This document shows positions 1-50,448 of a DNA stretch of 50,448 bases, one piece after another; the first letter of the stretch is position 1; each line of letters starts with the position of its first letter. Below the pieces are notes generated by a model. The model was not told the DNA's origin. It saw nothing but the letters and a program-made list of their open reading frames with translations, and did no database searches. Position numbers and translations under genes: made by a program. Source of the stretch: a virus; IMG/VR virus record IMGVR_UViG_3300021093_000113, positions 1-50,448 of that record; one strand, written 5' to 3'.

Positions 1-448
1 ATAAGGTTTTTGGTTTGCCAGGCCTATTATCGGGCCCATTGCAAGATTTCATCTCAACCCAATGTAAATAACCAATGATTTTAGTATCCATTGATTTACG
101 ATACCTACCCACCTGCGACCAATCGGGTAGATGTGAATAAATAATATCATAATCAATATCCCGTAACTTACTTAATAAGGTTTCCGGTGGAAATGAACGC
201 TGATTCATCATATCACCAGGTATATCAATTTGATGTTGTTTTATGTGAGGTAAGTTTAACTTTTTACTGACATTGTTAATCGGCATAAGTATATGCCAAA
301 AGTATTCACCTCTACTTTGTAGTGCCGTTATATGGTTATATATTACATCTACAAACGAGTCCTTATCAATGTTGGAAGAGTTGGTAATATTTGGTATCAC
401 CAACACCTTCCGCGCATTGCTATAATCTACCGCGTCCCAAAAGTTCAT
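1..448 (-). CDS. Partial glycosyltransferase-like protein, C-terminus outside window
   Basis: The frame opens at an ATG at 448 and stays open to the left edge, giving about 149 residues of an N-terminal half. The start overlaps the stop of the upstream gene (ATG at 448-446, TAA at 450-448), which suggests translational coupling. The visible part reads as an alternating beta/alpha Rossmann-like fold: a first strand KVLVIPN near residue 15, a segment DYDIIYSHLPDW near residue 105, and then IIGYLHW. That order resembles the N-terminal domain of GT-B glycosyltransferases. The donor-binding half, which would decide the family, is not in the window. It lies next to Mom-like DNA-modification genes, so a role in DNA or surface glycosylation is possible but is inference. 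It could be another Rossmann-fold enzyme. Confidence 0.5.
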   Translation of the reverse strand, partial: MNFWDAVDYSNARKVLVIPNITNSSNIDKDSFVDVIYNHITALQSRGEYFWHILMPINNVSKKLNLPHIKQHQIDIPGDMMNQRSFPPETLLSKLRDIDYDIIYSHLPDWSQVGRYRKSMDTKIIGYLHWVEMKSCNGPDNRPGKPKTL

Positions 449-2487
449 TACCTACCCTCTTTTTCAAAATACTCAATAATATCTTCCAACACCAATTTAA
501 CCTTATTCAGTTCTCTATCGGTTGTGTATTTCTTTTTAACTTTAGGTGATAATTGTTGTTGTAAAATATACCTATAATATTCCGATTCAGTTTCAAATGA
601 TTTGGTTTTTGCACCATCCGAAGAGTTTGTTTCAGTTGCTCTTATAGCCCCATATGTTTGAGTTGAATTTTGAATATGTTCCCAAGAAACATTATTTCTA
701 ACATTACCATCATATCCACAATAAACAACCTTTCCGCTGGTAGTATCTTCCAACCAACCAAATTTGGTAAGCTTTGTGATTTCTTTTAGTAACTGAATGT
801 GTAAATCAGCTCGTTCCTCATTAGTTCCTTGATAATCTTCAAAATCCTCATATACTTTTTTATAAGTATTCAACTTTGAATTAGTGAAGTATTCAGCTCT
901 ACCGCTATGCGAATTACCATATCCATCCGAATCGGTATCTTGTAACAACTTTAAGAACTCAGAATCTTTAATTGTATATGTATTATTCAACTCATCAACA
1001 ACAAATACATCATTACCAAAGAAAGTATTTAAAAACAAATCCAATGCTTTTTCAACATTATCATCCGAATTTTTAATCGTTTTACCATCTCCAGCAAATA
1101 ATAAAGCCAATACAACATATGTATTATATCCAAACTTATCAGAACATAATCCATCTATTTTAGATGGGGCAAGTATTTTTAGTTCATCACTTTGAGTTGA
1201 TAAAGCTTTACTCTTTAATTTCTTTAAAACCTTTTTAAGTTGGTTAAGCTTTTTCTTATATTCTTTCCAATTTTCCAATGCCGAATCAGTAAAACATACA
1301 TTAATTAATTCATATTTAAATTGAGGTAACTCTTTCAATCCATTGGCGTATTTAGAAAGCCCATCAAGACTCTTACCTTCCATTAAATCAGCAAGATTTT
1401 TGTAATTCTCTAATCTATCATCGTTTGATTCTTTAAAATCATTCTTTGAAAAACTATCTAAAGCCATAACTGGTACTAATGCGTACTCAGGTGCTTTATC
1501 AATTAAATACTTAAAGTAATTTAAAGTTTCGGTATAACTACTATTTACCAAAGATAGTTTAGCCTCATTTACAAAAGAGATGTCGAATCGTTGTTTTACC
1601 TTTTGAAATAAATAATTAATGTTTACCCAATTATTATTTCTATTATTTAGAGATTCTAACTCCTTTGAAATAATAGCATGTGGTCCAATTACGATGTGAA
1701 CCATTTGATGTTTTTCAATGATATTTTCAGTACCTTCGTTACCAATACAATCAATAATATTATATGTAGATGAAGCGGCGTCATCTTCAATATCATCTAA
1801 TAAAGTATCCAATTGCGTTGGATAATAATTGCCAAATTCTTCTTTAATTTGCTCTATAACTTCAATTAAGTCTGATTTTTTTAGAACATCCAAGCCAATT
1901 TTTGATTTTAATTTGCTATATTCTTTTGTTGTTATATTTGAAAACTTGGAATTTAGTTTGGATATTAAATTTATAATAGAAAATTCAGTTAGATTACTTC
2001 TATCGTAAGCTTCAATAGCAGTATTTGGATTTTCCAATCGTACACCAAATGGAAAAATATTAGCGTGAGCCGCATTAAACGCTCTCAAAATGGCGTATCT
2101 AAAATTATCTTTTATCTTATCCGTACTCACATTTCGGATTCGTTGTTCATCATATTTTTTGAAAAAACTCTTTGATAAAATATACTCAACACCCATATCA
2201 AGAAAGGTATCCGATTGATAATGGTTTAGAATGGTTTCAAATTCAATCATACCATCCACTTCAATTGGCATCTGAATATCATTATTGATACTAAATTGGT
2301 GAATCTTTTTAATATCATCAAAAAATGATTTTACTTCACTTTCTCCTATTGGTGGAATTTGAAAATTACTCTTCTTACCTAAGTATTTAATTACACTTAA
2401 AGAGGCTATTAATTCCGAAAACCCCTCATAATTACATATGTGTATCCAAGGTTTTCGTTTTATTTTGTTTTCTACAACTTTTTTCAT
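448..2487 (-). CDS. Unknown 679-residue protein
   Basis: I do not recognise this protein. It is long, hydrophilic and rich in Lys, Asn and Asp, with no signal peptide or clear membrane segment. A short hydrophobic stretch near residue 268 (MVHIVIGPHAII) looks like a core strand, and residues around 395-425 are Lys-rich and probably helical (many KKLNQLKKVLKK-type turns). The last 60 residues are charged. No nucleotide-binding or catalytic motif stands out. It has its own Bacteroidota-type promoter about 40 bases upstream and no Shine-Dalgarno before the ATG at 2487. Its stop overlaps the start of the following glycosyltransferase-like gene by three bases. Being promoter-led and in the early half, it may act in host takeover, but this is only inferred from position. 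Confidence 0.85.
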   Translation of the reverse strand: MKKVVENKIKRKPWIHICNYEGFSELIASLSVIKYLGKKSNFQIPPIGESEVKSFFDDIKKIHQFSINNDIQMPIEVDGMIEFETILNHYQSDTFLDMGVEYILSKSFFKKYDEQRIRNVSTDKIKDNFRYAILRAFNAAHANIFPFGVRLENPNTAIEAYDRSNLTEFSIINLISKLNSKFSNITTKEYSKLKSKIGLDVLKKSDLIEVIEQIKEEFGNYYPTQLDTLLDDIEDDAASSTYNIIDCIGNEGTENIIEKHQMVHIVIGPHAIISKELESLNNRNNNWVNINYLFQKVKQRFDISFVNEAKLSLVNSSYTETLNYFKYLIDKAPEYALVPVMALDSFSKNDFKESNDDRLENYKNLADLMEGKSLDGLSKYANGLKELPQFKYELINVCFTDSALENWKEYKKKLNQLKKVLKKLKSKALSTQSDELKILAPSKIDGLCSDKFGYNTYVVLALLFAGDGKTIKNSDDNVEKALDLFLNTFFGNDVFVVDELNNTYTIKDSEFLKLLQDTDSDGYGNSHSGRAEYFTNSKLNTYKKVYEDFEDYQGTNEERADLHIQLLKEITKLTKFGWLEDTTSGKVVYCGYDGNVRNNVSWEHIQNSTQTYGAIRATETNSSDGAKTKSFETESEYYRYILQQQLSPKVKKKYTTDRELNKVKLVLEDIIEYFEKEGR

Positions 2488-2523
2488 AACTTTATTATTT
2501 TATAAATTCAATTTTTATTCATA

Positions 2524-2555
2524 CAAATATACAAAAGAAATCCGATATTTCCAAA
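2524..2555 (-). promoter_or_regulatory. Bacteroidota-type promoter for the 679-residue gene
   Basis: On the minus strand the sequence reads TTTG, 20 bases, TATATTTG. This matches the known Bacteroidota -33/-7 pattern (TTTG and TAnnTTTG). The spacer also shares GAAATAT and TTTCTTTTG with the duplicated promoter cassette at 3061 and 18436, so it looks like a diverged third copy. The leader to the ATG is about 36 bases. Confidence 0.7.
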
Positions 2556-3032
2556 TTATACCATAGGAAATCCGGCGCGAGAATTGGTGGTTGAAGGTAA
2601 TGGGTTAGAATTTTTAGCTACCAACCCAGCAACCAATGCATCATGCGATGCCCCTTTAGGTTGCTTAACGATTACACCATTATAATTGTTGTATTGTGGT
2701 GCGGATGAACTCCAACCCTTTGAGTGATTACTGAAAGCCCTCCGACCGTAATTAACAGCAACCATTGGTGATACCTGCCCAATACTATCCCATCCACTTT
2801 CCCATTTTTTGAGTTGGGTTTTTTCCTTAAAGGTAATACTATCTTCGGTAAATCCGGCTACCATTTTAATAGGTGCTTTACGGAAAATGTTTTTACGCTC
2901 CTCACGATTTACCTCAATAAACAATAATGAGCGGACTTTTACCCTACAAACCTTTAGGTTCATAGTGTAATCCTTACCATTGACTGGGATGGTCACTGCG
3001 ACAACTTTACCTTCCAAACTTTGTAGTTCCAT
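2556..3032 (-). CDS. Unknown 158-residue protein
   Basis: I do not recognise this protein. The first 80 residues alternate hydrophobic and polar residues (GKVVAVTIPVNGKDYTMNLKV), suggesting a small beta-rich domain. The second half is rich in Gly, Ser and Asn and may be flexible, with a C-terminal Pro-Ser-Thr tail. There is no signal peptide, membrane helix or metal-binding motif. It is preceded by one copy of the 72-base promoter cassette also found before the 260-residue gene ending at 18400, so the two genes are probably expressed together in time. The start ATG at 3032 has no Shine-Dalgarno; the leader is AAACCCCTTATATT. The stop lies only one base from the -33 element of the next promoter. 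Confidence 0.82.
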   Translation of the reverse strand: MELQSLEGKVVAVTIPVNGKDYTMNLKVCRVKVRSLLFIEVNREERKNIFRKAPIKMVAGFTEDSITFKEKTQLKKWESGWDSIGQVSPMVAVNYGRRAFSNHSKGWSSSAPQYNNYNGVIVKQPKGASHDALVAGLVAKNSNPLPSTTNSRAGFPMV

Positions 3033-3060
3033 AATATAAGGGGTTTTTTTAACTTACATA

Positions 3061-3092
3061 GTAAAGATACGAAAGAAACCCCATATTTCCAA
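3061..3092 (-). promoter_or_regulatory. Bacteroidota-type promoter in duplicated cassette, copy 1
   Basis: The minus strand reads TTG, 20 bases, TATCTTTAC, the expected layout of a Bacteroidota -33/-7 promoter. The last base of the -7 box is A instead of G. It drives the 158-residue gene starting at 3032. Confidence 0.65.
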
Positions 3093-3132
3093 GCCTTTTA
3101 TATTAAATTTAGGTTAAATTTATCCACATTTT
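3061..3132. repeat. 72-base dispersed repeat, copy 1 (promoter cassette)
   Basis: These 72 bases match 18436-18507 with one difference that I can see (t/c near 3084). The repeat covers the promoter and about 40 AT-rich bases upstream of it. Non-coding repeats this long are unlikely in a compact phage genome unless the segment was copied together with its function. Confidence 0.9.
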
Positions 3133-3143
3133 TACCCAAAAGT

Positions 3144-3159
3144 GTCCAATTTATTGGAC
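3144..3159. promoter_or_regulatory. Perfect palindrome, candidate operator
   Basis: The sequence GTCCAATTTATTGGAC is a 16-base inverted repeat with 6-base arms around TTTA. It sits just after the stop of the Mom-like gene and about 50 bases upstream of the -33 box. A near copy (18526-18545) lies at the same position before the second promoter cassette. There is no adjacent T run, so an operator is more likely than a terminator. Confidence 0.5.
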
Positions 3160-3161
3160 GG

Positions 3162-3965
3162 TCACCAAAAGTGTGTCTCTATACTCTCTTCTGGTAGATA
3201 TGTTAGATGATGTTCAATGGGGTAATCATATGCAGCAACCTCCGTTGGATACGGAAATTCTTCGTGCTTCATTCGTTTTAGCATATCTCGCCGTTCCCTC
3301 TTGTTTTGAGCAAGTATTTGTATATATCGGTGTTTTTCGGGCTCACGCCTTCTCCAAAATTCCTTATACCCGCTTTTACCAATTTCTCGTTTTAAGTGGT
3401 CTAAATTATTACTACCCCACTTACTGAATACTGTTCTACTATGTATCCACTTATATGGGTTTTCTGTCAAAGATATCCCGTAGTTCGGCATCAAAGCAAG
3501 GTCGCTAGAAATTCCCTCGTATCGCCAATTAGTTGCCTTATAAATACCACCCAAATGCCCCATACCGTTATCAGCATAAGATATTAATAGTTTGATTTCC
3601 TTATCATTTTCTCTGAACCATTTGAATGTTTGCCCAATAGCATAACTTTCAATGTTTGAACCATACCCGTCATGCACAAATAATCGGGTCAACTCTAATG
3701 CATTATCTTTGGATAACCCCTCACAAATTGAGGTTGCTGCTTTCGCACCGACCGGAAATCCGTAGATTGCGCATCCTATCAACTTTTCTGAATTACCGAA
3801 TACATCGTTTTCATCACCCCTATAAAATATCCCGAAAGCATATCGGCACATTGTCCATGCGTGAGTGTAGTGATAGGTTACAATAATATCCTTTGCTATT
3901 GATTTAGCAATTGGATGTACCCTAACACGGGTTACATCACAGTATTCCTTACCTTCAATTTTCAT
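3162..3965 (-). CDS. Mom-like DNA-modification protein, copy A (GNAT-fold family)
   Basis: This 267-residue protein is the third gene of a tandem array of three paralogues. All three begin with M-K-(I/V)-E-G-K and have a His-Tyr pair at residues 32-33 (here TYHYTHAW). They share ELTRLFVHDGYGSNIES, then LLISYAD, then GHLGGIYKATNW, and a late KHRY. This pattern, especially ISYAD followed by HxGxxYxAxNW and the final KHRY, resembles phage Mu Mom, a GNAT-fold enzyme that converts adenine in DNA to a methylcarbamoyl derivative to resist restriction. Copy A has a C-terminal extension of about 30 residues (ending ESIETHFW) absent from the others, and Asn replaces the Pro after ISYAD. Its start overlaps the end of copy B by 11 bases. 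The identification is from motif memory, not a search; a generic acetyltransferase is the alternative. Confidence 0.65.
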   Translation of the reverse strand: MKIEGKEYCDVTRVRVHPIAKSIAKDIIVTYHYTHAWTMCRYAFGIFYRGDENDVFGNSEKLIGCAIYGFPVGAKAATSICEGLSKDNALELTRLFVHDGYGSNIESYAIGQTFKWFRENDKEIKLLISYADNGMGHLGGIYKATNWRYEGISSDLALMPNYGISLTENPYKWIHSRTVFSKWGSNNLDHLKREIGKSGYKEFWRRREPEKHRYIQILAQNKRERRDMLKRMKHEEFPYPTEVAAYDYPIEHHLTYLPEESIETHFW

Positions 3966-4662
3966 TTGATATAATTGGATGTTTTAATTGTTTGATTATC
4001 TTCTTTTTTTCTGTTTTTGAACAAGTAAAATATAAATATCTATGCTTTCTTTCTATTGGTTTATATTCTATTTCAGGATATATTTTTAATACATCTCCCA
4101 ATCCACATACACCTATTTTATTGTTCATAGCACGAGGTGATAACCATTGTTCATTGTTAGTAAACCGATATTGATACATTGTTCCGCTGTGCGATACTTC
4201 ATTTCCTTGATATAACCAATTAGTTGCTCTATATACCAACCCTATATGGTTTTCGGTTGGGTCTGCATATGATATTAACACTTTAATGTTTGGATGGTTT
4301 TTCTTTATATATTTAATACTTTGTGATATTGAATATGATTCTATATTAGAACCCAATCCATCCTCAACCCATAATCGTTTAAGTTCCCAAACCGCATCAA
4401 AATCTAATATGGGCGATATTGATTTTACACCATGCCGCGCAACAGGAGAACCATAAATAATACACCCAACCAATCTATCAGATACAATATCAAAAAATGA
4501 ATGTAAATCAGTTCCCTTTTCATATATGCCCAAAATTAAAGAAGCCCCTGTCCACCTACCAGCGTAATGTTTATTTACAATAATATCATAAACAATTTCT
4601 TTATTTGTGGGTTTTAGGTAATATTTAGAAATATCACAGTATTCCTTACCTTCAATTTTCAT
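3955..4662 (-). CDS. Mom-like DNA-modification protein, copy B
   Basis: This is the middle and shortest copy, 235 residues. It keeps the His-Tyr pair at 32-33 (NKHYAGRW), ELKRLWVEDGLGSNIES, LISYADP, NHIGLVYRATNW and KHRYLYF, so the presumed active-site frame is intact. The loop between the ATNW motif and KHRY is the most diverged part, as expected if the copies differ in target recognition. Its C-terminus SNEN is encoded by the same bases that form the start of copy A; the B/A and C/B junctions share this 11-base overlap exactly, a mark of tandem duplication. The GH of the motif is NH here. Function is inferred from family resemblance to Mu Mom; the modified base is unknown. Confidence 0.62.
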   Translation of the reverse strand: MKIEGKEYCDISKYYLKPTNKEIVYDIIVNKHYAGRWTGASLILGIYEKGTDLHSFFDIVSDRLVGCIIYGSPVARHGVKSISPILDFDAVWELKRLWVEDGLGSNIESYSISQSIKYIKKNHPNIKVLISYADPTENHIGLVYRATNWLYQGNEVSHSGTMYQYRFTNNEQWLSPRAMNNKIGVCGLGDVLKIYPEIEYKPIERKHRYLYFTCSKTEKKKIIKQLKHPIISNEN

Positions 4663-5413
4663 TTGATATAGGTTCTAATTTGTGTATCTCTTCCGCAATA
4701 ATTTCACTTACCTTTGGATAAGGTTGTAGGGGATGTTTTATACTATTCAATATTTTCTTTCTATTCTTTTTATCCAATATGTAAAAGTATCTATGTTTTT
4801 TTGGTTCTCGCCGAATCCAAAATGGTTTTGTAATTACTTTTTGTATTTGCTTTGGGTCATTCGTTCCATACCTAACAAACGATGTTCTACTATGAAACCA
4901 ATCACCATCCTCATCCCACTTAAAACTCCAACTATCAGTCCATCGTAGGTTATTACCCTGATACAACCAATTGGTAGATTGATACACCGTTCCTAAATGC
5001 CCTTCTTTCGGGTCTGAATATGATATAAGTGCTCTAATATGTGGTGCGTTTTTCTTTAACCAATCAAATGTCTGAGAAACAAACCAACTTTCAATATTAC
5101 ACCCATACCCATCTTCAATCCATAAGCGGGTCAACTCCAGCACCTCCGTCCGTTCTAAAAGTTCGGATATGGAGGTGCCGGAATTTCTACCCACTGGGTC
5201 ACCATAACAGGCAACCCCCACCAACTTTTCATTAACCCCACCGAAAAATTGATGTTCCCCCTCATCTAAATAAAATAACCCAATCGAATAACTAACTTTT
5301 GTCCATAGGTGGCTGTAGTGATTTTTTATAATCATCTCCTTTGCCACCGATTTACTAATTAACCTTACACAGAATTTAGATACATCTGAATAGTTTTTAC
5401 CCTCTACTTTCAT
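4652..5413 (-). CDS. Mom-like DNA-modification protein, copy C
   Basis: This is the first copy to be transcribed, 253 residues. It has NHYSHLW at 31-37, ELTRLWIEDGYGCNIES, LISYSDP (Ser where the others have Ala), GHLGTVYQSTNW and KKHRYFYI, then PYPK and a C-terminus ending SNEN. It is closest to copy A in the C-terminal half (FWIRREPKKHRY versus FWRRREPEKHRY). Its start overlaps the end of the small HTH gene by 17 bases, so all three copies belong to the operon led by the pyrophosphohydrolase promoter. An imperfect inverted repeat (GCACCTCC at 5140-5147 and GGAGGTGC at 5171-5178) lies within the coding region. The call rests on resemblance to Mu Mom. Confidence 0.65.
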   Translation of the reverse strand: MKVEGKNYSDVSKFCVRLISKSVAKEMIIKNHYSHLWTKVSYSIGLFYLDEGEHQFFGGVNEKLVGVACYGDPVGRNSGTSISELLERTEVLELTRLWIEDGYGCNIESWFVSQTFDWLKKNAPHIRALISYSDPKEGHLGTVYQSTNWLYQGNNLRWTDSWSFKWDEDGDWFHSRTSFVRYGTNDPKQIQKVITKPFWIRREPKKHRYFYILDKKNRKKILNSIKHPLQPYPKVSEIIAEEIHKLEPISNEN

Positions 5414-5597
5414 ATGGCCATGTTAGTATATGTTTCCAAGTATAACCTTTAACGATTTTACGAATGTTAGCAGGTGAAACGCCATTGTTTCTTGCAAGGA
5501 CTTTAATGTTCCTATGCCCAACACTCCACAACTCACGAATTGATTTTACCTGTCCCTCCGTAAGTTTGTGTTTTGGATGTGATTCACCGCACAACAT
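5397..5597 (-). CDS. Small helix-turn-helix protein
   Basis: This 66-residue protein contains LTEGQVKSIRELW, a VLARNNGVSPANIRKIV turn and then GYTWKHI. This is the classical HTH repeat found at the C-terminus of many phage homing endonucleases and as free-standing DNA-binding proteins. I chose the ATG at 5597 rather than one five codons upstream (5612): the GAGGAG sequence sits eight bases before it, and this start follows the stop of the upstream gene directly. The gene overlaps the first Mom-like gene by 17 bases. It may be the remnant DNA-binding part of a lost endonuclease, or a regulator of the modification genes. There is no catalytic domain. Confidence 0.72.
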   Translation of the reverse strand: MLCGESHPKHKLTEGQVKSIRELWSVGHRNIKVLARNNGVSPANIRKIVKGYTWKHILTWPYESRG

Positions 5598-5598
5598 A

Positions 5599-6033
5599 TT
5601 AAATCTCCTCATTAAAAATAATTTCGGATTGTAACCTTTCTGATTCCCAAAATCTATGGACTATCTTTCCAATATCAGGTTTTCTATAATTTGGGCCCTT
5701 TAAGATTTTACCATCTTCTCTGTAAATAGGATTACCATTTTCATCTAACTTTGACATATTTGAACTATGAACCTCATCAAATACATCTTCTATAATATCA
5801 CCCATCCCATGCTGAAGAATTGTTCCTAATAAGATATACAATTGGTCTGCGAGAGCATCTGCAATACCAGCCGGGTCATCGTTTTGGTTTGCTTCCCTAT
5901 ACTCATTTAATTCTTCCACCCCCAACTTATACCTCAAATCACAAATTTCATCTGATTGAGCTGTTGGACTTTTGTAATACTTTTGATGATATACCTCGTG
6001 AAATTGCTTCACCTGTTCTAATTGCTTTTTCAT
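5599..6033 (-). CDS. Nucleotide pyrophosphohydrolase (PRA-PH/MazG-like)
   Basis: This 144-residue protein has the helical layout of the phosphoribosyl-ATP pyrophosphohydrolase/MazG superfamily. GVEELNEYREA carries the acidic EExxE metal site and DALADQLYILLGT carries the second acidic helix (DxxxDxxY-type). It is followed by a typical phage tail, SSNMSKLDENGNPIYREDGK and KGPNYRKPD. Such phage enzymes hydrolyse nucleoside triphosphates or similar substrates and adjust nucleotide pools, which fits the neighbouring ribonucleotide reductase. The ATG at 6033 is chosen; a longer version beginning with TTG would run through the -7 promoter box. The leader is only about seven bases after TATATTTG, so the mRNA may be leaderless. 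It heads the operon containing the HTH and Mom-like genes. Confidence 0.82.
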   Translation of the reverse strand: MKKQLEQVKQFHEVYHQKYYKSPTAQSDEICDLRYKLGVEELNEYREANQNDDPAGIADALADQLYILLGTILQHGMGDIIEDVFDEVHSSNMSKLDENGNPIYREDGKILKGPNYRKPDIGKIVHRFWESERLQSEIIFNEEI

Positions 6034-6040
6034 AACTATA

Positions 6041-6072
6041 CAAATATACAAAATAATTTTTAAAGTGCCAAA
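6041..6072 (-). promoter_or_regulatory. Bacteroidota-type promoter before the pyrophosphohydrolase
   Basis: The minus strand reads TTTG, 20 bases, TATATTTG, with the start codon 7 bases further on. The -33 box lies inside the last codons of thioredoxin. It probably drives the pyrophosphohydrolase, HTH and three Mom-like genes. Confidence 0.72.
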
Positions 6073-6296
6073 TATTCTCCTAAAGATTTTATTCCGATAA
6101 TCCTTTTGAACTCCGAACCATCTTTCATTAAAATTACAGTTGGAACGCTTCTAATTCCATAGGAGTTTGCTAATTCGGATTCCGAATCTACATCAATCTT
6201 TTTTACAGGTATAGTTTTAGATACCTCTTCCATAATAGGAGCTAATTGTTTACACGGTGCGCACCACTTTGCGCTAAAATACCAATATTCTACCAT
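6060..6296 (-). CDS. Thioredoxin-like protein
   Basis: The 78-residue protein starts directly with the first core strand (VEYWYFSAKW) and carries the redox motif WCAPC at residues 11-15. It has a KKIDVD strand and the cis-proline segment SVPTVILMKDG near residue 52. It is shorter than bacterial thioredoxin (about 105 residues) because the first strand and helix are missing, as in several phage thioredoxins and glutaredoxins. Its likely job is to reduce the C-terminal cysteines of the ribonucleotide reductase encoded just upstream. A Shine-Dalgarno AAGGA precedes the ATG at 6296, and the gap to the upstream gene is about 20 bases. Confidence 0.93.
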   Translation of the reverse strand: MVEYWYFSAKWCAPCKQLAPIMEEVSKTIPVKKIDVDSESELANSYGIRSVPTVILMKDGSEFKRIIGIKSLGEYLAL

Positions 6297-6316
6297 TTTT
6301 AATCCTTTTTAATTTA

Positions 6317-8110
6317 TTAACCATCACAACTTATACAATCGGGGTCAGTTGCTTTTGCTGCAATATCACCCCTTAATACCGATTCGGTTCTCATATAATA
6401 TAAGGTTTTAATCCCTTCTTTCCAAGCTTCCAAATGAACTTGATTTATCCATTTTGGAGGCGCTTGAGATGGAAACGCAAGATTTAGAGATACGGCTTGG
6501 TCAATATATTGTTGCCTAATCCCAGCTTGCTTTATTAATTCTAATTGATTGATTTCTTTGAATGTTTTATATACATCTTTTACCCAATCAATTTCTTTAT
6601 TTTGGATTGCTGTTTCGGGAATCTCCTGAATGTTCATTAGTTTATTTCCCAAAAATCCCCACTTTTCCAATTCATCAATCCCTTGAACCGAACCACCATC
6701 TTCTAAAATCTTATCCCAAGTTTCCTTATTGTTAATTCCAATCTTACGAAGAACCTTTTCTAACTCCGGGTTTTTACGAATGAATGTTCCCTTCGCCGTT
6801 TGCTCCGTAAACACATTCGCTGCCCAAGGTTCAATACCTGGTGAGATATTACCACTCAACTTTGAGTTGGATACCGTTGGTGCAATTGCCCTCAAATGAG
6901 TGTTTCGCATTTCAGTTCCAACACACCATAAGGGTTCACCATATTCTTTTGCTAAATCCCTACTTGCTCTTTCACTTTCAATCTTTATTTGTGAGAATAT
7001 CTTCCTCGTTTCAAATTGAGCAGGTAATCCTTCAAATGAAATACCCCTTTGTTGTAAGTAAGTATGCCACCCAAGAACACCCAAGCCCAATGCTCTCCCT
7101 TTTTCAGCAGAACGAACTGAGTTTTCAAATCCCCTCATATTCTTTGCTTTCTGAATGAACTCTTCTAATACTCCATCCAAAAACCAGATAGCAGTATAAA
7201 TCAAATCAGTATCTTTCCACTCATCGTACTTTGCAAGATTGAGTGATGATAAACAACATACAAACGAATGTGATTCATCGGTGTGTAAAGCGATTTCAGA
7301 ACAAATATTGGTCATAAACACTTTTAACCCATTCTTTCTATACGCTTCTGGGTTTTGTTTGTTTACATTTCCCTTATACATAATATAAGGTTCACCCGTT
7401 GCTTTTCTCTTCTGCAATAACTTACTCCACTTTCTTCTTGCTTCTTCATCACCATCTTCTAATTTACGCATGAACTTATCACCAACAATTGCGCATTGGT
7501 GAAGATTAAGCGACTGGCGATTAACATCCCCCTTTGGTTCTCTAATTTCCAACCAATCTTCAAAATCTTTATGCTCAATATTCAAATTAACGGATGCTGC
7601 CCCCCTACGAACCGCTCCCTGATTTGTTGCAAGGATTGTAGAATCAAATATCTTACAAAATGGAACAATACCATCCGATGTCCCATTTCCGGTGATTTTA
7701 CTCCCCGCAGGTCTTATCATATTGATACCAATACCAACACCACCACCATGCTTCGCAAGTAACATCATCTCCAAATTCTTCTGCCCAATTTCTTGGATAG
7801 AATCACCCACATCAATACCAAAGCAGGAAATAGGTAATCCCCTATCCGTTCCTGTGTTTGATAAGACGGGTGTAGCAAGGTTTAACCAACCACGCCATAT
7901 ATAATCAAAAAACTTGGAAGCAAGTTGTGGTTTATCCAATCTTCGTGCTACCGCAGTACATACCCGCCAATACGCATCTTTGGGTTTCTCTCCTGCTAAA
8001 ACATACCCCTTTGATATTGTTTTTAGGTAAACTTCAGTATGACCCCATGAAGGGTAATCAACTTCTTTTTCCCAACCTAATTCTTCTGCTATTCTATCTG
8101 CCGTATTCAT
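6317..8110 (-). CDS. nrdA: Ribonucleotide reductase class I, large (alpha) subunit
   Basis: This 597-residue protein converts ribonucleotides to deoxyribonucleotides together with the small subunit. The active-site series is complete: PISCF (redox Cys), TNICSEI (Asn, radical Cys, Glu), FVCCLSSLNL (second redox Cys) and LYYMRTE (the tyrosine pair of the radical path). The C-terminus DPDCISCDG holds the Cys-x2-Cys shuttle pair re-reduced by thioredoxin, which is the next gene. It is much shorter than E. coli NrdA (about 760 residues) and begins without an ATP-cone, so dATP inhibition through that domain is probably absent, an advantage during phage replication. The AAGGA Shine-Dalgarno lies before the ATG at 8110, with 12 bases to the nrdB stop. 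Confidence 0.96.
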   Translation of the reverse strand: MNTADRIAEELGWEKEVDYPSWGHTEVYLKTISKGYVLAGEKPKDAYWRVCTAVARRLDKPQLASKFFDYIWRGWLNLATPVLSNTGTDRGLPISCFGIDVGDSIQEIGQKNLEMMLLAKHGGGVGIGINMIRPAGSKITGNGTSDGIVPFCKIFDSTILATNQGAVRRGAASVNLNIEHKDFEDWLEIREPKGDVNRQSLNLHQCAIVGDKFMRKLEDGDEEARRKWSKLLQKRKATGEPYIMYKGNVNKQNPEAYRKNGLKVFMTNICSEIALHTDESHSFVCCLSSLNLAKYDEWKDTDLIYTAIWFLDGVLEEFIQKAKNMRGFENSVRSAEKGRALGLGVLGWHTYLQQRGISFEGLPAQFETRKIFSQIKIESERASRDLAKEYGEPLWCVGTEMRNTHLRAIAPTVSNSKLSGNISPGIEPWAANVFTEQTAKGTFIRKNPELEKVLRKIGINNKETWDKILEDGGSVQGIDELEKWGFLGNKLMNIQEIPETAIQNKEIDWVKDVYKTFKEINQLELIKQAGIRQQYIDQAVSLNLAFPSQAPPKWINQVHLEAWKEGIKTLYYMRTESVLRGDIAAKATDPDCISCDG

Positions 8111-8122
8111 CGTATCCTTAAA

Positions 8123-9115
8123 TTAAAATATATCTCCCCAATCTTCCCCCTCACCTGCTTTGCTGTAATCAGTAGGTCTTATAGCAAAGAAATCAGTATG
8201 GGTTACACCCCCCGTAAGGTGATAAAACCATTCTAAATTACTTGCACTAACTTTATCGTATTCAAAGATACCTTCATAACCCAATTCTGCCAATTTTTCA
8301 TTACCCCTCTGCTTTATAAACTCTTTTAAATTTTCTGCTTTTAGATTTTCTAAATTTCCCATCTCAAACATCTTATCAATAAATTTGAGCTCCATCTCCA
8401 CCATCAACCTTGCCGCAATTTCTATATCGTTTTTTACCTCACCCAATAAGTTAGGATATTCTTCGCACATATGTCTGAATAATTTACATCCCATTTTTGA
8501 GTGTAATGATTCATCCCTTACCGACCATTTCATTTGCTGCCCAATCCCTTTAAGTAAATTTCTCATTTGAAACGAATAAAGAACTGCGAATGATGAATAT
8601 AAAGATACTCCCTCTGCAAACGCAGAAAAGATTGCCAAACTACGGCCTACCTCTGCCCTCGCTTTTGGATTTGTTCGTAGCTCTTCAGGTGTCCAATCTG
8701 CTGATACTTGTGTTAGGAATTCAAATTTTTCTTTGATTTCCGGCTCATACATAAATGCAGCAAAATCTTCTAAACCCAATGTTTCGTTAAGATATGAATA
8801 GGCGGTTGCGTGGATTGTTTCTTGTGAACCAAACGCCATAGCCATCTGCCGTATCTCATGTTTTGGAAACCATTTTGTAACCATCCCCGTCCAATAATCA
8901 GAAACAGCGCATTCGGTTTGAGCAAATCCCAATAGGATGTTACCTACCAAGTTTTTTTCATGCTTCTTTAAGTTTTCTTTCCAATCTTTGACATCCCCCT
9001 GCATTGGTATTTCGGTATGTAACCAAAAAGCCTGCATTTGTGGAAGCCACCCATCATTGTAATATTCGGGGTATTCAAATGGTTTAAACGGTATTCTCTC
9101 TTCAAATAATCCCAT
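8123..9115 (-). CDS. nrdB: Ribonucleotide reductase class I, small (beta) subunit
   Basis: This 330-residue ferritin-like protein carries the di-iron site and radical tyrosine: the segment QETIHATAY gives Glu, His and Tyr in the E-x2-H-x3-Y spacing of NrdB. FAEGVSLYSSFA supplies a further Glu and RDESLH the last Glu/His pair. A tyrosine is present at the radical position, so it looks like an ordinary class Ia enzyme rather than a Tyr-free type. It is directly upstream of nrdA and cotranscribed. The start has a strong TTAGGAG and a TATTTATA box about 30 bases upstream, features otherwise typical of the virion genes here, so it may also be transcribed late. Confidence 0.96.
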   Translation of the reverse strand: MGLFEERIPFKPFEYPEYYNDGWLPQMQAFWLHTEIPMQGDVKDWKENLKKHEKNLVGNILLGFAQTECAVSDYWTGMVTKWFPKHEIRQMAMAFGSQETIHATAYSYLNETLGLEDFAAFMYEPEIKEKFEFLTQVSADWTPEELRTNPKARAEVGRSLAIFSAFAEGVSLYSSFAVLYSFQMRNLLKGIGQQMKWSVRDESLHSKMGCKLFRHMCEEYPNLLGEVKNDIEIAARLMVEMELKFIDKMFEMGNLENLKAENLKEFIKQRGNEKLAELGYEGIFEYDKVSASNLEWFYHLTGGVTHTDFFAIRPTDYSKAGEGEDWGDIF

Positions 9116-9144
9116 AATAATCTCCTAAAAATTTTGTGTGTAAA

Positions 9145-9152
9145 TATAAATA
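9145..9152 (-). promoter_or_regulatory. TATTTATA box before nrdB
   Basis: The coding strand reads TATTTATA 30 bases before the nrdB ATG. It is the same motif seen before most virion genes in this window. Confidence 0.4.
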
Positions 9153-9156
9153 CATT

Positions 9157-10515
9157 TTAAAACCCAATATCACCTTTCATATCTTTGTATTTTTGTAATA
9201 AATTTTTTCTTACCAAAGTTCCCCCATCTTTCATCTCTTTTTGAGTGTTTTGACCATCTACTGAATTATCATTGTATATCAAAATTTGCCCATTTGAGAA
9301 ATTAGCTTTTGAAGGGAATGTCATTCCATCGGGCCCAAATCGGTTTTTAATAACATGCCATCTCCCCGTCCCCGCTAACTTATCATCAATTTTTCTACTC
9401 AATGAAACTACAAAATCAGCAGTCATCAATTTTGAAAAAGAACCTGCAATTGATGTTCCGGTAATTACATCTTGCTCCGCCCCTCCACGATTAATCTGCG
9501 ACGCGGTATATAATGGAACACTATACTCCCCAGCCATACCCCTTAAATCTACTATCAACTCTTCTAAAACCTCATATCTTTTTTCTTTAGCAGAACCCTT
9601 TAACAAATCAGCATAATCAACCACAATTACATCGGGTTTCTTACCCTGCAATATCATCCTATCTATGTGGGCTTTTAAGGTATTCAAACCAGCAGTACCT
9701 GAATTAAACCCTTTAATAATCAAATCACCTCGCAAAGAACCTACTACCCTCTCAACCTCTTCCATATTGTATTTTAGGTTTGGTATAGGTATCCCCGTAA
9801 AAACGGAATCAAACCTTTGACCTATCATTGCTTCTGAAAGTTCTAATGTATAATACACCACAACCTTACCATTCTTAACAGCGTTTGATGCAACATTAAC
9901 CAATGACCAGGATTTACCAATGCCAGGCGGTGCTGCAAATATTATTAACTCCCCTGTTCCAAATCCACCCTGTACAATTTCATCTATAACATCCCACCCC
10001 GTAGGTATTGGATTTCTTACTAAATCATCATACCTTTGATTTACCATTGTTTTATACTCATGCCCAACATCCGTTGGTTGACCTGCTTTCATAGCAGTAT
10101 CAATGGTTGATTTTATCTTATCATACTTACCCTGCTCTAAAAGTGGGATTGAATCTAAGATAGCCTGTTTAAGTGATTGATTGGTGCAAAAGTTTAAGGT
10201 TTCTTCTTTTACATAATCCAAATCATCCGATTCTAAATCCCGCCAAACCTGCTTTAAGGTATCTATCACCGATGTTTTCAAGATATCCCTCTCAATGGGG
10301 CTTATCTTCGTTTTAAGGACATCTAATGTTGGTTTGGATTCGTATGTATCTATGTACTCTAAAATCGTTTTACACAACCATTCTGATGCTTCTGAGTCAA
10401 AATATTGTGGCTTTAATATATCATATATCTGCCTACTAAAAAGCATATCCGATAAAAGAGCGGATAAGATTTTAGTTTGAAACCCCGTTCCAAATTTACT
10501 TCCAAATTTTTCCAT
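9157..10515 (-). CDS. DnaB-type replicative helicase (T4 gp41-like)
   Basis: This 452-residue protein has an N-terminal helical domain (about residues 1-150) and a RecA-type ATPase core. Walker A is APPGIGKS near residue 193, after GWDVIDEIVQGGFGTGELIIF. Walker B is DVIVVDYADLL near 300. The sensor segment YTASQINRGG follows, and FSKLMTADFVVSLSRK completes the DnaB family pattern. The hexamer unwinds DNA at the phage fork. Residues near the C-terminus (KDMKGDIGF) are conserved-looking and may contact the primase. I see no primase gene in the window. The promoter at 10521-10551 places the start codon six bases after the -7 box, with no Shine-Dalgarno. Confidence 0.93.
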   Translation of the reverse strand: MEKFGSKFGTGFQTKILSALLSDMLFSRQIYDILKPQYFDSEASEWLCKTILEYIDTYESKPTLDVLKTKISPIERDILKTSVIDTLKQVWRDLESDDLDYVKEETLNFCTNQSLKQAILDSIPLLEQGKYDKIKSTIDTAMKAGQPTDVGHEYKTMVNQRYDDLVRNPIPTGWDVIDEIVQGGFGTGELIIFAAPPGIGKSWSLVNVASNAVKNGKVVVYYTLELSEAMIGQRFDSVFTGIPIPNLKYNMEEVERVVGSLRGDLIIKGFNSGTAGLNTLKAHIDRMILQGKKPDVIVVDYADLLKGSAKEKRYEVLEELIVDLRGMAGEYSVPLYTASQINRGGAEQDVITGTSIAGSFSKLMTADFVVSLSRKIDDKLAGTGRWHVIKNRFGPDGMTFPSKANFSNGQILIYNDNSVDGQNTQKEMKDGGTLVRKNLLQKYKDMKGDIGF

Positions 10516-10520
10516 ATGAT

Positions 10521-10551
10521 ACTAATATACAACCTTAATTGGTTTTTTCAA
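10521..10551 (-). promoter_or_regulatory. Bacteroidota-type promoter before the helicase
   Basis: The minus strand reads TTTG, 19 bases, TATATTAG. It overlaps the last codons of the exonuclease gene. The ATG follows the -7 box by six bases, so the transcript may be leaderless. Confidence 0.6.
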
Positions 10552-11587
10552 AATTATTTTTTAAAAGATTATCCAATCTCATAAAACTATTTCGTAACCA
10601 CGAATCTACATTCGCAAAAGCAGTATATAATTTATCATACATAAACATTTTTTTAAACTCCAATAAATTTAACTTTGGATGATGATTATCTAAAATATCT
10701 CTCGTATTTGAAATAACTGATGTTGATATTTCAGGTAATTTTAACTGCATCAAATCATAGTTTAATTCTATAGTTTTTACTGATTCTAATAATTTTTTTG
10801 ATAGTTTATCATCGCAATTTTCTTTAATTCCGGTAATAAACCCATCGTAATCTAACTCCACATCGTTTAAGAAATCCATTTTACCTAAAATAGTTTTCTT
10901 ACCAATCCCATTCACACCTTTAATGTTATCGGATGAATCGCCCATAATTACTCTATACCAAATAAGGTTTTGAGGTATTACACCCCACTCTTCTTTGATA
11001 AGGGATTCATCATACATTATTTTTTTTACAGGCGAATAAACTTTAATCCTATGATTCACCAATTGTAAAAAATCTTTATCGGATGATAATAATATCACCT
11101 CATTTTTAAAATAGTGGTTAGCCATCCAAGCCATCAAATCATCTGCTTCTACATAATCTACTTGTAAAAGAGTTACAGGTAAATTCTGAAGATACTCATA
11201 CAAACGAATAAATTGCTTACGCATAGATAATTGTTGGTCCTCTATATCTTCATATCCCTGCAACCTATTCAATCGGGTCAGACCTGTTCTACCACCTTTG
11301 TAATCGGAATATACTTTTTTTCTCCGATGCGAACCACCCTTACCATCAAATACAATGATGACACGGGATGGATTCAAATTTCTAATAGTGGCTGCGGTGG
11401 ATAACAGGAAACCCGTTATACCACCACAGTGCTCACCATCATCGTTGAGTGCAGGGACTGCTCCGAATACTCGGATATACATATTCAATCCATCAATGAT
11501 AAGAACCCTATCATTTAAGGTTTGATTCGTAACTTGTTGGTTTTCTTGCCCCAACTTACTCAACATATCTTTGTAATTCTTAATCAT
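10535..11587 (-). CDS. 5'-3' exonuclease / RNase H (FEN family)
   Basis: This 350-residue nuclease removes RNA primers and flaps. The metal-binding acidic residues are present in order: VLIIDGLN at about residue 29, IVFDGKGG at about 80, VEADDLMAW at about 152, and LLSSDKDFLQL. MGDSSDNIKGVNGIGKKT follows as the helix-3-turn-helix DNA-binding motif. The family includes T4 RNase H and the N-terminal domain of DNA polymerase I. Here it is a separate gene, matching the separate family A polymerase at 16214. I use the ATG at 11587; the codon before it is TTG. The start overlaps the recA stop by eight bases. A helicase promoter lies within its 3' end. Confidence 0.93.
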   Translation of the reverse strand: MIKNYKDMLSKLGQENQQVTNQTLNDRVLIIDGLNMYIRVFGAVPALNDDGEHCGGITGFLLSTAATIRNLNPSRVIIVFDGKGGSHRRKKVYSDYKGGRTGLTRLNRLQGYEDIEDQQLSMRKQFIRLYEYLQNLPVTLLQVDYVEADDLMAWMANHYFKNEVILLSSDKDFLQLVNHRIKVYSPVKKIMYDESLIKEEWGVIPQNLIWYRVIMGDSSDNIKGVNGIGKKTILGKMDFLNDVELDYDGFITGIKENCDDKLSKKLLESVKTIELNYDLMQLKLPEISTSVISNTRDILDNHHPKLNLLEFKKMFMYDKLYTAFANVDSWLRNSFMRLDNLLKNNFEKTN

Positions 11588-12713
11588 CAAAATCAGATAG
11601 TTCTATATTATCAACATTTGCTTCATCGGATGCTTCTTTGTACGAAAGAATGTAAGAATTACAAATTTCGTTGTAGATTTTTTCCCTTACATCAGGACGA
11701 GTCTGAAGAATATCGGGAAAATTCTTTGCTTGAAACTTTATTTCTTCACCAGTTTCTTTATCTACCCAAGTATACCATGCACCACTTTGATTGGCTAACT
11801 TATAGGTTTTCATCATTTCTAACCAAGAACCTAAATTATCAATACCACTATCAAAGTAAATATCATAATCAACTGAGCGGAGTGGTGGGCCCATTCGGTT
11901 TTTAATAACCTGTGCTCGGGTTTTAATACCAATCACCTGTTCTACACCACCAACCTTTGCTTTCAACTGACCCATTTGTTTCAAACGAATTCTACAACTT
12001 GAATGGAATGCGATTGCTTTACCACCGGAGGTTGTCCACGGGTCGCCAAAACTTACCCCCATCCTCGTCCTTAACTGATTTGTAAAAATAAGAGTGATTC
12101 TTTCTCTACCAATTAAGTTGGTGATTTTACGCATTGCTTTTGAAATGATAATTGCTTTTTGAGTTGCATACCCCGCCTGGTCATAATCAGCTGAAATCTC
12201 AACCTTTGTTGATGCACCTGCTACGGAATCCACTACAATTGTAACCAATTTCTTTTTATCGGATTTTCTTACCGAATCAATAATTGAATCAATTGCTTCA
12301 AAAATATCTTCCACCGTCTCCAATGGAACATACAACATCTTTTTCAAATCAACACCAATCGCTGCCAAAAACTCCTGATTAAGTGCGTTTTCAGTATCAA
12401 TATACACACCTAATCCACCTCTCTTTTGCGTATCCGCAATTGAGTGAGCCGCTACTAATGATTTACCACTACCTTCCAACCCCGTAATTTCACAAATTCT
12501 TCCAACAGGCAAACCACCATTTGTTCGGTTTGAAATAGCCAAATCTAACATTTCAGAGCCAGTAGACACCCACTCGTCTAAGTCGGTGGGTGTCTGCTCT
12601 GAACCATCTAAATAATAGGCTACTTTGTGCTGGGATTTGAACTTCTTGTTAAGATTATCAGCAAGGATGGTAGATAGTTCATCACGAACTATATCCACTT
12701 TAGGTTTACTCAT
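11580..12713 (-). CDS. RecA/UvsX-type recombinase
   Basis: This 377-residue protein has Walker A LEGSGKS near residue 77 and Walker B VTIVVDSVAG near 168. The FTNQLRTRMGVSFGDP segment is followed by TTSGGKAIAFHSS, the DNA-binding loop 2 region of RecA. It catalyses strand exchange and recombination-dependent replication as UvsX does in T4. The C-terminus is acidic (NIELSDFDD), as in many RecA proteins. It begins five bases after the stop of the single-stranded DNA binding protein gene. A long inverted repeat (12554-12601) lies in the coding region for residues 38-54 and could form a strong mRNA hairpin. Confidence 0.95.
   Translation of the reverse strand: MSKPKVDIVRDELSTILADNLNKKFKSQHKVAYYLDGSEQTPTDLDEWVSTGSEMLDLAISNRTNGGLPVGRICEITGLEGSGKSLVAAHSIADTQKRGGLGVYIDTENALNQEFLAAIGVDLKKMLYVPLETVEDIFEAIDSIIDSVRKSDKKKLVTIVVDSVAGASTKVEISADYDQAGYATQKAIIISKAMRKITNLIGRERITLIFTNQLRTRMGVSFGDPWTTSGGKAIAFHSSCRIRLKQMGQLKAKVGGVEQVIGIKTRAQVIKNRMGPPLRSVDYDIYFDSGIDNLGSWLEMMKTYKLANQSGAWYTWVDKETGEEIKFQAKNFPDILQTRPDVREKIYNEICNSYILSYKEASDEANVDNIELSDFDD
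12554..12601. repeat. Long inverted repeat inside recA
   Basis: The arms are CAGAGC (12554-12559) with GCTCTG (12596-12601), and AGACACCCAC (12564-12573) with GTGGGTGTCT (12586-12595). The arms form a perfect 16-pair stem with a four-base bulge and a 12-base loop. Nothing else in this AT-rich coding region has comparable strength. Confidence 0.85.
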
Positions 12714-12718
12714 ACCGA

Positions 12719-13480
12719 TTAATCGTTAAAAAGGTCGTCAAATGCTTCTTTTACTGAACTTGCCTTTTGTGTTGTTGGTGTGGATTCTACAACTGCAGGT
12801 TGTTCTGCTTTTGCTTCTTCTTTTACCTCACCCGTTTCCAACCAAACTTCCAACATATTCTTCAATTCATCATAAGTATATCTTTTGAAAATGGTTGATA
12901 AATCGGCCTGATTTTTGACCAATTGAACAATGTTCTTATCTTCGGTCATAGGTGTGGTATTTGGCTTTACCCTAATGAATGTTTCAGGATAAGATTTACC
13001 AACCTCTGCGGCTGATTTGAACTCTACAGTAATATCCCTACCACTCATCGGGTCGGTTAAATCACCATAGTCTGGGTCTGCGAAGAACGCAAGGATTTCT
13101 TGGTAAACCTGCTTACCAAAGCCCCAAAATTTAACACCCTCTGATTCTTCGCCTCGTACCAAAATAGGAACATAAGTTCTCATCTTTGGTGTCAATTTTT
13201 TAGAGAGATTGTAATCTTCCCTATCCTTCGTTGCTTTCAATTGTTCTGAAAATTCAACAATAGGGTCTTTCTCACCAAAAGAGACGGGTGATAGAATGGT
13301 CTTACCACCAAAATCAAAGTGGAAATACAATTCAATAAAAGGGTTTTCTTTGTTGTGCACATAAGGCACTAATCGGATTTGCTGCTTACCTGGATTTGGT
13401 TTCCATAAGGTATCAGTCTTTTGTACTTTTGTTTGAAGTGAATTCAAACGGTTTCGGATTGCATTTAAGTCAATTGCCAT
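12719..13480 (-). CDS. Single-stranded DNA binding protein (T4 gp32-like)
   Basis: This 253-residue protein has the gp32 layout. A short N-terminal cooperative-binding segment (MAIDLNAIRNRL) is followed by an OB-type core with WKPNPGKQQIRLVPY and FIELYFHFDFGGKT. A linker rich in Glu, Ala and Thr leads to a very acidic tip ending EAFDDLFND, which recruits partners such as helicase and recombinase. There is no cysteine at all, so the zinc site of T4 gp32 is missing. I chose the ATG at 13480 with GGAG six bases upstream, rather than a TTG ten codons earlier. The promoter at 13523 makes this the head of the recombination/replication operon. Confidence 0.9.
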   Translation of the reverse strand: MAIDLNAIRNRLNSLQTKVQKTDTLWKPNPGKQQIRLVPYVHNKENPFIELYFHFDFGGKTILSPVSFGEKDPIVEFSEQLKATKDREDYNLSKKLTPKMRTYVPILVRGEESEGVKFWGFGKQVYQEILAFFADPDYGDLTDPMSGRDITVEFKSAAEVGKSYPETFIRVKPNTTPMTEDKNIVQLVKNQADLSTIFKRYTYDELKNMLEVWLETGEVKEEAKAEQPAVVESTPTTQKASSVKEAFDDLFND

Positions 13481-13522
13481 AATTACTCCATTTTTTAATA
13501 GGTTAAACAAAAATTATAGTCA

Positions 13523-13554
13523 CTAATATACAACATTTAGTTGACAATTCCAAA
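13523..13554 (-). promoter_or_regulatory. Bacteroidota-type promoter before gp32-like gene
   Basis: The minus strand reads TTTGGAA as the -33 region and TATATTAG as the -7 region, separated by 20 bases counted from TTTG. The leader is about 43 bases and includes a GGAG ribosome site. Confidence 0.68.
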
Positions 13555-13586
13555 TGTTTTTTCAAAAAAATTATTTTTTATTTTTT

Positions 13587-13976
13587 TTAATCTAAACTTT
13601 CTACTCTATAAATAGTGGTTCGCATAAATTTAAAACTATCATCATGGGTTAATAATACGCCATTTTTATAATCTTCCCAATTCAACATATAGTTCTTATC
13701 TAAAATACCACCATTCAAAGATTGAATAAGCCTGTTAAGGGCGTTTATTGTATATAAGGTGTTTGTTTCTCGCTTTCTATGAACCATAATTGTATTTGGT
13801 AAAAATTTTGATAATGGGGATGGGATGATATTGTAACTAATAACCAACTCTTCTGAATTCTCTAAAGTCAATACGAATATCTTTTTGCTGAAAAGAGTAA
13901 ATCCAGTTTTTATAGTACCTAAATCAGAATCGCATTTAGGTTCGGTTGTAAATGTTATTAGTAATTGTGTTTTCAC
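13587..13976 (-). CDS. Unknown 129-residue protein
   Basis: I do not recognise it. The N-terminal half is rich in beta-type alternation (QLLITFTT, KIFVLTLEN, ELVISYNIIP). The second half appears helical (INALNRLIQSLNGG) and is followed by a tryptophan-containing segment (YMLNWEDYKNG). There is no signal peptide or membrane segment. The likely start is GTG at 13976, with CGGAG eight bases upstream; an ATG five bases earlier is in another frame. It lies directly after the 734-residue gene with a gap of 15 bases and is probably cotranscribed with it. The gap to the gp32 promoter downstream is about 30 bases. Confidence 0.75.
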   Translation of the reverse strand: MKTQLLITFTTEPKCDSDLGTIKTGFTLFSKKIFVLTLENSEELVISYNIIPSPLSKFLPNTIMVHRKRETNTLYTINALNRLIQSLNGGILDKNYMLNWEDYKNGVLLTHDDSFKFMRTTIYRVESLD

Positions 13977-13991
13977 TCATAGCTCCGTAAG

Positions 13992-16196
13992 TTATTTTTT
14001 TCGTTTAGTTCTTCGTTTAGCATCTACTTTAGATTTAATACATTCTCTCATATCATCACCATATCCACTAGCCACCTTTTGATTACCGCTCCCCGCAGTT
14101 CGCCAAGTATCATTAAAAATAGAATGTGTTCCATTTTCATCCTTAACGACTATAGCACCGGATTCTGAATCTATTGTACACTTTTCTCTCAAATGTTTTT
14201 TTAAAGCGTCTCTACCTTCTTTAGTTGAATAATCACCTTTGAATCCAGTTTGTTCTGCTAAACATTCTCGCATATGTTGTGGTTGAGCACCTCTAATCCC
14301 CATTTGAACAATCATTCTACCATCACCGCCATCTATATAAGAATCTACGTGCATAGCATCGAATACGCCACCTAGATATGCTTGAGTATTTGGTCCATTT
14401 ATACCATTCTTTGGATAACCTTCTTTTTCATCTGCAGATTTAATTTCATTAACAACTTCAGCATGTGCCTCATTTACAACATTCTTTTCATAGTTTTTTA
14501 CTTCAATACAACTATTAACCGATTCATCATTAGAATTAATGTTTTGATATTTTTGCTTAAACTTGCCATTTTGAGTAAGTTCTGCAACTTTAACATAAAT
14601 CTTACCATATGGGTCATATTTAGGAGTTTTTCCATTAGCAATCAAATCACGAGAGTGATTCTGCATCTCAACTAATAACTCTTTAGTTGATAGTTTATTC
14701 ACATCAAAACCTTTACCTTCAAGATATTTTTTGAATGATTTCTCATTTCTTAATTTATTCATGTATTTTTTCATTTCAGGAGTATCACATACTTCAACAA
14801 TCGAATCACTAATTTTAATATTATTAGCACTTTCAATAGTTGATTTTTTAACATTTGATACTTTTTTAATACCGTTATCAAGTGCAACTGCAACGGTTTT
14901 AGCCACCTTTTTACCGAATTTTTCTAGCATAGCCCCAAACCTTTTCGCGGGTGTGGTATTACCTTGTGTATCATCTAATTCACTACTTTTTTTATTGGAT
15001 ACTGATACAGTAGTTATATTACCATCTTTGTCCTCACCAATTACAAATGTATCGTGATATTCTTTATTTTTGTTAAAATGATAAAGTTCCTGTTCATAGT
15101 GTTTTATAAGTTTTTTATCACCAGCTTTTTTAGCTTCATTTAATTTATTTTCTAATAAAGATATTGTCCTTTCGTTAGTGTCAGTTGTAGATTGTACAGT
15201 AGTATGTGGTTTTGATGTATCTAATTTGGTATCTTCCTCTAAAATTTTTCTTGTGGCTAAAGCACCATCATATGCTGCGCGAGACCATTCTCTACACGCC
15301 TCTTCATCCCCCCCAAATCCGTTTGGTGGTTCTTGATGATAAACCGAACCTTCAATACCTTTCATTCTTTCCAACTCTTTATCTGCAAATATTTCACGAG
15401 TTGCAACATATTCATAGGCTTCATCGGAATTGGAGTCTAATCCTAACGCTTCTAAATCACCCTTTTGCTTTTTATTCCATGGTTTTTTCTTGTTTTTAAA
15501 CTCTTCTTTTTTAGCATCAATAGTTTGTCTATTTTCTTTTTTGAATTTTTCTTCATTATGGGTATTCATCGTATTACAATAACGAGCTTCGCCATACGAT
15601 GCTACCGCAGTACCTGCCCCATGTACCCCCATATCCCTATCTTTTTCAAGTTTTTCCTGCTCATTTTTCATTTCAGATTGATATTTTGAATTTGGAGAAC
15701 CTGAATTTGATTTTGAATCCTCACCACTATCCGATTTTTCTTTTTCTACTTTTGCTATATCATCTTTGGTTGCTGGTTCTTGTGTTGTTTTATTAAATTT
15801 TTTAACCTGATATACTGAACCTGATTTTTTATTTTTTACCCAAATATCTTCTTCTAAGCTATCAGATTTTTCCCGCTTCTTTTTCAAGTATGCTTCTTTT
15901 TCAGCACCTGTCATCATACCAAACTTAATAGCATCCAAATCTTTTTCTAATGGATTTTCCTTTTCAGGCTTTTCTTCCTTTTCAGGCTTTTCTTCCGTTG
16001 ATGGTGTTGGGGATTGCTCTAATAAGCTTTTACGATACTCATGTGCAATTTTACTACCATACAATTCTTCTATTACTTGAGTAAGCGCATTTATAGATTT
16101 TACACTATGTGGGTTTGTGAGTTCACCCCTTGCCTCATACCATGCAAGTTGGGCTATTTCATCAAATATTTCACTCTTAAAACTATTATTCTTCAT
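13992..16196 (-). CDS. Large hydrophilic protein, unknown, possibly virion-internal
   Basis: This 734-residue protein is extremely charged. Residues about 60-160 are Lys/Glu-rich and carry a short repeat (EEKPEKEEKPEKE), and a Ser/Asn-rich linker follows. Residues 340-380 look coiled coil (TISLLENKLNEAKKAGDKK). The C-terminal 200 residues look folded, with a glycine-rich segment (YIDGGDGRMIVQMGIRG) and an Arg/Lys tail ending RRTKRKK. I do not recognise a family. A TATTTATA box lies only four bases before the ATG, which groups it with late genes, and the basic tail would suit a DNA-packaged or capsid-internal protein. That role is inference; a host-takeover protein is equally possible. Confidence 0.85.
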   Translation of the reverse strand: MKNNSFKSEIFDEIAQLAWYEARGELTNPHSVKSINALTQVIEELYGSKIAHEYRKSLLEQSPTPSTEEKPEKEEKPEKENPLEKDLDAIKFGMMTGAEKEAYLKKKREKSDSLEEDIWVKNKKSGSVYQVKKFNKTTQEPATKDDIAKVEKEKSDSGEDSKSNSGSPNSKYQSEMKNEQEKLEKDRDMGVHGAGTAVASYGEARYCNTMNTHNEEKFKKENRQTIDAKKEEFKNKKKPWNKKQKGDLEALGLDSNSDEAYEYVATREIFADKELERMKGIEGSVYHQEPPNGFGGDEEACREWSRAAYDGALATRKILEEDTKLDTSKPHTTVQSTTDTNERTISLLENKLNEAKKAGDKKLIKHYEQELYHFNKNKEYHDTFVIGEDKDGNITTVSVSNKKSSELDDTQGNTTPAKRFGAMLEKFGKKVAKTVAVALDNGIKKVSNVKKSTIESANNIKISDSIVEVCDTPEMKKYMNKLRNEKSFKKYLEGKGFDVNKLSTKELLVEMQNHSRDLIANGKTPKYDPYGKIYVKVAELTQNGKFKQKYQNINSNDESVNSCIEVKNYEKNVVNEAHAEVVNEIKSADEKEGYPKNGINGPNTQAYLGGVFDAMHVDSYIDGGDGRMIVQMGIRGAQPQHMRECLAEQTGFKGDYSTKEGRDALKKHLREKCTIDSESGAIVVKDENGTHSIFNDTWRTAGSGNQKVASGYGDDMRECIKSKVDAKRRTKRKK

Positions 16197-16199
16197 AAG

Positions 16200-16207
16200 T
16201 ATAAATA
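16200..16207 (-). promoter_or_regulatory. TATTTATA box before the 734-residue gene
   Basis: The coding strand reads TATTTATA immediately before the start codon (four bases). If it is a promoter box the transcript would be leaderless or start within the gene. Confidence 0.3.
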
Positions 16208-16213
16208 TCTTTA

Positions 16214-17416
16214 TTATATGGTAAACATATTTTTATAATCATCTCCAACCTCTACTTTTACAGGATACCCACCCCACTCCATAATCTCTTTTACCTTTTT
16301 GGGGTATGTATCTATTTCATCTTCGGATACATCAAATAAGATTGAGTCATAAGTGTACAGTACAGGTACTGATTTATATCCCTTCAGTTCTTTGGAAAGT
16401 TTATTTATAATAAGTATGTTTCTCTCCGTTTCTAGTGCTTGTAAAATATAGTTAAATAGTTTATTTTTGTTCATTTCCGGCAATTTTCTAATAAGCCGTT
16501 TAAATATTGGTGTTTTAACTCCAAACTGAAACAAATACCCATCCCATAACTTATCAATTAATATAGAAACTGATTCGTAAAATGGTATGTGTTTATACTC
16601 ATCCTGCACCCCACCATAGAGTTGCCTAAAGGTTATAGGTTTTGCTTGCTCCATAGGTACTCCATACTGTTGACCTAACCAATTGTGAGCGGATATATCC
16701 GTTGGGATGGGTTCACCTATCAAACCACCAATTAACCTAATGTGGTAGCCATCATAATCAAAACTGAACAACTTACCCCCTTCAAATCGGGATATAAACC
16801 TACTTCGGGTATCATCCCCCTTTTTCAATGCAGCATAGTTAGTACCATTGAAAGCGTTGGATGGGCGGGAGGTGGATGTTAAAAAATTATAGTGTGTCAT
16901 TTCCAACCCATCTTTGGATTGAAACCCATTTTTTTCTATACTATATAATGAATGTGGATACAGCGTAGAAAAGTTTGTAGGCTCTACATTGGTTGATAAG
17001 AACAATTTTTTCCATTTACCAAACATCTCATAGTGTTTTAGTATAGGTATTAAATCTCCTACCTTTGGTATCCCCCTCCGTCTGAAAACATTGTGTATGG
17101 GTAACTCATCTACATTATATTCTAAACCTAAATGAAATAGGTATGCCTGTAAATCATATAAGTTATCGGTTTTGTGATGATATAAAAACGATTTTAAATC
17201 CACTACAAATACCTTCTTAAATCTACTCAAGTCTAACTCCCCACCAAATGGTTCTACATCCAAATTCTTATAGTTAATACAACAATCTATCTCCCCATCA
17301 GAAATGAATAGGCAAGATAATTCCGTTTGAGCAGAGTGTTTGCTCAAAGAACTATATATTGGATACACCAAAACCCTGTCCGTAGACAGGGTGGTTGAGA
17401 TTTCATTAAAAATCAT
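16214..17416 (-). CDS. Compact, divergent family A DNA polymerase
   Basis: This 400-residue protein carries the ordered motifs of the DNA polymerase I palm and fingers. TSTSRPS (about 180) stands where T-G-R-L-S is usual. FSFDYDGYHIRL (motif A, Asp220) is followed by ISAHNWLGQQYGVPMEQ and KPITFRQLYGG (the O-helix, with Lys259, Phe263, Tyr267, Gly268). YTYDSILFDV is motif C with Asp357. Both catalytic aspartates remain. The motif A Glu that acts as steric gate is His225 here, and motif C reads Tyr-Asp-Ser instead of His-Asp-Glu. Residues 10-100 may be a relic of the 3'-5' exonuclease fold (VFVVDLKSFLYHH, LYDLQAYLFHLG) without its metal acids. It is smaller than a Klenow fragment (about 600), and the thumb is short. 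It could be the replicative polymerase or an accessory one; no other polymerase is in the window. Confidence 0.8.
   Translation of the reverse strand: MIFNEISTTLSTDRVLVYPIYSSLSKHSAQTELSCLFISDGEIDCCINYKNLDVEPFGGELDLSRFKKVFVVDLKSFLYHHKTDNLYDLQAYLFHLGLEYNVDELPIHNVFRRRGIPKVGDLIPILKHYEMFGKWKKLFLSTNVEPTNFSTLYPHSLYSIEKNGFQSKDGLEMTHYNFLTSTSRPSNAFNGTNYAALKKGDDTRSRFISRFEGGKLFSFDYDGYHIRLIGGLIGEPIPTDISAHNWLGQQYGVPMEQAKPITFRQLYGGVQDEYKHIPFYESVSILIDKLWDGYLFQFGVKTPIFKRLIRKLPEMNKNKLFNYILQALETERNILIINKLSKELKGYKSVPVLYTYDSILFDVSEDEIDTYPKKVKEIMEWGGYPVKVEVGDDYKNMFTI
17373..17392 (-). promoter_or_regulatory. Hairpin with UACG tetraloop at the start of the polymerase mRNA
   Basis: On the coding strand ACCCTGTC, TACG, GACAGGGT forms an eight-pair stem closed by a C(UACG)G loop, an UNCG-class tetraloop known for high stability. 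It is followed by TTTTGG. It begins about 24 bases into the coding sequence and could slow or attenuate expression. Confidence 0.5.
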
Positions 17417-17420
17417 TCAA

Positions 17421-17451
17421 CAAATATACAAAAGAAATTTGAAATTACAAA
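17421..17451 (-). promoter_or_regulatory. Bacteroidota-type promoter before the polymerase
   Basis: The minus strand reads TTTG, 19 bases, TATATTTG. The ATG follows after four bases, so the message is probably leaderless. The -33 box lies across the stop of the small 53-residue gene. Confidence 0.68.
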
Positions 17452-17606
17452 TATAAAACTTCAATATTGTAACCCGAAACACGATAAACCGAATTAAACA
17501 ACCCACCTTCGGTTTTTGTTACTTTGTAACCAAGCGCTTTCATCCTTCGGGCAAAAAGGAGTTGTGAATAAAATGGGACTTTGAATTTTTTCCAATATTT
17601 TTTCAT
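17445..17606 (-). CDS. Small basic protein, 53 residues
   Basis: This short gene begins with MKKYWKKFKV, contains QLLFARRMKALGYKV and ends NIEVLYL. It is strongly basic at the N-terminus and looks like a single small alpha/beta unit. The start at 17606 is supported by its leader: the ten bases before the ATG (CCCCCACACT) are the same as those before the upstream 260-residue gene, and both proteins begin MKK. The gap to the upstream stop is 11 bases. The stop falls within the polymerase promoter. I do not recognise a function. It could be a small regulator or inhibitor expressed with the 260-residue protein. Confidence 0.65.
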   Translation of the reverse strand: MKKYWKKFKVPFYSQLLFARRMKALGYKVTKTEGGLFNSVYRVSGYNIEVLYL

Positions 17607-17617
17607 AGTGTGGGGGA

Positions 17618-18400
17618 TTAATGAATTACTGTAGGGCCGTATTCGGATGTAATCGGGTCAATCCAAATTGATACCGAGTTATTTTTATACACTTTCACAC
17701 CGGTTGGTGTAACAGTGAATTTTTTGTTTTTAGTTCGTTGAATCTTACCATTAATCATTGGCATGATGTAGGGGTAGATACCACCAACACGACCAAAATT
17801 ACTTACAATAACACGAACACTAATATCATCTTCACCGGCAATTTCAGCATTAAGTTGACACTGAATAGGTTTTCCACAATCGGATTCCTGAACATTAAAC
17901 CCATTAGAGGTAATAAGTAATTCAATAGGTTTACCAATCGGAATAAGATTATGAATTCTATCCATCTCAACTGAAGACCGAATTCGTTCAGCCTCAATTT
18001 TGGCTAAGTGAGCGGTATATTGTGGTAATTGTTTAATAAAATCAGAGTGATTACCCATATTTACATCCAATGCCCAAAGAACATAGTTCCAATCGGTATC
18101 GGCCACTTTAGCAATTTCCATACCTTCATATTTACCTTTCCAAAAAATGTGGTCAGGCCGTTGGTCACTACCTGCTACAACAAAGGAGTGGGACATACCC
18201 CTTAAACCCTCATCAATAGCCAAAGTGGGATATTGTTCCTTAACTTTATCTAACGATTTTGATACATTTTTGTGATAGGTATAACACCTGTCAACCCGAG
18301 AAATGTGGTAATTTCCGTAGGAATCCTGCACATATACAGGCCTATCCTCTACACTCCAAAGAGTATAATATTTAGTAGCAAATCCAATAAGTTTCTTCAT
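17618..18400 (-). CDS. Unknown 260-residue protein with ExoX-C-like segment
   Basis: I do not recognise the whole protein. Residues about 85-112 (FWKGKYEGMEIAKVADTD then YVLWAL) resemble the small domain found at the C-terminus of exonuclease X-like proteins, whose pattern is GKYKGxxxxxVAxxDxxYLxW. Residues 115-155 are helical and charged. The last 100 residues look beta-rich (ISVRVIVSNFGRVGG, KFTVTPTGVKVYKN). It is led by the second copy of the 72-base promoter cassette, has no Shine-Dalgarno and uses the CCCCCACACT leader. Expression is probably parallel to the gene at 2556. A DNA-metabolism role is plausible from position only. Confidence 0.8.
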   Translation of the reverse strand: MKKLIGFATKYYTLWSVEDRPVYVQDSYGNYHISRVDRCYTYHKNVSKSLDKVKEQYPTLAIDEGLRGMSHSFVVAGSDQRPDHIFWKGKYEGMEIAKVADTDWNYVLWALDVNMGNHSDFIKQLPQYTAHLAKIEAERIRSSVEMDRIHNLIPIGKPIELLITSNGFNVQESDCGKPIQCQLNAEIAGEDDISVRVIVSNFGRVGGIYPYIMPMINGKIQRTKNKKFTVTPTGVKVYKNNSVSIWIDPITSEYGPTVIH

Positions 18401-18435
18401 AGTGTGGGGGTTAATATCTCAATCAACTTACAAAG

Positions 18436-18467
18436 TAAAGATACGAAAGAAACCCCACATTTCCAAG
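18436..18467 (-). promoter_or_regulatory. Bacteroidota-type promoter in duplicated cassette, copy 2
   Basis: The minus strand reads TTG, 20 bases, TATCTTTAC, identical to the copy at 3061 except for one spacer base. The leader to the ATG at 18400 is about 35 bases. Confidence 0.65.
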
Positions 18468-18507
18468 CCTTTTATATTAAATTTAGGTTAAATTTATCCA
18501 CATTTTG
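18436..18507. repeat. 72-base dispersed repeat, copy 2 (promoter cassette)
   Basis: This segment matches 3061-3132 with a single visible difference. It includes the promoter and the AT-rich bases upstream, and is followed at similar distance by the second GTCC/GGAC palindrome. Confidence 0.9.
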
Positions 18508-18525
18508 CTCTAAATCCACGAAATA

Positions 18526-18545
18526 GTGTCCAATTTAGTGGACAC
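18526..18545. promoter_or_regulatory. Inverted repeat, candidate operator copy 2
   Basis: GTGTCC (18526-18531) and GGACAC (18540-18545) flank AATTTAGT. It differs from the copy at 3144 by one base in the core (G for T). It overlaps the stop codon of the gene at 18545, so it could also slow or end transcription from upstream. Confidence 0.45.
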
Positions 18546-19102
18546 TACCGGGAGAATTGGGTTAGGTTGGTTAAAAACCTATAAATTTGTGGTATTTTTG
18601 TTTGTAAAACTGATATTACCTTTTTATTTAATTCTATTACTGTACCATCGTTTGTGAATGGCTTTTCAATTTTCCATCTAAATTCTTGTTTAATATACAA
18701 AGTATCATCCAATTCTCTAAAGTTTTTTTCGGAAACCTCATATATGTTTGGGTAATTAAATTGCGAAACAACATAGCGTATCATATAACCACGATTAAAA
18801 TCTTCTTTAGTTGGTGTGGGTGTATATGGTATTGGTGTTTTATACTTATCTTTGAAATTATTTGTTGTTAATTTATTGTATTCAAATGGATTCTTATTGT
18901 TTATATCACTTAAATCTACATAAGGTATTAATGGTTTTGATACACCATCTAAATAAGTTGATTCGGTATATACCTCTCCCGTACTTTTGTATTTATGATA
19001 TGGGCCGACATACTCACGCCCATCTTCAAACATCCATTGTTTTCTAGATGAAATGCCTGGTGTTAAATCACCTGGCACATAATATGATTTTATTCTTGCC
19101 AT
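18545..19102 (-). CDS. Unknown protein at end of the virion module
   Basis: This 185-residue protein starts MARIKSYYVPGD, has a Tyr/Gly-rich N-terminal part (YVGPYHKYKSTGEVYTE) and a helical C-terminal half. It follows the baseplate hub gene by 29 bases and is the last gene of the virion operon, immediately before the palindrome and the next promoter. The segment GPYHKYKSTGEVYTESTY resembles small virion-associated proteins I have seen near baseplate genes, but I cannot name a family. A baseplate or tail-tip component is the best guess from position. There is no signal peptide. Confidence 0.75.
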   Translation of the reverse strand: MARIKSYYVPGDLTPGISSRKQWMFEDGREYVGPYHKYKSTGEVYTESTYLDGVSKPLIPYVDLSDINNKNPFEYNKLTTNNFKDKYKTPIPYTPTPTKEDFNRGYMIRYVVSQFNYPNIYEVSEKNFRELDDTLYIKQEFRWKIEKPFTNDGTVIELNKKVISVLQTKIPQIYRFLTNLTQFSR

Positions 19103-19131
19103 AATTTATCAAATACTATTAAAATGAATTA

Positions 19132-20994
19132 TTATGCCGTGGGTGGAGGTTGCCCGTTCCATGTCTCGGTATCATCATAGAACAAATTCTTTCGAATTTT
19201 TGGTTGTTGAATGTTGGGCGCAACCCCTTCGACTGGATCATGATTCTTGATTGGTTTGACATCTGTATCTGTCATATCAAACATCATCTGTCCTTCTAAA
19301 TCCATAGTCCAATCACCATTTGAAAACTTATGCCCTTGCTTTAAAACGATAAAATAAACATTGTTTCTCGTTAACACTGTTGGTAGTCCTGTAAGTTTAA
19401 ATACTTTTCCAAATAAATGACCTGCATAACCATCAGCAGTAATCGTAACAGTCACCCCATATCTATATCCAACGACTTGGGGTATCTCAACATTGCATAC
19501 TTTCTTTAAAATTTGAACACAATCCAATAACTTACTTTCGTTCAGTTCTACAAATGATGCATACATAGTAGCCAACTCTGTTTTATCTCTTGAGACATTA
19601 GGTGGTGTGGGAGTACACCCAAAAACACCTTGAACCATCCCTTGATTTTTTCCACTATGCGCGGAAGATAATGCTATAGAAGCCATTTCAGAATCCATCG
19701 TTGATTGAACGCTTAAACTTCTTATTGTTGAATCAACGGCATGTGGATTAATTTCGGGGGCAGTAATTGATTTTATAGCACTTTTTCTATCAGTTATTTC
19801 ATATCCATGATTCGAAGATTCGCCAGATTGACCATATGGTATCATTTGTAAGTTAATACATTCACCCAAACAGGAATTTATTTCATCCAAAACACGTTTA
19901 ATAAATTGAATAAGTGTATTTTTGGTGGAATGTGGATTATCAGATTTATCTTCTATTAATTCTTTTTCTATTTTTTCTAATGTATCAAATGATATAAAAT
20001 ATTGCGGGAAAACCGCAGACCATGTAAAATCTGCACCGGGAACGGCATAGGTAGCAGATTTATTAGGGCGGTTTTGATTTAAAACGGAAAGTGGGTTTGC
20101 TGATTTAATTTTTGCTGAAACGGCATGTGCTAATTGAATATCTAATGTTATGCCTTGAAAACCTCTTTGTTTTGGTATATTTGCATTAATTGTTTCAATT
20201 AGTTTAGTTAAAGAAACATAATGAACATCTTTAGTAGCACTCCAAAATAACCAACTACTGGTGTTTAAGATAAATTTTGCACGACCAAAGTCATCCCCGC
20301 CCGCCCCTTCCCCGTCGCCAAGAGGTACATTACTATAAACTTCCTGCGCAAAGGCCTTTAAATACCCCACTATAGATTGTGGGAATCGAGTAACCTTCCT
20401 CCCATCGGGTAAGACCTTTTCATAAGCATACACTGTATTTGGGTTTAATAAGTTTAAATCAAATGCTGCTGACGATTGAATTGCAGAACCTGCAAAAGTA
20501 ACCGAACAATCATAGTGTCCTTTTTCGTTCATTGAAAATTGAAAATCTACTATAACTCCATTTACAGTAACCGAGTTTGTATCACCCCCCGTTATCCAAC
20601 CTAAAGTCAAACTGACATCATTAAAATGTTGAAAAAATTTGGTATCAAGATTATTGAATTGGGAAGGACTATAACAAGTAAAATTAACTGTTGCTTTCCA
20701 TAAATAACCATCGTAAATATCATTTGCCCCATCGGACGACCAATCAACCGAAGTTAAAGACGGTGGTGGAACTAATCTTGGTCCAGATAAAATCCTTTCA
20801 TATTTTAAATCGGTTACACCAGATTCAATGGTCACATCAGGGTTTTTTTCCTTAGAAGGGCAAAGGCCTGTACCCTTATAAGTAAATTTGGCATATGCCC
20901 GTCTTTCTGCAATAATTGAAGATGCGGATTCACTAAGTCCTGTTTTAGTAAACACATCATCTGGTATAGCATTTTTTCCAAATTCAAAAGTCAT
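19132..20994 (-). CDS. Baseplate hub-like protein
   Basis: This 620-residue protein is probably the central hub through which the tail tube attaches (role of T4 gp27 / phage P2 gpD). Residues about 100-190 contain WKATVNFTCYSPSQFNN and TLGWITGG, a beta-rich domain typical of hub proteins. The part from about 455 contains LATMYASFVELNESKLLDC and a further beta domain (VTITADGYAGHLFGKVF, FKLTGLPTVL, VYFIVLKQGHKF) resembling the hub's second barrel. The C-terminal 50 residues are Pro/Asp-rich and extended. The preceding gene is a gp53/LysM-like protein, and the two are separated by two bases. The assignment is by position and fold impression. Confidence 0.65.
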   Translation of the reverse strand: MTFEFGKNAIPDDVFTKTGLSESASSIIAERRAYAKFTYKGTGLCPSKEKNPDVTIESGVTDLKYERILSGPRLVPPPSLTSVDWSSDGANDIYDGYLWKATVNFTCYSPSQFNNLDTKFFQHFNDVSLTLGWITGGDTNSVTVNGVIVDFQFSMNEKGHYDCSVTFAGSAIQSSAAFDLNLLNPNTVYAYEKVLPDGRKVTRFPQSIVGYLKAFAQEVYSNVPLGDGEGAGGDDFGRAKFILNTSSWLFWSATKDVHYVSLTKLIETINANIPKQRGFQGITLDIQLAHAVSAKIKSANPLSVLNQNRPNKSATYAVPGADFTWSAVFPQYFISFDTLEKIEKELIEDKSDNPHSTKNTLIQFIKRVLDEINSCLGECINLQMIPYGQSGESSNHGYEITDRKSAIKSITAPEINPHAVDSTIRSLSVQSTMDSEMASIALSSAHSGKNQGMVQGVFGCTPTPPNVSRDKTELATMYASFVELNESKLLDCVQILKKVCNVEIPQVVGYRYGVTVTITADGYAGHLFGKVFKLTGLPTVLTRNNVYFIVLKQGHKFSNGDWTMDLEGQMMFDMTDTDVKPIKNHDPVEGVAPNIQQPKIRKNLFYDDTETWNGQPPPTA

Positions 20995-20996
20995 GA

Positions 20997-21296
20997 CTAA
21001 AACTTATTTAATTTATTATATTCATCAATTATTGGTCGTATATCAATTGGTATTCTTATTTGTTTCCCCACAGGTACTAAAAAGTCTCCTTTTCCAATAT
21101 TGTTTGCTTCTGCAATTATCCACCATAAAGTTGGGTCTTTGTAGTATGAGTATGCCAAATTATCCAATCTATCCGAATAAGAACCTATAATATATATATC
21201 GGATGATTTTTCTTTTATCATTGGATATCTAAAAGTAGGATAGTATTTTTTTCCACTATCCCGTGATAATCTATTTGGTGTGTTATATCTATTCAT
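20997..21296 (-). CDS. Baseplate wedge protein with LysM-like domain (gp53-like)
   Basis: The 99-residue protein has a short basic N-terminus and then a LysM-like domain: DRLDNLAYSYYKDPTLWWII, AEANNI and PVGKQIRIP. This is the standard pattern of T4 gp53 and of gpX-type tail proteins, which join baseplate parts. The start at 21296 has a full AGGAGG 11 bases upstream, one of the strongest ribosome sites in the window. That site lies within the end of an out-of-frame extension of the upstream 1172-residue gene, suggesting translational coupling. Confidence 0.82.
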   Translation of the reverse strand: MNRYNTPNRLSRDSGKKYYPTFRYPMIKEKSSDIYIIGSYSDRLDNLAYSYYKDPTLWWIIAEANNIGKGDFLVPVGKQIRIPIDIRPIIDEYNKLNKF

Positions 21297-21300
21297 ATTA

Positions 21301-21437
21301 TCAGTTCCTCCTTTGGTTCTGCCCCCCTTGGTTCTTATTCACTTTTTTATTCGTTTTCCCCGTACCAGCTGCTGCAGCAGGAGCTGCTGTAGTAGAAGCA
21401 GCTGCAGCAGTTCCTACTGCGGTGTTATTGATTCCTT
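21301..21437 (-). other. Out-of-frame coding continuation of the 1172-residue gene
   Basis: After the TAG at 21440-21438, the -1 frame is open for about 45 codons down to a TGA at 21303-21301. It encodes GINNTAVGTAAAASTTAAP and then a Gly/Asn/Gln/Lys tail. The upstream frame also ends in an Ala-rich stretch (KEAAAASADVT), so the two look like one Ala-rich tail cut by a single-base shift. The -1 frame is open only after a TGA about 50 bases before the TAG. It could be a programmed frameshift, a true frameshift mutation or a one-base sequence error. Confidence 0.5.
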
Positions 21438-24400
21438 CTATGTTACATCTGCAGATGCAGCTGCTGCTTCCTTTTCTTCTTTGGTTAATTCATGATTGTA
21501 ACTGTATACATTTGTTACTTCCATATTTGATTTGTGTAATTCATCATTTAATAGTTTTAATCCAATTGTAACATCTACTCCCATTGGAAGTTGATTTAAG
21601 AAAGAACCACTATTTAATCCAATTTCCCAAGTAAATTCCTCGGGTACTGCGTATTGTAAAGATGAAATTAAAGCTGGGAATTCCTTATACATTGTACCTA
21701 ATGTGAATTTTGTTATGTTTCCATAATAACCATTACCACTAATATAACTTGGCATTGTCATTTTTCCCAATGCTGATAATCTTTTCCACATTGGTATGAG
21801 TTCACCAACAGAATACGCGTAAACCCTAAATCCAAAGTTTAATTCTCGTAAAAATGTATCGTATAAATATGCGTTTTCTGCTCTTCCACTATACTTTACT
21901 TCCGTCCAAGTAGGTGTAAATGTTTCACTTATTGAATTAACAGTTCCTCTGAATTGAATTCTTTGGGGTTTACCTTTTTCGGAATTTGTTTGAAAAATAA
22001 GTTTTATTAAATCGGGATCATCAACAAACTTACTTTTATCATTTTCGGATTTTTTAAGCACCTCAGATCTTATTCCGATTGTTGTATCAGAGTTGCCAAG
22101 ACCTACTCGAGTTACTATGTTAAACTTATTATAGTAATCTTTTCCATCTTCACCAAAATATGTTTTATGAATACCTTCTTTTAATTTTTTTATTTTATCT
22201 TTGTCTTTGTTATATTTGATTCTGAAATCGTTGTGGGAGGTTTTAGTTATAAAGGGATTACCATCCTCACCTTTACCATCTGCAAACTCTCGTATTTTAC
22301 TATAGCTTATAACCTCTTCACCGGGTATACCATTAATTGTTTTTAAGTTAGTGTAATCCGTACTTTGCCACAGTTGTTCATATCCAGATTGAGGAGCTTT
22401 GGGCGCATCATACGACATTGAAGCTAATCCAAGCTTTTTCCATTCATCGGCTGTATTTTCTTTATAAACACTACCAACATTACCTTTAGTAATATCAAAA
22501 AGGTTTCCGTAGGTATTTGTAACTGTATCTGTATTATTAAATCCAAACGTAATAAATTTATCTTCTTTATCTAATATTGGTGAATACTTTTGATTAAAAT
22601 GAGTATTTACATTACCTTTATCATTTTTATATCTTGACTTTCCAAAATTATCTATTACAAGAAAACCGTCTGTAGAGGAAGTAATTTGAGTTATTTTATC
22701 TAAAAGTCCAAGATTTTTTAACTCATCATCTGTTTTTATACTACCCCCAAGATTATTGGTCATAACACCAAACTCGTCTCCGTAGGTATTTTTACCTTTA
22801 TCTTTATCCTCAAATCCAAACGAAATAAATTTATCTTCTTTATCTAATATTGATGAATATTTTGATTTTTTCCAAGACTTTCCAAAATTATCTGTGTTAA
22901 GAAAATTAATACTCGAATTACTTCCGGAAGTAATTTCAGTTATTTTATTTAAAAGTCCAAGATTTTTTAAATCATCATCTGTTTTTTTAGTACCCCCAAG
23001 ATTATTGGTCATAACACCAAACTCTTTTCCGTAGGTCTCTTCAAATGATTTTTCAGTATCTCTTGGTATTGCTTTTGTTTTTCCTTCGAAGAAAAACAAA
23101 AATTTTTTAGTTTTCTTTTCTTTAAAAATTGGATTGTATTTTTGATTAAATTGGGCTTTGAGATTTCCATATGTTTTTTCAGGATTACTGAATGTATTGG
23201 TTGAAGTAAAAGTACTTGATATACCAATACCATACACACTTTCAGGTCCAAACAATTGTTGTTCTAATCGGACAGAAGAATCAAAATTACCCAATCCCTT
23301 AAAAATTCTAGTACTTTTTCTTAAATCTTCTAATTTATCTTTGTATTTTCCACGGCCGAGAGGAAAGGCTCTTTCGTAATTACCCACATCTATCCTATCA
23401 AATGGTAATAATCCATGCCTTTTTGGTTTTAATCCAAGATGTTGCCCACCCACAGCAATAAGTAAGTTTAGTGGCGTCCATAACTTATTATAGGTGTTTG
23501 TAAGCTGCATAAGAAACTGCATTCCAGACCAAGCTATTCCTTTGGGTGATAATAAAAACTTACCTATTCTTGCAACATCTATCAATGCTCTTTCGGTTGA
23601 TGTTAATACACCACCTCTGATTAAATCAATACCCGTACTATCAAATTTAGGAGATTTACCATCAATAGATCCCCACTTTTGAGGTTCATTTTTACCTTTT
23701 CGTTGTATTCCCCGTAAAATAAAAGGTTGTCGTAGTCCCTGTAAACTAGAAGCTAAATCACCAAAAGCACCCGTAGAAGGTATTCTGAAAAATGAGAGGG
23801 ATGGATTGAAAGAATCATCTTGCAAATTAAATTGACTATATACTTTTGTTAAGTATGATGGTGAGTTTTTTCTTATTAATAAATCACCAATACTTACATA
23901 TTCTTTTTCGTATCGTTTACCACCAGGCTGCCACTTTTGACTACCTAATTGATAATATTTTGCAGCAGAACCTTCTAATTTTATTTTATTTCCTGGCAAA
24001 AAAGAAAGTCCAAAATCACCACTAAAAGTTACTTTAGGGGATTTGAATTTTTTCCCATCAGCACTAATACCTCTAAATTGTGATTTGGTTTTATCAACAA
24101 AGTTTTTTGTAAATCCTTTCGCATCATCGTTTGGAAAAAAGTTTACTAAACCCAATCTAGAGTTTTTTATTCTTTCTGTAAAAGTATTTTGTCTACTATT
24201 AATATCAACAAATTGTGATCGTGTTTGCTTCATTTTAGCAGTAAACCCTTTTGCATCTGTATTTGGTATGAAATCTACAATTTTTAAAGTTGGAGTTGTA
24301 AATTGTGGTGTAAATGTAAAATTAGATGGGGTTGTAGCTGTAAATTGTGGTGTAAATGTAAAATTAGATGGGGTTGTAGCTGTAAATTGTGGTGTAAATG

Positions 24401-24956
24401 TAATTGGGGTTGGTGTTGTCTGCCCTTTAAACTTTTCCGTATCATCTACTTCATTTGGTGTTGTTTCACCCTTAAACTTTTCGGTACTATCTATCGGAGT
24501 TGGAGTTGTCTGCCCTAAAAATTTAGATTCTAAACTCATCTTATTTGGCTCTGTCTCCCCCAAAAACTTTCCTTCTAATGTCATTGGTTTTGGTGAACTC
24601 AACGATGAAAAATTAAAAAGAGATTTTTCCATTCTGATTGTAAACCCGTCCGCATTAGTATTTGGAAAAAAATCAACACTACCCAATTTTGGGGTTGTAA
24701 ATTGAGGAGAAAAATCAAACTTATTTGGGGTTGTTTCACCCTTAAACTTTTCGGTGTTATCAAATGACTTTGGTATTACTACACTTTTTACAGGTGTTTC
24801 TTTGAGGGGGGTTGGTGATGTTATTCTATTTGATAAATCAGAAATGGGTGTAAGATTACTCTTACGGTTTATTTCAACCGATTGGTTTTCTAATGTAGAT
24901 TTTTCAAATGATTTTCTGAACTTTGATAAATCTGATTTTAAATCTGTCAATGCCAT
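21438..24956 (-). CDS. Large baseplate/tail structural protein with repeats
   Basis: This 1172-residue protein has three zones. Residues about 55-250 are Thr/Pro/Phe-rich and repetitive, including tandem 14-residue units (ATTPSNFTFTPQFT). Residues about 600-870 contain duplicated modules (FGVMTNNLGG, DDLKNLGLL and ILDKEDKFI types). The last 200 residues form a conserved-looking tail domain (RIQFRGTVNSISETFTPTW, KYSGRAENAYLYDTFLREL, YAVPEEFTWEIGLNSG). That C-terminal pattern is one I associate with tail-tube initiator or baseplate proteins of contractile phages. It lies between tape measure and gp53-like genes, consistent with that. The end is doubtful because coding seems to continue in the -1 frame. 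The N-terminal zone may be a flexible linker inside the tail. Confidence 0.7.
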   Translation of the reverse strand: MALTDLKSDLSKFRKSFEKSTLENQSVEINRKSNLTPISDLSNRITSPTPLKETPVKSVVIPKSFDNTEKFKGETTPNKFDFSPQFTTPKLGSVDFFPNTNADGFTIRMEKSLFNFSSLSSPKPMTLEGKFLGETEPNKMSLESKFLGQTTPTPIDSTEKFKGETTPNEVDDTEKFKGQTTPTPITFTPQFTATTPSNFTFTPQFTATTPSNFTFTPQFTTPTLKIVDFIPNTDAKGFTAKMKQTRSQFVDINSRQNTFTERIKNSRLGLVNFFPNDDAKGFTKNFVDKTKSQFRGISADGKKFKSPKVTFSGDFGLSFLPGNKIKLEGSAAKYYQLGSQKWQPGGKRYEKEYVSIGDLLIRKNSPSYLTKVYSQFNLQDDSFNPSLSFFRIPSTGAFGDLASSLQGLRQPFILRGIQRKGKNEPQKWGSIDGKSPKFDSTGIDLIRGGVLTSTERALIDVARIGKFLLSPKGIAWSGMQFLMQLTNTYNKLWTPLNLLIAVGGQHLGLKPKRHGLLPFDRIDVGNYERAFPLGRGKYKDKLEDLRKSTRIFKGLGNFDSSVRLEQQLFGPESVYGIGISSTFTSTNTFSNPEKTYGNLKAQFNQKYNPIFKEKKTKKFLFFFEGKTKAIPRDTEKSFEETYGKEFGVMTNNLGGTKKTDDDLKNLGLLNKITEITSGSNSSINFLNTDNFGKSWKKSKYSSILDKEDKFISFGFEDKDKGKNTYGDEFGVMTNNLGGSIKTDDELKNLGLLDKITQITSSTDGFLVIDNFGKSRYKNDKGNVNTHFNQKYSPILDKEDKFITFGFNNTDTVTNTYGNLFDITKGNVGSVYKENTADEWKKLGLASMSYDAPKAPQSGYEQLWQSTDYTNLKTINGIPGEEVISYSKIREFADGKGEDGNPFITKTSHNDFRIKYNKDKDKIKKLKEGIHKTYFGEDGKDYYNKFNIVTRVGLGNSDTTIGIRSEVLKKSENDKSKFVDDPDLIKLIFQTNSEKGKPQRIQFRGTVNSISETFTPTWTEVKYSGRAENAYLYDTFLRELNFGFRVYAYSVGELIPMWKRLSALGKMTMPSYISGNGYYGNITKFTLGTMYKEFPALISSLQYAVPEEFTWEIGLNSGSFLNQLPMGVDVTIGLKLLNDELHKSNMEVTNVYSYNHELTKEEKEAAAASADVT
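22673..23040. repeat. Duplicated module in the 1172-residue gene
   Basis: The segment coding for FGVMTNNLGG, KTDDELKNLGLLDKIT and SS occurs twice, about 240 bases apart (near 22690-22790 and 22930-23030), with high DNA similarity. A third, diverged version lies near 22430-22500. Confidence 0.75.
24297..24413. repeat. 42-base tandem repeat in the 1172-residue gene
   Basis: A 42-base unit is repeated exactly twice with a partial third, encoding 14-residue units containing ATTPSNF and TFTPQFT. It is a likely site of length variation. Confidence 0.85.
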
Positions 24957-24988
24957 TATTTATCCCAAATTACTTGTTTACATAACTA

Positions 24989-27169
24989 TTAATTCTTGTT
25001 TGTATAACTATTAATTGCTCTAGATCCTCTATTTATTTTACCAACGATGCTATTGTCTAATACCACATTGATTGGTTGTTCTCTAATATCTTTCCCTAAA
25101 TTCTCAATTGCGGTTATTAACGGATCTTTTTTCTTTGTATCAGATGATGTAGTTTCAGATGATTCGGATGAATCTCCACCATAACCCAATGCGTTTGCTA
25201 TTAAAGCAACACCAGCACCCAATGCAACCAAAGCCTCTAATACTGGTACAACAGGAGCTAAAACTCCTAGTCCAAGTGCAAATGCCGCCACTCCTAATCC
25301 AAGTGGTATTAATGCCAATCCAAATAATGCAAGTCCACCCGCCATTCCAACTAATGGTGTAAATATATCTGAGAATTGGGAAAAAATTTCAAGAGATTTT
25401 GCTATAGATTGTAAACCAGCACCCAAAACTATTAACGCTGCGCCCAGTAATAGAAATCCAACTACACCTGCTCCAAAAATAGCCGCGCCTGGTCCAGAAA
25501 TTAATGCACCTAATCCAAACATAGCAGCTGTAAAAACAGCTAGGGCGATGACAGCATTCAGCATCCCCCCCAATACCTTATCACCGGTAAACAATTCAAT
25601 TGCTTTACCCAAAACATATAATGCTGCTGCCATAATTAACATCGCTGCCGCACCTTTTATTAAACTTGTTGCATTAATACCACCCATAGGATTAGGAGGA
25701 CCTGGCGGTCCAGGTGGTGTTGGTGGTGGTGTTGGTGGTGCTGGTGCTGACGCTCCTTTAAAGGGGTTTAATTTTTTAAAAAACTCACCTACTTTTGATG
25801 TATCAACTCCCATATTTTTTAAAAATGTTGATGATTGTGCAAGAAGTGGTATTGCACCAGCGATAAAGGTTTTAGCTCCGCCAAAACCTTCTTTTAGTTT
25901 GGCAACCGTTTCAGCACCCTCTTCACCATATTTTTCGACATTTTTTCTTAATTCTTCTTGTTTAAGAAGCATATCGGTGATTTCATCAGTTGTCATATGG
26001 AGTTGGGCTGCATACATTTTTTGAATTCCAGGTGCCATCTTACCAAACTTTTCAGAAGAACCAACTTGCTCTGCTATCACTTTGGCAAACTCTTCAGCAC
26101 TTGCACCACCATATTCGTATGCCATTGCGACTTCTCTTATTTTTTGCATATCTACATCAACCCCAAATAATCTGGCTTTATTTTGAGCAGCAATACTGCT
26201 TTCTATATCCAATACACCTTCAGTAACATTCGCCAAATGTTCTTTAGTAACACCAAGTTTTATCATTGCAGCCGTTTGCTTTGCTATTATTTTAAGTTCT
26301 TTTTCAGATTTACCAAGTAATTTTCCGGCTTGCGCATCCATTTCTTTAAATACAGCCGATGCGGTAACTCCTGATTTGTTGGCTATATCTTTTATACTAT
26401 CTGTAATATCTGCGGCGTTATCATTAACACCATTTAATATAGTATTCATCCTTACAGCACCCGCGCCATCACCCATTAAAGCACTTAATTCAGTAACATT
26501 TTTTACTGTATCAGATGTAATTGAGGCCGTACTATTAAAATAGGTCGCTATATCGTTGGCGGATTCAGCCACAGATTCACTACCATAAATAAGCCCAGTC
26601 ATAGAAAAAGTTGCTTTTCCAACTTCCATACCAACCCTAGCGGATTCTTTTACACTCGCTCCAAAAGTTTTATACATTTCTTTAGCTTGGCCAACTGTTG
26701 ATTCAAATGCCGATGTAAGCATTTCAGCACCTTTTTTAGCTGCAAGCATCCCAAGACCAAATGCTACTCCATTTTTAAACATTTCTTTGGATAACCCAAC
26801 ACTGTATAAAAGACTTTCTGTCGTATCCTCAAGCAATTGTTTTATTTCAGCAGTTTTATCAGCACGTTTTTTTTCGGTTTTTAAAAGTTCTTCAGCGTAT
26901 TCTAATTCCGTTAATAATAACTGCGCCTGTTGTCCTGATAAATTTAGTTCACCTTGTAATAGTTTTTGTTTTGTTTTAAGAATTTCTTCTAGTTTATTTT
27001 CAACCCCCGTTTGAGATATCAATGTGTCTCTCAATTTTTCTGCCTCTTCAAGAGCTCTTGAACCAGCCTGAAGTCTACTTGTTAATGCATCTGCAATATT
27101 GTTCTGAAGTTGCTCTTCAGTTACTAATGCATTTATTCGCTCTTGAGTATCTCTGTTTCTGTTGGCCAT
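24989..27169 (-). CDS. Tail tape measure protein
   Basis: This 726-residue protein sets tail length and fills the tail tube. Residues 1-120 are strongly coiled coil (EEAEKLRDTLISQ, KTKQKLLQGELNL). Residues 120-440 are helical, Ala/Lys/Glu-rich. A proline-rich hinge follows near residue 475 (PAPPTPPPTPPGPPGPPNP). Residues 500-640 hold several hydrophobic Gly/Ala helices (AAMLIMAAALYVLG, LALFGLALIPLGLG), the membrane-active segment typical of tape measures. The C-terminal 70 residues are Ser/Thr-rich and then basic. The genes upstream are small tail-chaperone-like genes, the standard order. It is short for a tape measure, which predicts a fairly short contractile tail. Confidence 0.85.
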   Translation of the reverse strand: MANRNRDTQERINALVTEEQLQNNIADALTSRLQAGSRALEEAEKLRDTLISQTGVENKLEEILKTKQKLLQGELNLSGQQAQLLLTELEYAEELLKTEKKRADKTAEIKQLLEDTTESLLYSVGLSKEMFKNGVAFGLGMLAAKKGAEMLTSAFESTVGQAKEMYKTFGASVKESARVGMEVGKATFSMTGLIYGSESVAESANDIATYFNSTASITSDTVKNVTELSALMGDGAGAVRMNTILNGVNDNAADITDSIKDIANKSGVTASAVFKEMDAQAGKLLGKSEKELKIIAKQTAAMIKLGVTKEHLANVTEGVLDIESSIAAQNKARLFGVDVDMQKIREVAMAYEYGGASAEEFAKVIAEQVGSSEKFGKMAPGIQKMYAAQLHMTTDEITDMLLKQEELRKNVEKYGEEGAETVAKLKEGFGGAKTFIAGAIPLLAQSSTFLKNMGVDTSKVGEFFKKLNPFKGASAPAPPTPPPTPPGPPGPPNPMGGINATSLIKGAAAMLIMAAALYVLGKAIELFTGDKVLGGMLNAVIALAVFTAAMFGLGALISGPGAAIFGAGVVGFLLLGAALIVLGAGLQSIAKSLEIFSQFSDIFTPLVGMAGGLALFGLALIPLGLGVAAFALGLGVLAPVVPVLEALVALGAGVALIANALGYGGDSSESSETTSSDTKKKDPLITAIENLGKDIREQPINVVLDNSIVGKINRGSRAINSYTNKN

Positions 27170-27182
27170 TTATTGATATTTT

Positions 27183-27413
27183 TTATTTTCCCCTAAAAGC
27201 GGGTAAATCATCGAAAGTATAATTTTTACCCCAGTCAATCGGTTTAATATTATATCTTTTCAGTATGGCCTGATATCCGGGATCATTTGTTATTCTTTCT
27301 AATTCCCGTTCTTTTTTCTTTCTAATAAGAAATTTAATAAAATCGGTTATGATGTTTTCACTTAGCCCATGCTTTTTGAACACTTCTCTAAGTTTAGATA
27401 CTTTTATTTTCAT
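27183..27413 (-). CDS. Small helical protein before the tape measure
   Basis: This 76-residue basic protein (MKIKVSKLREVFKKHGL, FIKFLIRKKKERELERI, then PIDWGKNYTFDDLP) looks helical with an extended C-terminus. I chose the ATG at 27413 because AGGA lies seven bases upstream; a frame extending to 27476 would place a hydrophobic leader that overlaps the TATTTATA box. It ends 14 bases before the tape measure gene, and its position suggests a tail assembly factor. The family is not recognised. Confidence 0.72.
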   Translation of the reverse strand: MKIKVSKLREVFKKHGLSENIITDFIKFLIRKKKERELERITNDPGYQAILKRYNIKPIDWGKNYTFDDLPAFRGK

Positions 27414-27434
27414 AGTTATTCCTAATTTATATAA

Positions 27435-27442
27435 TATAAATA
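27435..27442 (-). promoter_or_regulatory. TATTTATA box before the tape measure group
   Basis: The coding strand reads TATATTTATATTATA about 22 bases before the ATG at 27413, with TTAGGA between. It may start a transcript for the small protein and the tape measure. Confidence 0.42.
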
Positions 27443-27475
27443 TAGAAATACCCAATATTCCTATTGGGTATCTCA

Positions 27476-27757
27476 TTATCTTCTTCTTGTTTGTGATTTT
27501 ATTCTTGCAGCCTCTTTATCGTGTGCCTTTTTTTCTGCATTCTTAAACTCAATAATTTTGGTTATGTAAAAGGTTCTCATCCACACCGGCATATTATATA
27601 CATCAGACCAGGTAAATCCACCATTCCCGTGAAATATCAAATCAAAGATTTGGGAATGTAATAACTTTCTATACTCAGGTTGATGGCCAAAAAAAGGAAA
27701 CATCCATAGGTAGACTGATTTCCCTCCTCTCCCCGGTTTCATCGGAAATAAACTCAT
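27476..27757 (-). CDS. Tail assembly chaperone-like protein, overlapping second frame
   Basis: The 93-residue frame contains FGHQPEYRKLLHSQIFDLIF, a short loop, DVYNMPVWMRTFYITKI and a basic charged helix. A MPVWMRTFYxxKL-type motif is typical of the small proteins just upstream of tape measure genes in contractile phages. The frame overlaps the end of the gp26-like gene by 83 bases and lies one base forward of it. A start at 27757 has no Shine-Dalgarno, and in-frame ATGs at 27742 and 27703 are also possible. Because the overlap contains a seven-base T run, it may be translated partly as a frameshift fusion with the gp26-like protein, as tail chaperones often are. Confidence 0.65.
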   Translation of the reverse strand: MSLFPMKPGRGGKSVYLWMFPFFGHQPEYRKLLHSQIFDLIFHGNGGFTWSDVYNMPVWMRTFYITKIIEFKNAEKKAHDKEAARIKSQTRRR

Positions 27758-28547
27758 ACATCAAGTTTATATCAGGTGTTACCTCATTTATATATTTTCG
27801 TAACTCTTTTGAATCTCTTGCAAATAGTTCATTATCTACAAAGTGATTTATTTTTTGTTGGTTGTATTCCCCATCAACTGAAATAATTATATTTTTTAAT
27901 CTTGTTGTTAATTCCCGCGAAACATCATCCTTTAATTTTTTATTAACTTTCTTTACTTCTTCCAAATCGTATTTTATTTTTCTATCTTTTGATTCGGTAA
28001 GTGCCATAAAAGTAATCTTACGTTTTGAAGCCGGTAATTCAAACTCAAATTCGTTTTTGTTTAATTCCACCTGAGCCGAACCATCATATTCTTTATTTTC
28101 AAATTGAGTTAAATCAATATTCTCTTTTTGCTTTTTCCCCGAAAACGGGTCGGTAATCTCAACCTCATAATCTTTACCATAACCTAAAATACGACTTGCA
28201 ATCATTATTGCGTTTTTATCACCTACCGATAAATCAACATATTTAATAGGTTCACCATTACCATTTGATACAATAAGCGATTGAAATAACTTATCCAATA
28301 CCGAACCATCTTTAATATAAGATTGGGTTGTTAAAATATCTTCTTCTTTTGCAGTCATATATTTTAATTCCACCTTACCTGATGATAGTGGGTTATCTTT
28401 GGTGTAAATTAACCCTTTAGATGGTAATTCTATAATTTCGGTTGGAAAGTTGTTCTCTTTTAGTTTTTGGGTTTCGTAGGCCTGTTTAATACTTTCTACA
28501 ACCTCTTTATTACTTTGTTGATAATCATCCGTTAGATTTTGGCTCAT
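27675..28547 (-). CDS. T4 gp26-like baseplate/tail assembly protein
   Basis: This 290-residue protein contains ELPSKGLIYTKDNPLSSG, VELKYMTAKEEDILT and VGDKNAIMIASRILGYGKDYE in order. The pattern is very common in T4-like phages in a family annotated as baseplate hub or T4 baseplate (gp26-like) protein. The second half is charged and helical (EEVKKVNKKLKDDVSREL). It lies upstream of the tape measure with one overlapping frame, the same gene order as tail assembly chaperones. The start has AAGGAG nine bases upstream and a TATTTATA box 18 bases upstream. T4 gp26 itself acts in hub assembly; whether this protein is in the final virion is unknown. Confidence 0.72.
   Translation of the reverse strand: MSQNLTDDYQQSNKEVVESIKQAYETQKLKENNFPTEIIELPSKGLIYTKDNPLSSGKVELKYMTAKEEDILTTQSYIKDGSVLDKLFQSLIVSNGNGEPIKYVDLSVGDKNAIMIASRILGYGKDYEVEITDPFSGKKQKENIDLTQFENKEYDGSAQVELNKNEFEFELPASKRKITFMALTESKDRKIKYDLEEVKKVNKKLKDDVSRELTTRLKNIIISVDGEYNQQKINHFVDNELFARDSKELRKYINEVTPDINLMYEFISDETGERREISLPMDVSFFWPST
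27689..27695 (-). promoter_or_regulatory. Candidate frameshift site, seven-T run
   Basis: The coding strand reads TCC TTT TTT TGG in the gp26-like frame, 12 bases before its stop. A +1 slip of the phenylalanine tRNA on this run re-pairs perfectly and enters the overlapping frame; a -2 slip gives the same frame. Confidence 0.4.
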
Positions 28548-28564
28548 AACTTTTCTCCTTTATA

Positions 28565-28572
28565 TATAAATA
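28565..28572 (-). promoter_or_regulatory. TATTTATA box before the gp26-like gene
   Basis: The coding strand reads TGTATTTATATATAAAGGAG 18 bases before the ATG. The box and ribosome site are close together, as in the other late genes. Confidence 0.42.
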
Positions 28573-28593
28573 CAAAATTAAGATATTTTTAAT

Positions 28594-29397
28594 TTAAAGA
28601 TTGTAACTTGGGTGCAATTTCATATGACAGCTTTTACAAAGAGTAATTCCATCAACATTTTCTACAGTATGATATTCTATTATTTTATCAACAATTAATT
28701 TTTTTTCTTCAAATGTATAGTTTTTATTTTTATCTACAAATTTTGAAAGTATTACTGACATAGTTTCATTATTATGATGTACCTCCAGTGTATCAGTGCC
28801 ACCACACTCTTTACATTTAAATTTATCTCTTTTAAGTATTTCATACTTCCAATTTTTATATAATCTATCATCGGAACGAACCAATACATTTATTGTACTA
28901 GTACCACCCTTCCAATTACCATGATTTTTACCCTGCATCATTTCACCACTTATTTTACCACATGCCCATAATTCCTTCATCATTTTAGAATATTTAACTT
29001 GCCTATCTGTATCATTGTGAAATGCTATTGCCGTTTTTAAAGCGTTATCATAAACTCTATTATCGGTTTCTTTTGTAAGACCACAATTCCATACCTTTCT
29101 TTCACCATTTTGAAATTGAGTTCTTCTTGTATTTGTAGAATTTTTTACTGCTGTTGGATTATGCCCCCAATTATTGTGAACTCGGGAATAATGTCCTTTG
29201 GCAAAATCTCTAAATTTGTTATTAAACCATTTTACCTCTGTACCACAACCACACTTACATAATGGTGTAATTCCACCCAAATAAGTTTCAATATAAAGTT
29301 GTGCGGCATTTATTTTATGGGTTTTTTGAGCATGTACTTTAAAAGATATATAATTATTAAACTCTTTATTACATTTATTACATTTATAGTTTTCCAT
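28594..29397 (-). CDS. Free-standing HNH homing endonuclease
   Basis: This 267-residue protein has an N-terminal zinc-finger-like segment (YKCNKCNKEF, then HAQKTH) and a cluster CKCGCG near residue 48. A nuclease-associated segment (WNCGLTKETDNRV) follows. The C-terminal HNH domain (about 190-265) has CKECGG, LEVHHNNE and LCKSCHMKLH. Such genes spread between phages by cutting sites near their own location. It sits between the tail tube and the gp26-like gene, after the tail tube terminator, and has only four bases between a TATTTATT box and its ATG. It has no role in tail assembly and is best seen as an insertion in this operon. Confidence 0.92.
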   Translation of the reverse strand: MENYKCNKCNKEFNNYISFKVHAQKTHKINAAQLYIETYLGGITPLCKCGCGTEVKWFNNKFRDFAKGHYSRVHNNWGHNPTAVKNSTNTRRTQFQNGERKVWNCGLTKETDNRVYDNALKTAIAFHNDTDRQVKYSKMMKELWACGKISGEMMQGKNHGNWKGGTSTINVLVRSDDRLYKNWKYEILKRDKFKCKECGGTDTLEVHHNNETMSVILSKFVDKNKNYTFEEKKLIVDKIIEYHTVENVDGITLCKSCHMKLHPSYNL

Positions 29398-29400
29398 ATC

Positions 29401-29408
29401 AATAAATA
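29401..29408 (-). promoter_or_regulatory. TATTTATT box before the HNH gene
   Basis: The coding strand reads TATATATTTATTGATATG, leaving four bases before the ATG. This is a variant of the late box; the last base is T. Confidence 0.3.
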
Positions 29409-29448
29409 TATACGATTAAGCATTTTTGTATTTCATGCTCATATAAAC

Positions 29449-29476
29449 AAAAACCCCCCAAAATTGGGGGGTTCAC
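29449..29476 (-). terminator. Intrinsic terminator after tail tube gene
   Basis: On the minus strand GAACCCCCCAATTTTGGGGGGTTTTTG forms an eight-pair G/C stem followed by T residues. It lies about 40 bases after the tail tube stop and isolates this gene from the HNH gene. Confidence 0.9.
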
Positions 29477-29514
29477 ATTTTTCAATTTATATTTTTTACA
29501 ATCCGAAAAATTAA

Positions 29515-30006
29515 TCAATATTGTAGCACGGCATAATCATAGGATAATGCTAATTCCACATTTGCTAATTCTGAGTCTGATGTATAATCCATATCTGAAA
29601 ATTTGGCTCTAGTAATAAAAGCCCCTTTCAATGTCCATTCCTCAACCTTATCACCAACCGGCCCCAATGAGTTAAATACAATCTCTTTTTTATAGAAATC
29701 TGAATAACCATCTCTACCTGTTACTGATTCGTGGTGTAGGCGAACCCACTCCATAACGGCTTGAGCACCGGATGGTACAACTGGGTCATAAAGTGTAATG
29801 GTTAATTCTTGCCATTCTGACCTACCTTTTACATATCTCCTAACATTGACATGGTCAATTGTTACTCTATTTTGTTGTATTTCAGGTCTATTTGCTGCTT
29901 TAATTAAATATGCAGGAACTCCCTCAATATACATAATAAATCGATTAGCAACTTTGGGTTCAAAGTTGGTAAACATTACCTCTTGAGGTGTTAATAATTG
30001 TGCCAT
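29515..30006 (-). CDS. Tail tube protein (gp19-like)
   Basis: This 163-residue protein forms the inner tube of the contractile tail. It shows the gp19 pattern: FEPKVANRFIMYIEGVPAYL at residue 15, ELTITLYDPVVPSGAQAV, MEWVRLHHES, VTGRDGYSDFYKKEIV and WTLKGAFITRAKFSD. The ending DVELALSYDYA-like segment (here NVELALSYDYAVLQY) is standard. The start carries TTAGGAG and a TATTTATA box 19 bases upstream, so it may have its own promoter besides reading from the sheath gene, which ends 40 bases upstream. A strong terminator follows, consistent with a highly expressed single product. Confidence 0.95.
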   Translation of the reverse strand: MAQLLTPQEVMFTNFEPKVANRFIMYIEGVPAYLIKAANRPEIQQNRVTIDHVNVRRYVKGRSEWQELTITLYDPVVPSGAQAVMEWVRLHHESVTGRDGYSDFYKKEIVFNSLGPVGDKVEEWTLKGAFITRAKFSDMDYTSDSELANVELALSYDYAVLQY

Positions 30007-30024
30007 TTATTTCTCCTAATTTAT

Positions 30025-30032
30025 TATAAATA
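30025..30032 (-). promoter_or_regulatory. TATTTATA box before the tail tube gene
   Basis: The coding strand reads GGTATATTTATAATAAAT, 19 bases before the ATG, with TTAGGAG between. Confidence 0.5.
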
Positions 30033-30046
30033 TACCCTGTCTGAAA

Positions 30047-32446
30047 TTATCCTTCAGGAAACGCTGCCCCAGTTGGTAATACACTAAAGTCTAACACAAT
30101 GAATTCAGCAGTTTTCGCTGGTTGTAAGAAGATATCACCTTTTAAGATGTTTCTATCAATCACATCAGGAGTATTATTTGATTCATCCATTATAACTCTG
30201 AATGCGAACAAACCATTTCTTTGTTGGATTGATTCCAAATAAGGATTAACAATAGATAAGAAACGATTTCGGGTTGCTGCTGTGTTATTTTCAAACACTA
30301 AATATCTCGAAGAAGATGCGATAAATTTCTTAACTGCTATCAACAATCTTCTTACATTAATTCTATCCAACGCAGATGGTTTAGCTTGTAGGGTTTTCTG
30401 TCCAAATACCGTTGCTCCCTGACCTGGGAATGTTGCGATTGGATTTACCCTACCAACATACAATTCATCTCTTTCATCGTGCGTTAATCTTGTCTTAACT
30501 TCAATTACATTTGTTAATCCACCACGATTTAATCCAGCAGGTGCGAACCATTCAGCTGCAACTTGGTCATTAAATGCGATAACACCAGGTAGAACTACAG
30601 AGGGTGGGACCCAAACAGGCTTATTCTTATCCGTATCCAATATCTTAACCCAAGGGTGATATGTTGCTACATAATTGGAATCAAACGAAGAAAGTGAATT
30701 TACAACGGTTGATATGTTATCACTCCATCCACCGGCATCCATTACAAAGAATGTATCACCTCTATCTTCACAAAGGTCTTTTGCGTATGTGGTTACTGAA
30801 GAATGTAATCTATTAATTACACCAGGAATAACAATCATATTCATATCAAACTCATCGGGATTTGATACTGCGTTTATTGCTTTTCTTAACGCAACAGTTC
30901 CTGCTGAGGTTGCTGATGTACAATCTAACCCCTGTGTGTTTCCTGCTGCAATATCATTACCAACTAACACTTTTCTATTAGGTTGGAATCCATCAAAACC
31001 ACCTTGAAATGGTATCATAAATTTCCTAGCATCCAATTGAGCAGTTGATGCACCAACAGCAAAACCAATAACACTACCATTTGATTCACACTCATTCAAA
31101 TCAAAATCAGTACCAACAGTTGTAGTTGCAGTTGCTATAGGAAGTGGATTCAAAAAGTTAAGGTTATCAGTTGCAACAAAATCAAAAGAATAACCCAAAT
31201 ATACATTTTTATTGTATGAACTCGCCAAAGATTGTGATACTACATAGGTTGGTGATGGAACAGTGCCTGCTGTAGATGGGATTGGTGATGTTAGTGCACC
31301 AAATCCAAAAGGAACTAATGATGAATCATTTGCCCCAGCTTCTACATCCGAATCAACCTCTACTCTAATATAAACTGAATTATTTGCATAATCACCATTT
31401 GTGGATAATTTACCATCATCATCAACAGTAATATATCTATCACCAATCACCCGTTTAATGTAATTTGGTGAATTTGGGTCCAAGTTTACATTTGAGAACT
31501 GCTCTAATATATTTGGACGAATATCGGCGTCTTGAACTCCTTGTCCAAAAATTGAATAAGGAATTTTAGAAGTATCTACTCTTCTTATCACAACAGTAAA
31601 TGAACCATAATCAGAACCTGGAATATCTCCGGATACTTTAATATCTCTGATACCTAGTTTAATTTCATAGTTTGTTGGATTACCATGTGATAAAGTATGG
31701 AATTTGAATAATTGTTTAGCAACTCCACCAACTTTTTGTGATTTAATCCAAGGGGTTGATGCTACTGAATATTCGTTTGAGAAATCAAAATTTGCAAATG
31801 ATGCGGTTTGAACCAATACAACTTCGTTTGTTGCAAAAGAAGCGGATTGGAATGTATTAAAGTTTAAGTAAGTGTATGCTTGTTGGCTGCTTTTTGGTAA
31901 GTATCCAAATGCTTTTGTAAAGTAATTTGCACTAGTTGGGTTTAAGGAAGATGTTGTAGTGTTATTCCCCGTAAATGCCGAACCTGATAAAACCAATCCA
32001 AATGATGATGCGGTTACATTTGTTGTAGTACCACCTACCAAATTTCTAACAAAAGATTTATCAAATAAATCAGTAGTTACATTTGGAATAGAACCACTTA
32101 AAGATGGATAAAGAACCGCTGCTACTTTATTTCCTTGTGAAGAAGAAATGGTTAAAACCAATGGATCTACAAATGTATATCCATCAGTTCCCAACACCCT
32201 AACAATAGTTGCTGCGGGTGCATCCTGCAAATAAGCCTGAGCAGTATAAGGGAGATATGAATCCTCCGTTAAACCACCAAACTTTTGTTGGAAGTCATTA
32301 AATGATTCAACCCGCGTTGGTACAAACGCAGGCCCTTTAATAGTTTGTCCGATAAGGACAGCACCTATTTCTGCTACCCCCTGAGGTAAAAACGATAAGT
32401 CCTTTTCTCGTGTAAAAACACCCGGACTAACAATTCTTTCAGCCAT
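30047..32446 (-). CDS. Tail sheath protein (gp18-like)
   Basis: This 799-residue protein is the contractile sheath subunit. The N-terminus SPGVFTREKDLS and then GQTIKGPAFVPTRVESFNDF is the typical sheath start. Residues about 640-799 hold the conserved C-terminal domain: WFAPAGLNRGGLTNV, RVNPIATFPGQGATVFGQKT, RINVRRLLIAVKKFI and FEPNNTATRNRFLS-type (here FENNTAATRNRFLS), which form the mesh around the tube. The middle (about 100-560) is long and variable and rich in Ser/Thr/Asn, larger than in T4 gp18 (659 residues), so extra surface domains are likely. It is upstream of the tail tube gene, as in T4. TTAGGAG precedes the ATG. Confidence 0.96.
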   Translation of the reverse strand: MAERIVSPGVFTREKDLSFLPQGVAEIGAVLIGQTIKGPAFVPTRVESFNDFQQKFGGLTEDSYLPYTAQAYLQDAPAATIVRVLGTDGYTFVDPLVLTISSSQGNKVAAVLYPSLSGSIPNVTTDLFDKSFVRNLVGGTTTNVTASSFGLVLSGSAFTGNNTTTSSLNPTSANYFTKAFGYLPKSSQQAYTYLNFNTFQSASFATNEVVLVQTASFANFDFSNEYSVASTPWIKSQKVGGVAKQLFKFHTLSHGNPTNYEIKLGIRDIKVSGDIPGSDYGSFTVVIRRVDTSKIPYSIFGQGVQDADIRPNILEQFSNVNLDPNSPNYIKRVIGDRYITVDDDGKLSTNGDYANNSVYIRVEVDSDVEAGANDSSLVPFGFGALTSPIPSTAGTVPSPTYVVSQSLASSYNKNVYLGYSFDFVATDNLNFLNPLPIATATTTVGTDFDLNECESNGSVIGFAVGASTAQLDARKFMIPFQGGFDGFQPNRKVLVGNDIAAGNTQGLDCTSATSAGTVALRKAINAVSNPDEFDMNMIVIPGVINRLHSSVTTYAKDLCEDRGDTFFVMDAGGWSDNISTVVNSLSSFDSNYVATYHPWVKILDTDKNKPVWVPPSVVLPGVIAFNDQVAAEWFAPAGLNRGGLTNVIEVKTRLTHDERDELYVGRVNPIATFPGQGATVFGQKTLQAKPSALDRINVRRLLIAVKKFIASSSRYLVFENNTAATRNRFLSIVNPYLESIQQRNGLFAFRVIMDESNNTPDVIDRNILKGDIFLQPAKTAEFIVLDFSVLPTGAAFPEG

Positions 32447-32477
32447 TATATTCTCCTAATAGTTTTTGTTTCTATAT

Positions 32478-32485
32478 AATAAATA
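32478..32485 (-). promoter_or_regulatory. TATTTATT box before the tail sheath gene
   Basis: The coding strand reads TTGTATTTATTATATAG about 32 bases before the ATG, followed by TTAGGAG. It is a one-base variant of the box. Confidence 0.45.
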
Positions 32486-32509
32486 CAAAAAAATTAGAGA
32501 AACCTATAC

Positions 32510-32791
32510 TTATTCAGCCGTTGTAAAAGTATTTGTATCAATATCGTAAGAACCCACACCATACTTTTGTGTCAATTCTTTACCAAATTCGTTTTGTGAT
32601 TTAACCAATTCTTTGTAAGTTGATATTAATTCTTCTTTTTCAGCTCTCAAACTAGCGAAAATTTCCTCTAACTCTTTGGATTGTATTTCAATTTCTCCAA
32701 GCCGTGCCGTAACTACAATACCTTTTTGACGAAATTCTAAAAGTTTTTCTCTTTCCGTTTCTTCAAATTGTTTTACTAATTTTTCTTCCAT
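32510..32791 (-). CDS. Small coiled-coil protein, unknown
   Basis: The 93 residues are almost entirely helical with heptad spacing (EEKLVKQFEETEREKLLEF, QSKELEEIFASLRAEKEEL) and end in an extended tail (GVGSYDIDTNTFTTAE). It is acidic and soluble. It lies between the gp15-like protein and the sheath gene, so a chaperone or connector role in tail assembly is possible. I do not recognise the family. The start at 32791 has no Shine-Dalgarno, but has a TATTTATA box 36 bases upstream. Confidence 0.78.
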   Translation of the reverse strand: MEEKLVKQFEETEREKLLEFRQKGIVVTARLGEIEIQSKELEEIFASLRAEKEELISTYKELVKSQNEFGKELTQKYGVGSYDIDTNTFTTAE

Positions 32792-32826
32792 AGATTTTGT
32801 TTTTTAAGTTGTTTAACTAATGTGTA

Positions 32827-32834
32827 TATAAATA
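32827..32834 (-). promoter_or_regulatory. TATTTATA box before the coiled-coil gene
   Basis: The coding strand reads AGATATTTATATACAC 36 bases before the ATG at 32791. Confidence 0.4.
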
Positions 32835-32853
32835 TCTAAAAAATTATTTAAAA

Positions 32854-33681
32854 TCAGTTTTCTGGGTTTATTTGACCACTTAATTGTGGGTTTTCGGTAA
32901 AAGAAACTTTTCCAACTGAATAAACTTTTCTATTGTTTGGATTTAATCCAGCAAACTCAGGCACAATATACGCTTTTGATACCAAAGTAATACTTGCTCT
33001 TACAATTCTATCATCCCCCGCATCGGTTATTGTTTCAAAGTTGTATCCATCTCCCTTTATTTGGAATTTGAATCTATCACCAAATGACCTGCCTTGAAAG
33101 AAAATGATTTGTTCAACTACTTTGTTTAGTTGTTCCATATAATCACACCATATATTCATTTCATATTGAACATCTAAGTAATCAGGTCTTTCAACTGCAA
33201 TATATTCTTTTACTGGTTTTTGGTTGGTTAGTATAGAAAATTGGTCATATCTATTTGCTTTTGTATATTTCCGTTCAAAGGATTGATGAGCATCTTCGGA
33301 GTTTAAAATCTTTAACTTTGCAGCCTGTTGATTGGTTGATAAGGAGGTTCTTTTAAACACAATTACAGGTGTTTGTATTTTACCATTTGCATCCCGCATA
33401 AACCCATCTCTTTGAGCCGATACCCATTTTTCAGGATTTGCATAGATTACTGGTATGGGTATAATCTGCCCATCATCTTCTACAAATGGTTTTACATCTT
33501 TTACTAAAAAATCTCTGAAAGCTAAGTCTATATCGTAGATACCAATAGATATATTTTGTGTGTTATCCGTATCCCGCCTAATCTGATTTGCTTTATTTAA
33601 TTTAGGGTTTTCCGATGTGGATGACATCGTTTGTTTTAAATCCGGCTTTTGTGAATTTATATCCCTATATGTATTACCCAT
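32854..33681 (-). CDS. Tail sheath stabiliser / completion protein (gp15-like)
   Basis: This 275-residue protein resembles T4 gp15, the hexameric cap that joins tail to neck. The first 45 residues are polar and probably disordered. IIPIPVIYANPEKWVSAQRD and TPVIVFKRTSL match the gp15 start of the fold (IPITYASKEHF in T4). VQYEMNIWCDYMEQLNKVVEQI matches the central helix (IYELSIFTRYEDDMFQIVEQI in T4 from memory), and ASITLVSKAYIVP is the following strand. The gene order neck (gp13, gp14), then this protein, then sheath and tube, agrees. Start and upstream stop are separated by one base. The remaining doubt is that I compare from memory. Confidence 0.75.
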   Translation of the reverse strand: MGNTYRDINSQKPDLKQTMSSTSENPKLNKANQIRRDTDNTQNISIGIYDIDLAFRDFLVKDVKPFVEDDGQIIPIPVIYANPEKWVSAQRDGFMRDANGKIQTPVIVFKRTSLSTNQQAAKLKILNSEDAHQSFERKYTKANRYDQFSILTNQKPVKEYIAVERPDYLDVQYEMNIWCDYMEQLNKVVEQIIFFQGRSFGDRFKFQIKGDGYNFETITDAGDDRIVRASITLVSKAYIVPEFAGLNPNNRKVYSVGKVSFTENPQLSGQINPEN

Positions 33682-33682
33682 C

Positions 33683-34213
33683 TTATAATCCTATTGGTAA
33701 ATAATTATCATTTATTGTTGAATTTCCAAATCTTACATTAATTAACTTAATGGATGTTTGACGGGTAACATGCGCAAGGCATGTTACAGAAAGTGATGTT
33801 CCGTGTCCATCACCACCATCCCAAGTTTCAGGATTCTTACCTACAAAATATTTATTTTCATTTACATTATCAACCATATAATATTCATTATCCCATTCAA
33901 TAATATCACCAACATCTGGCTTAACATCTTTATCATCTTTTAATGTATCCCTTAAAAAGTTGAATGTAGCTGTATGTGCGTATGATTGTCCAAAATCATC
34001 TGAAACTGCTTCAGTATCTTGTCTATCAATTAAGCATGGGATTTTAACAGGATTATAAAAAACTTTATCTTTTGATTCCCCATAAAGATTTACCAATGAT
34101 TCATCCAATACAGGCTTATAATAATAAACCTCCGTATCAATTATTTCATTGATAAGTTCTTTGTTTAACCTTCTGATTAAACTAACATCTCTTGCCGAAC
34201 CAAATAATGCCAT
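33683..34213 (-). CDS. Neck protein (gp14-like)
   Basis: This 176-residue protein likely forms part of the head-tail connector. It begins MALFGSARDVSLIRRLNKEL and continues with EIIDTEVYYYKPVL, which is the usual start of gp14-type neck proteins in T4 relatives. VGDIIEWDNEYYMVDNV is a beta segment common to head-completion proteins. I chose the ATG at 34213, directly after the upstream stop (34218), rather than one eleven codons earlier that would overlap the gp13-like gene. It is followed by the gp15-like gene. Identification is by position and N-terminal pattern. Confidence 0.72.
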   Translation of the reverse strand: MALFGSARDVSLIRRLNKELINEIIDTEVYYYKPVLDESLVNLYGESKDKVFYNPVKIPCLIDRQDTEAVSDDFGQSYAHTATFNFLRDTLKDDKDVKPDVGDIIEWDNEYYMVDNVNENKYFVGKNPETWDGGDGHGTSLSVTCLAHVTRQTSIKLINVRFGNSTINDNYLPIGL

Positions 34214-34217
34214 CGGA

Positions 34218-35381
34218 TTATCCCACGTAAATTGGCATTGGAACACGATTAAGTGTTGATTCTAAAAATTCAGTTTCATCCTTTTTGGCTTCTAAAAGCG
34301 ACCTTCTGCTTGTTGCTTCCAATATCTCTTTTAATTGTGTTATCAACTGCTCTTTTTCAGTTGCGGCTTGGGTTTTTAAATCAGAACCATCCAATGTAAC
34401 TTCTGCTCCAGGGATTGGAATTGAACCAAACTTAGAACGAACTGTTCCTAACACTTCTTTTACTAATGCTAATGTATATTTAAATATCCATTGTCTACCA
34501 TGCGCACTTATATCACAATAATCCAATCTACCAAATGGAGCATTTGAAAAATCAGACACAACATTTGATTTTGCTACTGGATTGTTTCTTTCTGAATCCA
34601 ATGTGTATTCAAAATAAACTTTTAAACCATCATCAGTATCTTTTGGGTATGGAAATATACGAACCCTCTTACCATATAGTTTAAATCCAAATTGAGATTT
34701 TCTAATCATATCGTTGAATTCAATCGCTTGTAAACGAAGAAGGTCATCATACATAGGTTGCATCATAAAAGATACACCTGGTGAGTAATTACCCCACCCA
34801 AAGGTTTCCATCATTTGTTGTGAACCTAACCCAGTTCCAACGAATGGGTCAAAGTAACGAATAATTGCAGGTGGTGCTTCATGATGCATCTTACGAATTG
34901 TTATGGAATCAGATGTTAAATTACCTGCTTCCAAACTTGCAACCGAACTATCACCTAAATCATAAACCTGCTTTCCGCTCTCCATTGTAAACGAACCTGT
35001 ATATTGGGTTAATCTACCACCACTCCCTGCTTCAGTCCCATAATCCGATGCAATGTTTATTACCCCACCAAAGTTATTGTTCAACAATTTTTTGGTAAAG
35101 TTTCCCGTTAGCGATGAACCTTGAATACTTAATAAGTTTTCTTTGGTTCGGTATTGGTTTAATTGCGATGAAAATTCATCTACTGCTTCTTCAAAGCATG
35201 CGTAAAAATCTATATCTTGCAGTTCTATATCTACAATAGGATAACCAAGTCTAAGAGCACACCACTTTGTTACTGAGTCTGCATCAACTTGGAAATCATA
35301 ATCATTATCAAACCATCCAAATGGTGTTTTGCCGGGAAAGAATGATGATGAACCGGGATATATTGAGATATTAACTGCCAT
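34218..35381 (-). CDS. Neck protein (gp13-like)
   Basis: This 387-residue protein has features of T4 gp13-type neck proteins. An N-terminal helical domain has DADSVTKWCALRLGYPIVDIEL and FEEAVDEFSSQLNQYR. A variable middle follows. The conserved part RVRIFPYPKDTDDGLKVYFEY and WIFKYTLALVKEVLGTVRSKFGSIPIPG is characteristic of this family in T4-like phages. The C-terminal helix (QLITQLKEILEATSRRS) is charged. It seals the portal after DNA packaging. Start context is CGGAG about ten bases before the ATG. Confidence 0.8.
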   Translation of the reverse strand: MAVNISIYPGSSSFFPGKTPFGWFDNDYDFQVDADSVTKWCALRLGYPIVDIELQDIDFYACFEEAVDEFSSQLNQYRTKENLLSIQGSSLTGNFTKKLLNNNFGGVINIASDYGTEAGSGGRLTQYTGSFTMESGKQVYDLGDSSVASLEAGNLTSDSITIRKMHHEAPPAIIRYFDPFVGTGLGSQQMMETFGWGNYSPGVSFMMQPMYDDLLRLQAIEFNDMIRKSQFGFKLYGKRVRIFPYPKDTDDGLKVYFEYTLDSERNNPVAKSNVVSDFSNAPFGRLDYCDISAHGRQWIFKYTLALVKEVLGTVRSKFGSIPIPGAEVTLDGSDLKTQAATEKEQLITQLKEILEATSRRSLLEAKKDETEFLESTLNRVPMPIYVG

Positions 35382-35386
35382 TTTTG

Positions 35387-35779
35387 TTATTCTCCGTCAG
35401 TAGTTTCTTCACCACCATTGGTTTCTTCACCACCATTGGTTTCTTCACTACTTTCTTCAGTAATTGGTTCTTCCACCACAGGCTTTACATAGTGTTCAAA
35501 TGTTGCTGCGGCATTTACATCGTTTGCGGATTGTAAATTTGCTATAACATAACTTTCTAATGCATCAATAAGTTTTGAATAACCATCCACAATTTCGGAG
35601 TTATACACTAATACTTTTTTATCAATTGAATGATATGCTACCGTTCCACCTCCGCTGATATGAACATCCATTTGCAATCCCCCCTCATATTGTAAATGTG
35701 GGACAAGTGTTAATAATGGTGATTCGTGAATGAGGCCTGTTGTTGGGTTTTTGAAATACCCAGTTACTTTTATTGCCAT
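35387..35779 (-). CDS. Small unknown virion-region protein with acidic repeat tail
   Basis: This 130-residue protein has a beta-rich N-terminal domain (MAIKVTGYFKNPTTGLIH, LQMDVHISGGGTVAYHS) and a helix with YSKLIDALESYVIANL. The tail is Glu/Gly/Thr-rich and repeats EETNGG twice. I do not recognise a family; a head or neck decoration or adaptor role is possible from position. The start has CGGAG and a TATTTATT box 21 bases upstream, so this gene probably heads the transcript for the neck genes. Confidence 0.78.
   Translation of the reverse strand: MAIKVTGYFKNPTTGLIHESPLLTLVPHLQYEGGLQMDVHISGGGTVAYHSIDKKVLVYNSEIVDGYSKLIDALESYVIANLQSANDVNAAATFEHYVKPVVEEPITEESSEETNGGEETNGGEETTDGE
35403..35449. 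repeat. 18-base tandem repeat in acidic tail
   Basis: An 18-base unit occurs twice exactly (35403-35420 and 35421-35438) plus a partial third, encoding the EETNGG units. Confidence 0.85.
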
Positions 35780-35799
35780 AATACTTTTCTCCGTTTTAT

Positions 35800-35807
35800 A
35801 ATAAATA
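35800..35807 (-). promoter_or_regulatory. TATTTATT box before the neck gene group
   Basis: The coding strand reads ACTATTTATTATAAAACGGAG with the box 21 bases before the ATG at 35779. Confidence 0.42.
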
Positions 35808-35835
35808 GTTTTATTTTTGTTTATAGGGTTTTAAT

Positions 35836-36402
35836 TTAGATTACTTTTGTATGTGGTCTTGAACTCCAATATTCTTCCCCACCATAATAGGTGCATATTT
35901 CTTCACCTTCTTCTATATCTCTAATAGATACAAAATTAAATGCTTTCCATTCGGGATGGTCTACCCAATCTGCATTTGGTGTATTTGAATGGTTATAAAT
36001 ACATCCTAATCCTAGTGGGATAACAAACTCTAAGCCTGCATTTTTCGGATATACAAATCTATAATCTCCCAATGTATTAGAATCAGAAGAAACATTTAGT
36101 GTTATTAAATGACAAGTTTCTATTATTTCTCCTTTTAATATTTTTTCAGTAGCAAACACACCCAAGCCTTTACCAATAGATTCATATACTCTAACTTTGG
36201 TAGGGGGTAAGAAATTAGCAGATGGTAATTTTTTATTAATATTAGAGGGTGTTGTTGAATTTACTTTTAATACTACATCTTCTTTTTTTAATAATTTACC
36301 ATCAGATGCTATTTTTTGAAATTCTTTCATACTTAATTTAATAATGGGTTTACCACTATCTTTGATTTGTTGTAGGAGTTGGGGTGTGGGTTTGAGAAAC
36401 AT
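35836..36402 (-). CDS. SET-domain protein (putative protein lysine methyltransferase)
   Basis: This 188-residue protein has a short N-terminal region and a SET domain from about residue 68. VYESIGKGLGVFATEKILKG is the first SET motif. YNHSNTPNADW is the NHS motif that binds the methyl donor S-adenosylmethionine. DIEEGEEICTYYG is the final motif with the catalytic tyrosine. SET enzymes methylate lysines on proteins. There are no pre- or post-SET cysteine clusters. It lies between the fiber gene and neck genes in the late region, so its substrate may be a virion protein or a host protein; this is inference. Its start is four bases after the fiber gene stop, without a Shine-Dalgarno. Confidence 0.88.
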   Translation of the reverse strand: MFLKPTPQLLQQIKDSGKPIIKLSMKEFQKIASDGKLLKKEDVVLKVNSTTPSNINKKLPSANFLPPTKVRVYESIGKGLGVFATEKILKGEIIETCHLITLNVSSDSNTLGDYRFVYPKNAGLEFVIPLGLGCIYNHSNTPNADWVDHPEWKAFNFVSIRDIEEGEEICTYYGGEEYWSSRPHTKVI

Positions 36403-36406
36403 AGTA

Positions 36407-39400
36407 TTATACTTCTGGTAAATAACAAGGAATTAAAACAATATCTCCATTGTATATTTTTATTTCCATCCAATAATCAGGTTCTGCTAAATAACGAGAA
36501 TTTGCTGTAATACCAAAACCGGCTTTAGCTGATGCATTTGTAAGTGGTGGATTATTACTAAATTGTGCGGCATCAATTTGGAGATAGTTACCATCAGCTG
36601 GTTCTGAATGTAAATGTATCCATTCTTGAGTTCCCGGATTACCGGTTTGTAGCCCTATATAACCTGTAGCTCCTTCTAAAGATATTTGATTACCTGTTCC
36701 TATATATGATGTAGCAGCTCCTGGTACAAACTGAAATATACTAGATTGATATACTCCATTACTATAATTTGATAAAAACAAAGAGTGTGCATAACCAGAA
36801 TTACTTTTAGCAAATTCCCAATAGTTATTTTCAGTACCACTTCCACTAGTTCCTATATTCAAATACGCAAATTTATCCCCCATAGTAAGGATATTTAATC
36901 TAGCAGCGGCGTAGGGGCTACTACCACTACCTACTATTTGTAAACCCGCGGAATTTAATCCTGTTAATGAGCTTGATTGAAATATAGTAAGTGTAGGGGT
37001 TATATTACCTTCACCTGAACCAAAAACACCTCCTGATCCTGCAAAAAAGGCCATTGGTGATGTAGTGTTTATTCCTACTCTACCTGAACCTGTTACAAAT
37101 AATATGTTTTGGTTTGTTGGTGAAGATACTTGTAATAATGATTGGTTATTTGCTCCACTTACATGAAGTCTAGCGGTGGGTGAATGTGGCCCTATTGCTA
37201 CATTTTGGCTTGTGTTTATAAGAAAAGATTGTGTTGCCGGAGAAGCATACCCACTGTTGTTAATAGTAAGTAAGTTTGCATTAACTAATAATCCACTAGC
37301 TTGGCCTGATATAGCACCTTGCCAATCCCCCGCCCCAGTTCCACCAAAGTATAAAGTACTTCTTATTCTGGTAATCCCGTTTATATCTAATACTCCCATT
37401 GTAGGGGTTGATGTTCCTATTCCAATTATACCACTACCACTTACATAAAGATGTGATGTGTTAAATGCTGATGTACCATTATCTAATATTGTAAGTCTTG
37501 CAGTTGCTGCGGAGTTTTCTACCCGTAATGCGGTTGTTGCGGAGGTTGCCCCCGTACCTTTTACATGAAGTCTTGCAGATGGATTATTTTCACCAACACC
37601 TGTAGTTCCCCCGTTAAGTACTGTAAATGTTCCTGTTCCTGCTGAATTTTGAATGGTGAGTGCTCCAGCAGTATCAACACCAGAACCTCTAATTGTAGTT
37701 TGACCTGCGTTTAAAGCGGATGTTAAACCAACTCCAATGGTTGCAGTAGAACTTGTTATTGATGTTGATATATTTGCTCTGCCTGTTACTGTTAAAACAC
37801 TTCCATCAAATGTTAAACCACTTTCTCCATTTATTGTTCCACCACCCGTTGCGGTTAATACCCTATTATCAGTATTGTTTGTTATAGATGGGGTTATGTT
37901 GGATGCTGTCTGAGCGTTTATTGCTTGACTTGATGTTATACTATAAGTTCCTACAGGTAAGAATGAAGCTGTTTGAGCATTAACTGCTATACTTGCTGTT
38001 CCGAAAAGGGAGCCTGTAAATGAAGTTGCAGTAATTGATGTTAATCCAGTTAGAGTAGTCGTCGCAGCTGCTCCTAGAGTTAGTGTCTGTGACCCTAAAG
38101 ATACTGAACTATTTGCTAAATTAGCGTTTGTGATGCCGGCTGTACCTGATAAATTAGAATTTGTTAATCCTGATATCGATCCGCCTAATGTAATAGTACC
38201 TGTCGATGTTATAGTGCCACCGGTTAAAGTAATTCCTGATACTGTACCAGAAGTAGCTATTGAAGTTACTCCGTTGTTTACTACATTTGTAGCCCAAGAA
38301 GCAGTGCCAAATAATGAACCTGTTATTGAACCATTTACGCTTAAAGAGCCTGTGAATTGGTGGGTATCATCGGATGAATTACCAAATTGTGTAGAGCCTG
38401 ATTGGTATATGATGCTTGATGATACAAATTCAGTATGAAACTCTTCTGCCGTTATGCGGCCTGTAACTATCATATTTCCATCTACATGCAACCTTTCGGT
38501 TGGAGAGGTTGTGCCTATACCCCAATTTCCTGCATTATTAAATCTAGCTACTTCTACTGAACTTGTATTTTGAAATGCTAAATGTGTGGTAGAGTTTATT
38601 CTTATTGTTTGAGTTTGAGTTGTTGAGTTAAACATAAAAGAGTTAGCTCTAATACTACCTATTACATCTAATGTAACCCCTGGTGTTGTTGTACCTATAC
38701 CTACAAGTCCACTACTACTCACATAAAGGTGGTTGGTATTAAATGCGGATGTGCCATCATTTAGTATGGTTAATAATGAGGTTGCGTTATTATTTTCTAC
38801 CCTAAGCGCAGTAGCAGCAGATGTTGCAGTGTTTCCTCTTACTGTGGTTTGTCCTCCTTGTAGTAGTGTTGTACCATTTACATTTAGGGTTGTTGTTGGT
38901 GTTGAAGTTCCTATACCTACATTACCACTACTGCTAATAACCATTCTTTCGCCAGCGGAAATAGCACCGTTAGTTGCGGCTGTTCTAAATAAGATTTTTG
39001 CACCATTATGAGCTCCTGAATCTATGAATACCCATCCTGGAAAGGCACTAGAGGTGATATTGTAAACCGATATTGCTGCTCCGCCTGGTGTTCCAGATAA
39101 TGAACTTGAAGCTATAATTCGGATACCTCTAGCCTGTGCCGCACCAACTGCTGCACTAGCTAATCTAATATCAAAGGGTTCATTGTTGTCAAAACCATTA
39201 CTATCTAAAAATATACCAGGAGTTACACCACTATCAGATACTCCTCTGATATGTAAAGGTCCTTGAGGGGATGTTGTGCCTATACCTATTCTACTACTAC
39301 TTTCATATATGGATGATGTAGTAATTGTTGTACCACTACTCCATCGAGTTATATAATTTTCTGTTCCACTTCCGCCGATTGTTGAACCACCACTTCCTGC

Positions 39401-39550
39401 TATAGAAGAGGTTGGAAAAAAAGTGAATCTGCCTGATGCGGTGTCATAACCTATTACATTAGGTTGTGATGAATTTGGTAATGAACTTGCAGTTATGTTT
39501 AGGACATCAACCGCACTACCAGATTGTAATATCTTTTTCCATGAAGGCAT
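36407..39550 (-). CDS. Tail fiber protein, repeat-rich (fiber 1)
   Basis: This 1047-residue fiber is largely Ser/Thr/Gly/Asn with many copies of a GIGTTSPT...LHVxG unit, the pattern of shaft repeats in trimeric phage fibers. The N-terminus (MPSWKKILQSGSA, then ITASSLP and GYDTASGRFTFFPTSS) matches that of fiber 2 at 39967, so it is probably the baseplate anchor. A cassette around residues 360-400 (TERLHVDGNM, VTGRITAEEFHTEFVSSS) is shared with fiber 4. The last 40 residues (YWMEIKIYNGDIVLIPCYL) are different in style and may be the receptor-binding tip. The start at 39550 has no strong Shine-Dalgarno. Confidence 0.88.
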   Translation of the reverse strand: MPSWKKILQSGSAVDVLNITASSLPNSSQPNVIGYDTASGRFTFFPTSSIAGSGGSTIGGSGTENYITRWSSGTTITTSSIYESSSRIGIGTTSPQGPLHIRGVSDSGVTPGIFLDSNGFDNNEPFDIRLASAAVGAAQARGIRIIASSSLSGTPGGAAISVYNITSSAFPGWVFIDSGAHNGAKILFRTAATNGAISAGERMVISSSGNVGIGTSTPTTTLNVNGTTLLQGGQTTVRGNTATSAATALRVENNNATSLLTILNDGTSAFNTNHLYVSSSGLVGIGTTTPGVTLDVIGSIRANSFMFNSTTQTQTIRINSTTHLAFQNTSSVEVARFNNAGNWGIGTTSPTERLHVDGNMIVTGRITAEEFHTEFVSSSIIYQSGSTQFGNSSDDTHQFTGSLSVNGSITGSLFGTASWATNVVNNGVTSIATSGTVSGITLTGGTITSTGTITLGGSISGLTNSNLSGTAGITNANLANSSVSLGSQTLTLGAAATTTLTGLTSITATSFTGSLFGTASIAVNAQTASFLPVGTYSITSSQAINAQTASNITPSITNNTDNRVLTATGGGTINGESGLTFDGSVLTVTGRANISTSITSSTATIGVGLTSALNAGQTTIRGSGVDTAGALTIQNSAGTGTFTVLNGGTTGVGENNPSARLHVKGTGATSATTALRVENSAATARLTILDNGTSAFNTSHLYVSGSGIIGIGTSTPTMGVLDINGITRIRSTLYFGGTGAGDWQGAISGQASGLLVNANLLTINNSGYASPATQSFLINTSQNVAIGPHSPTARLHVSGANNQSLLQVSSPTNQNILFVTGSGRVGINTTSPMAFFAGSGGVFGSGEGNITPTLTIFQSSSLTGLNSAGLQIVGSGSSPYAAARLNILTMGDKFAYLNIGTSGSGTENNYWEFAKSNSGYAHSLFLSNYSNGVYQSSIFQFVPGAATSYIGTGNQISLEGATGYIGLQTGNPGTQEWIHLHSEPADGNYLQIDAAQFSNNPPLTNASAKAGFGITANSRYLAEPDYWMEIKIYNGDIVLIPCYLPEV

Positions 39551-39701
39551 ATAACACTCACTCTTTTTTTAATCATACAATATGGTTGGATACACATACT
39601 AAGTGAGTAGTATATGGGCCCACTTCCTTATTCAGGCCAATATTGTACTTTTTGGTTTATACTCTATATAGTATAAATATAGAAAAAAAATTAATTAATG
39701 T
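39551..39701 (-). promoter_or_regulatory. Leader region of fiber 1 (151 bases, no gene)
   Basis: The gap holds a TATTTATA box at 39672-39679 (coding strand CTATATTTATACTATATAG). The leader of about 120 bases contains a possible nine-pair stem (CATATACTA with TAGTATGTG, one G-U pair). I see no coding sequence in it. Confidence 0.45.
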
Positions 39702-39944
39702 TTATTTCCCTTTATGGGGTTTTCCACTTAATGCCAAAAATTGGGATTGTAGTTTTACAATTGTACTATAAACAAGTTCAACATCACTAACCTTAAAAGT
39801 TGAATCTTTAATGGATGTTAATATAAAAGCAATTTCATCTAAAGTTAAATTGTTTTCATCCGTTTTTTTCGTAACTTTTTGAGGTTCTACAACAGGTTCT
39901 GATTCTTCAGTTTGTTTTCCTCTTAATTTATCCAATATTGACAT
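39702..39944 (-). CDS. Small unknown protein, 80 residues
   Basis: The protein begins MSILDKLRGKQTEESEP, a charged region, and continues with a helical part (TLDEIAFILTSIKDSTF, VELVYSTIVKLQSQFLALSG) ending in a basic tail. It is a typical small soluble helical protein found between fiber genes and I do not recognise it. It may be a fiber assembly factor. It begins 22 bases after the fiber 2 stop, without a recognisable ribosome site. Confidence 0.72.
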   Translation of the reverse strand: MSILDKLRGKQTEESEPVVEPQKVTKKTDENNLTLDEIAFILTSIKDSTFKVSDVELVYSTIVKLQSQFLALSGKPHKGK

Positions 39945-39966
39945 TTACATAACCCCCGAATTATTT

Positions 39967-42105
39967 TTAACTATATATCCAAATACTTTCATCGGTTGAG
40001 TTTACATAAATGTTACCATATCCGCCCGCCGAACCACCATAAGTTGGTGCGGAAGAAGGTGCTCCCAATGCTTGAATAGCACTTACCATAAAATCAGTTG
40101 GGGTTACATTAGATGATGTCGCGTGAACATCTGCTGCCAATCCCCATCGTCCTGTTACATTTACATCACTACCACTATTAAATAAGAATGCTTGTCCCTT
40201 ATCTGCTGTACTACCCTCTACGATTATACCACCCTCTGCTATTGGTGAAATAGAACCCGAACCATGTGCTAAAATTATAAACTTATCCTCAACCGTAAGA
40301 TTTGTAGTATCTATCGTTGTGGTAGTTCCGTTTACTGTCAGGTCACCGGTTATTGTTGCATTACCATCAACAGTTAAGTTATTTCTAACGGTGGTTGTTC
40401 CTGTTGTATTGCCTATATTCACTGCGGTTGCAGCGCCAGCAAAGCTAATGGTCTGTACATTTTGACTTAATAATGAGAATGTGGATTGGTTTGTTGCAAT
40501 ACCATTTGATGAATTAACATTTAATGTATTACTTAAAGTAGTTACACCAGTTACACCTAATGTTCCACCAATGGTTGAGTTTCCTGTGACAAATAAATCG
40601 CCTGAAGAACTTATGTTACCACTTGCGGTTATGTTTGTAGTGGTTATAGCACCATTTGCGGTTAATCTTCCTGTAATAGTTTCAGTACCAGTAATGGTTG
40701 AGTTTCCTGTAACACTTAAATTGCCTGAAGAACTTATGTTACCACTTGCGGTTATGTTTGTAGTGGTTATAGCACCATTTGCGGTTAATCTTCCTGTAAT
40801 AGTTTCAGTACCAGTAATGGTTGAGTTTCCTGTAACACTTAAATTGCCTGATGCGGATATGTTACCACTTGCGGTTATGTTGTTTCCAAAGGTAGAATTA
40901 CCTATGGTTAATGCATTGGATGTTCTATTAAATGTTAATTCAGCATCATCGTTAATACTAGTAGATGTGTTCCATAAAACCACTCTATCAGCCGTACCAG
41001 TACCCGATATGTTACCTATAGAGGATGTTGAAAGATAACTAAATTGGCCTGATGCGGAATTATATAATAATACATTTGCGTTTGATGCGGATGGTATATT
41101 ACTTGCGGTTATAGTTGTTGCCCATAAAGAACCACTTACTTGAAGTGTGTTTGATGGTGTTTGGGTATTTGAAAGCCCTATACCCACACCCTCTCTTAAT
41201 ATGGTTTTTGTAGTGCTTGTATTACCTAATACAACACTATTATCTCCTGCACCAATAGCGTCATAGCCAATTACTATTTCATTAGTTCCATTACTACCAC
41301 TCGCTCTTGTTGCATTTCCTATAAATATAGATTGATTTGAAGAAGCATTTGCAGTACTACCATCCGATAAGTATTTTCCGGCAACTACACCTACTGCGGT
41401 ATTGTTATCACCATTGTTGTTATATAATGCACCCGCACCTACTGCGGTGTTACTTGTACCACCAGTATTACTAAAAAGAGAATTTGCACCTACTGCGGTA
41501 TTTTCATTTGTAGTGGCAAGTTTCAAAGCGTTAGCACCAATCGCAGTATTTAGATTTCCATTGACGTTGGCTTGTAATGCAATATACCCCAACGCAGTAT
41601 TATCAGCACCATCCGCATTACCATTAAGAGCCTGATTACCTACAGCAGTATTTCTTTGAGCTACTACACCAGTTATATTATTTGCAAGCGCGCCTGCACC
41701 AACGCTGGTATTGGTTGATTGATCACCACCACCATTACCTATATTAACACCATTTACAATAATATCCTCGGTTGTTTCTAATTGAGCACCTGGGCTTGCA
41801 GTTCCAATACCTACATCTCCACTACTATCAATGGTCATTCTTACCGAATTATTAGTTTCAAATTGTAAATCATGGTTATCATTAGTACCTAAAACGGCAG
41901 TTGCCCCAAATGAGTTGCCATTTTGTACAAATGTATTTGGGTTTGCTACAGAAGATGTATTAAAATAACTAAATATACCTGTGGTTGGATTATAACCGAC
42001 AATTTGTGCTGTAGGCGTGGATGTATTATTTGTTAGGTTACTTGCAGTTATCCCTTGAAGGTGTGCTTGTGAGCCTGATACTATTACTTTTTTCCATGAT
42101 GCCAT
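39967..42105 (-). CDS. Tail fiber protein with YadA-like head repeats (fiber 2)
   Basis: This 712-residue protein has an anchor domain (MASWKKVIVSGSQA, ITASNLT, GYNPTTGIFSYFNTSS) like fiber 1. It then has a block of about eight repeats of NTAVGxxAL type (for example NTALGYIAL, NTAIGANAL), which are the left-handed beta-roll head repeats of YadA-type adhesins. After SLGN-type spacers, 41-residue tandem repeats follow (ITASGNISSSGNLSVTGNS and TETITGRLTANGAITTTN). The C-terminal 110 residues (DLTVNGTTTTIDTTNLTVED, then a Ser/Gly/Tyr tail) resemble phage fiber tips. It likely forms a trimer that binds the host surface. Confidence 0.88.
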   Translation of the reverse strand: MASWKKVIVSGSQAHLQGITASNLTNNTSTPTAQIVGYNPTTGIFSYFNTSSVANPNTFVQNGNSFGATAVLGTNDNHDLQFETNNSVRMTIDSSGDVGIGTASPGAQLETTEDIIVNGVNIGNGGGDQSTNTSVGAGALANNITGVVAQRNTAVGNQALNGNADGADNTALGYIALQANVNGNLNTAIGANALKLATTNENTAVGANSLFSNTGGTSNTAVGAGALYNNNGDNNTAVGVVAGKYLSDGSTANASSNQSIFIGNATRASGSNGTNEIVIGYDAIGAGDNSVVLGNTSTTKTILREGVGIGLSNTQTPSNTLQVSGSLWATTITASNIPSASNANVLLYNSASGQFSYLSTSSIGNISGTGTADRVVLWNTSTSINDDAELTFNRTSNALTIGNSTFGNNITASGNISASGNLSVTGNSTITGTETITGRLTANGAITTTNITASGNISSSGNLSVTGNSTITGTETITGRLTANGAITTTNITASGNISSSGDLFVTGNSTIGGTLGVTGVTTLSNTLNVNSSNGIATNQSTFSLLSQNVQTISFAGAATAVNIGNTTGTTTVRNNLTVDGNATITGDLTVNGTTTTIDTTNLTVEDKFIILAHGSGSISPIAEGGIIVEGSTADKGQAFLFNSGSDVNVTGRWGLAADVHATSSNVTPTDFMVSAIQALGAPSSAPTYGGSAGGYGNIYVNSTDESIWIYS
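40571..40880. repeat. 123-base tandem repeat in fiber 2
   Basis: Units start at 40571, 40694 and 40817; the first two are full and almost identical, the third partial. Each codes for 41 residues, keeping the frame. Such repeats change fiber length by recombination. Confidence 0.9.
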
Positions 42106-42131
42106 ATTAGTGTTCTCCTAATTTTTTACTA

Positions 42132-42139
42132 TATAAATA
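42132..42139 (-). promoter_or_regulatory. TATTTATA box before fiber 2
   Basis: The coding strand reads CACTATTTATTTATATAG, 27 bases before the ATG at 42105, followed by TTAGGAG. Confidence 0.45.
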
Positions 42140-42166
42140 AATAGTGTTTGTTTTTTATTTCTCTTA

Positions 42167-42174
42167 TATAAATA
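42167..42174 (-). promoter_or_regulatory. Second TATTTATA box before fiber 2
   Basis: A further TATTTATA on the coding strand, 35 bases upstream of the first. It may be a second start point for the same gene. Confidence 0.38.
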
Positions 42175-42192
42175 GTATTTATTTTTTTTGTG

Positions 42193-42897
42193 TTAAATTC
42201 CCAAATAAAAATTACCATCTGCTCCATAATACATCCCACCAGTTATAGGAGTTGGTGGTGTATCAAATTTACCCAACACCATAACACCCTCTGAATTGAT
42301 TTGTGCTGCAATAAAACTACCCGATTTAACAATAAAGAAATCAGGCATTTCCGATGATAACTTTGTTTGGATTTGATTTGATGATTGATTATATATTACT
42401 ACACTTGATGTGTTTATTCTTACATTTCCTAATTGGATGTATTCATCTCCCCCAAAAACTTCTGCAACTACACCACTATTATCATCCACAAAACTCAAAC
42501 TTCTACTTACATAAACATCACTCCAAGCAGCTTCAGAACTACCAATAGAGTGTATAGATGTTTTTCCCGAAACAACATGTGGAATTAAAGAACCTGAAAA
42601 GTTTACTGAACCTGAAAATGAACTTCTACCAATTATTAACAAATCACCTAAAAGACTAACTGAACCTGTTACAATTTCATCAGTAGTTACTACTACTTTC
42701 CAACCATTATCATTATTCCAATTTGCAGTATCTCTAAGTACATATAATTGATTATTGTCTTGTTGATATACTACCAATCCCTCATACACATTGGCAGAAG
42801 AAAAACCAAGCCTTGCCGATCTATCCGCAACAGTTATCCTTGCATCAATCGGATCGGTATTTAATACATTAAAACCACTTGGTATATTAATTGGCAC
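42193..42897 (-). CDS. Fiber or fiber-adaptor protein (fiber 3)
   Basis: This 234-residue protein begins MPINIPSGFNVLNTDPIDAR. Its following segment RLGFSSANVYEGLVVYQQDN and LYVLRDTANWNNDNGWKVV is a small domain used at the N-terminus of many T4-like fiber proteins. The middle has shaft-like repeats (SFSGSVNFSGSL), and the end is GGMYYGADGNFYLGI, a short fiber tip seen in other phage fibers. The start codon is GTG at 42897 with AAGGA upstream. It is probably an adaptor between baseplate and longer fibers or a short fiber on its own. Confidence 0.8.
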   Translation of the reverse strand: MPINIPSGFNVLNTDPIDARITVADRSARLGFSSANVYEGLVVYQQDNNQLYVLRDTANWNNDNGWKVVVTTDEIVTGSVSLLGDLLIIGRSSFSGSVNFSGSLIPHVVSGKTSIHSIGSSEAAWSDVYVSRSLSFVDDNSGVVAEVFGGDEYIQLGNVRINTSSVVIYNQSSNQIQTKLSSEMPDFFIVKSGSFIAAQINSEGVMVLGKFDTPPTPITGGMYYGADGNFYLGI

Positions 42898-42911
42898 TTT
42901 TTACATCCTTT

Positions 42912-45311
42912 CTATGTTAATACATATGTTATTGAACTTCCAGCTCCGCCTGCTTGAAGAGTTGTTGTCCTATAAACCTTATAGTTACCAACAGTTGATA
43001 CGGTAAAAGAACCTAATACACCAAAACCACTTGTAGTAATATTTGTTAAGTTTGAGCGAGAGCCACTATAAACAATATAATGATATTTATCCCCTGTCCA
43101 ATTTATAGTTACCGATTGACCTGATGGATTTACCGTCCCCTTCACAATTGTACCAATAGAACCACCCAATGTAGTATCCCACCCGGAAAGATTATCTAAT
43201 TGTGCTTCAGTAAAACTTGCATCCGATGCAGCACCATGTCTTAAACTTACTATTTTAGTATAAGTTGTAGTTGTTGATGTGGTTGTTGTTAAAGCTGGAT
43301 TATTATCAGAACCATTCACTCCTGATGATGAATAATATGCAGTTGCGGTTATTGGTATAGAAGCAGAACCCGTTGCTGAACCTGTTACAAAATATGGTGA
43401 ATTGAAATTAGTACTCACAAAGTTTAACACCCATCCGTTTGCATCGCCAGAAGCTGAAGTGAATGAAATACTTCCCGTAGCACCTCTTTCAATTTGATTT
43501 GAACTACCACCCAATTGAACAGATGGTGTCAAAGTTAGTGTTGGTGAACCAGGATTTGATTTACTTAATGTACCGGTTGCTGAAGCTGAACCACTAAATA
43601 TACTCCCATCCAATGGTGAACTTGCGGTATATTGTAAACTATATGATTGAGAACCACTCGTTGTTAGACTGGTTGATAAGGATGTACCGGATGTTGTACT
43701 TGTCAATAAAACCGAACCAGTATATAATGATGCGGATATGATATTGTAACCACCATTACTCCAACTACCACTAACATCATACCCATCCAATACCTGATTA
43801 AACCTATCTGTACTAAAGCCACTTAATGTTAGTGTTATTGATGATGGTAATGTTGGTGATCCAAATATAAACTTTAATCTACCATTTACCCAAGTAACAG
43901 CAACATCGTCTGAAAAATCTTGAACCTCTATTTGATTTAACCCACTGTAAATATCACCACTTTGCGATACATAACTAACTGATGCGGAATTTATAGATTC
44001 ATCAATTGTTTTACCATTTACAGTAAGAGAACCTGTTATATTTAAAGAACCTGTAAATATATGGGTATCATCTAAACTATTACCAAATTGTGTAGAGCCT
44101 GATTGATATATGATACTTGCAGATACAAATTCAGTATGAAACTCTTCTGCAGTTATTCTACCTGTAACTACCATATTTCCATCTACATGCAACCTTTCGG
44201 TTGGTGAAGTTGTACCTATGCCTACTAAACCCGTATTAGTAATACGCATTCTTTCTGCTAAACCACTAGGAGATGCGTTTTGTTGAGTAGAGAATACTAA
44301 ATATCCATCAGGGGTTGTATCTGTAGTGTATGCAGCAATTTGAGCCTTAGTTACACTAAAAGTTGGTGTATCATTATTTCTAAATCTAATAGCTCCTATA
44401 AGTTGGTCTGCTGCTACTGAACTGTTTGGATTGTATAAATCTAAATGGGCATTTATACCTCCTATTACTACAGATGAAGTATCAGGATGATTTAGGATGG
44501 AAGAATCAGTACCTACAATTATAGCGTTTGTACTGAGATTATTTGTATAAAGCTGAAGTGTTGAACCATCAAATGTTAAGTTTGTTTCTCCATTTATTGT
44601 TCCACCACCCGTAGCAGTTAATACATTATTATTAGTATTATTTGTTATAGATGGAGTTATGTTGGATGCTGTCTGAGCGGTTATTGCTTGACTTGATGTT
44701 ATACTATAAGTTCCAATTGGTAAAAATGATGCTGTCTGAGCGGTTATTGCTTGACTTGATGTTATACTATAAGTTCCAATTGGTAGAAAAGATGCTGTTT
44801 GAGCGGTTATTGTTTGACTTGATGTTATACTATAAGTTCCAATTGGTAGAAAAGATGCTGTTTGAGCATTTATAGCATTTGAAGCACTTTGGGCCCAAGA
44901 GGATGTTCCCAATAAAGAGCCTGTTATTGATGTTGCGGTTATACCTCCATTTACTTGTAGGGTGTTTGTTGGTGATGTTGTACCTATGCCTATGTTACCG
45001 CTTGAACTTATATACAAAAATGTAGATGAACCACTTTGTACTTTAAAAGTATCTGCTCCTACATTTACTGAAGCTGTTATGCTGCCTGTTGTTATTTGAT
45101 TATTAATGCTGTTTACACCCGGATCACCTTTATCACCTCTATCACCTTTAGGACCTTTAGATGCTACAGTAACAACTGCTGTTTCTTTTTGTAGTACACT
45201 TATAGAAGTATCACGCTTCTTATCAGAGACTACAACCGTATTTTCGTTTTTGGTTAATTCTACTGAATTTTGATTTGATACAACTTTTACATCTAGTCTA
45301 TCATTACTCAC
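42912..45311 (-). CDS. Tail fiber protein with collagen-like segment (fiber 4)
   Basis: This 799-residue protein has a distinctive N-terminal region. After about 50 residues, GPKGDRGDKGDPG is a collagen-like segment, a known trimerising shaft element. A GIGTTSPTNTLQVNGG repeat and three 21-residue tandem repeats (TAQTASFLPIGTYSITSSQ) follow. A cassette shared with fiber 1 (TPSITNNT, LTATGGGTINGE, and TERLHVDGNM, RITAEEFHTEFVSAS) comes next. The last 330 residues are Ser/Thr/Gly-rich, probably a stack of beta domains that ends YKVYRTTTLQAGGAGSS. The start is GTG at 45311, overlapping the upstream stop in GTGA. It is likely a host-binding fiber. Confidence 0.85.
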   Translation of the reverse strand: MSNDRLDVKVVSNQNSVELTKNENTVVVSDKKRDTSISVLQKETAVVTVASKGPKGDRGDKGDPGVNSINNQITTGSITASVNVGADTFKVQSGSSTFLYISSSGNIGIGTTSPTNTLQVNGGITATSITGSLLGTSSWAQSASNAINAQTASFLPIGTYSITSSQTITAQTASFLPIGTYSITSSQAITAQTASFLPIGTYSITSSQAITAQTASNITPSITNNTNNNVLTATGGGTINGETNLTFDGSTLQLYTNNLSTNAIIVGTDSSILNHPDTSSVVIGGINAHLDLYNPNSSVAADQLIGAIRFRNNDTPTFSVTKAQIAAYTTDTTPDGYLVFSTQQNASPSGLAERMRITNTGLVGIGTTSPTERLHVDGNMVVTGRITAEEFHTEFVSASIIYQSGSTQFGNSLDDTHIFTGSLNITGSLTVNGKTIDESINSASVSYVSQSGDIYSGLNQIEVQDFSDDVAVTWVNGRLKFIFGSPTLPSSITLTLSGFSTDRFNQVLDGYDVSGSWSNGGYNIISASLYTGSVLLTSTTSGTSLSTSLTTSGSQSYSLQYTASSPLDGSIFSGSASATGTLSKSNPGSPTLTLTPSVQLGGSSNQIERGATGSISFTSASGDANGWVLNFVSTNFNSPYFVTGSATGSASIPITATAYYSSSGVNGSDNNPALTTTTSTTTTYTKIVSLRHGAASDASFTEAQLDNLSGWDTTLGGSIGTIVKGTVNPSGQSVTINWTGDKYHYIVYSGSRSNLTNITTSGFGVLGSFTVSTVGNYKVYRTTTLQAGGAGSSITYVLT
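44665..44870. repeat. 63-base tandem repeat in fiber 4
   Basis: Three consecutive 63-base units, nearly identical, plus a partial fourth, each coding for 21 residues of the form TAQTASFLPIGTYSITSSQ. The same unit occurs once in fiber 1 near 37905-37990. Confidence 0.9.
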
Positions 45312-45697
45312 CTAGTTACCTCTTTTGAAAGTTTCACTATACCTTCCAATAATCTCGTAACTATACCACTTTGGGATTCTAATTCAACATCATATACACC
45401 TTCGGTGAAATTTAATGTTGAAGATGTTGCAGCAGAAATAAATAAACCAATACTACCCGATGTTGTTGGTAGTGTTATTGATGCAGAGGTTGGTGTTAAA
45501 TCTAACCCCGTACCATCTGCCATTAAAGTATTTGTTAAAGAAAGATACGTTGTAGAAGAATCTACAGACGGTCTTATTTGCATTCTTGCAGTATATCCAC
45601 TTAAGTCAACAGGATTTCCATTTGAATCTTTATATTCCAACAATAAATCGGTAGTTGCTCCCTGCTCTATGGTTAATAAGTATCTTCCTGCTGCCAT
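45308..45697 (-). CDS. BppU-like fiber attachment protein
   Basis: This 129-residue protein has the pattern of BppU N-terminal domains. The N-terminal strand LTIEQGATTDLLLEY is followed by DSNGNPVDLSGYTARMQIR, then a Ser/Thr/Gly segment and GVYDVELESQSG with VTRLLEGIVKLSKEVTR at the end. In other phages this domain attaches fibers or receptor-binding proteins to the baseplate. It immediately precedes and overlaps the fiber 4 gene by four bases, so translational coupling is likely. Start TAGGAG lies before the ATG, with a TATTTATA box 25 bases upstream. Confidence 0.8.
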   Translation of the reverse strand: MAAGRYLLTIEQGATTDLLLEYKDSNGNPVDLSGYTARMQIRPSVDSSTTYLSLTNTLMADGTGLDLTPTSASITLPTTSGSIGLFISAATSSTLNFTEGVYDVELESQSGIVTRLLEGIVKLSKEVTR

Positions 45698-45721
45698 TTT
45701 TTTACTCCTATGTGTTATTAA

Positions 45722-45729
45722 TATAAATA
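45722..45729 (-). promoter_or_regulatory. TATTTATA box before the BppU-like gene
   Basis: The coding strand reads AGATATTTATATTAATAAC, 25 bases before the ATG at 45697. Confidence 0.45.
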
Positions 45730-45730
45730 T

Positions 45731-46390
45731 CTAATATTCATATAATAGTTTAAATATTTCATCTAAAGCTGGGTGTCGGTGGTTATCTTTTAAAGTTACA
45801 GTGTAAACATACCCACTTGGTTTTAATTTTGCTACTTCGTGGATAGCAGAATCGTTTGATGATTTTAAATCTATTTGTTGTGGATCTCCGCATAATATCA
45901 TCTTTGAATTCTTGCCCAACCTTCCTAACACCATCGCGAGTTGGGATTTCGTAAGATTCTGAAACTCATCTACAATACAAATACAATCATCAAATGTCCT
46001 ACCCCTAAAGTGAGTAAGTGATACCAACTCTATTTTTTCATCCTGCTCCATCTTATCTAATATCAAAGATTTATCATACACCTTTCGCATATTAGAACGA
46101 ATGGGGACTAACCACGGCTCTAATTTTTCTTCTAAAGAGCCAGGTAAAAATCCGTTATCTTCATTGGATACCGTTGGTCTAGTAACAACAATTTTGTTAT
46201 AATCCCTCTTAAAGAAAGAATCTAATGCGATTTGGCAGGCAAGTAATGTTTTACCACTACCCGCTTTTCCCATTACAAAGTTAAATGGGTATTGGAGAAT
46301 ATTTTGTTTTGCCTGTTTTTGTTCATCGGAAAGTGTAATTGAGAATTTGATATCTCCTTTTGGGATTCTTTTTTCTATGTTTTCAGTCAT
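45731..46390 (-). CDS. phoH: PhoH-like ATPase
   Basis: This 219-residue protein is a P-loop ATPase of the PhoH family, which is widespread in phages of many hosts. Walker A is GKAGSGKT near residue 40, followed by VVTRPTVSNEDNGFLPGS. The Walker B region is CIVDEFQNL near 140, and MILCGDPQQIDL completes the pattern. It ends DNHRHPALDEIFKLL. PhoH proteins are often linked to phosphate or RNA metabolism but their exact phage role is unsettled. It lies between the capsid gene and the fibers, after the capsid terminator and with its own TATTTATT box, so it probably has an independent late transcript. The family call is firm. Confidence 0.95.
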   Translation of the reverse strand: MTENIEKRIPKGDIKFSITLSDEQKQAKQNILQYPFNFVMGKAGSGKTLLACQIALDSFFKRDYNKIVVTRPTVSNEDNGFLPGSLEEKLEPWLVPIRSNMRKVYDKSLILDKMEQDEKIELVSLTHFRGRTFDDCICIVDEFQNLTKSQLAMVLGRLGKNSKMILCGDPQQIDLKSSNDSAIHEVAKLKPSGYVYTVTLKDNHRHPALDEIFKLLYEY

Positions 46391-46413
46391 AATTGTAACC
46401 CATTTAAGTTTAC

Positions 46414-46421
46414 AATAAATA
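46414..46421 (-). promoter_or_regulatory. TATTTATT box before phoH
   Basis: The coding strand reads GGATATTTATTGTAAAC, 24 bases before the ATG at 46390, immediately after the capsid terminator T run. Confidence 0.42.
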
Positions 46422-46427
46422 TCCTCA

Positions 46428-46466
46428 TAAAAAACAAAAGGGGAAGGTTTTCACCCTCCCCCTTTG
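46428..46466 (-). terminator. Intrinsic terminator after major capsid gene
   Basis: The minus strand folds as AAAGGGGGAGGG, TGAAAA, CCTTCCCCTTT, followed by TGTTTTTT. The stem has ten or more pairs and a good T run. It lies 23 bases after the capsid stop. Confidence 0.88.
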
Positions 46467-46488
46467 AATTTATAATCCTTCAATCAGA

Positions 46489-48147
46489 TTATTGACCGGA
46501 GATAGTCTCCAATCCGTTCACATACACTTTACCATAGAACTCACCTCTCACCATTTCTTTGGCGTAGCGGGTCATTACACCCTTACGAGGTGTAAAGTTC
46601 TTATAGTCATACACAAGTGGAGTCATAATTAATGGAATGTAAGGAGCGTAAACAGCACCAGTTTCCAAGAATTGTGTTCCTTTGTAACCCATCAACACAA
46701 GGTTTTCTTGCATATATGGATTCTTATACACTTTGTAACGCTGAGCGAAAGAACCTACACGGGTTAAACCGAATGCGAATTCTCTCTCTTCACCAGTTCC
46801 ATCGGCTACATAGCCAGGAATTGATTCTAACACAGTTGCAACATCAGGAGAACATACAATGAAGTTTGCACCACCACGCATTGTCTTAGCGTGAATTTGG
46901 TTAGAAACTCTCTGCAATACAGTTCCGAATGTAGCGAACCAAGTTCCCTGAATGTAAGCCTGTCCGGCCAAATTAGCATCTTGTACGAATGCGCTTCCAT
47001 TCCAAACTTGTCCGATTTTTGCAGACCAGTAACCTGTAGTCAATGCGTTTTGAATTAACATATCCAAGATTTCAAAATCAATCTCTTGTGATACATATTC
47101 AGATAACATTGAAGTTAATTCTGCTTCTGCATCAATAGAGTGATATGCGTTCAAGTCTTGCGCAAATTCAGGTGTCCATTGTGCTTTCAACTTACGAGTT
47201 TTAGCAACAATCGGAACTGATCTCATCTCAATGTTCAATTCTGGGATATCAATATCAGTTTCAGGATTTAGAGCCATCTGACCTTTAGTTGTCTCAAAAT
47301 CACCACGAGCTGAATCAATTGGTTGCTTTTGGTATCTAATTGTTGCGGTGGTTGCACCTGTAGCAGATGTTACCTTAACAATAAACGAAATTTGAGTATC
47401 TGTTGAGTTCACAGTTGTAAATTGCGGATATGCTTCAACGATATTATCACCACTAATTGTGAATGCACGAACACCTTCTAAATCAGGACGAGTAAACGAT
47501 GCTGTACTGAATGTAAGTTTTTGGAATGTACCACTATTTGACGCAGACCACGCAGTATCGTAATTGAAATCTGATGGATTATTAGCAAATGAGAATGTGG
47601 CAGATGAGGTTGCCATTGCTGTAGAAGTTGGAGCTGCAGCTTTAGTGCTGATAGAGTCTGTTGCAGAATCATTGATAGTGTAACCGAAACGGCCAGCACC
47701 ATATAAACCACCTGAAGGCTGATCGGCAGTTTCGGTGATACCAAATACTGAATCAGCTTGTGAAGTAAGTCCTGAACCGGTTGTGAAACCTGGTTGATTT
47801 GTTCCATACTTAAAATCTAAGTAGAAAATAAGACCGGAAGGAAGGTTCATTGGTTGTACTGAAACAAACTCTTTCGCAGCGATTTCAGAGAAAATACGGC
47901 GAACAAGCGGAAGAGCTACACCATTCCACTCTTCACCAGCAGCACCAAACATATTGGTTGCAGTTGCTTCAGTTACTAATTGTTTTGCTTGGTTTTCCAA
48001 AAGTTGTGCCATATTGGTTCTTTCAGTCTCATTAGAAATTCCTTCTAAAAGACCGGTTTTTGCCCACTTAGCAACCAAACCTTTGGCTTCTTTACGAAGC
48101 ACTCTTTCAAATCCAGCGCTTTCGTTTAAAATGCTTTTTATATTCAT
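46489..48147 (-). CDS. Major capsid protein (gp23-like)
   Basis: This 552-residue protein matches the T4 gp23 family. The N-terminal prosegment is helical (LRKEAKGLVAKWAKTGLL). AAGEEWNGVALPLVRRIFSEIAAKEFVSVQPM is the typical start of the mature fold (quoted here only in parts: LVRRIFSEIAAKEFVSVQ). Later segments include QWTPEFAQDLNAYHSIDAE, SEYVSQEIDFEILDML and GANFIVCSPDVATVLES. The end is typical: PLIMTPLVYDYKNFTPRKGV and MTRYAKEMVRGEFYGKV. It forms the hexamers of the head. A terminator follows and the scaffold gene is 26 bases upstream. Proteolytic maturation is likely, but I could not place the cut site. Confidence 0.96.
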   Translation of the reverse strand: MNIKSILNESAGFERVLRKEAKGLVAKWAKTGLLEGISNETERTNMAQLLENQAKQLVTEATATNMFGAAGEEWNGVALPLVRRIFSEIAAKEFVSVQPMNLPSGLIFYLDFKYGTNQPGFTTGSGLTSQADSVFGITETADQPSGGLYGAGRFGYTINDSATDSISTKAAAPTSTAMATSSATFSFANNPSDFNYDTAWSASNSGTFQKLTFSTASFTRPDLEGVRAFTISGDNIVEAYPQFTTVNSTDTQISFIVKVTSATGATTATIRYQKQPIDSARGDFETTKGQMALNPETDIDIPELNIEMRSVPIVAKTRKLKAQWTPEFAQDLNAYHSIDAEAELTSMLSEYVSQEIDFEILDMLIQNALTTGYWSAKIGQVWNGSAFVQDANLAGQAYIQGTWFATFGTVLQRVSNQIHAKTMRGGANFIVCSPDVATVLESIPGYVADGTGEEREFAFGLTRVGSFAQRYKVYKNPYMQENLVLMGYKGTQFLETGAVYAPYIPLIMTPLVYDYKNFTPRKGVMTRYAKEMVRGEFYGKVYVNGLETISGQ

Positions 48148-48173
48148 TTTTATCCTTTATTTTGGTTATACGA

Positions 48174-49331
48174 TTATTTTTTGATATTAGCGAGTTTTTG
48201 GAATCTTGCAGCCAATGAAGAACCTTCGGTGATAATACCAGCAGGCTTTGTTCCTTTTGTTGGTCTAGATGCAAATGATTCTTTTACAACTCTCTTTTGT
48301 GTTTTTCTTGCAACATTAAGATTTTCACCCAATGTAGCGAAAACTAATTTTACTTCTCTCAAAGATGAAGCACGGTCAAAATTTTCAACAACTTTAACTT
48401 TTTGCTTTTCATTCAAATCAAAGTTTCTGAAAAGTTTATTGGTGTATAAAAGTTTTGCATTCAAAAGGTTTACTTCATTGATAGTGTTCTTCAATGATTT
48501 GATAACTTTATATGCTTCTTCTAAATCACTCTTCATTTCTTCGGCTTCTTCTTCGGTCATACCAGCTACAGTTTCTTCTTCATCATCTTCAGCAGGTACA
48601 TCACCATTCATTTCTCTAAGAGCTCTGATAACTTCGTCTAAATTAACTTCAGTATCATCATCCTCTTCTTCTGCAACAAAATCACCTTCACCTGGATCTT
48701 CAGTGTCGGCGGTTAAGTCAGCTACTTTGTTATCACCAGAACCGATTCCAGATGATTCCAATTCGGTCAATCTCTTACTAACTCTTTCACGAATTCTTTT
48801 TAATTCGGCAATTTCAGGATTTTCCTTTTCTTCTTCTTCTTCGGTTGCAAGAGTGTCATCTTCTTCACTACCCATTTCAGCTTCCAATTCTTTGATAATT
48901 GATTCTAAATCTAAATCGGATGTATCTTCTTCAGCACCCATCTCATCTTCTTCACCTACCATTGCTGTTGCATCATCGTCATCATCGTCATCATCATCAT
49001 CGTCATCATCGTCATCATCATTACTTTCACCACCCATAGTACCCGTCATCATCTCATCTTCTTCGGTTGCAAGGGTTTCATCCTCTTCACCCTCATAATA
49101 CCCTTCTTCAGTATCCATCATCTCATCATCAGTATCCATCATCTCATCTTCTTCGGTTGCGAGAGTTTCATCATCTTCTAACTCTTCGGCCAATTTGTGA
49201 GACAACATAGACTGTAGTCTTGGTGTGAATGCCTCTTCAAGAGCGATTTTTGCATTTGCTAATGCGGTTTCCTTAACGGCTTTAGCATCGGCGATTGCTT
49301 CTTTAAGCAAATCTTTTTTGCCTGTTTTCAT
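48174..49331 (-). CDS. Prohead scaffold/core protein (gp22-like), very acidic
   Basis: This 385-residue protein is the likely internal scaffold of the prohead. Residues about 50-230 are extremely acidic, with repeats of DETLATEEDEMM (at least two exact, one partial) and a run of 16 Asp. The C-terminal third is helical and well ordered in look: EAYKVIKSLKNTINEVNLL, AKLLYTNKLFRNF and KVVENFDRASSLREVKLVF, a pattern I know from scaffold proteins of T4 relatives. The last residues are basic and Ser-rich (SLAARFQKLANIKK). It is directly upstream of the capsid gene, as gp22 in T4. The start has TTAGGAG. Confidence 0.85.
   Translation of the reverse strand: MKTGKKDLLKEAIADAKAVKETALANAKIALEEAFTPRLQSMLSHKLAEELEDDETLATEEDEMMDTDDEMMDTEEGYYEGEEDETLATEEDEMMTGTMGGESNDDDDDDDDDDDDDDDDATAMVGEEDEMGAEEDTSDLDLESIIKELEAEMGSEEDDTLATEEEEEKENPEIAELKRIRERVSKRLTELESSGIGSGDNKVADLTADTEDPGEGDFVAEEEDDDTEVNLDEVIRALREMNGDVPAEDDEEETVAGMTEEEAEEMKSDLEEAYKVIKSLKNTINEVNLLNAKLLYTNKLFRNFDLNEKQKVKVVENFDRASSLREVKLVFATLGENLNVARKTQKRVVKESFASRPTKGTKPAGIITEGSSLAARFQKLANIKK
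48972..49019. repeat. Poly-Asp codon repeat in scaffold gene
   Basis: Sixteen consecutive GAT/GAC codons, arranged partly as nine-base units (two GAT, one GAC). This low-complexity run could slip in replication. Confidence 0.95.
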
Positions 49332-49357
49332 TTAATCTCCTAAATTTTTTGGAAAAA

Positions 49358-49377
49358 TAAGATTATTAAAAATCTTA
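49358..49377 (-). promoter_or_regulatory. Hairpin near the scaffold ribosome site
   Basis: TAAGATT and AATCTTA form a seven-pair stem around a six-base loop in the leader of the scaffold/capsid transcript, about 15 bases upstream of TTAGGAG. Confidence 0.45.
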
Positions 49378-49398
49378 ATAAGTGTTATAATAATGTTA

Positions 49399-49420
49399 GC
49401 CCCACAATTAGTATTGGGGC
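49399..49420 (-). promoter_or_regulatory. G/C-rich hairpin in scaffold/capsid leader
   Basis: GCCCCA and TGGGGC form a six-pair stem around a ten-base loop. It lies just downstream of the TATTTATT box. There is no T run after it on the minus strand, so it does not look like a normal terminator. Confidence 0.5.
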
Positions 49421-49431
49421 ATTAATTTAAC

Positions 49432-49439
49432 AATAAATA
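49432..49439 (-). promoter_or_regulatory. TATTTATT box before scaffold and capsid genes
   Basis: The coding strand reads CTATATTTATTGTTAAAT about 100 bases before the ATG at 49331. The long leader between contains two stem-loops. Confidence 0.42.
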
Positions 49440-49470
49440 TAGTAATTTTTTTGAAAACACTAAAAAGTTG

Positions 49471-49728
49471 TTATTTTTCTAAACTTTTTAAATATTCTTT
49501 TCTTTTTGCTAATTCTAATTGCCTTCTTTTTGTAATAGATTTAGGAACAAATTCGGTTCTTTCCCGTAATTCATCCATCATTCCACTATCTTTAACCATT
49601 TTTTTAAAAAGTTTTAATGCAGCATCTACATTATTTTCTACTACTTTTACTGCAATCCCCCCACCGGGTTTATACATTAATTCTCTTCTTACTTTTTTCT
49701 TTTTTGGTCTTTCTTCGTTTTCACTCAT
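49471..49728 (-). CDS. rpsU: Ribosomal protein bS21, phage-encoded
   Basis: The 85-residue protein has a basic N-terminal extension (about 22 residues, KKKKVRREL) and then the bS21 pattern. IAVKVVENNVDAALKLFKKMVKDSGM is the first helix (cited here in parts: NVDAALKLFKKMV). DELRERTEFVPKS is the conserved turn with RxRxxF. TKRRQLELAKRKEYLKSL is the basic second helix. bS21 sits on the small subunit near the 3' end of 16S rRNA. In Bacteroidota it helps hide the anti-Shine-Dalgarno, so a phage version could change which messages are translated. It is located between two unknown proteins and the scaffold gene. No Shine-Dalgarno is visible before its own ATG. Confidence 0.9.
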   Translation of the reverse strand: MSENEERPKKKKVRRELMYKPGGGIAVKVVENNVDAALKLFKKMVKDSGMMDELRERTEFVPKSITKRRQLELAKRKEYLKSLEK

Positions 49729-49748
49729 CGTAACTTTGTTTAAATTGT

Positions 49749-50069
49749 TTATTGTATAACTTCTAAGTTTTGAATGGATTCTTCTATTAATCCGGCTTTT
49801 GTCCTTACTATTGCGGTTTTATTGTTTATTTCCATTACAACCCCACCCATATTTTTACCCTTAACAAAAACAGGTGAACCAACTTCAACAGTTGGACCAA
49901 CTACTTTTACATTTTCAGATATATCATCCAATACAACTTTAAATGCACGGATTGCTTTAGAAATACCCTGTTGTTGTTTTCTTGGTAATTTACCAATATC
50001 TTTTAGATTATTTTTTATAAAGTCAGAAAACTTTAAAGATATGTTTTGTATAATGTCTATTGCTGGCAT
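49749..50069 (-). CDS. Small KOW/SH3-like protein, unknown
   Basis: This 106-residue protein has a helical, basic N-terminal half (SLKFSDFIKNNLKDIGKL, QGISKAIRAFKVVL). The C-terminal half is a small beta domain: VEVGSPVFVKGKNMGGVV, NNKTAIVRTKAGLIEESI. The pattern of a charged loop then GGVV and a TAIVRT strand resembles KOW or SH3-like nucleic-acid or protein binding domains. It lies directly before the bS21 gene (about 20 bases), so the two are probably cotranscribed; a link to ribosomes or to the prohead is possible but is inference. Confidence 0.75.
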   Translation of the reverse strand: MPAIDIIQNISLKFSDFIKNNLKDIGKLPRKQQQGISKAIRAFKVVLDDISENVKVVGPTVEVGSPVFVKGKNMGGVVMEINNKTAIVRTKAGLIEESIQNLEVIQ

Positions 50070-50102
50070 AGTATGTATTACCTTTTATTTTTTTTGTGAT
50101 TG

Positions 50103-50448
50103 TTATCCCTTGCCCTTCATCCACCAAGCCAATGCCCAAGGATTATCAATACCTGGTTCATCTTTCATTGCTTTCACAGTTCCTTCCCATCCTTCAGGTG
50201 CAACTTCGTTTGTTAGTTTCTTATTTTCCATAAATGGTTTAAATGCCGATGTAACTTTATCTATACTCATTCCATCAAATTTGTTCTGCATCTTAACATC
50301 ACCTGAATTATATAGTTTTAACAACTTCTCTGCGGTTTTCTTATCAACTTTGGTAGAACCAATACGAGAGGTTGAACCATTAACCACCTGCTTTAATAAA
50401 TCAGATAATCTTGCGGTTGCCTCACTTAACGACTTTTTTTTTTTAAGA
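50103..50448 (-). CDS. Partial unknown protein, 5' end outside window
   Basis: The frame stays open to the right edge (SLSEATARLSDLLKQVVNGS), so an internal GTG start at 50387 is not needed and the gene is truncated by the window. Visible residues (about 114) end VAPEGWEGTVKAMKDEPGI and then DNPWALAWWMKGKG. This ending, NPWALAWxMKxKG, is a motif that appears at the end of several phage virion proteins. An 11-T run lies at the extreme edge (50434-50444) and encodes a lysine run. Function is unknown; it may be a prohead component because it precedes scaffold and capsid genes. Confidence 0.72.
   Translation of the reverse strand, partial: LKKKKSLSEATARLSDLLKQVVNGSTSRIGSTKVDKKTAEKLLKLYNSGDVKMQNKFDGMSIDKVTSAFKPFMENKKLTNEVAPEGWEGTVKAMKDEPGIDNPWALAWWMKGKG

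Follow-up and report, generated by a model that had tools for sequence, protein, structure and literature searches.

Why should a bacteriophage encode a ribosomal protein, and does that protein bear on the translation of phage messages? To our knowledge, phage ribosomal proteins have been recognised since 2019 with no demonstrated use. The question is raised here by an IMG/VR sequence of 50.4 kb (the window, meaning the whole stretch of DNA analysed), a fragment of a T4-like myovirus with all genes on the minus strand. Its genes specify the gp23 capsid protein, a putative scaffold, sheath, tube, baseplate and fibre proteins, followed by RNR, gp41, UvsX, gp32 and others; the homologues of gp23, sheath, tube, gp41, UvsX and gp32, together with the late promoter, identify a T4-like contractile-tail phage. 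Beside the scaffold gene, and at a distance of two genes from that for gp23, in synteny with the capsid genes, lies a gene for the ribosomal protein bS21, which carries no Shine-Dalgarno (SD) sequence of its own.

49471-49728, minus strand: bS21 gene, 85 residues, without an SD of its own
48174-49331, minus strand: putative prohead scaffold gene, SD TTAGGAG at 49337-49343
46489-48147, minus strand: major capsid protein gp23 gene, SD AAGGA at 48153-48157

A preliminary description of this DNA, made from the letters alone, had called the ORF a good bS21, and profile searches bear this out, with 44.6 bits for Pfam PF01165 (cut-off 27) and 44.4 bits for TIGR00030 (cut-off 28.95). The closest solved structure is bS21 of Flavobacterium johnsoniae (7jil). 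The AlphaFold model (mean pLDDT 78) shows the predicted bS21 fold, with helices at residues 34-48, 50-56 and 63-84, and the protein as modelled has the small, basic, three-helix form of bS21. It is preceded by an N-terminal extension of about 25 residues, rich in lysine and arginine and mostly unstructured in the model; this basic extension is specific to the clade. No close match to the protein was found among cultured phage records, and phmmer searches with approximate E. coli queries found no bS18, bS6, IF1 or IF3. Two features of the surrounding DNA were also seen. A terminator-like hairpin (CACCTATC...GGTAGGTG followed by a T run) stands directly upstream of bS21 in L056, L065, L071, L082 and other relatives and is absent from the window, and an inverted repeat, AAGATT-N-AATCTT (49359-49376), lies ahead of the scaffold-gene SD and is conserved in most of the bS21-bearing clade. 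Elsewhere in the window, three tandem paralogues of Mom-like DNA-modification proteins (3162-5413; phrog_1384, each E < 1e-40) probably serve in anti-restriction, and a SET-domain protein (PF00856, 49.7 bits) is encoded at 35836-36402, between fibre and adaptor genes.

The start sites of the window fall into two classes, one with an SD, often behind a T4-like late promoter, and one in which the -7 element of a Bacteroidota-type promoter precedes a start without an SD.

45705-45709, minus strand: SD AGGAG of the fibre-assembly gene (45308-45697), late promoter TATTTATA at 45722-45729
42115-42121, minus strand: SD TTAGGAG of the tail fibre gene (39967-42105), late promoter TATTTATA at 42132-42139
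35789-35792, minus strand: SD GGAG (CGGAG) of the gene at 35387-35779
35392-35395, minus strand: SD GGAG (CGGAG) of the head-tail adaptor gene (34218-35381)
32453-32459, minus strand: SD TTAGGAG of the tail sheath gene (30047-32446)
30013-30019, minus strand: SD TTAGGAG of the tail tube gene (29515-30006), late promoter TATTTATA at 30025-30032
28555-28560, minus strand: SD AAGGAG of the baseplate hub gene (27675-28547), late promoter TATTTATA at 28565-28572
21307-21313, minus strand: SD AAGGAGG of the gp53-like baseplate gene (20997-21296), pairing energy -12.4 kcal/mol
9122-9128, minus strand: SD TTAGGAG of nrdB (8123-9115), late-type promoter TATTTATA at 9145-9152
17421-17428, minus strand: Bacteroidota-type -7 element TATATTTG of an SD-less polymerase-related gene (16214-17416), ending 4 nt before the ATG
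10522-10529, minus strand: -7 element TATATTAG of the SD-less gp41 helicase gene (9157-10515), ending 6 nt before the ATG
6041-6048, minus strand: -7 element TATATTTG of the SD-less MazG gene (start 6033)
2524-2531, minus strand: -7 element TATATTTG of the SD-less gene at 448-2487
13523-13530, minus strand: -7 element TATATTAG of the gp32 gene (start 13480), an exception that joins an early promoter to GGAG

The preliminary description had reported SDs at ten virion starts. The SDs are there (AGGAG, AAGGAG, AAGGAGG or CGGAG at 9115, 21296, 28547, 30006, 32446, 35381, 35779, 42105, 45697 and 49331), but the start at 9115 belongs to nrdB (phrog_86) and not to a virion gene. Its other readings of the start sites hold: the starts at 2487, 3032, 6033, 10515, 17416, 17606 and 18400 have no SD upstream, gp32 combines an early promoter with GGAG, and bS21 has no visible SD. 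An SD core also precedes trx, nrdA, gp32 and the gene at 13976. The late-type promoter and SD of nrdB (9122-9152) set it apart from the surrounding replication genes, and this SD is kept in most relatives. Overall, an SD core was found at 13/21 virion genes versus 5/19 others in the window (Fisher p = 0.03), and pairing energies of the two groups differ with p = 0.0008.

As statistics from the window alone are no more than suggestive (p = 0.03), relatives were brought in, 80 from a capsid search and 80 more from a search with the capsid of Flavobacterium phage immuto; the clade of the window is here termed the w-clade. Genes were called uniformly as the longest ATG ORFs, and an SD core was scored at -20 to -4 from the ATG, with -60 to -44 as control. 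The method detects SDs, since T4 gave 59% against 4% in the control. PF01165 was searched in 50 whole records (37 capsid relatives and 13 found via bS21) and bS21 was present in 48 of them; the two exceptions, L015 and L026, end close to the capsid gene. No bS21 was found in the complete genome of immuto or in 30 immuto-type contigs of up to 183 kb.

The SD signal differs sharply between these sister clades. Across 67 bS21-bearing loci, 52.4% of 901 mostly late genes have an SD versus 2.6% in the control, with a sharp peak 7-14 nt before the ATG. The immuto-type loci without bS21 gave 6.0% versus 13.6% (397 genes) and 12.0% versus 7.4% (367 genes), and IMG/VR phages with a host-like, Tyr54-bearing bS21 gave 8% versus 13% (75 genes). 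An SD precedes the capsid gene in 78 of 79 bS21-bearing relatives, in none of 43 bS21-less immuto-type phages and in none of 8 phages with the Tyr54-bearing host-like protein. Twelve longer genomes had SDs at 16-47% of genes (control 3-11%), and immuto at 3-7% (control 10-14%). The signal is also conserved gene by gene: wherever sheath, tube, capsid and scaffold orthologues were found in w-clade genomes, they carry an SD, and the sheath and scaffold SDs occur in every bS21-bearing genome compared except Mel-JY01, whose recorded assignment as a Microcystis phage was given no weight. In immuto, no SD was found on the sheath, tube, capsid, scaffold, adaptor or fibre genes. The gp41, exonuclease and UvsX orthologues had an SD in no genome compared, and the bS21 gene itself had one in 0/39 distinct core-clade leaders, or in 3/42 when the outlying L012, L013 and Mel-JY01 are included. 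Six other bS21-less Bacteroidota phages gave no clear SD signal (phi38:1, phi4:1, phiST, FCL-2 and crAss001 at or near the control; B40-8 12% versus 6%). Thus SD use follows the type of phage bS21 in sister clades; the presence of bS21 changes once on the capsid tree, so that this contrast counts as one event. As a separate observation, the bS21-less immuto-type L326, L328, L331, L340, L341 and L350 have an SD on the apparent scaffold orthologue (leader TCC-AATTAAATTTAAGGAG), which may be a relic.

The two start classes follow two kinds of promoter. In ten genomes pooled, SDs were found at 93/182 starts behind the T4-like late motif TATTTAT versus 6/94 behind TTG-N16-22-GTATMTTW (odds ratio 15, p = 5e-15), so the two classes that had been proposed for the window are seen across whole genomes of its relatives. 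Immuto has the late motif TATTTAT in common with them, but 0/24 starts behind it carry an SD. Of 78 early-promoter genes, about half have just 2-9 nt between the end of the -7 element and the ATG, which suggests that these early messages are leaderless or nearly so. Part of the early/late contrast thus arises because a -7 element no more than 9 nt from the ATG leaves no room for an SD, a cause that the preliminary description did not mention, and near-leaderlessness is enough by itself to remove SDs from these genes, a point against any change in the ribosome. The start classes as a whole might even be a by-product of promoter architecture, with early leaders short or lacking and late leaders long enough for an SD, and AGGAG might be a transcription element. 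We consider such an origin highly improbable, since the position of the motif is set relative to the start codon (7-14 nt) and does not vary with how far away the late promoter lies, the capsid and scaffold genes carry SDs with no late promoter close by, and in immuto SDs are lacking despite late promoters and leaders. Behind the late promoter, about 50% of genes have an SD in every bin of leader length from 12 to 80 nt.

In F. johnsoniae, Tyr54 of bS21 stacks on A1534 of the 16S rRNA tail; the Y54A mutation raises SD-led translation about threefold, and C-terminal truncation of the host protein also increases it (PMC9976891). The preliminary description had advised comparing the C-terminal residues of the phage protein with those of the host. 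Set against F. johnsoniae bS21, the window protein has Arg76 in place of tyrosine at the position sensitive to Y54A, with Tyr79 one helical turn further. The protein thereby lacks the aromatic residue at 54 found in the anti-SD-sequestering, Bacteroidia-type bS21. Throughout the w-clade, nearly all bS21s have Arg at this position, usually with Tyr or Trp three residues later. Tyr at position 54 occurs only in L065, L345/L358, L360 and L361; as all four of these lineages use SDs, residue 54 alone does not decide SD use. A strict rule with Tyr54 as sole determinant was rejected, given that these lineages keep both Tyr and SDs.

In our view these observations are best explained by a putative ribosome switch. 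In Bacteroidia, the C-terminal helix of the host bS21, via Tyr54 on A1534, helps to tuck the 16S 3' tail into the bS18/bS6 pocket, with the result that SDs are ignored. The phage bS21, predicted to keep the fold while carrying Arg at 54 and the clade-specific basic N-terminal extension, would enter host 30S subunits instead of the host protein. Ribosomes containing it would expose the anti-SD, which in turn would favour messages with ordinary SDs, that is, the late messages of the phage. Meanwhile, unmodified ribosomes could read the early genes, with their host-type promoters and short SD-less leaders, as well as the SD-less bS21 gene, so the switch would need no prior change. The genomic SD pattern fits a release of the anti-SD as in Y54A or C-terminal deletion. 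We judge the chances evenly balanced that the phage bS21 replaces the host's, releases the anti-SD and favours SD-led late messages. The fuller claim, in which the phage turns SD-blind Bacteroidia ribosomes into SD-using ones, with SDs on late genes and with early and bS21 genes readable by unmodified ribosomes, is put forward more tentatively, at slightly less than an even chance. The strength of the phage SDs speaks against the switch: most lie at -6 to -9 kcal/mol, far weaker than the Flavobacterium rpsU SD (about -19.8 kcal/mol), which is known to work.

Evidence on the host comes from Bacteroidota promoters in the window and from an identical tRNA-Phe in the sister phage G009, rather than in the window itself. 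Bacteroidota promoters have the form TTTG/TAnnTTTG (PMC2483708). The promoter TTTG-N17-20-GTATATTWG occurs in 5 copies in the window versus 0.1 expected, and in 1-22 copies in the relatives counted versus 0-0.3 expected, an excess that supports the putative Bacteroidota-type host suggested at the outset. Comparison of the phage bS21 with 395 Bacteroidota genomes distinguished two host types, a Tyr54-type and an Arg-type class. Arg-type genomes (the G445 class) have SDs at 34-38% of genes versus 6-10% in the control, and Tyr54-type genomes at 6-7% versus 5-7%. In the Bacteroidota genomes sampled, residue 54 of the host bS21 thus varies together with SD use, Arg being found with SDs and Tyr with their lack, an observation that bears on why Bacteroidia gave up SDs.

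The best host matches to the phage bS21 (48-50% identity; L367, L370, L371) belong to the Arg-type class. Because these nearest host proteins come from an SD-using class, which counts against the switch, the SD rules of the host itself must be taken seriously as an alternative for some of the clade. In that case the host would be an SD-using Bacteroidota of the G445 class with Arg at 54 in its own bS21, the phage SDs would follow host rules, and the phage bS21 would be a stolen host copy. We regard this as unlikely, though it is the most serious competitor of the switch. In the sister phage G009, whose capsid is 85% identical, there is a tRNA-Phe that is 100% identical over 74 nt to those of G423 and G301 and 99% identical to that of G242; these three genomes encode a Tyr54-type bS21 and their genes show a slight SD signal or none, which favours an ordinary SD-less, Tyr54-type host. 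The best tRNA matches of G037 likewise lie almost all outside the Arg-type class. Furthermore, early-promoter genes have SDs in just 6/94 cases, far below the level of Arg-type hosts and SD-poor like the genes of Tyr54-type hosts; the strict phage promoter pattern shows a slight excess in Tyr54-type genomes and none over the reversed control in Arg-type ones; and among cultured relatives whose host is trusted, the closest infects Flavobacterium. The tRNA array of G004 gave no informative match to host genomes, and counts of canonical TTTG-N19-21-TAnnTTTG in 34 Bacteroidota genomes did not separate the two host classes. Tetranucleotide profiles ranked G242 top for the window, G009 and G004, but this call carries no weight, because among the controls FCL-2 also picked G242, and phiST and crAss001 picked the wrong class.

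The single change of bS21 on the capsid tree allows for another history. The late SDs might be inherited from SD-using T4-like ancestors and act via general mRNA affinity or an unknown phage factor, with bS21 serving another purpose, for instance to make up for host bS21 that is lost or to take over translation in general, and the pairing of the two being historical. T4 late genes are indeed SD-led, the scaffold SD persists in some bS21-less immuto-type phages, and Tyr54 is retained in some SD-using lineages. However, the immuto-type phages, which have the same ancestry, late promoter and host phylum, lost nearly all their SDs, so SDs are not kept without use; moreover, the early genes are SD-poor within the same SD-rich genomes. 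We therefore hold simple inheritance to be improbable, somewhat more so than an SD-using host. The relic SD on the scaffold gene of some immuto-type phages hints that an SD-using ancestor may have lost its SDs together with bS21, which would be in line with the switch.

Taken together, the ribosome reprogramming proposed in the preliminary description is strengthened by the putative Bacteroidota-type host, the two start classes, SD use that follows the bS21 type and Arg at 54, and weakened by the single bS21 event, the Tyr exceptions and the SD-using nearest hosts. The late-gene SD signal follows the phage bS21 type, and the residue that differs is a known structural switch of the host ribosome, which makes the question of why phages carry bS21 directly testable. 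If the model is true, the virus would impose specialised ribosomes and change the mode of translation initiation of its host.

Several elements of this proposal are already known, namely phage bS21 with the idea of ribosome takeover (PMC6375957, PMC9723584) and release of the anti-SD by an altered host bS21 (PMC9976891). Our literature search found no paper that links the type of phage bS21 to SDs on phage late genes. The bS21 of Pelagibacter phage HTVC008M enters ribosomes when expressed in E. coli, a precedent in favour of the switch, and with it E. coli ribosomes are nearly inactive in vitro, which speaks against it (PMC6375957); that system differs in its SAR11 host, and neither anti-SD sequestration nor a link to SDs was reported for it. 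Flavobacterium phage immuto (NC_055915), the nearest cultured relative with a trusted host, has the capsid family and the late promoter motif in common with the window, but its whole genome lacks bS21 and the same genes lack SDs. The phages of Chen et al. 2022 (PMC9723584) resemble ours in being large and T4-like, with predicted Bacteroidota hosts and bS21 beside capsid genes, and a late-stage ribosome takeover is proposed for them; an SD analysis of phage genes is not reported in the passages drawn on here. All 61 of their Bacteroidota phage bS21s have an aromatic residue at position 54, unlike the w-clade proteins, which mostly have Arg there, carry the basic N-terminal extension and accompany SD-led late genes. 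The system of bS21-lacking ribosomes and rpsU autoregulation in F. johnsoniae is alike in that a bS21 deprived of its C-terminus or of Tyr54 no longer masks the anti-SD, to the advantage of SD-led messages, and the authors of that work speculate on phage bS21 without proposing SD-led phage messages (PMC9976891). The gene that regulates itself there is the host's own and has an extreme SD; here the virus would supply the variant protein along with many ordinary SDs.
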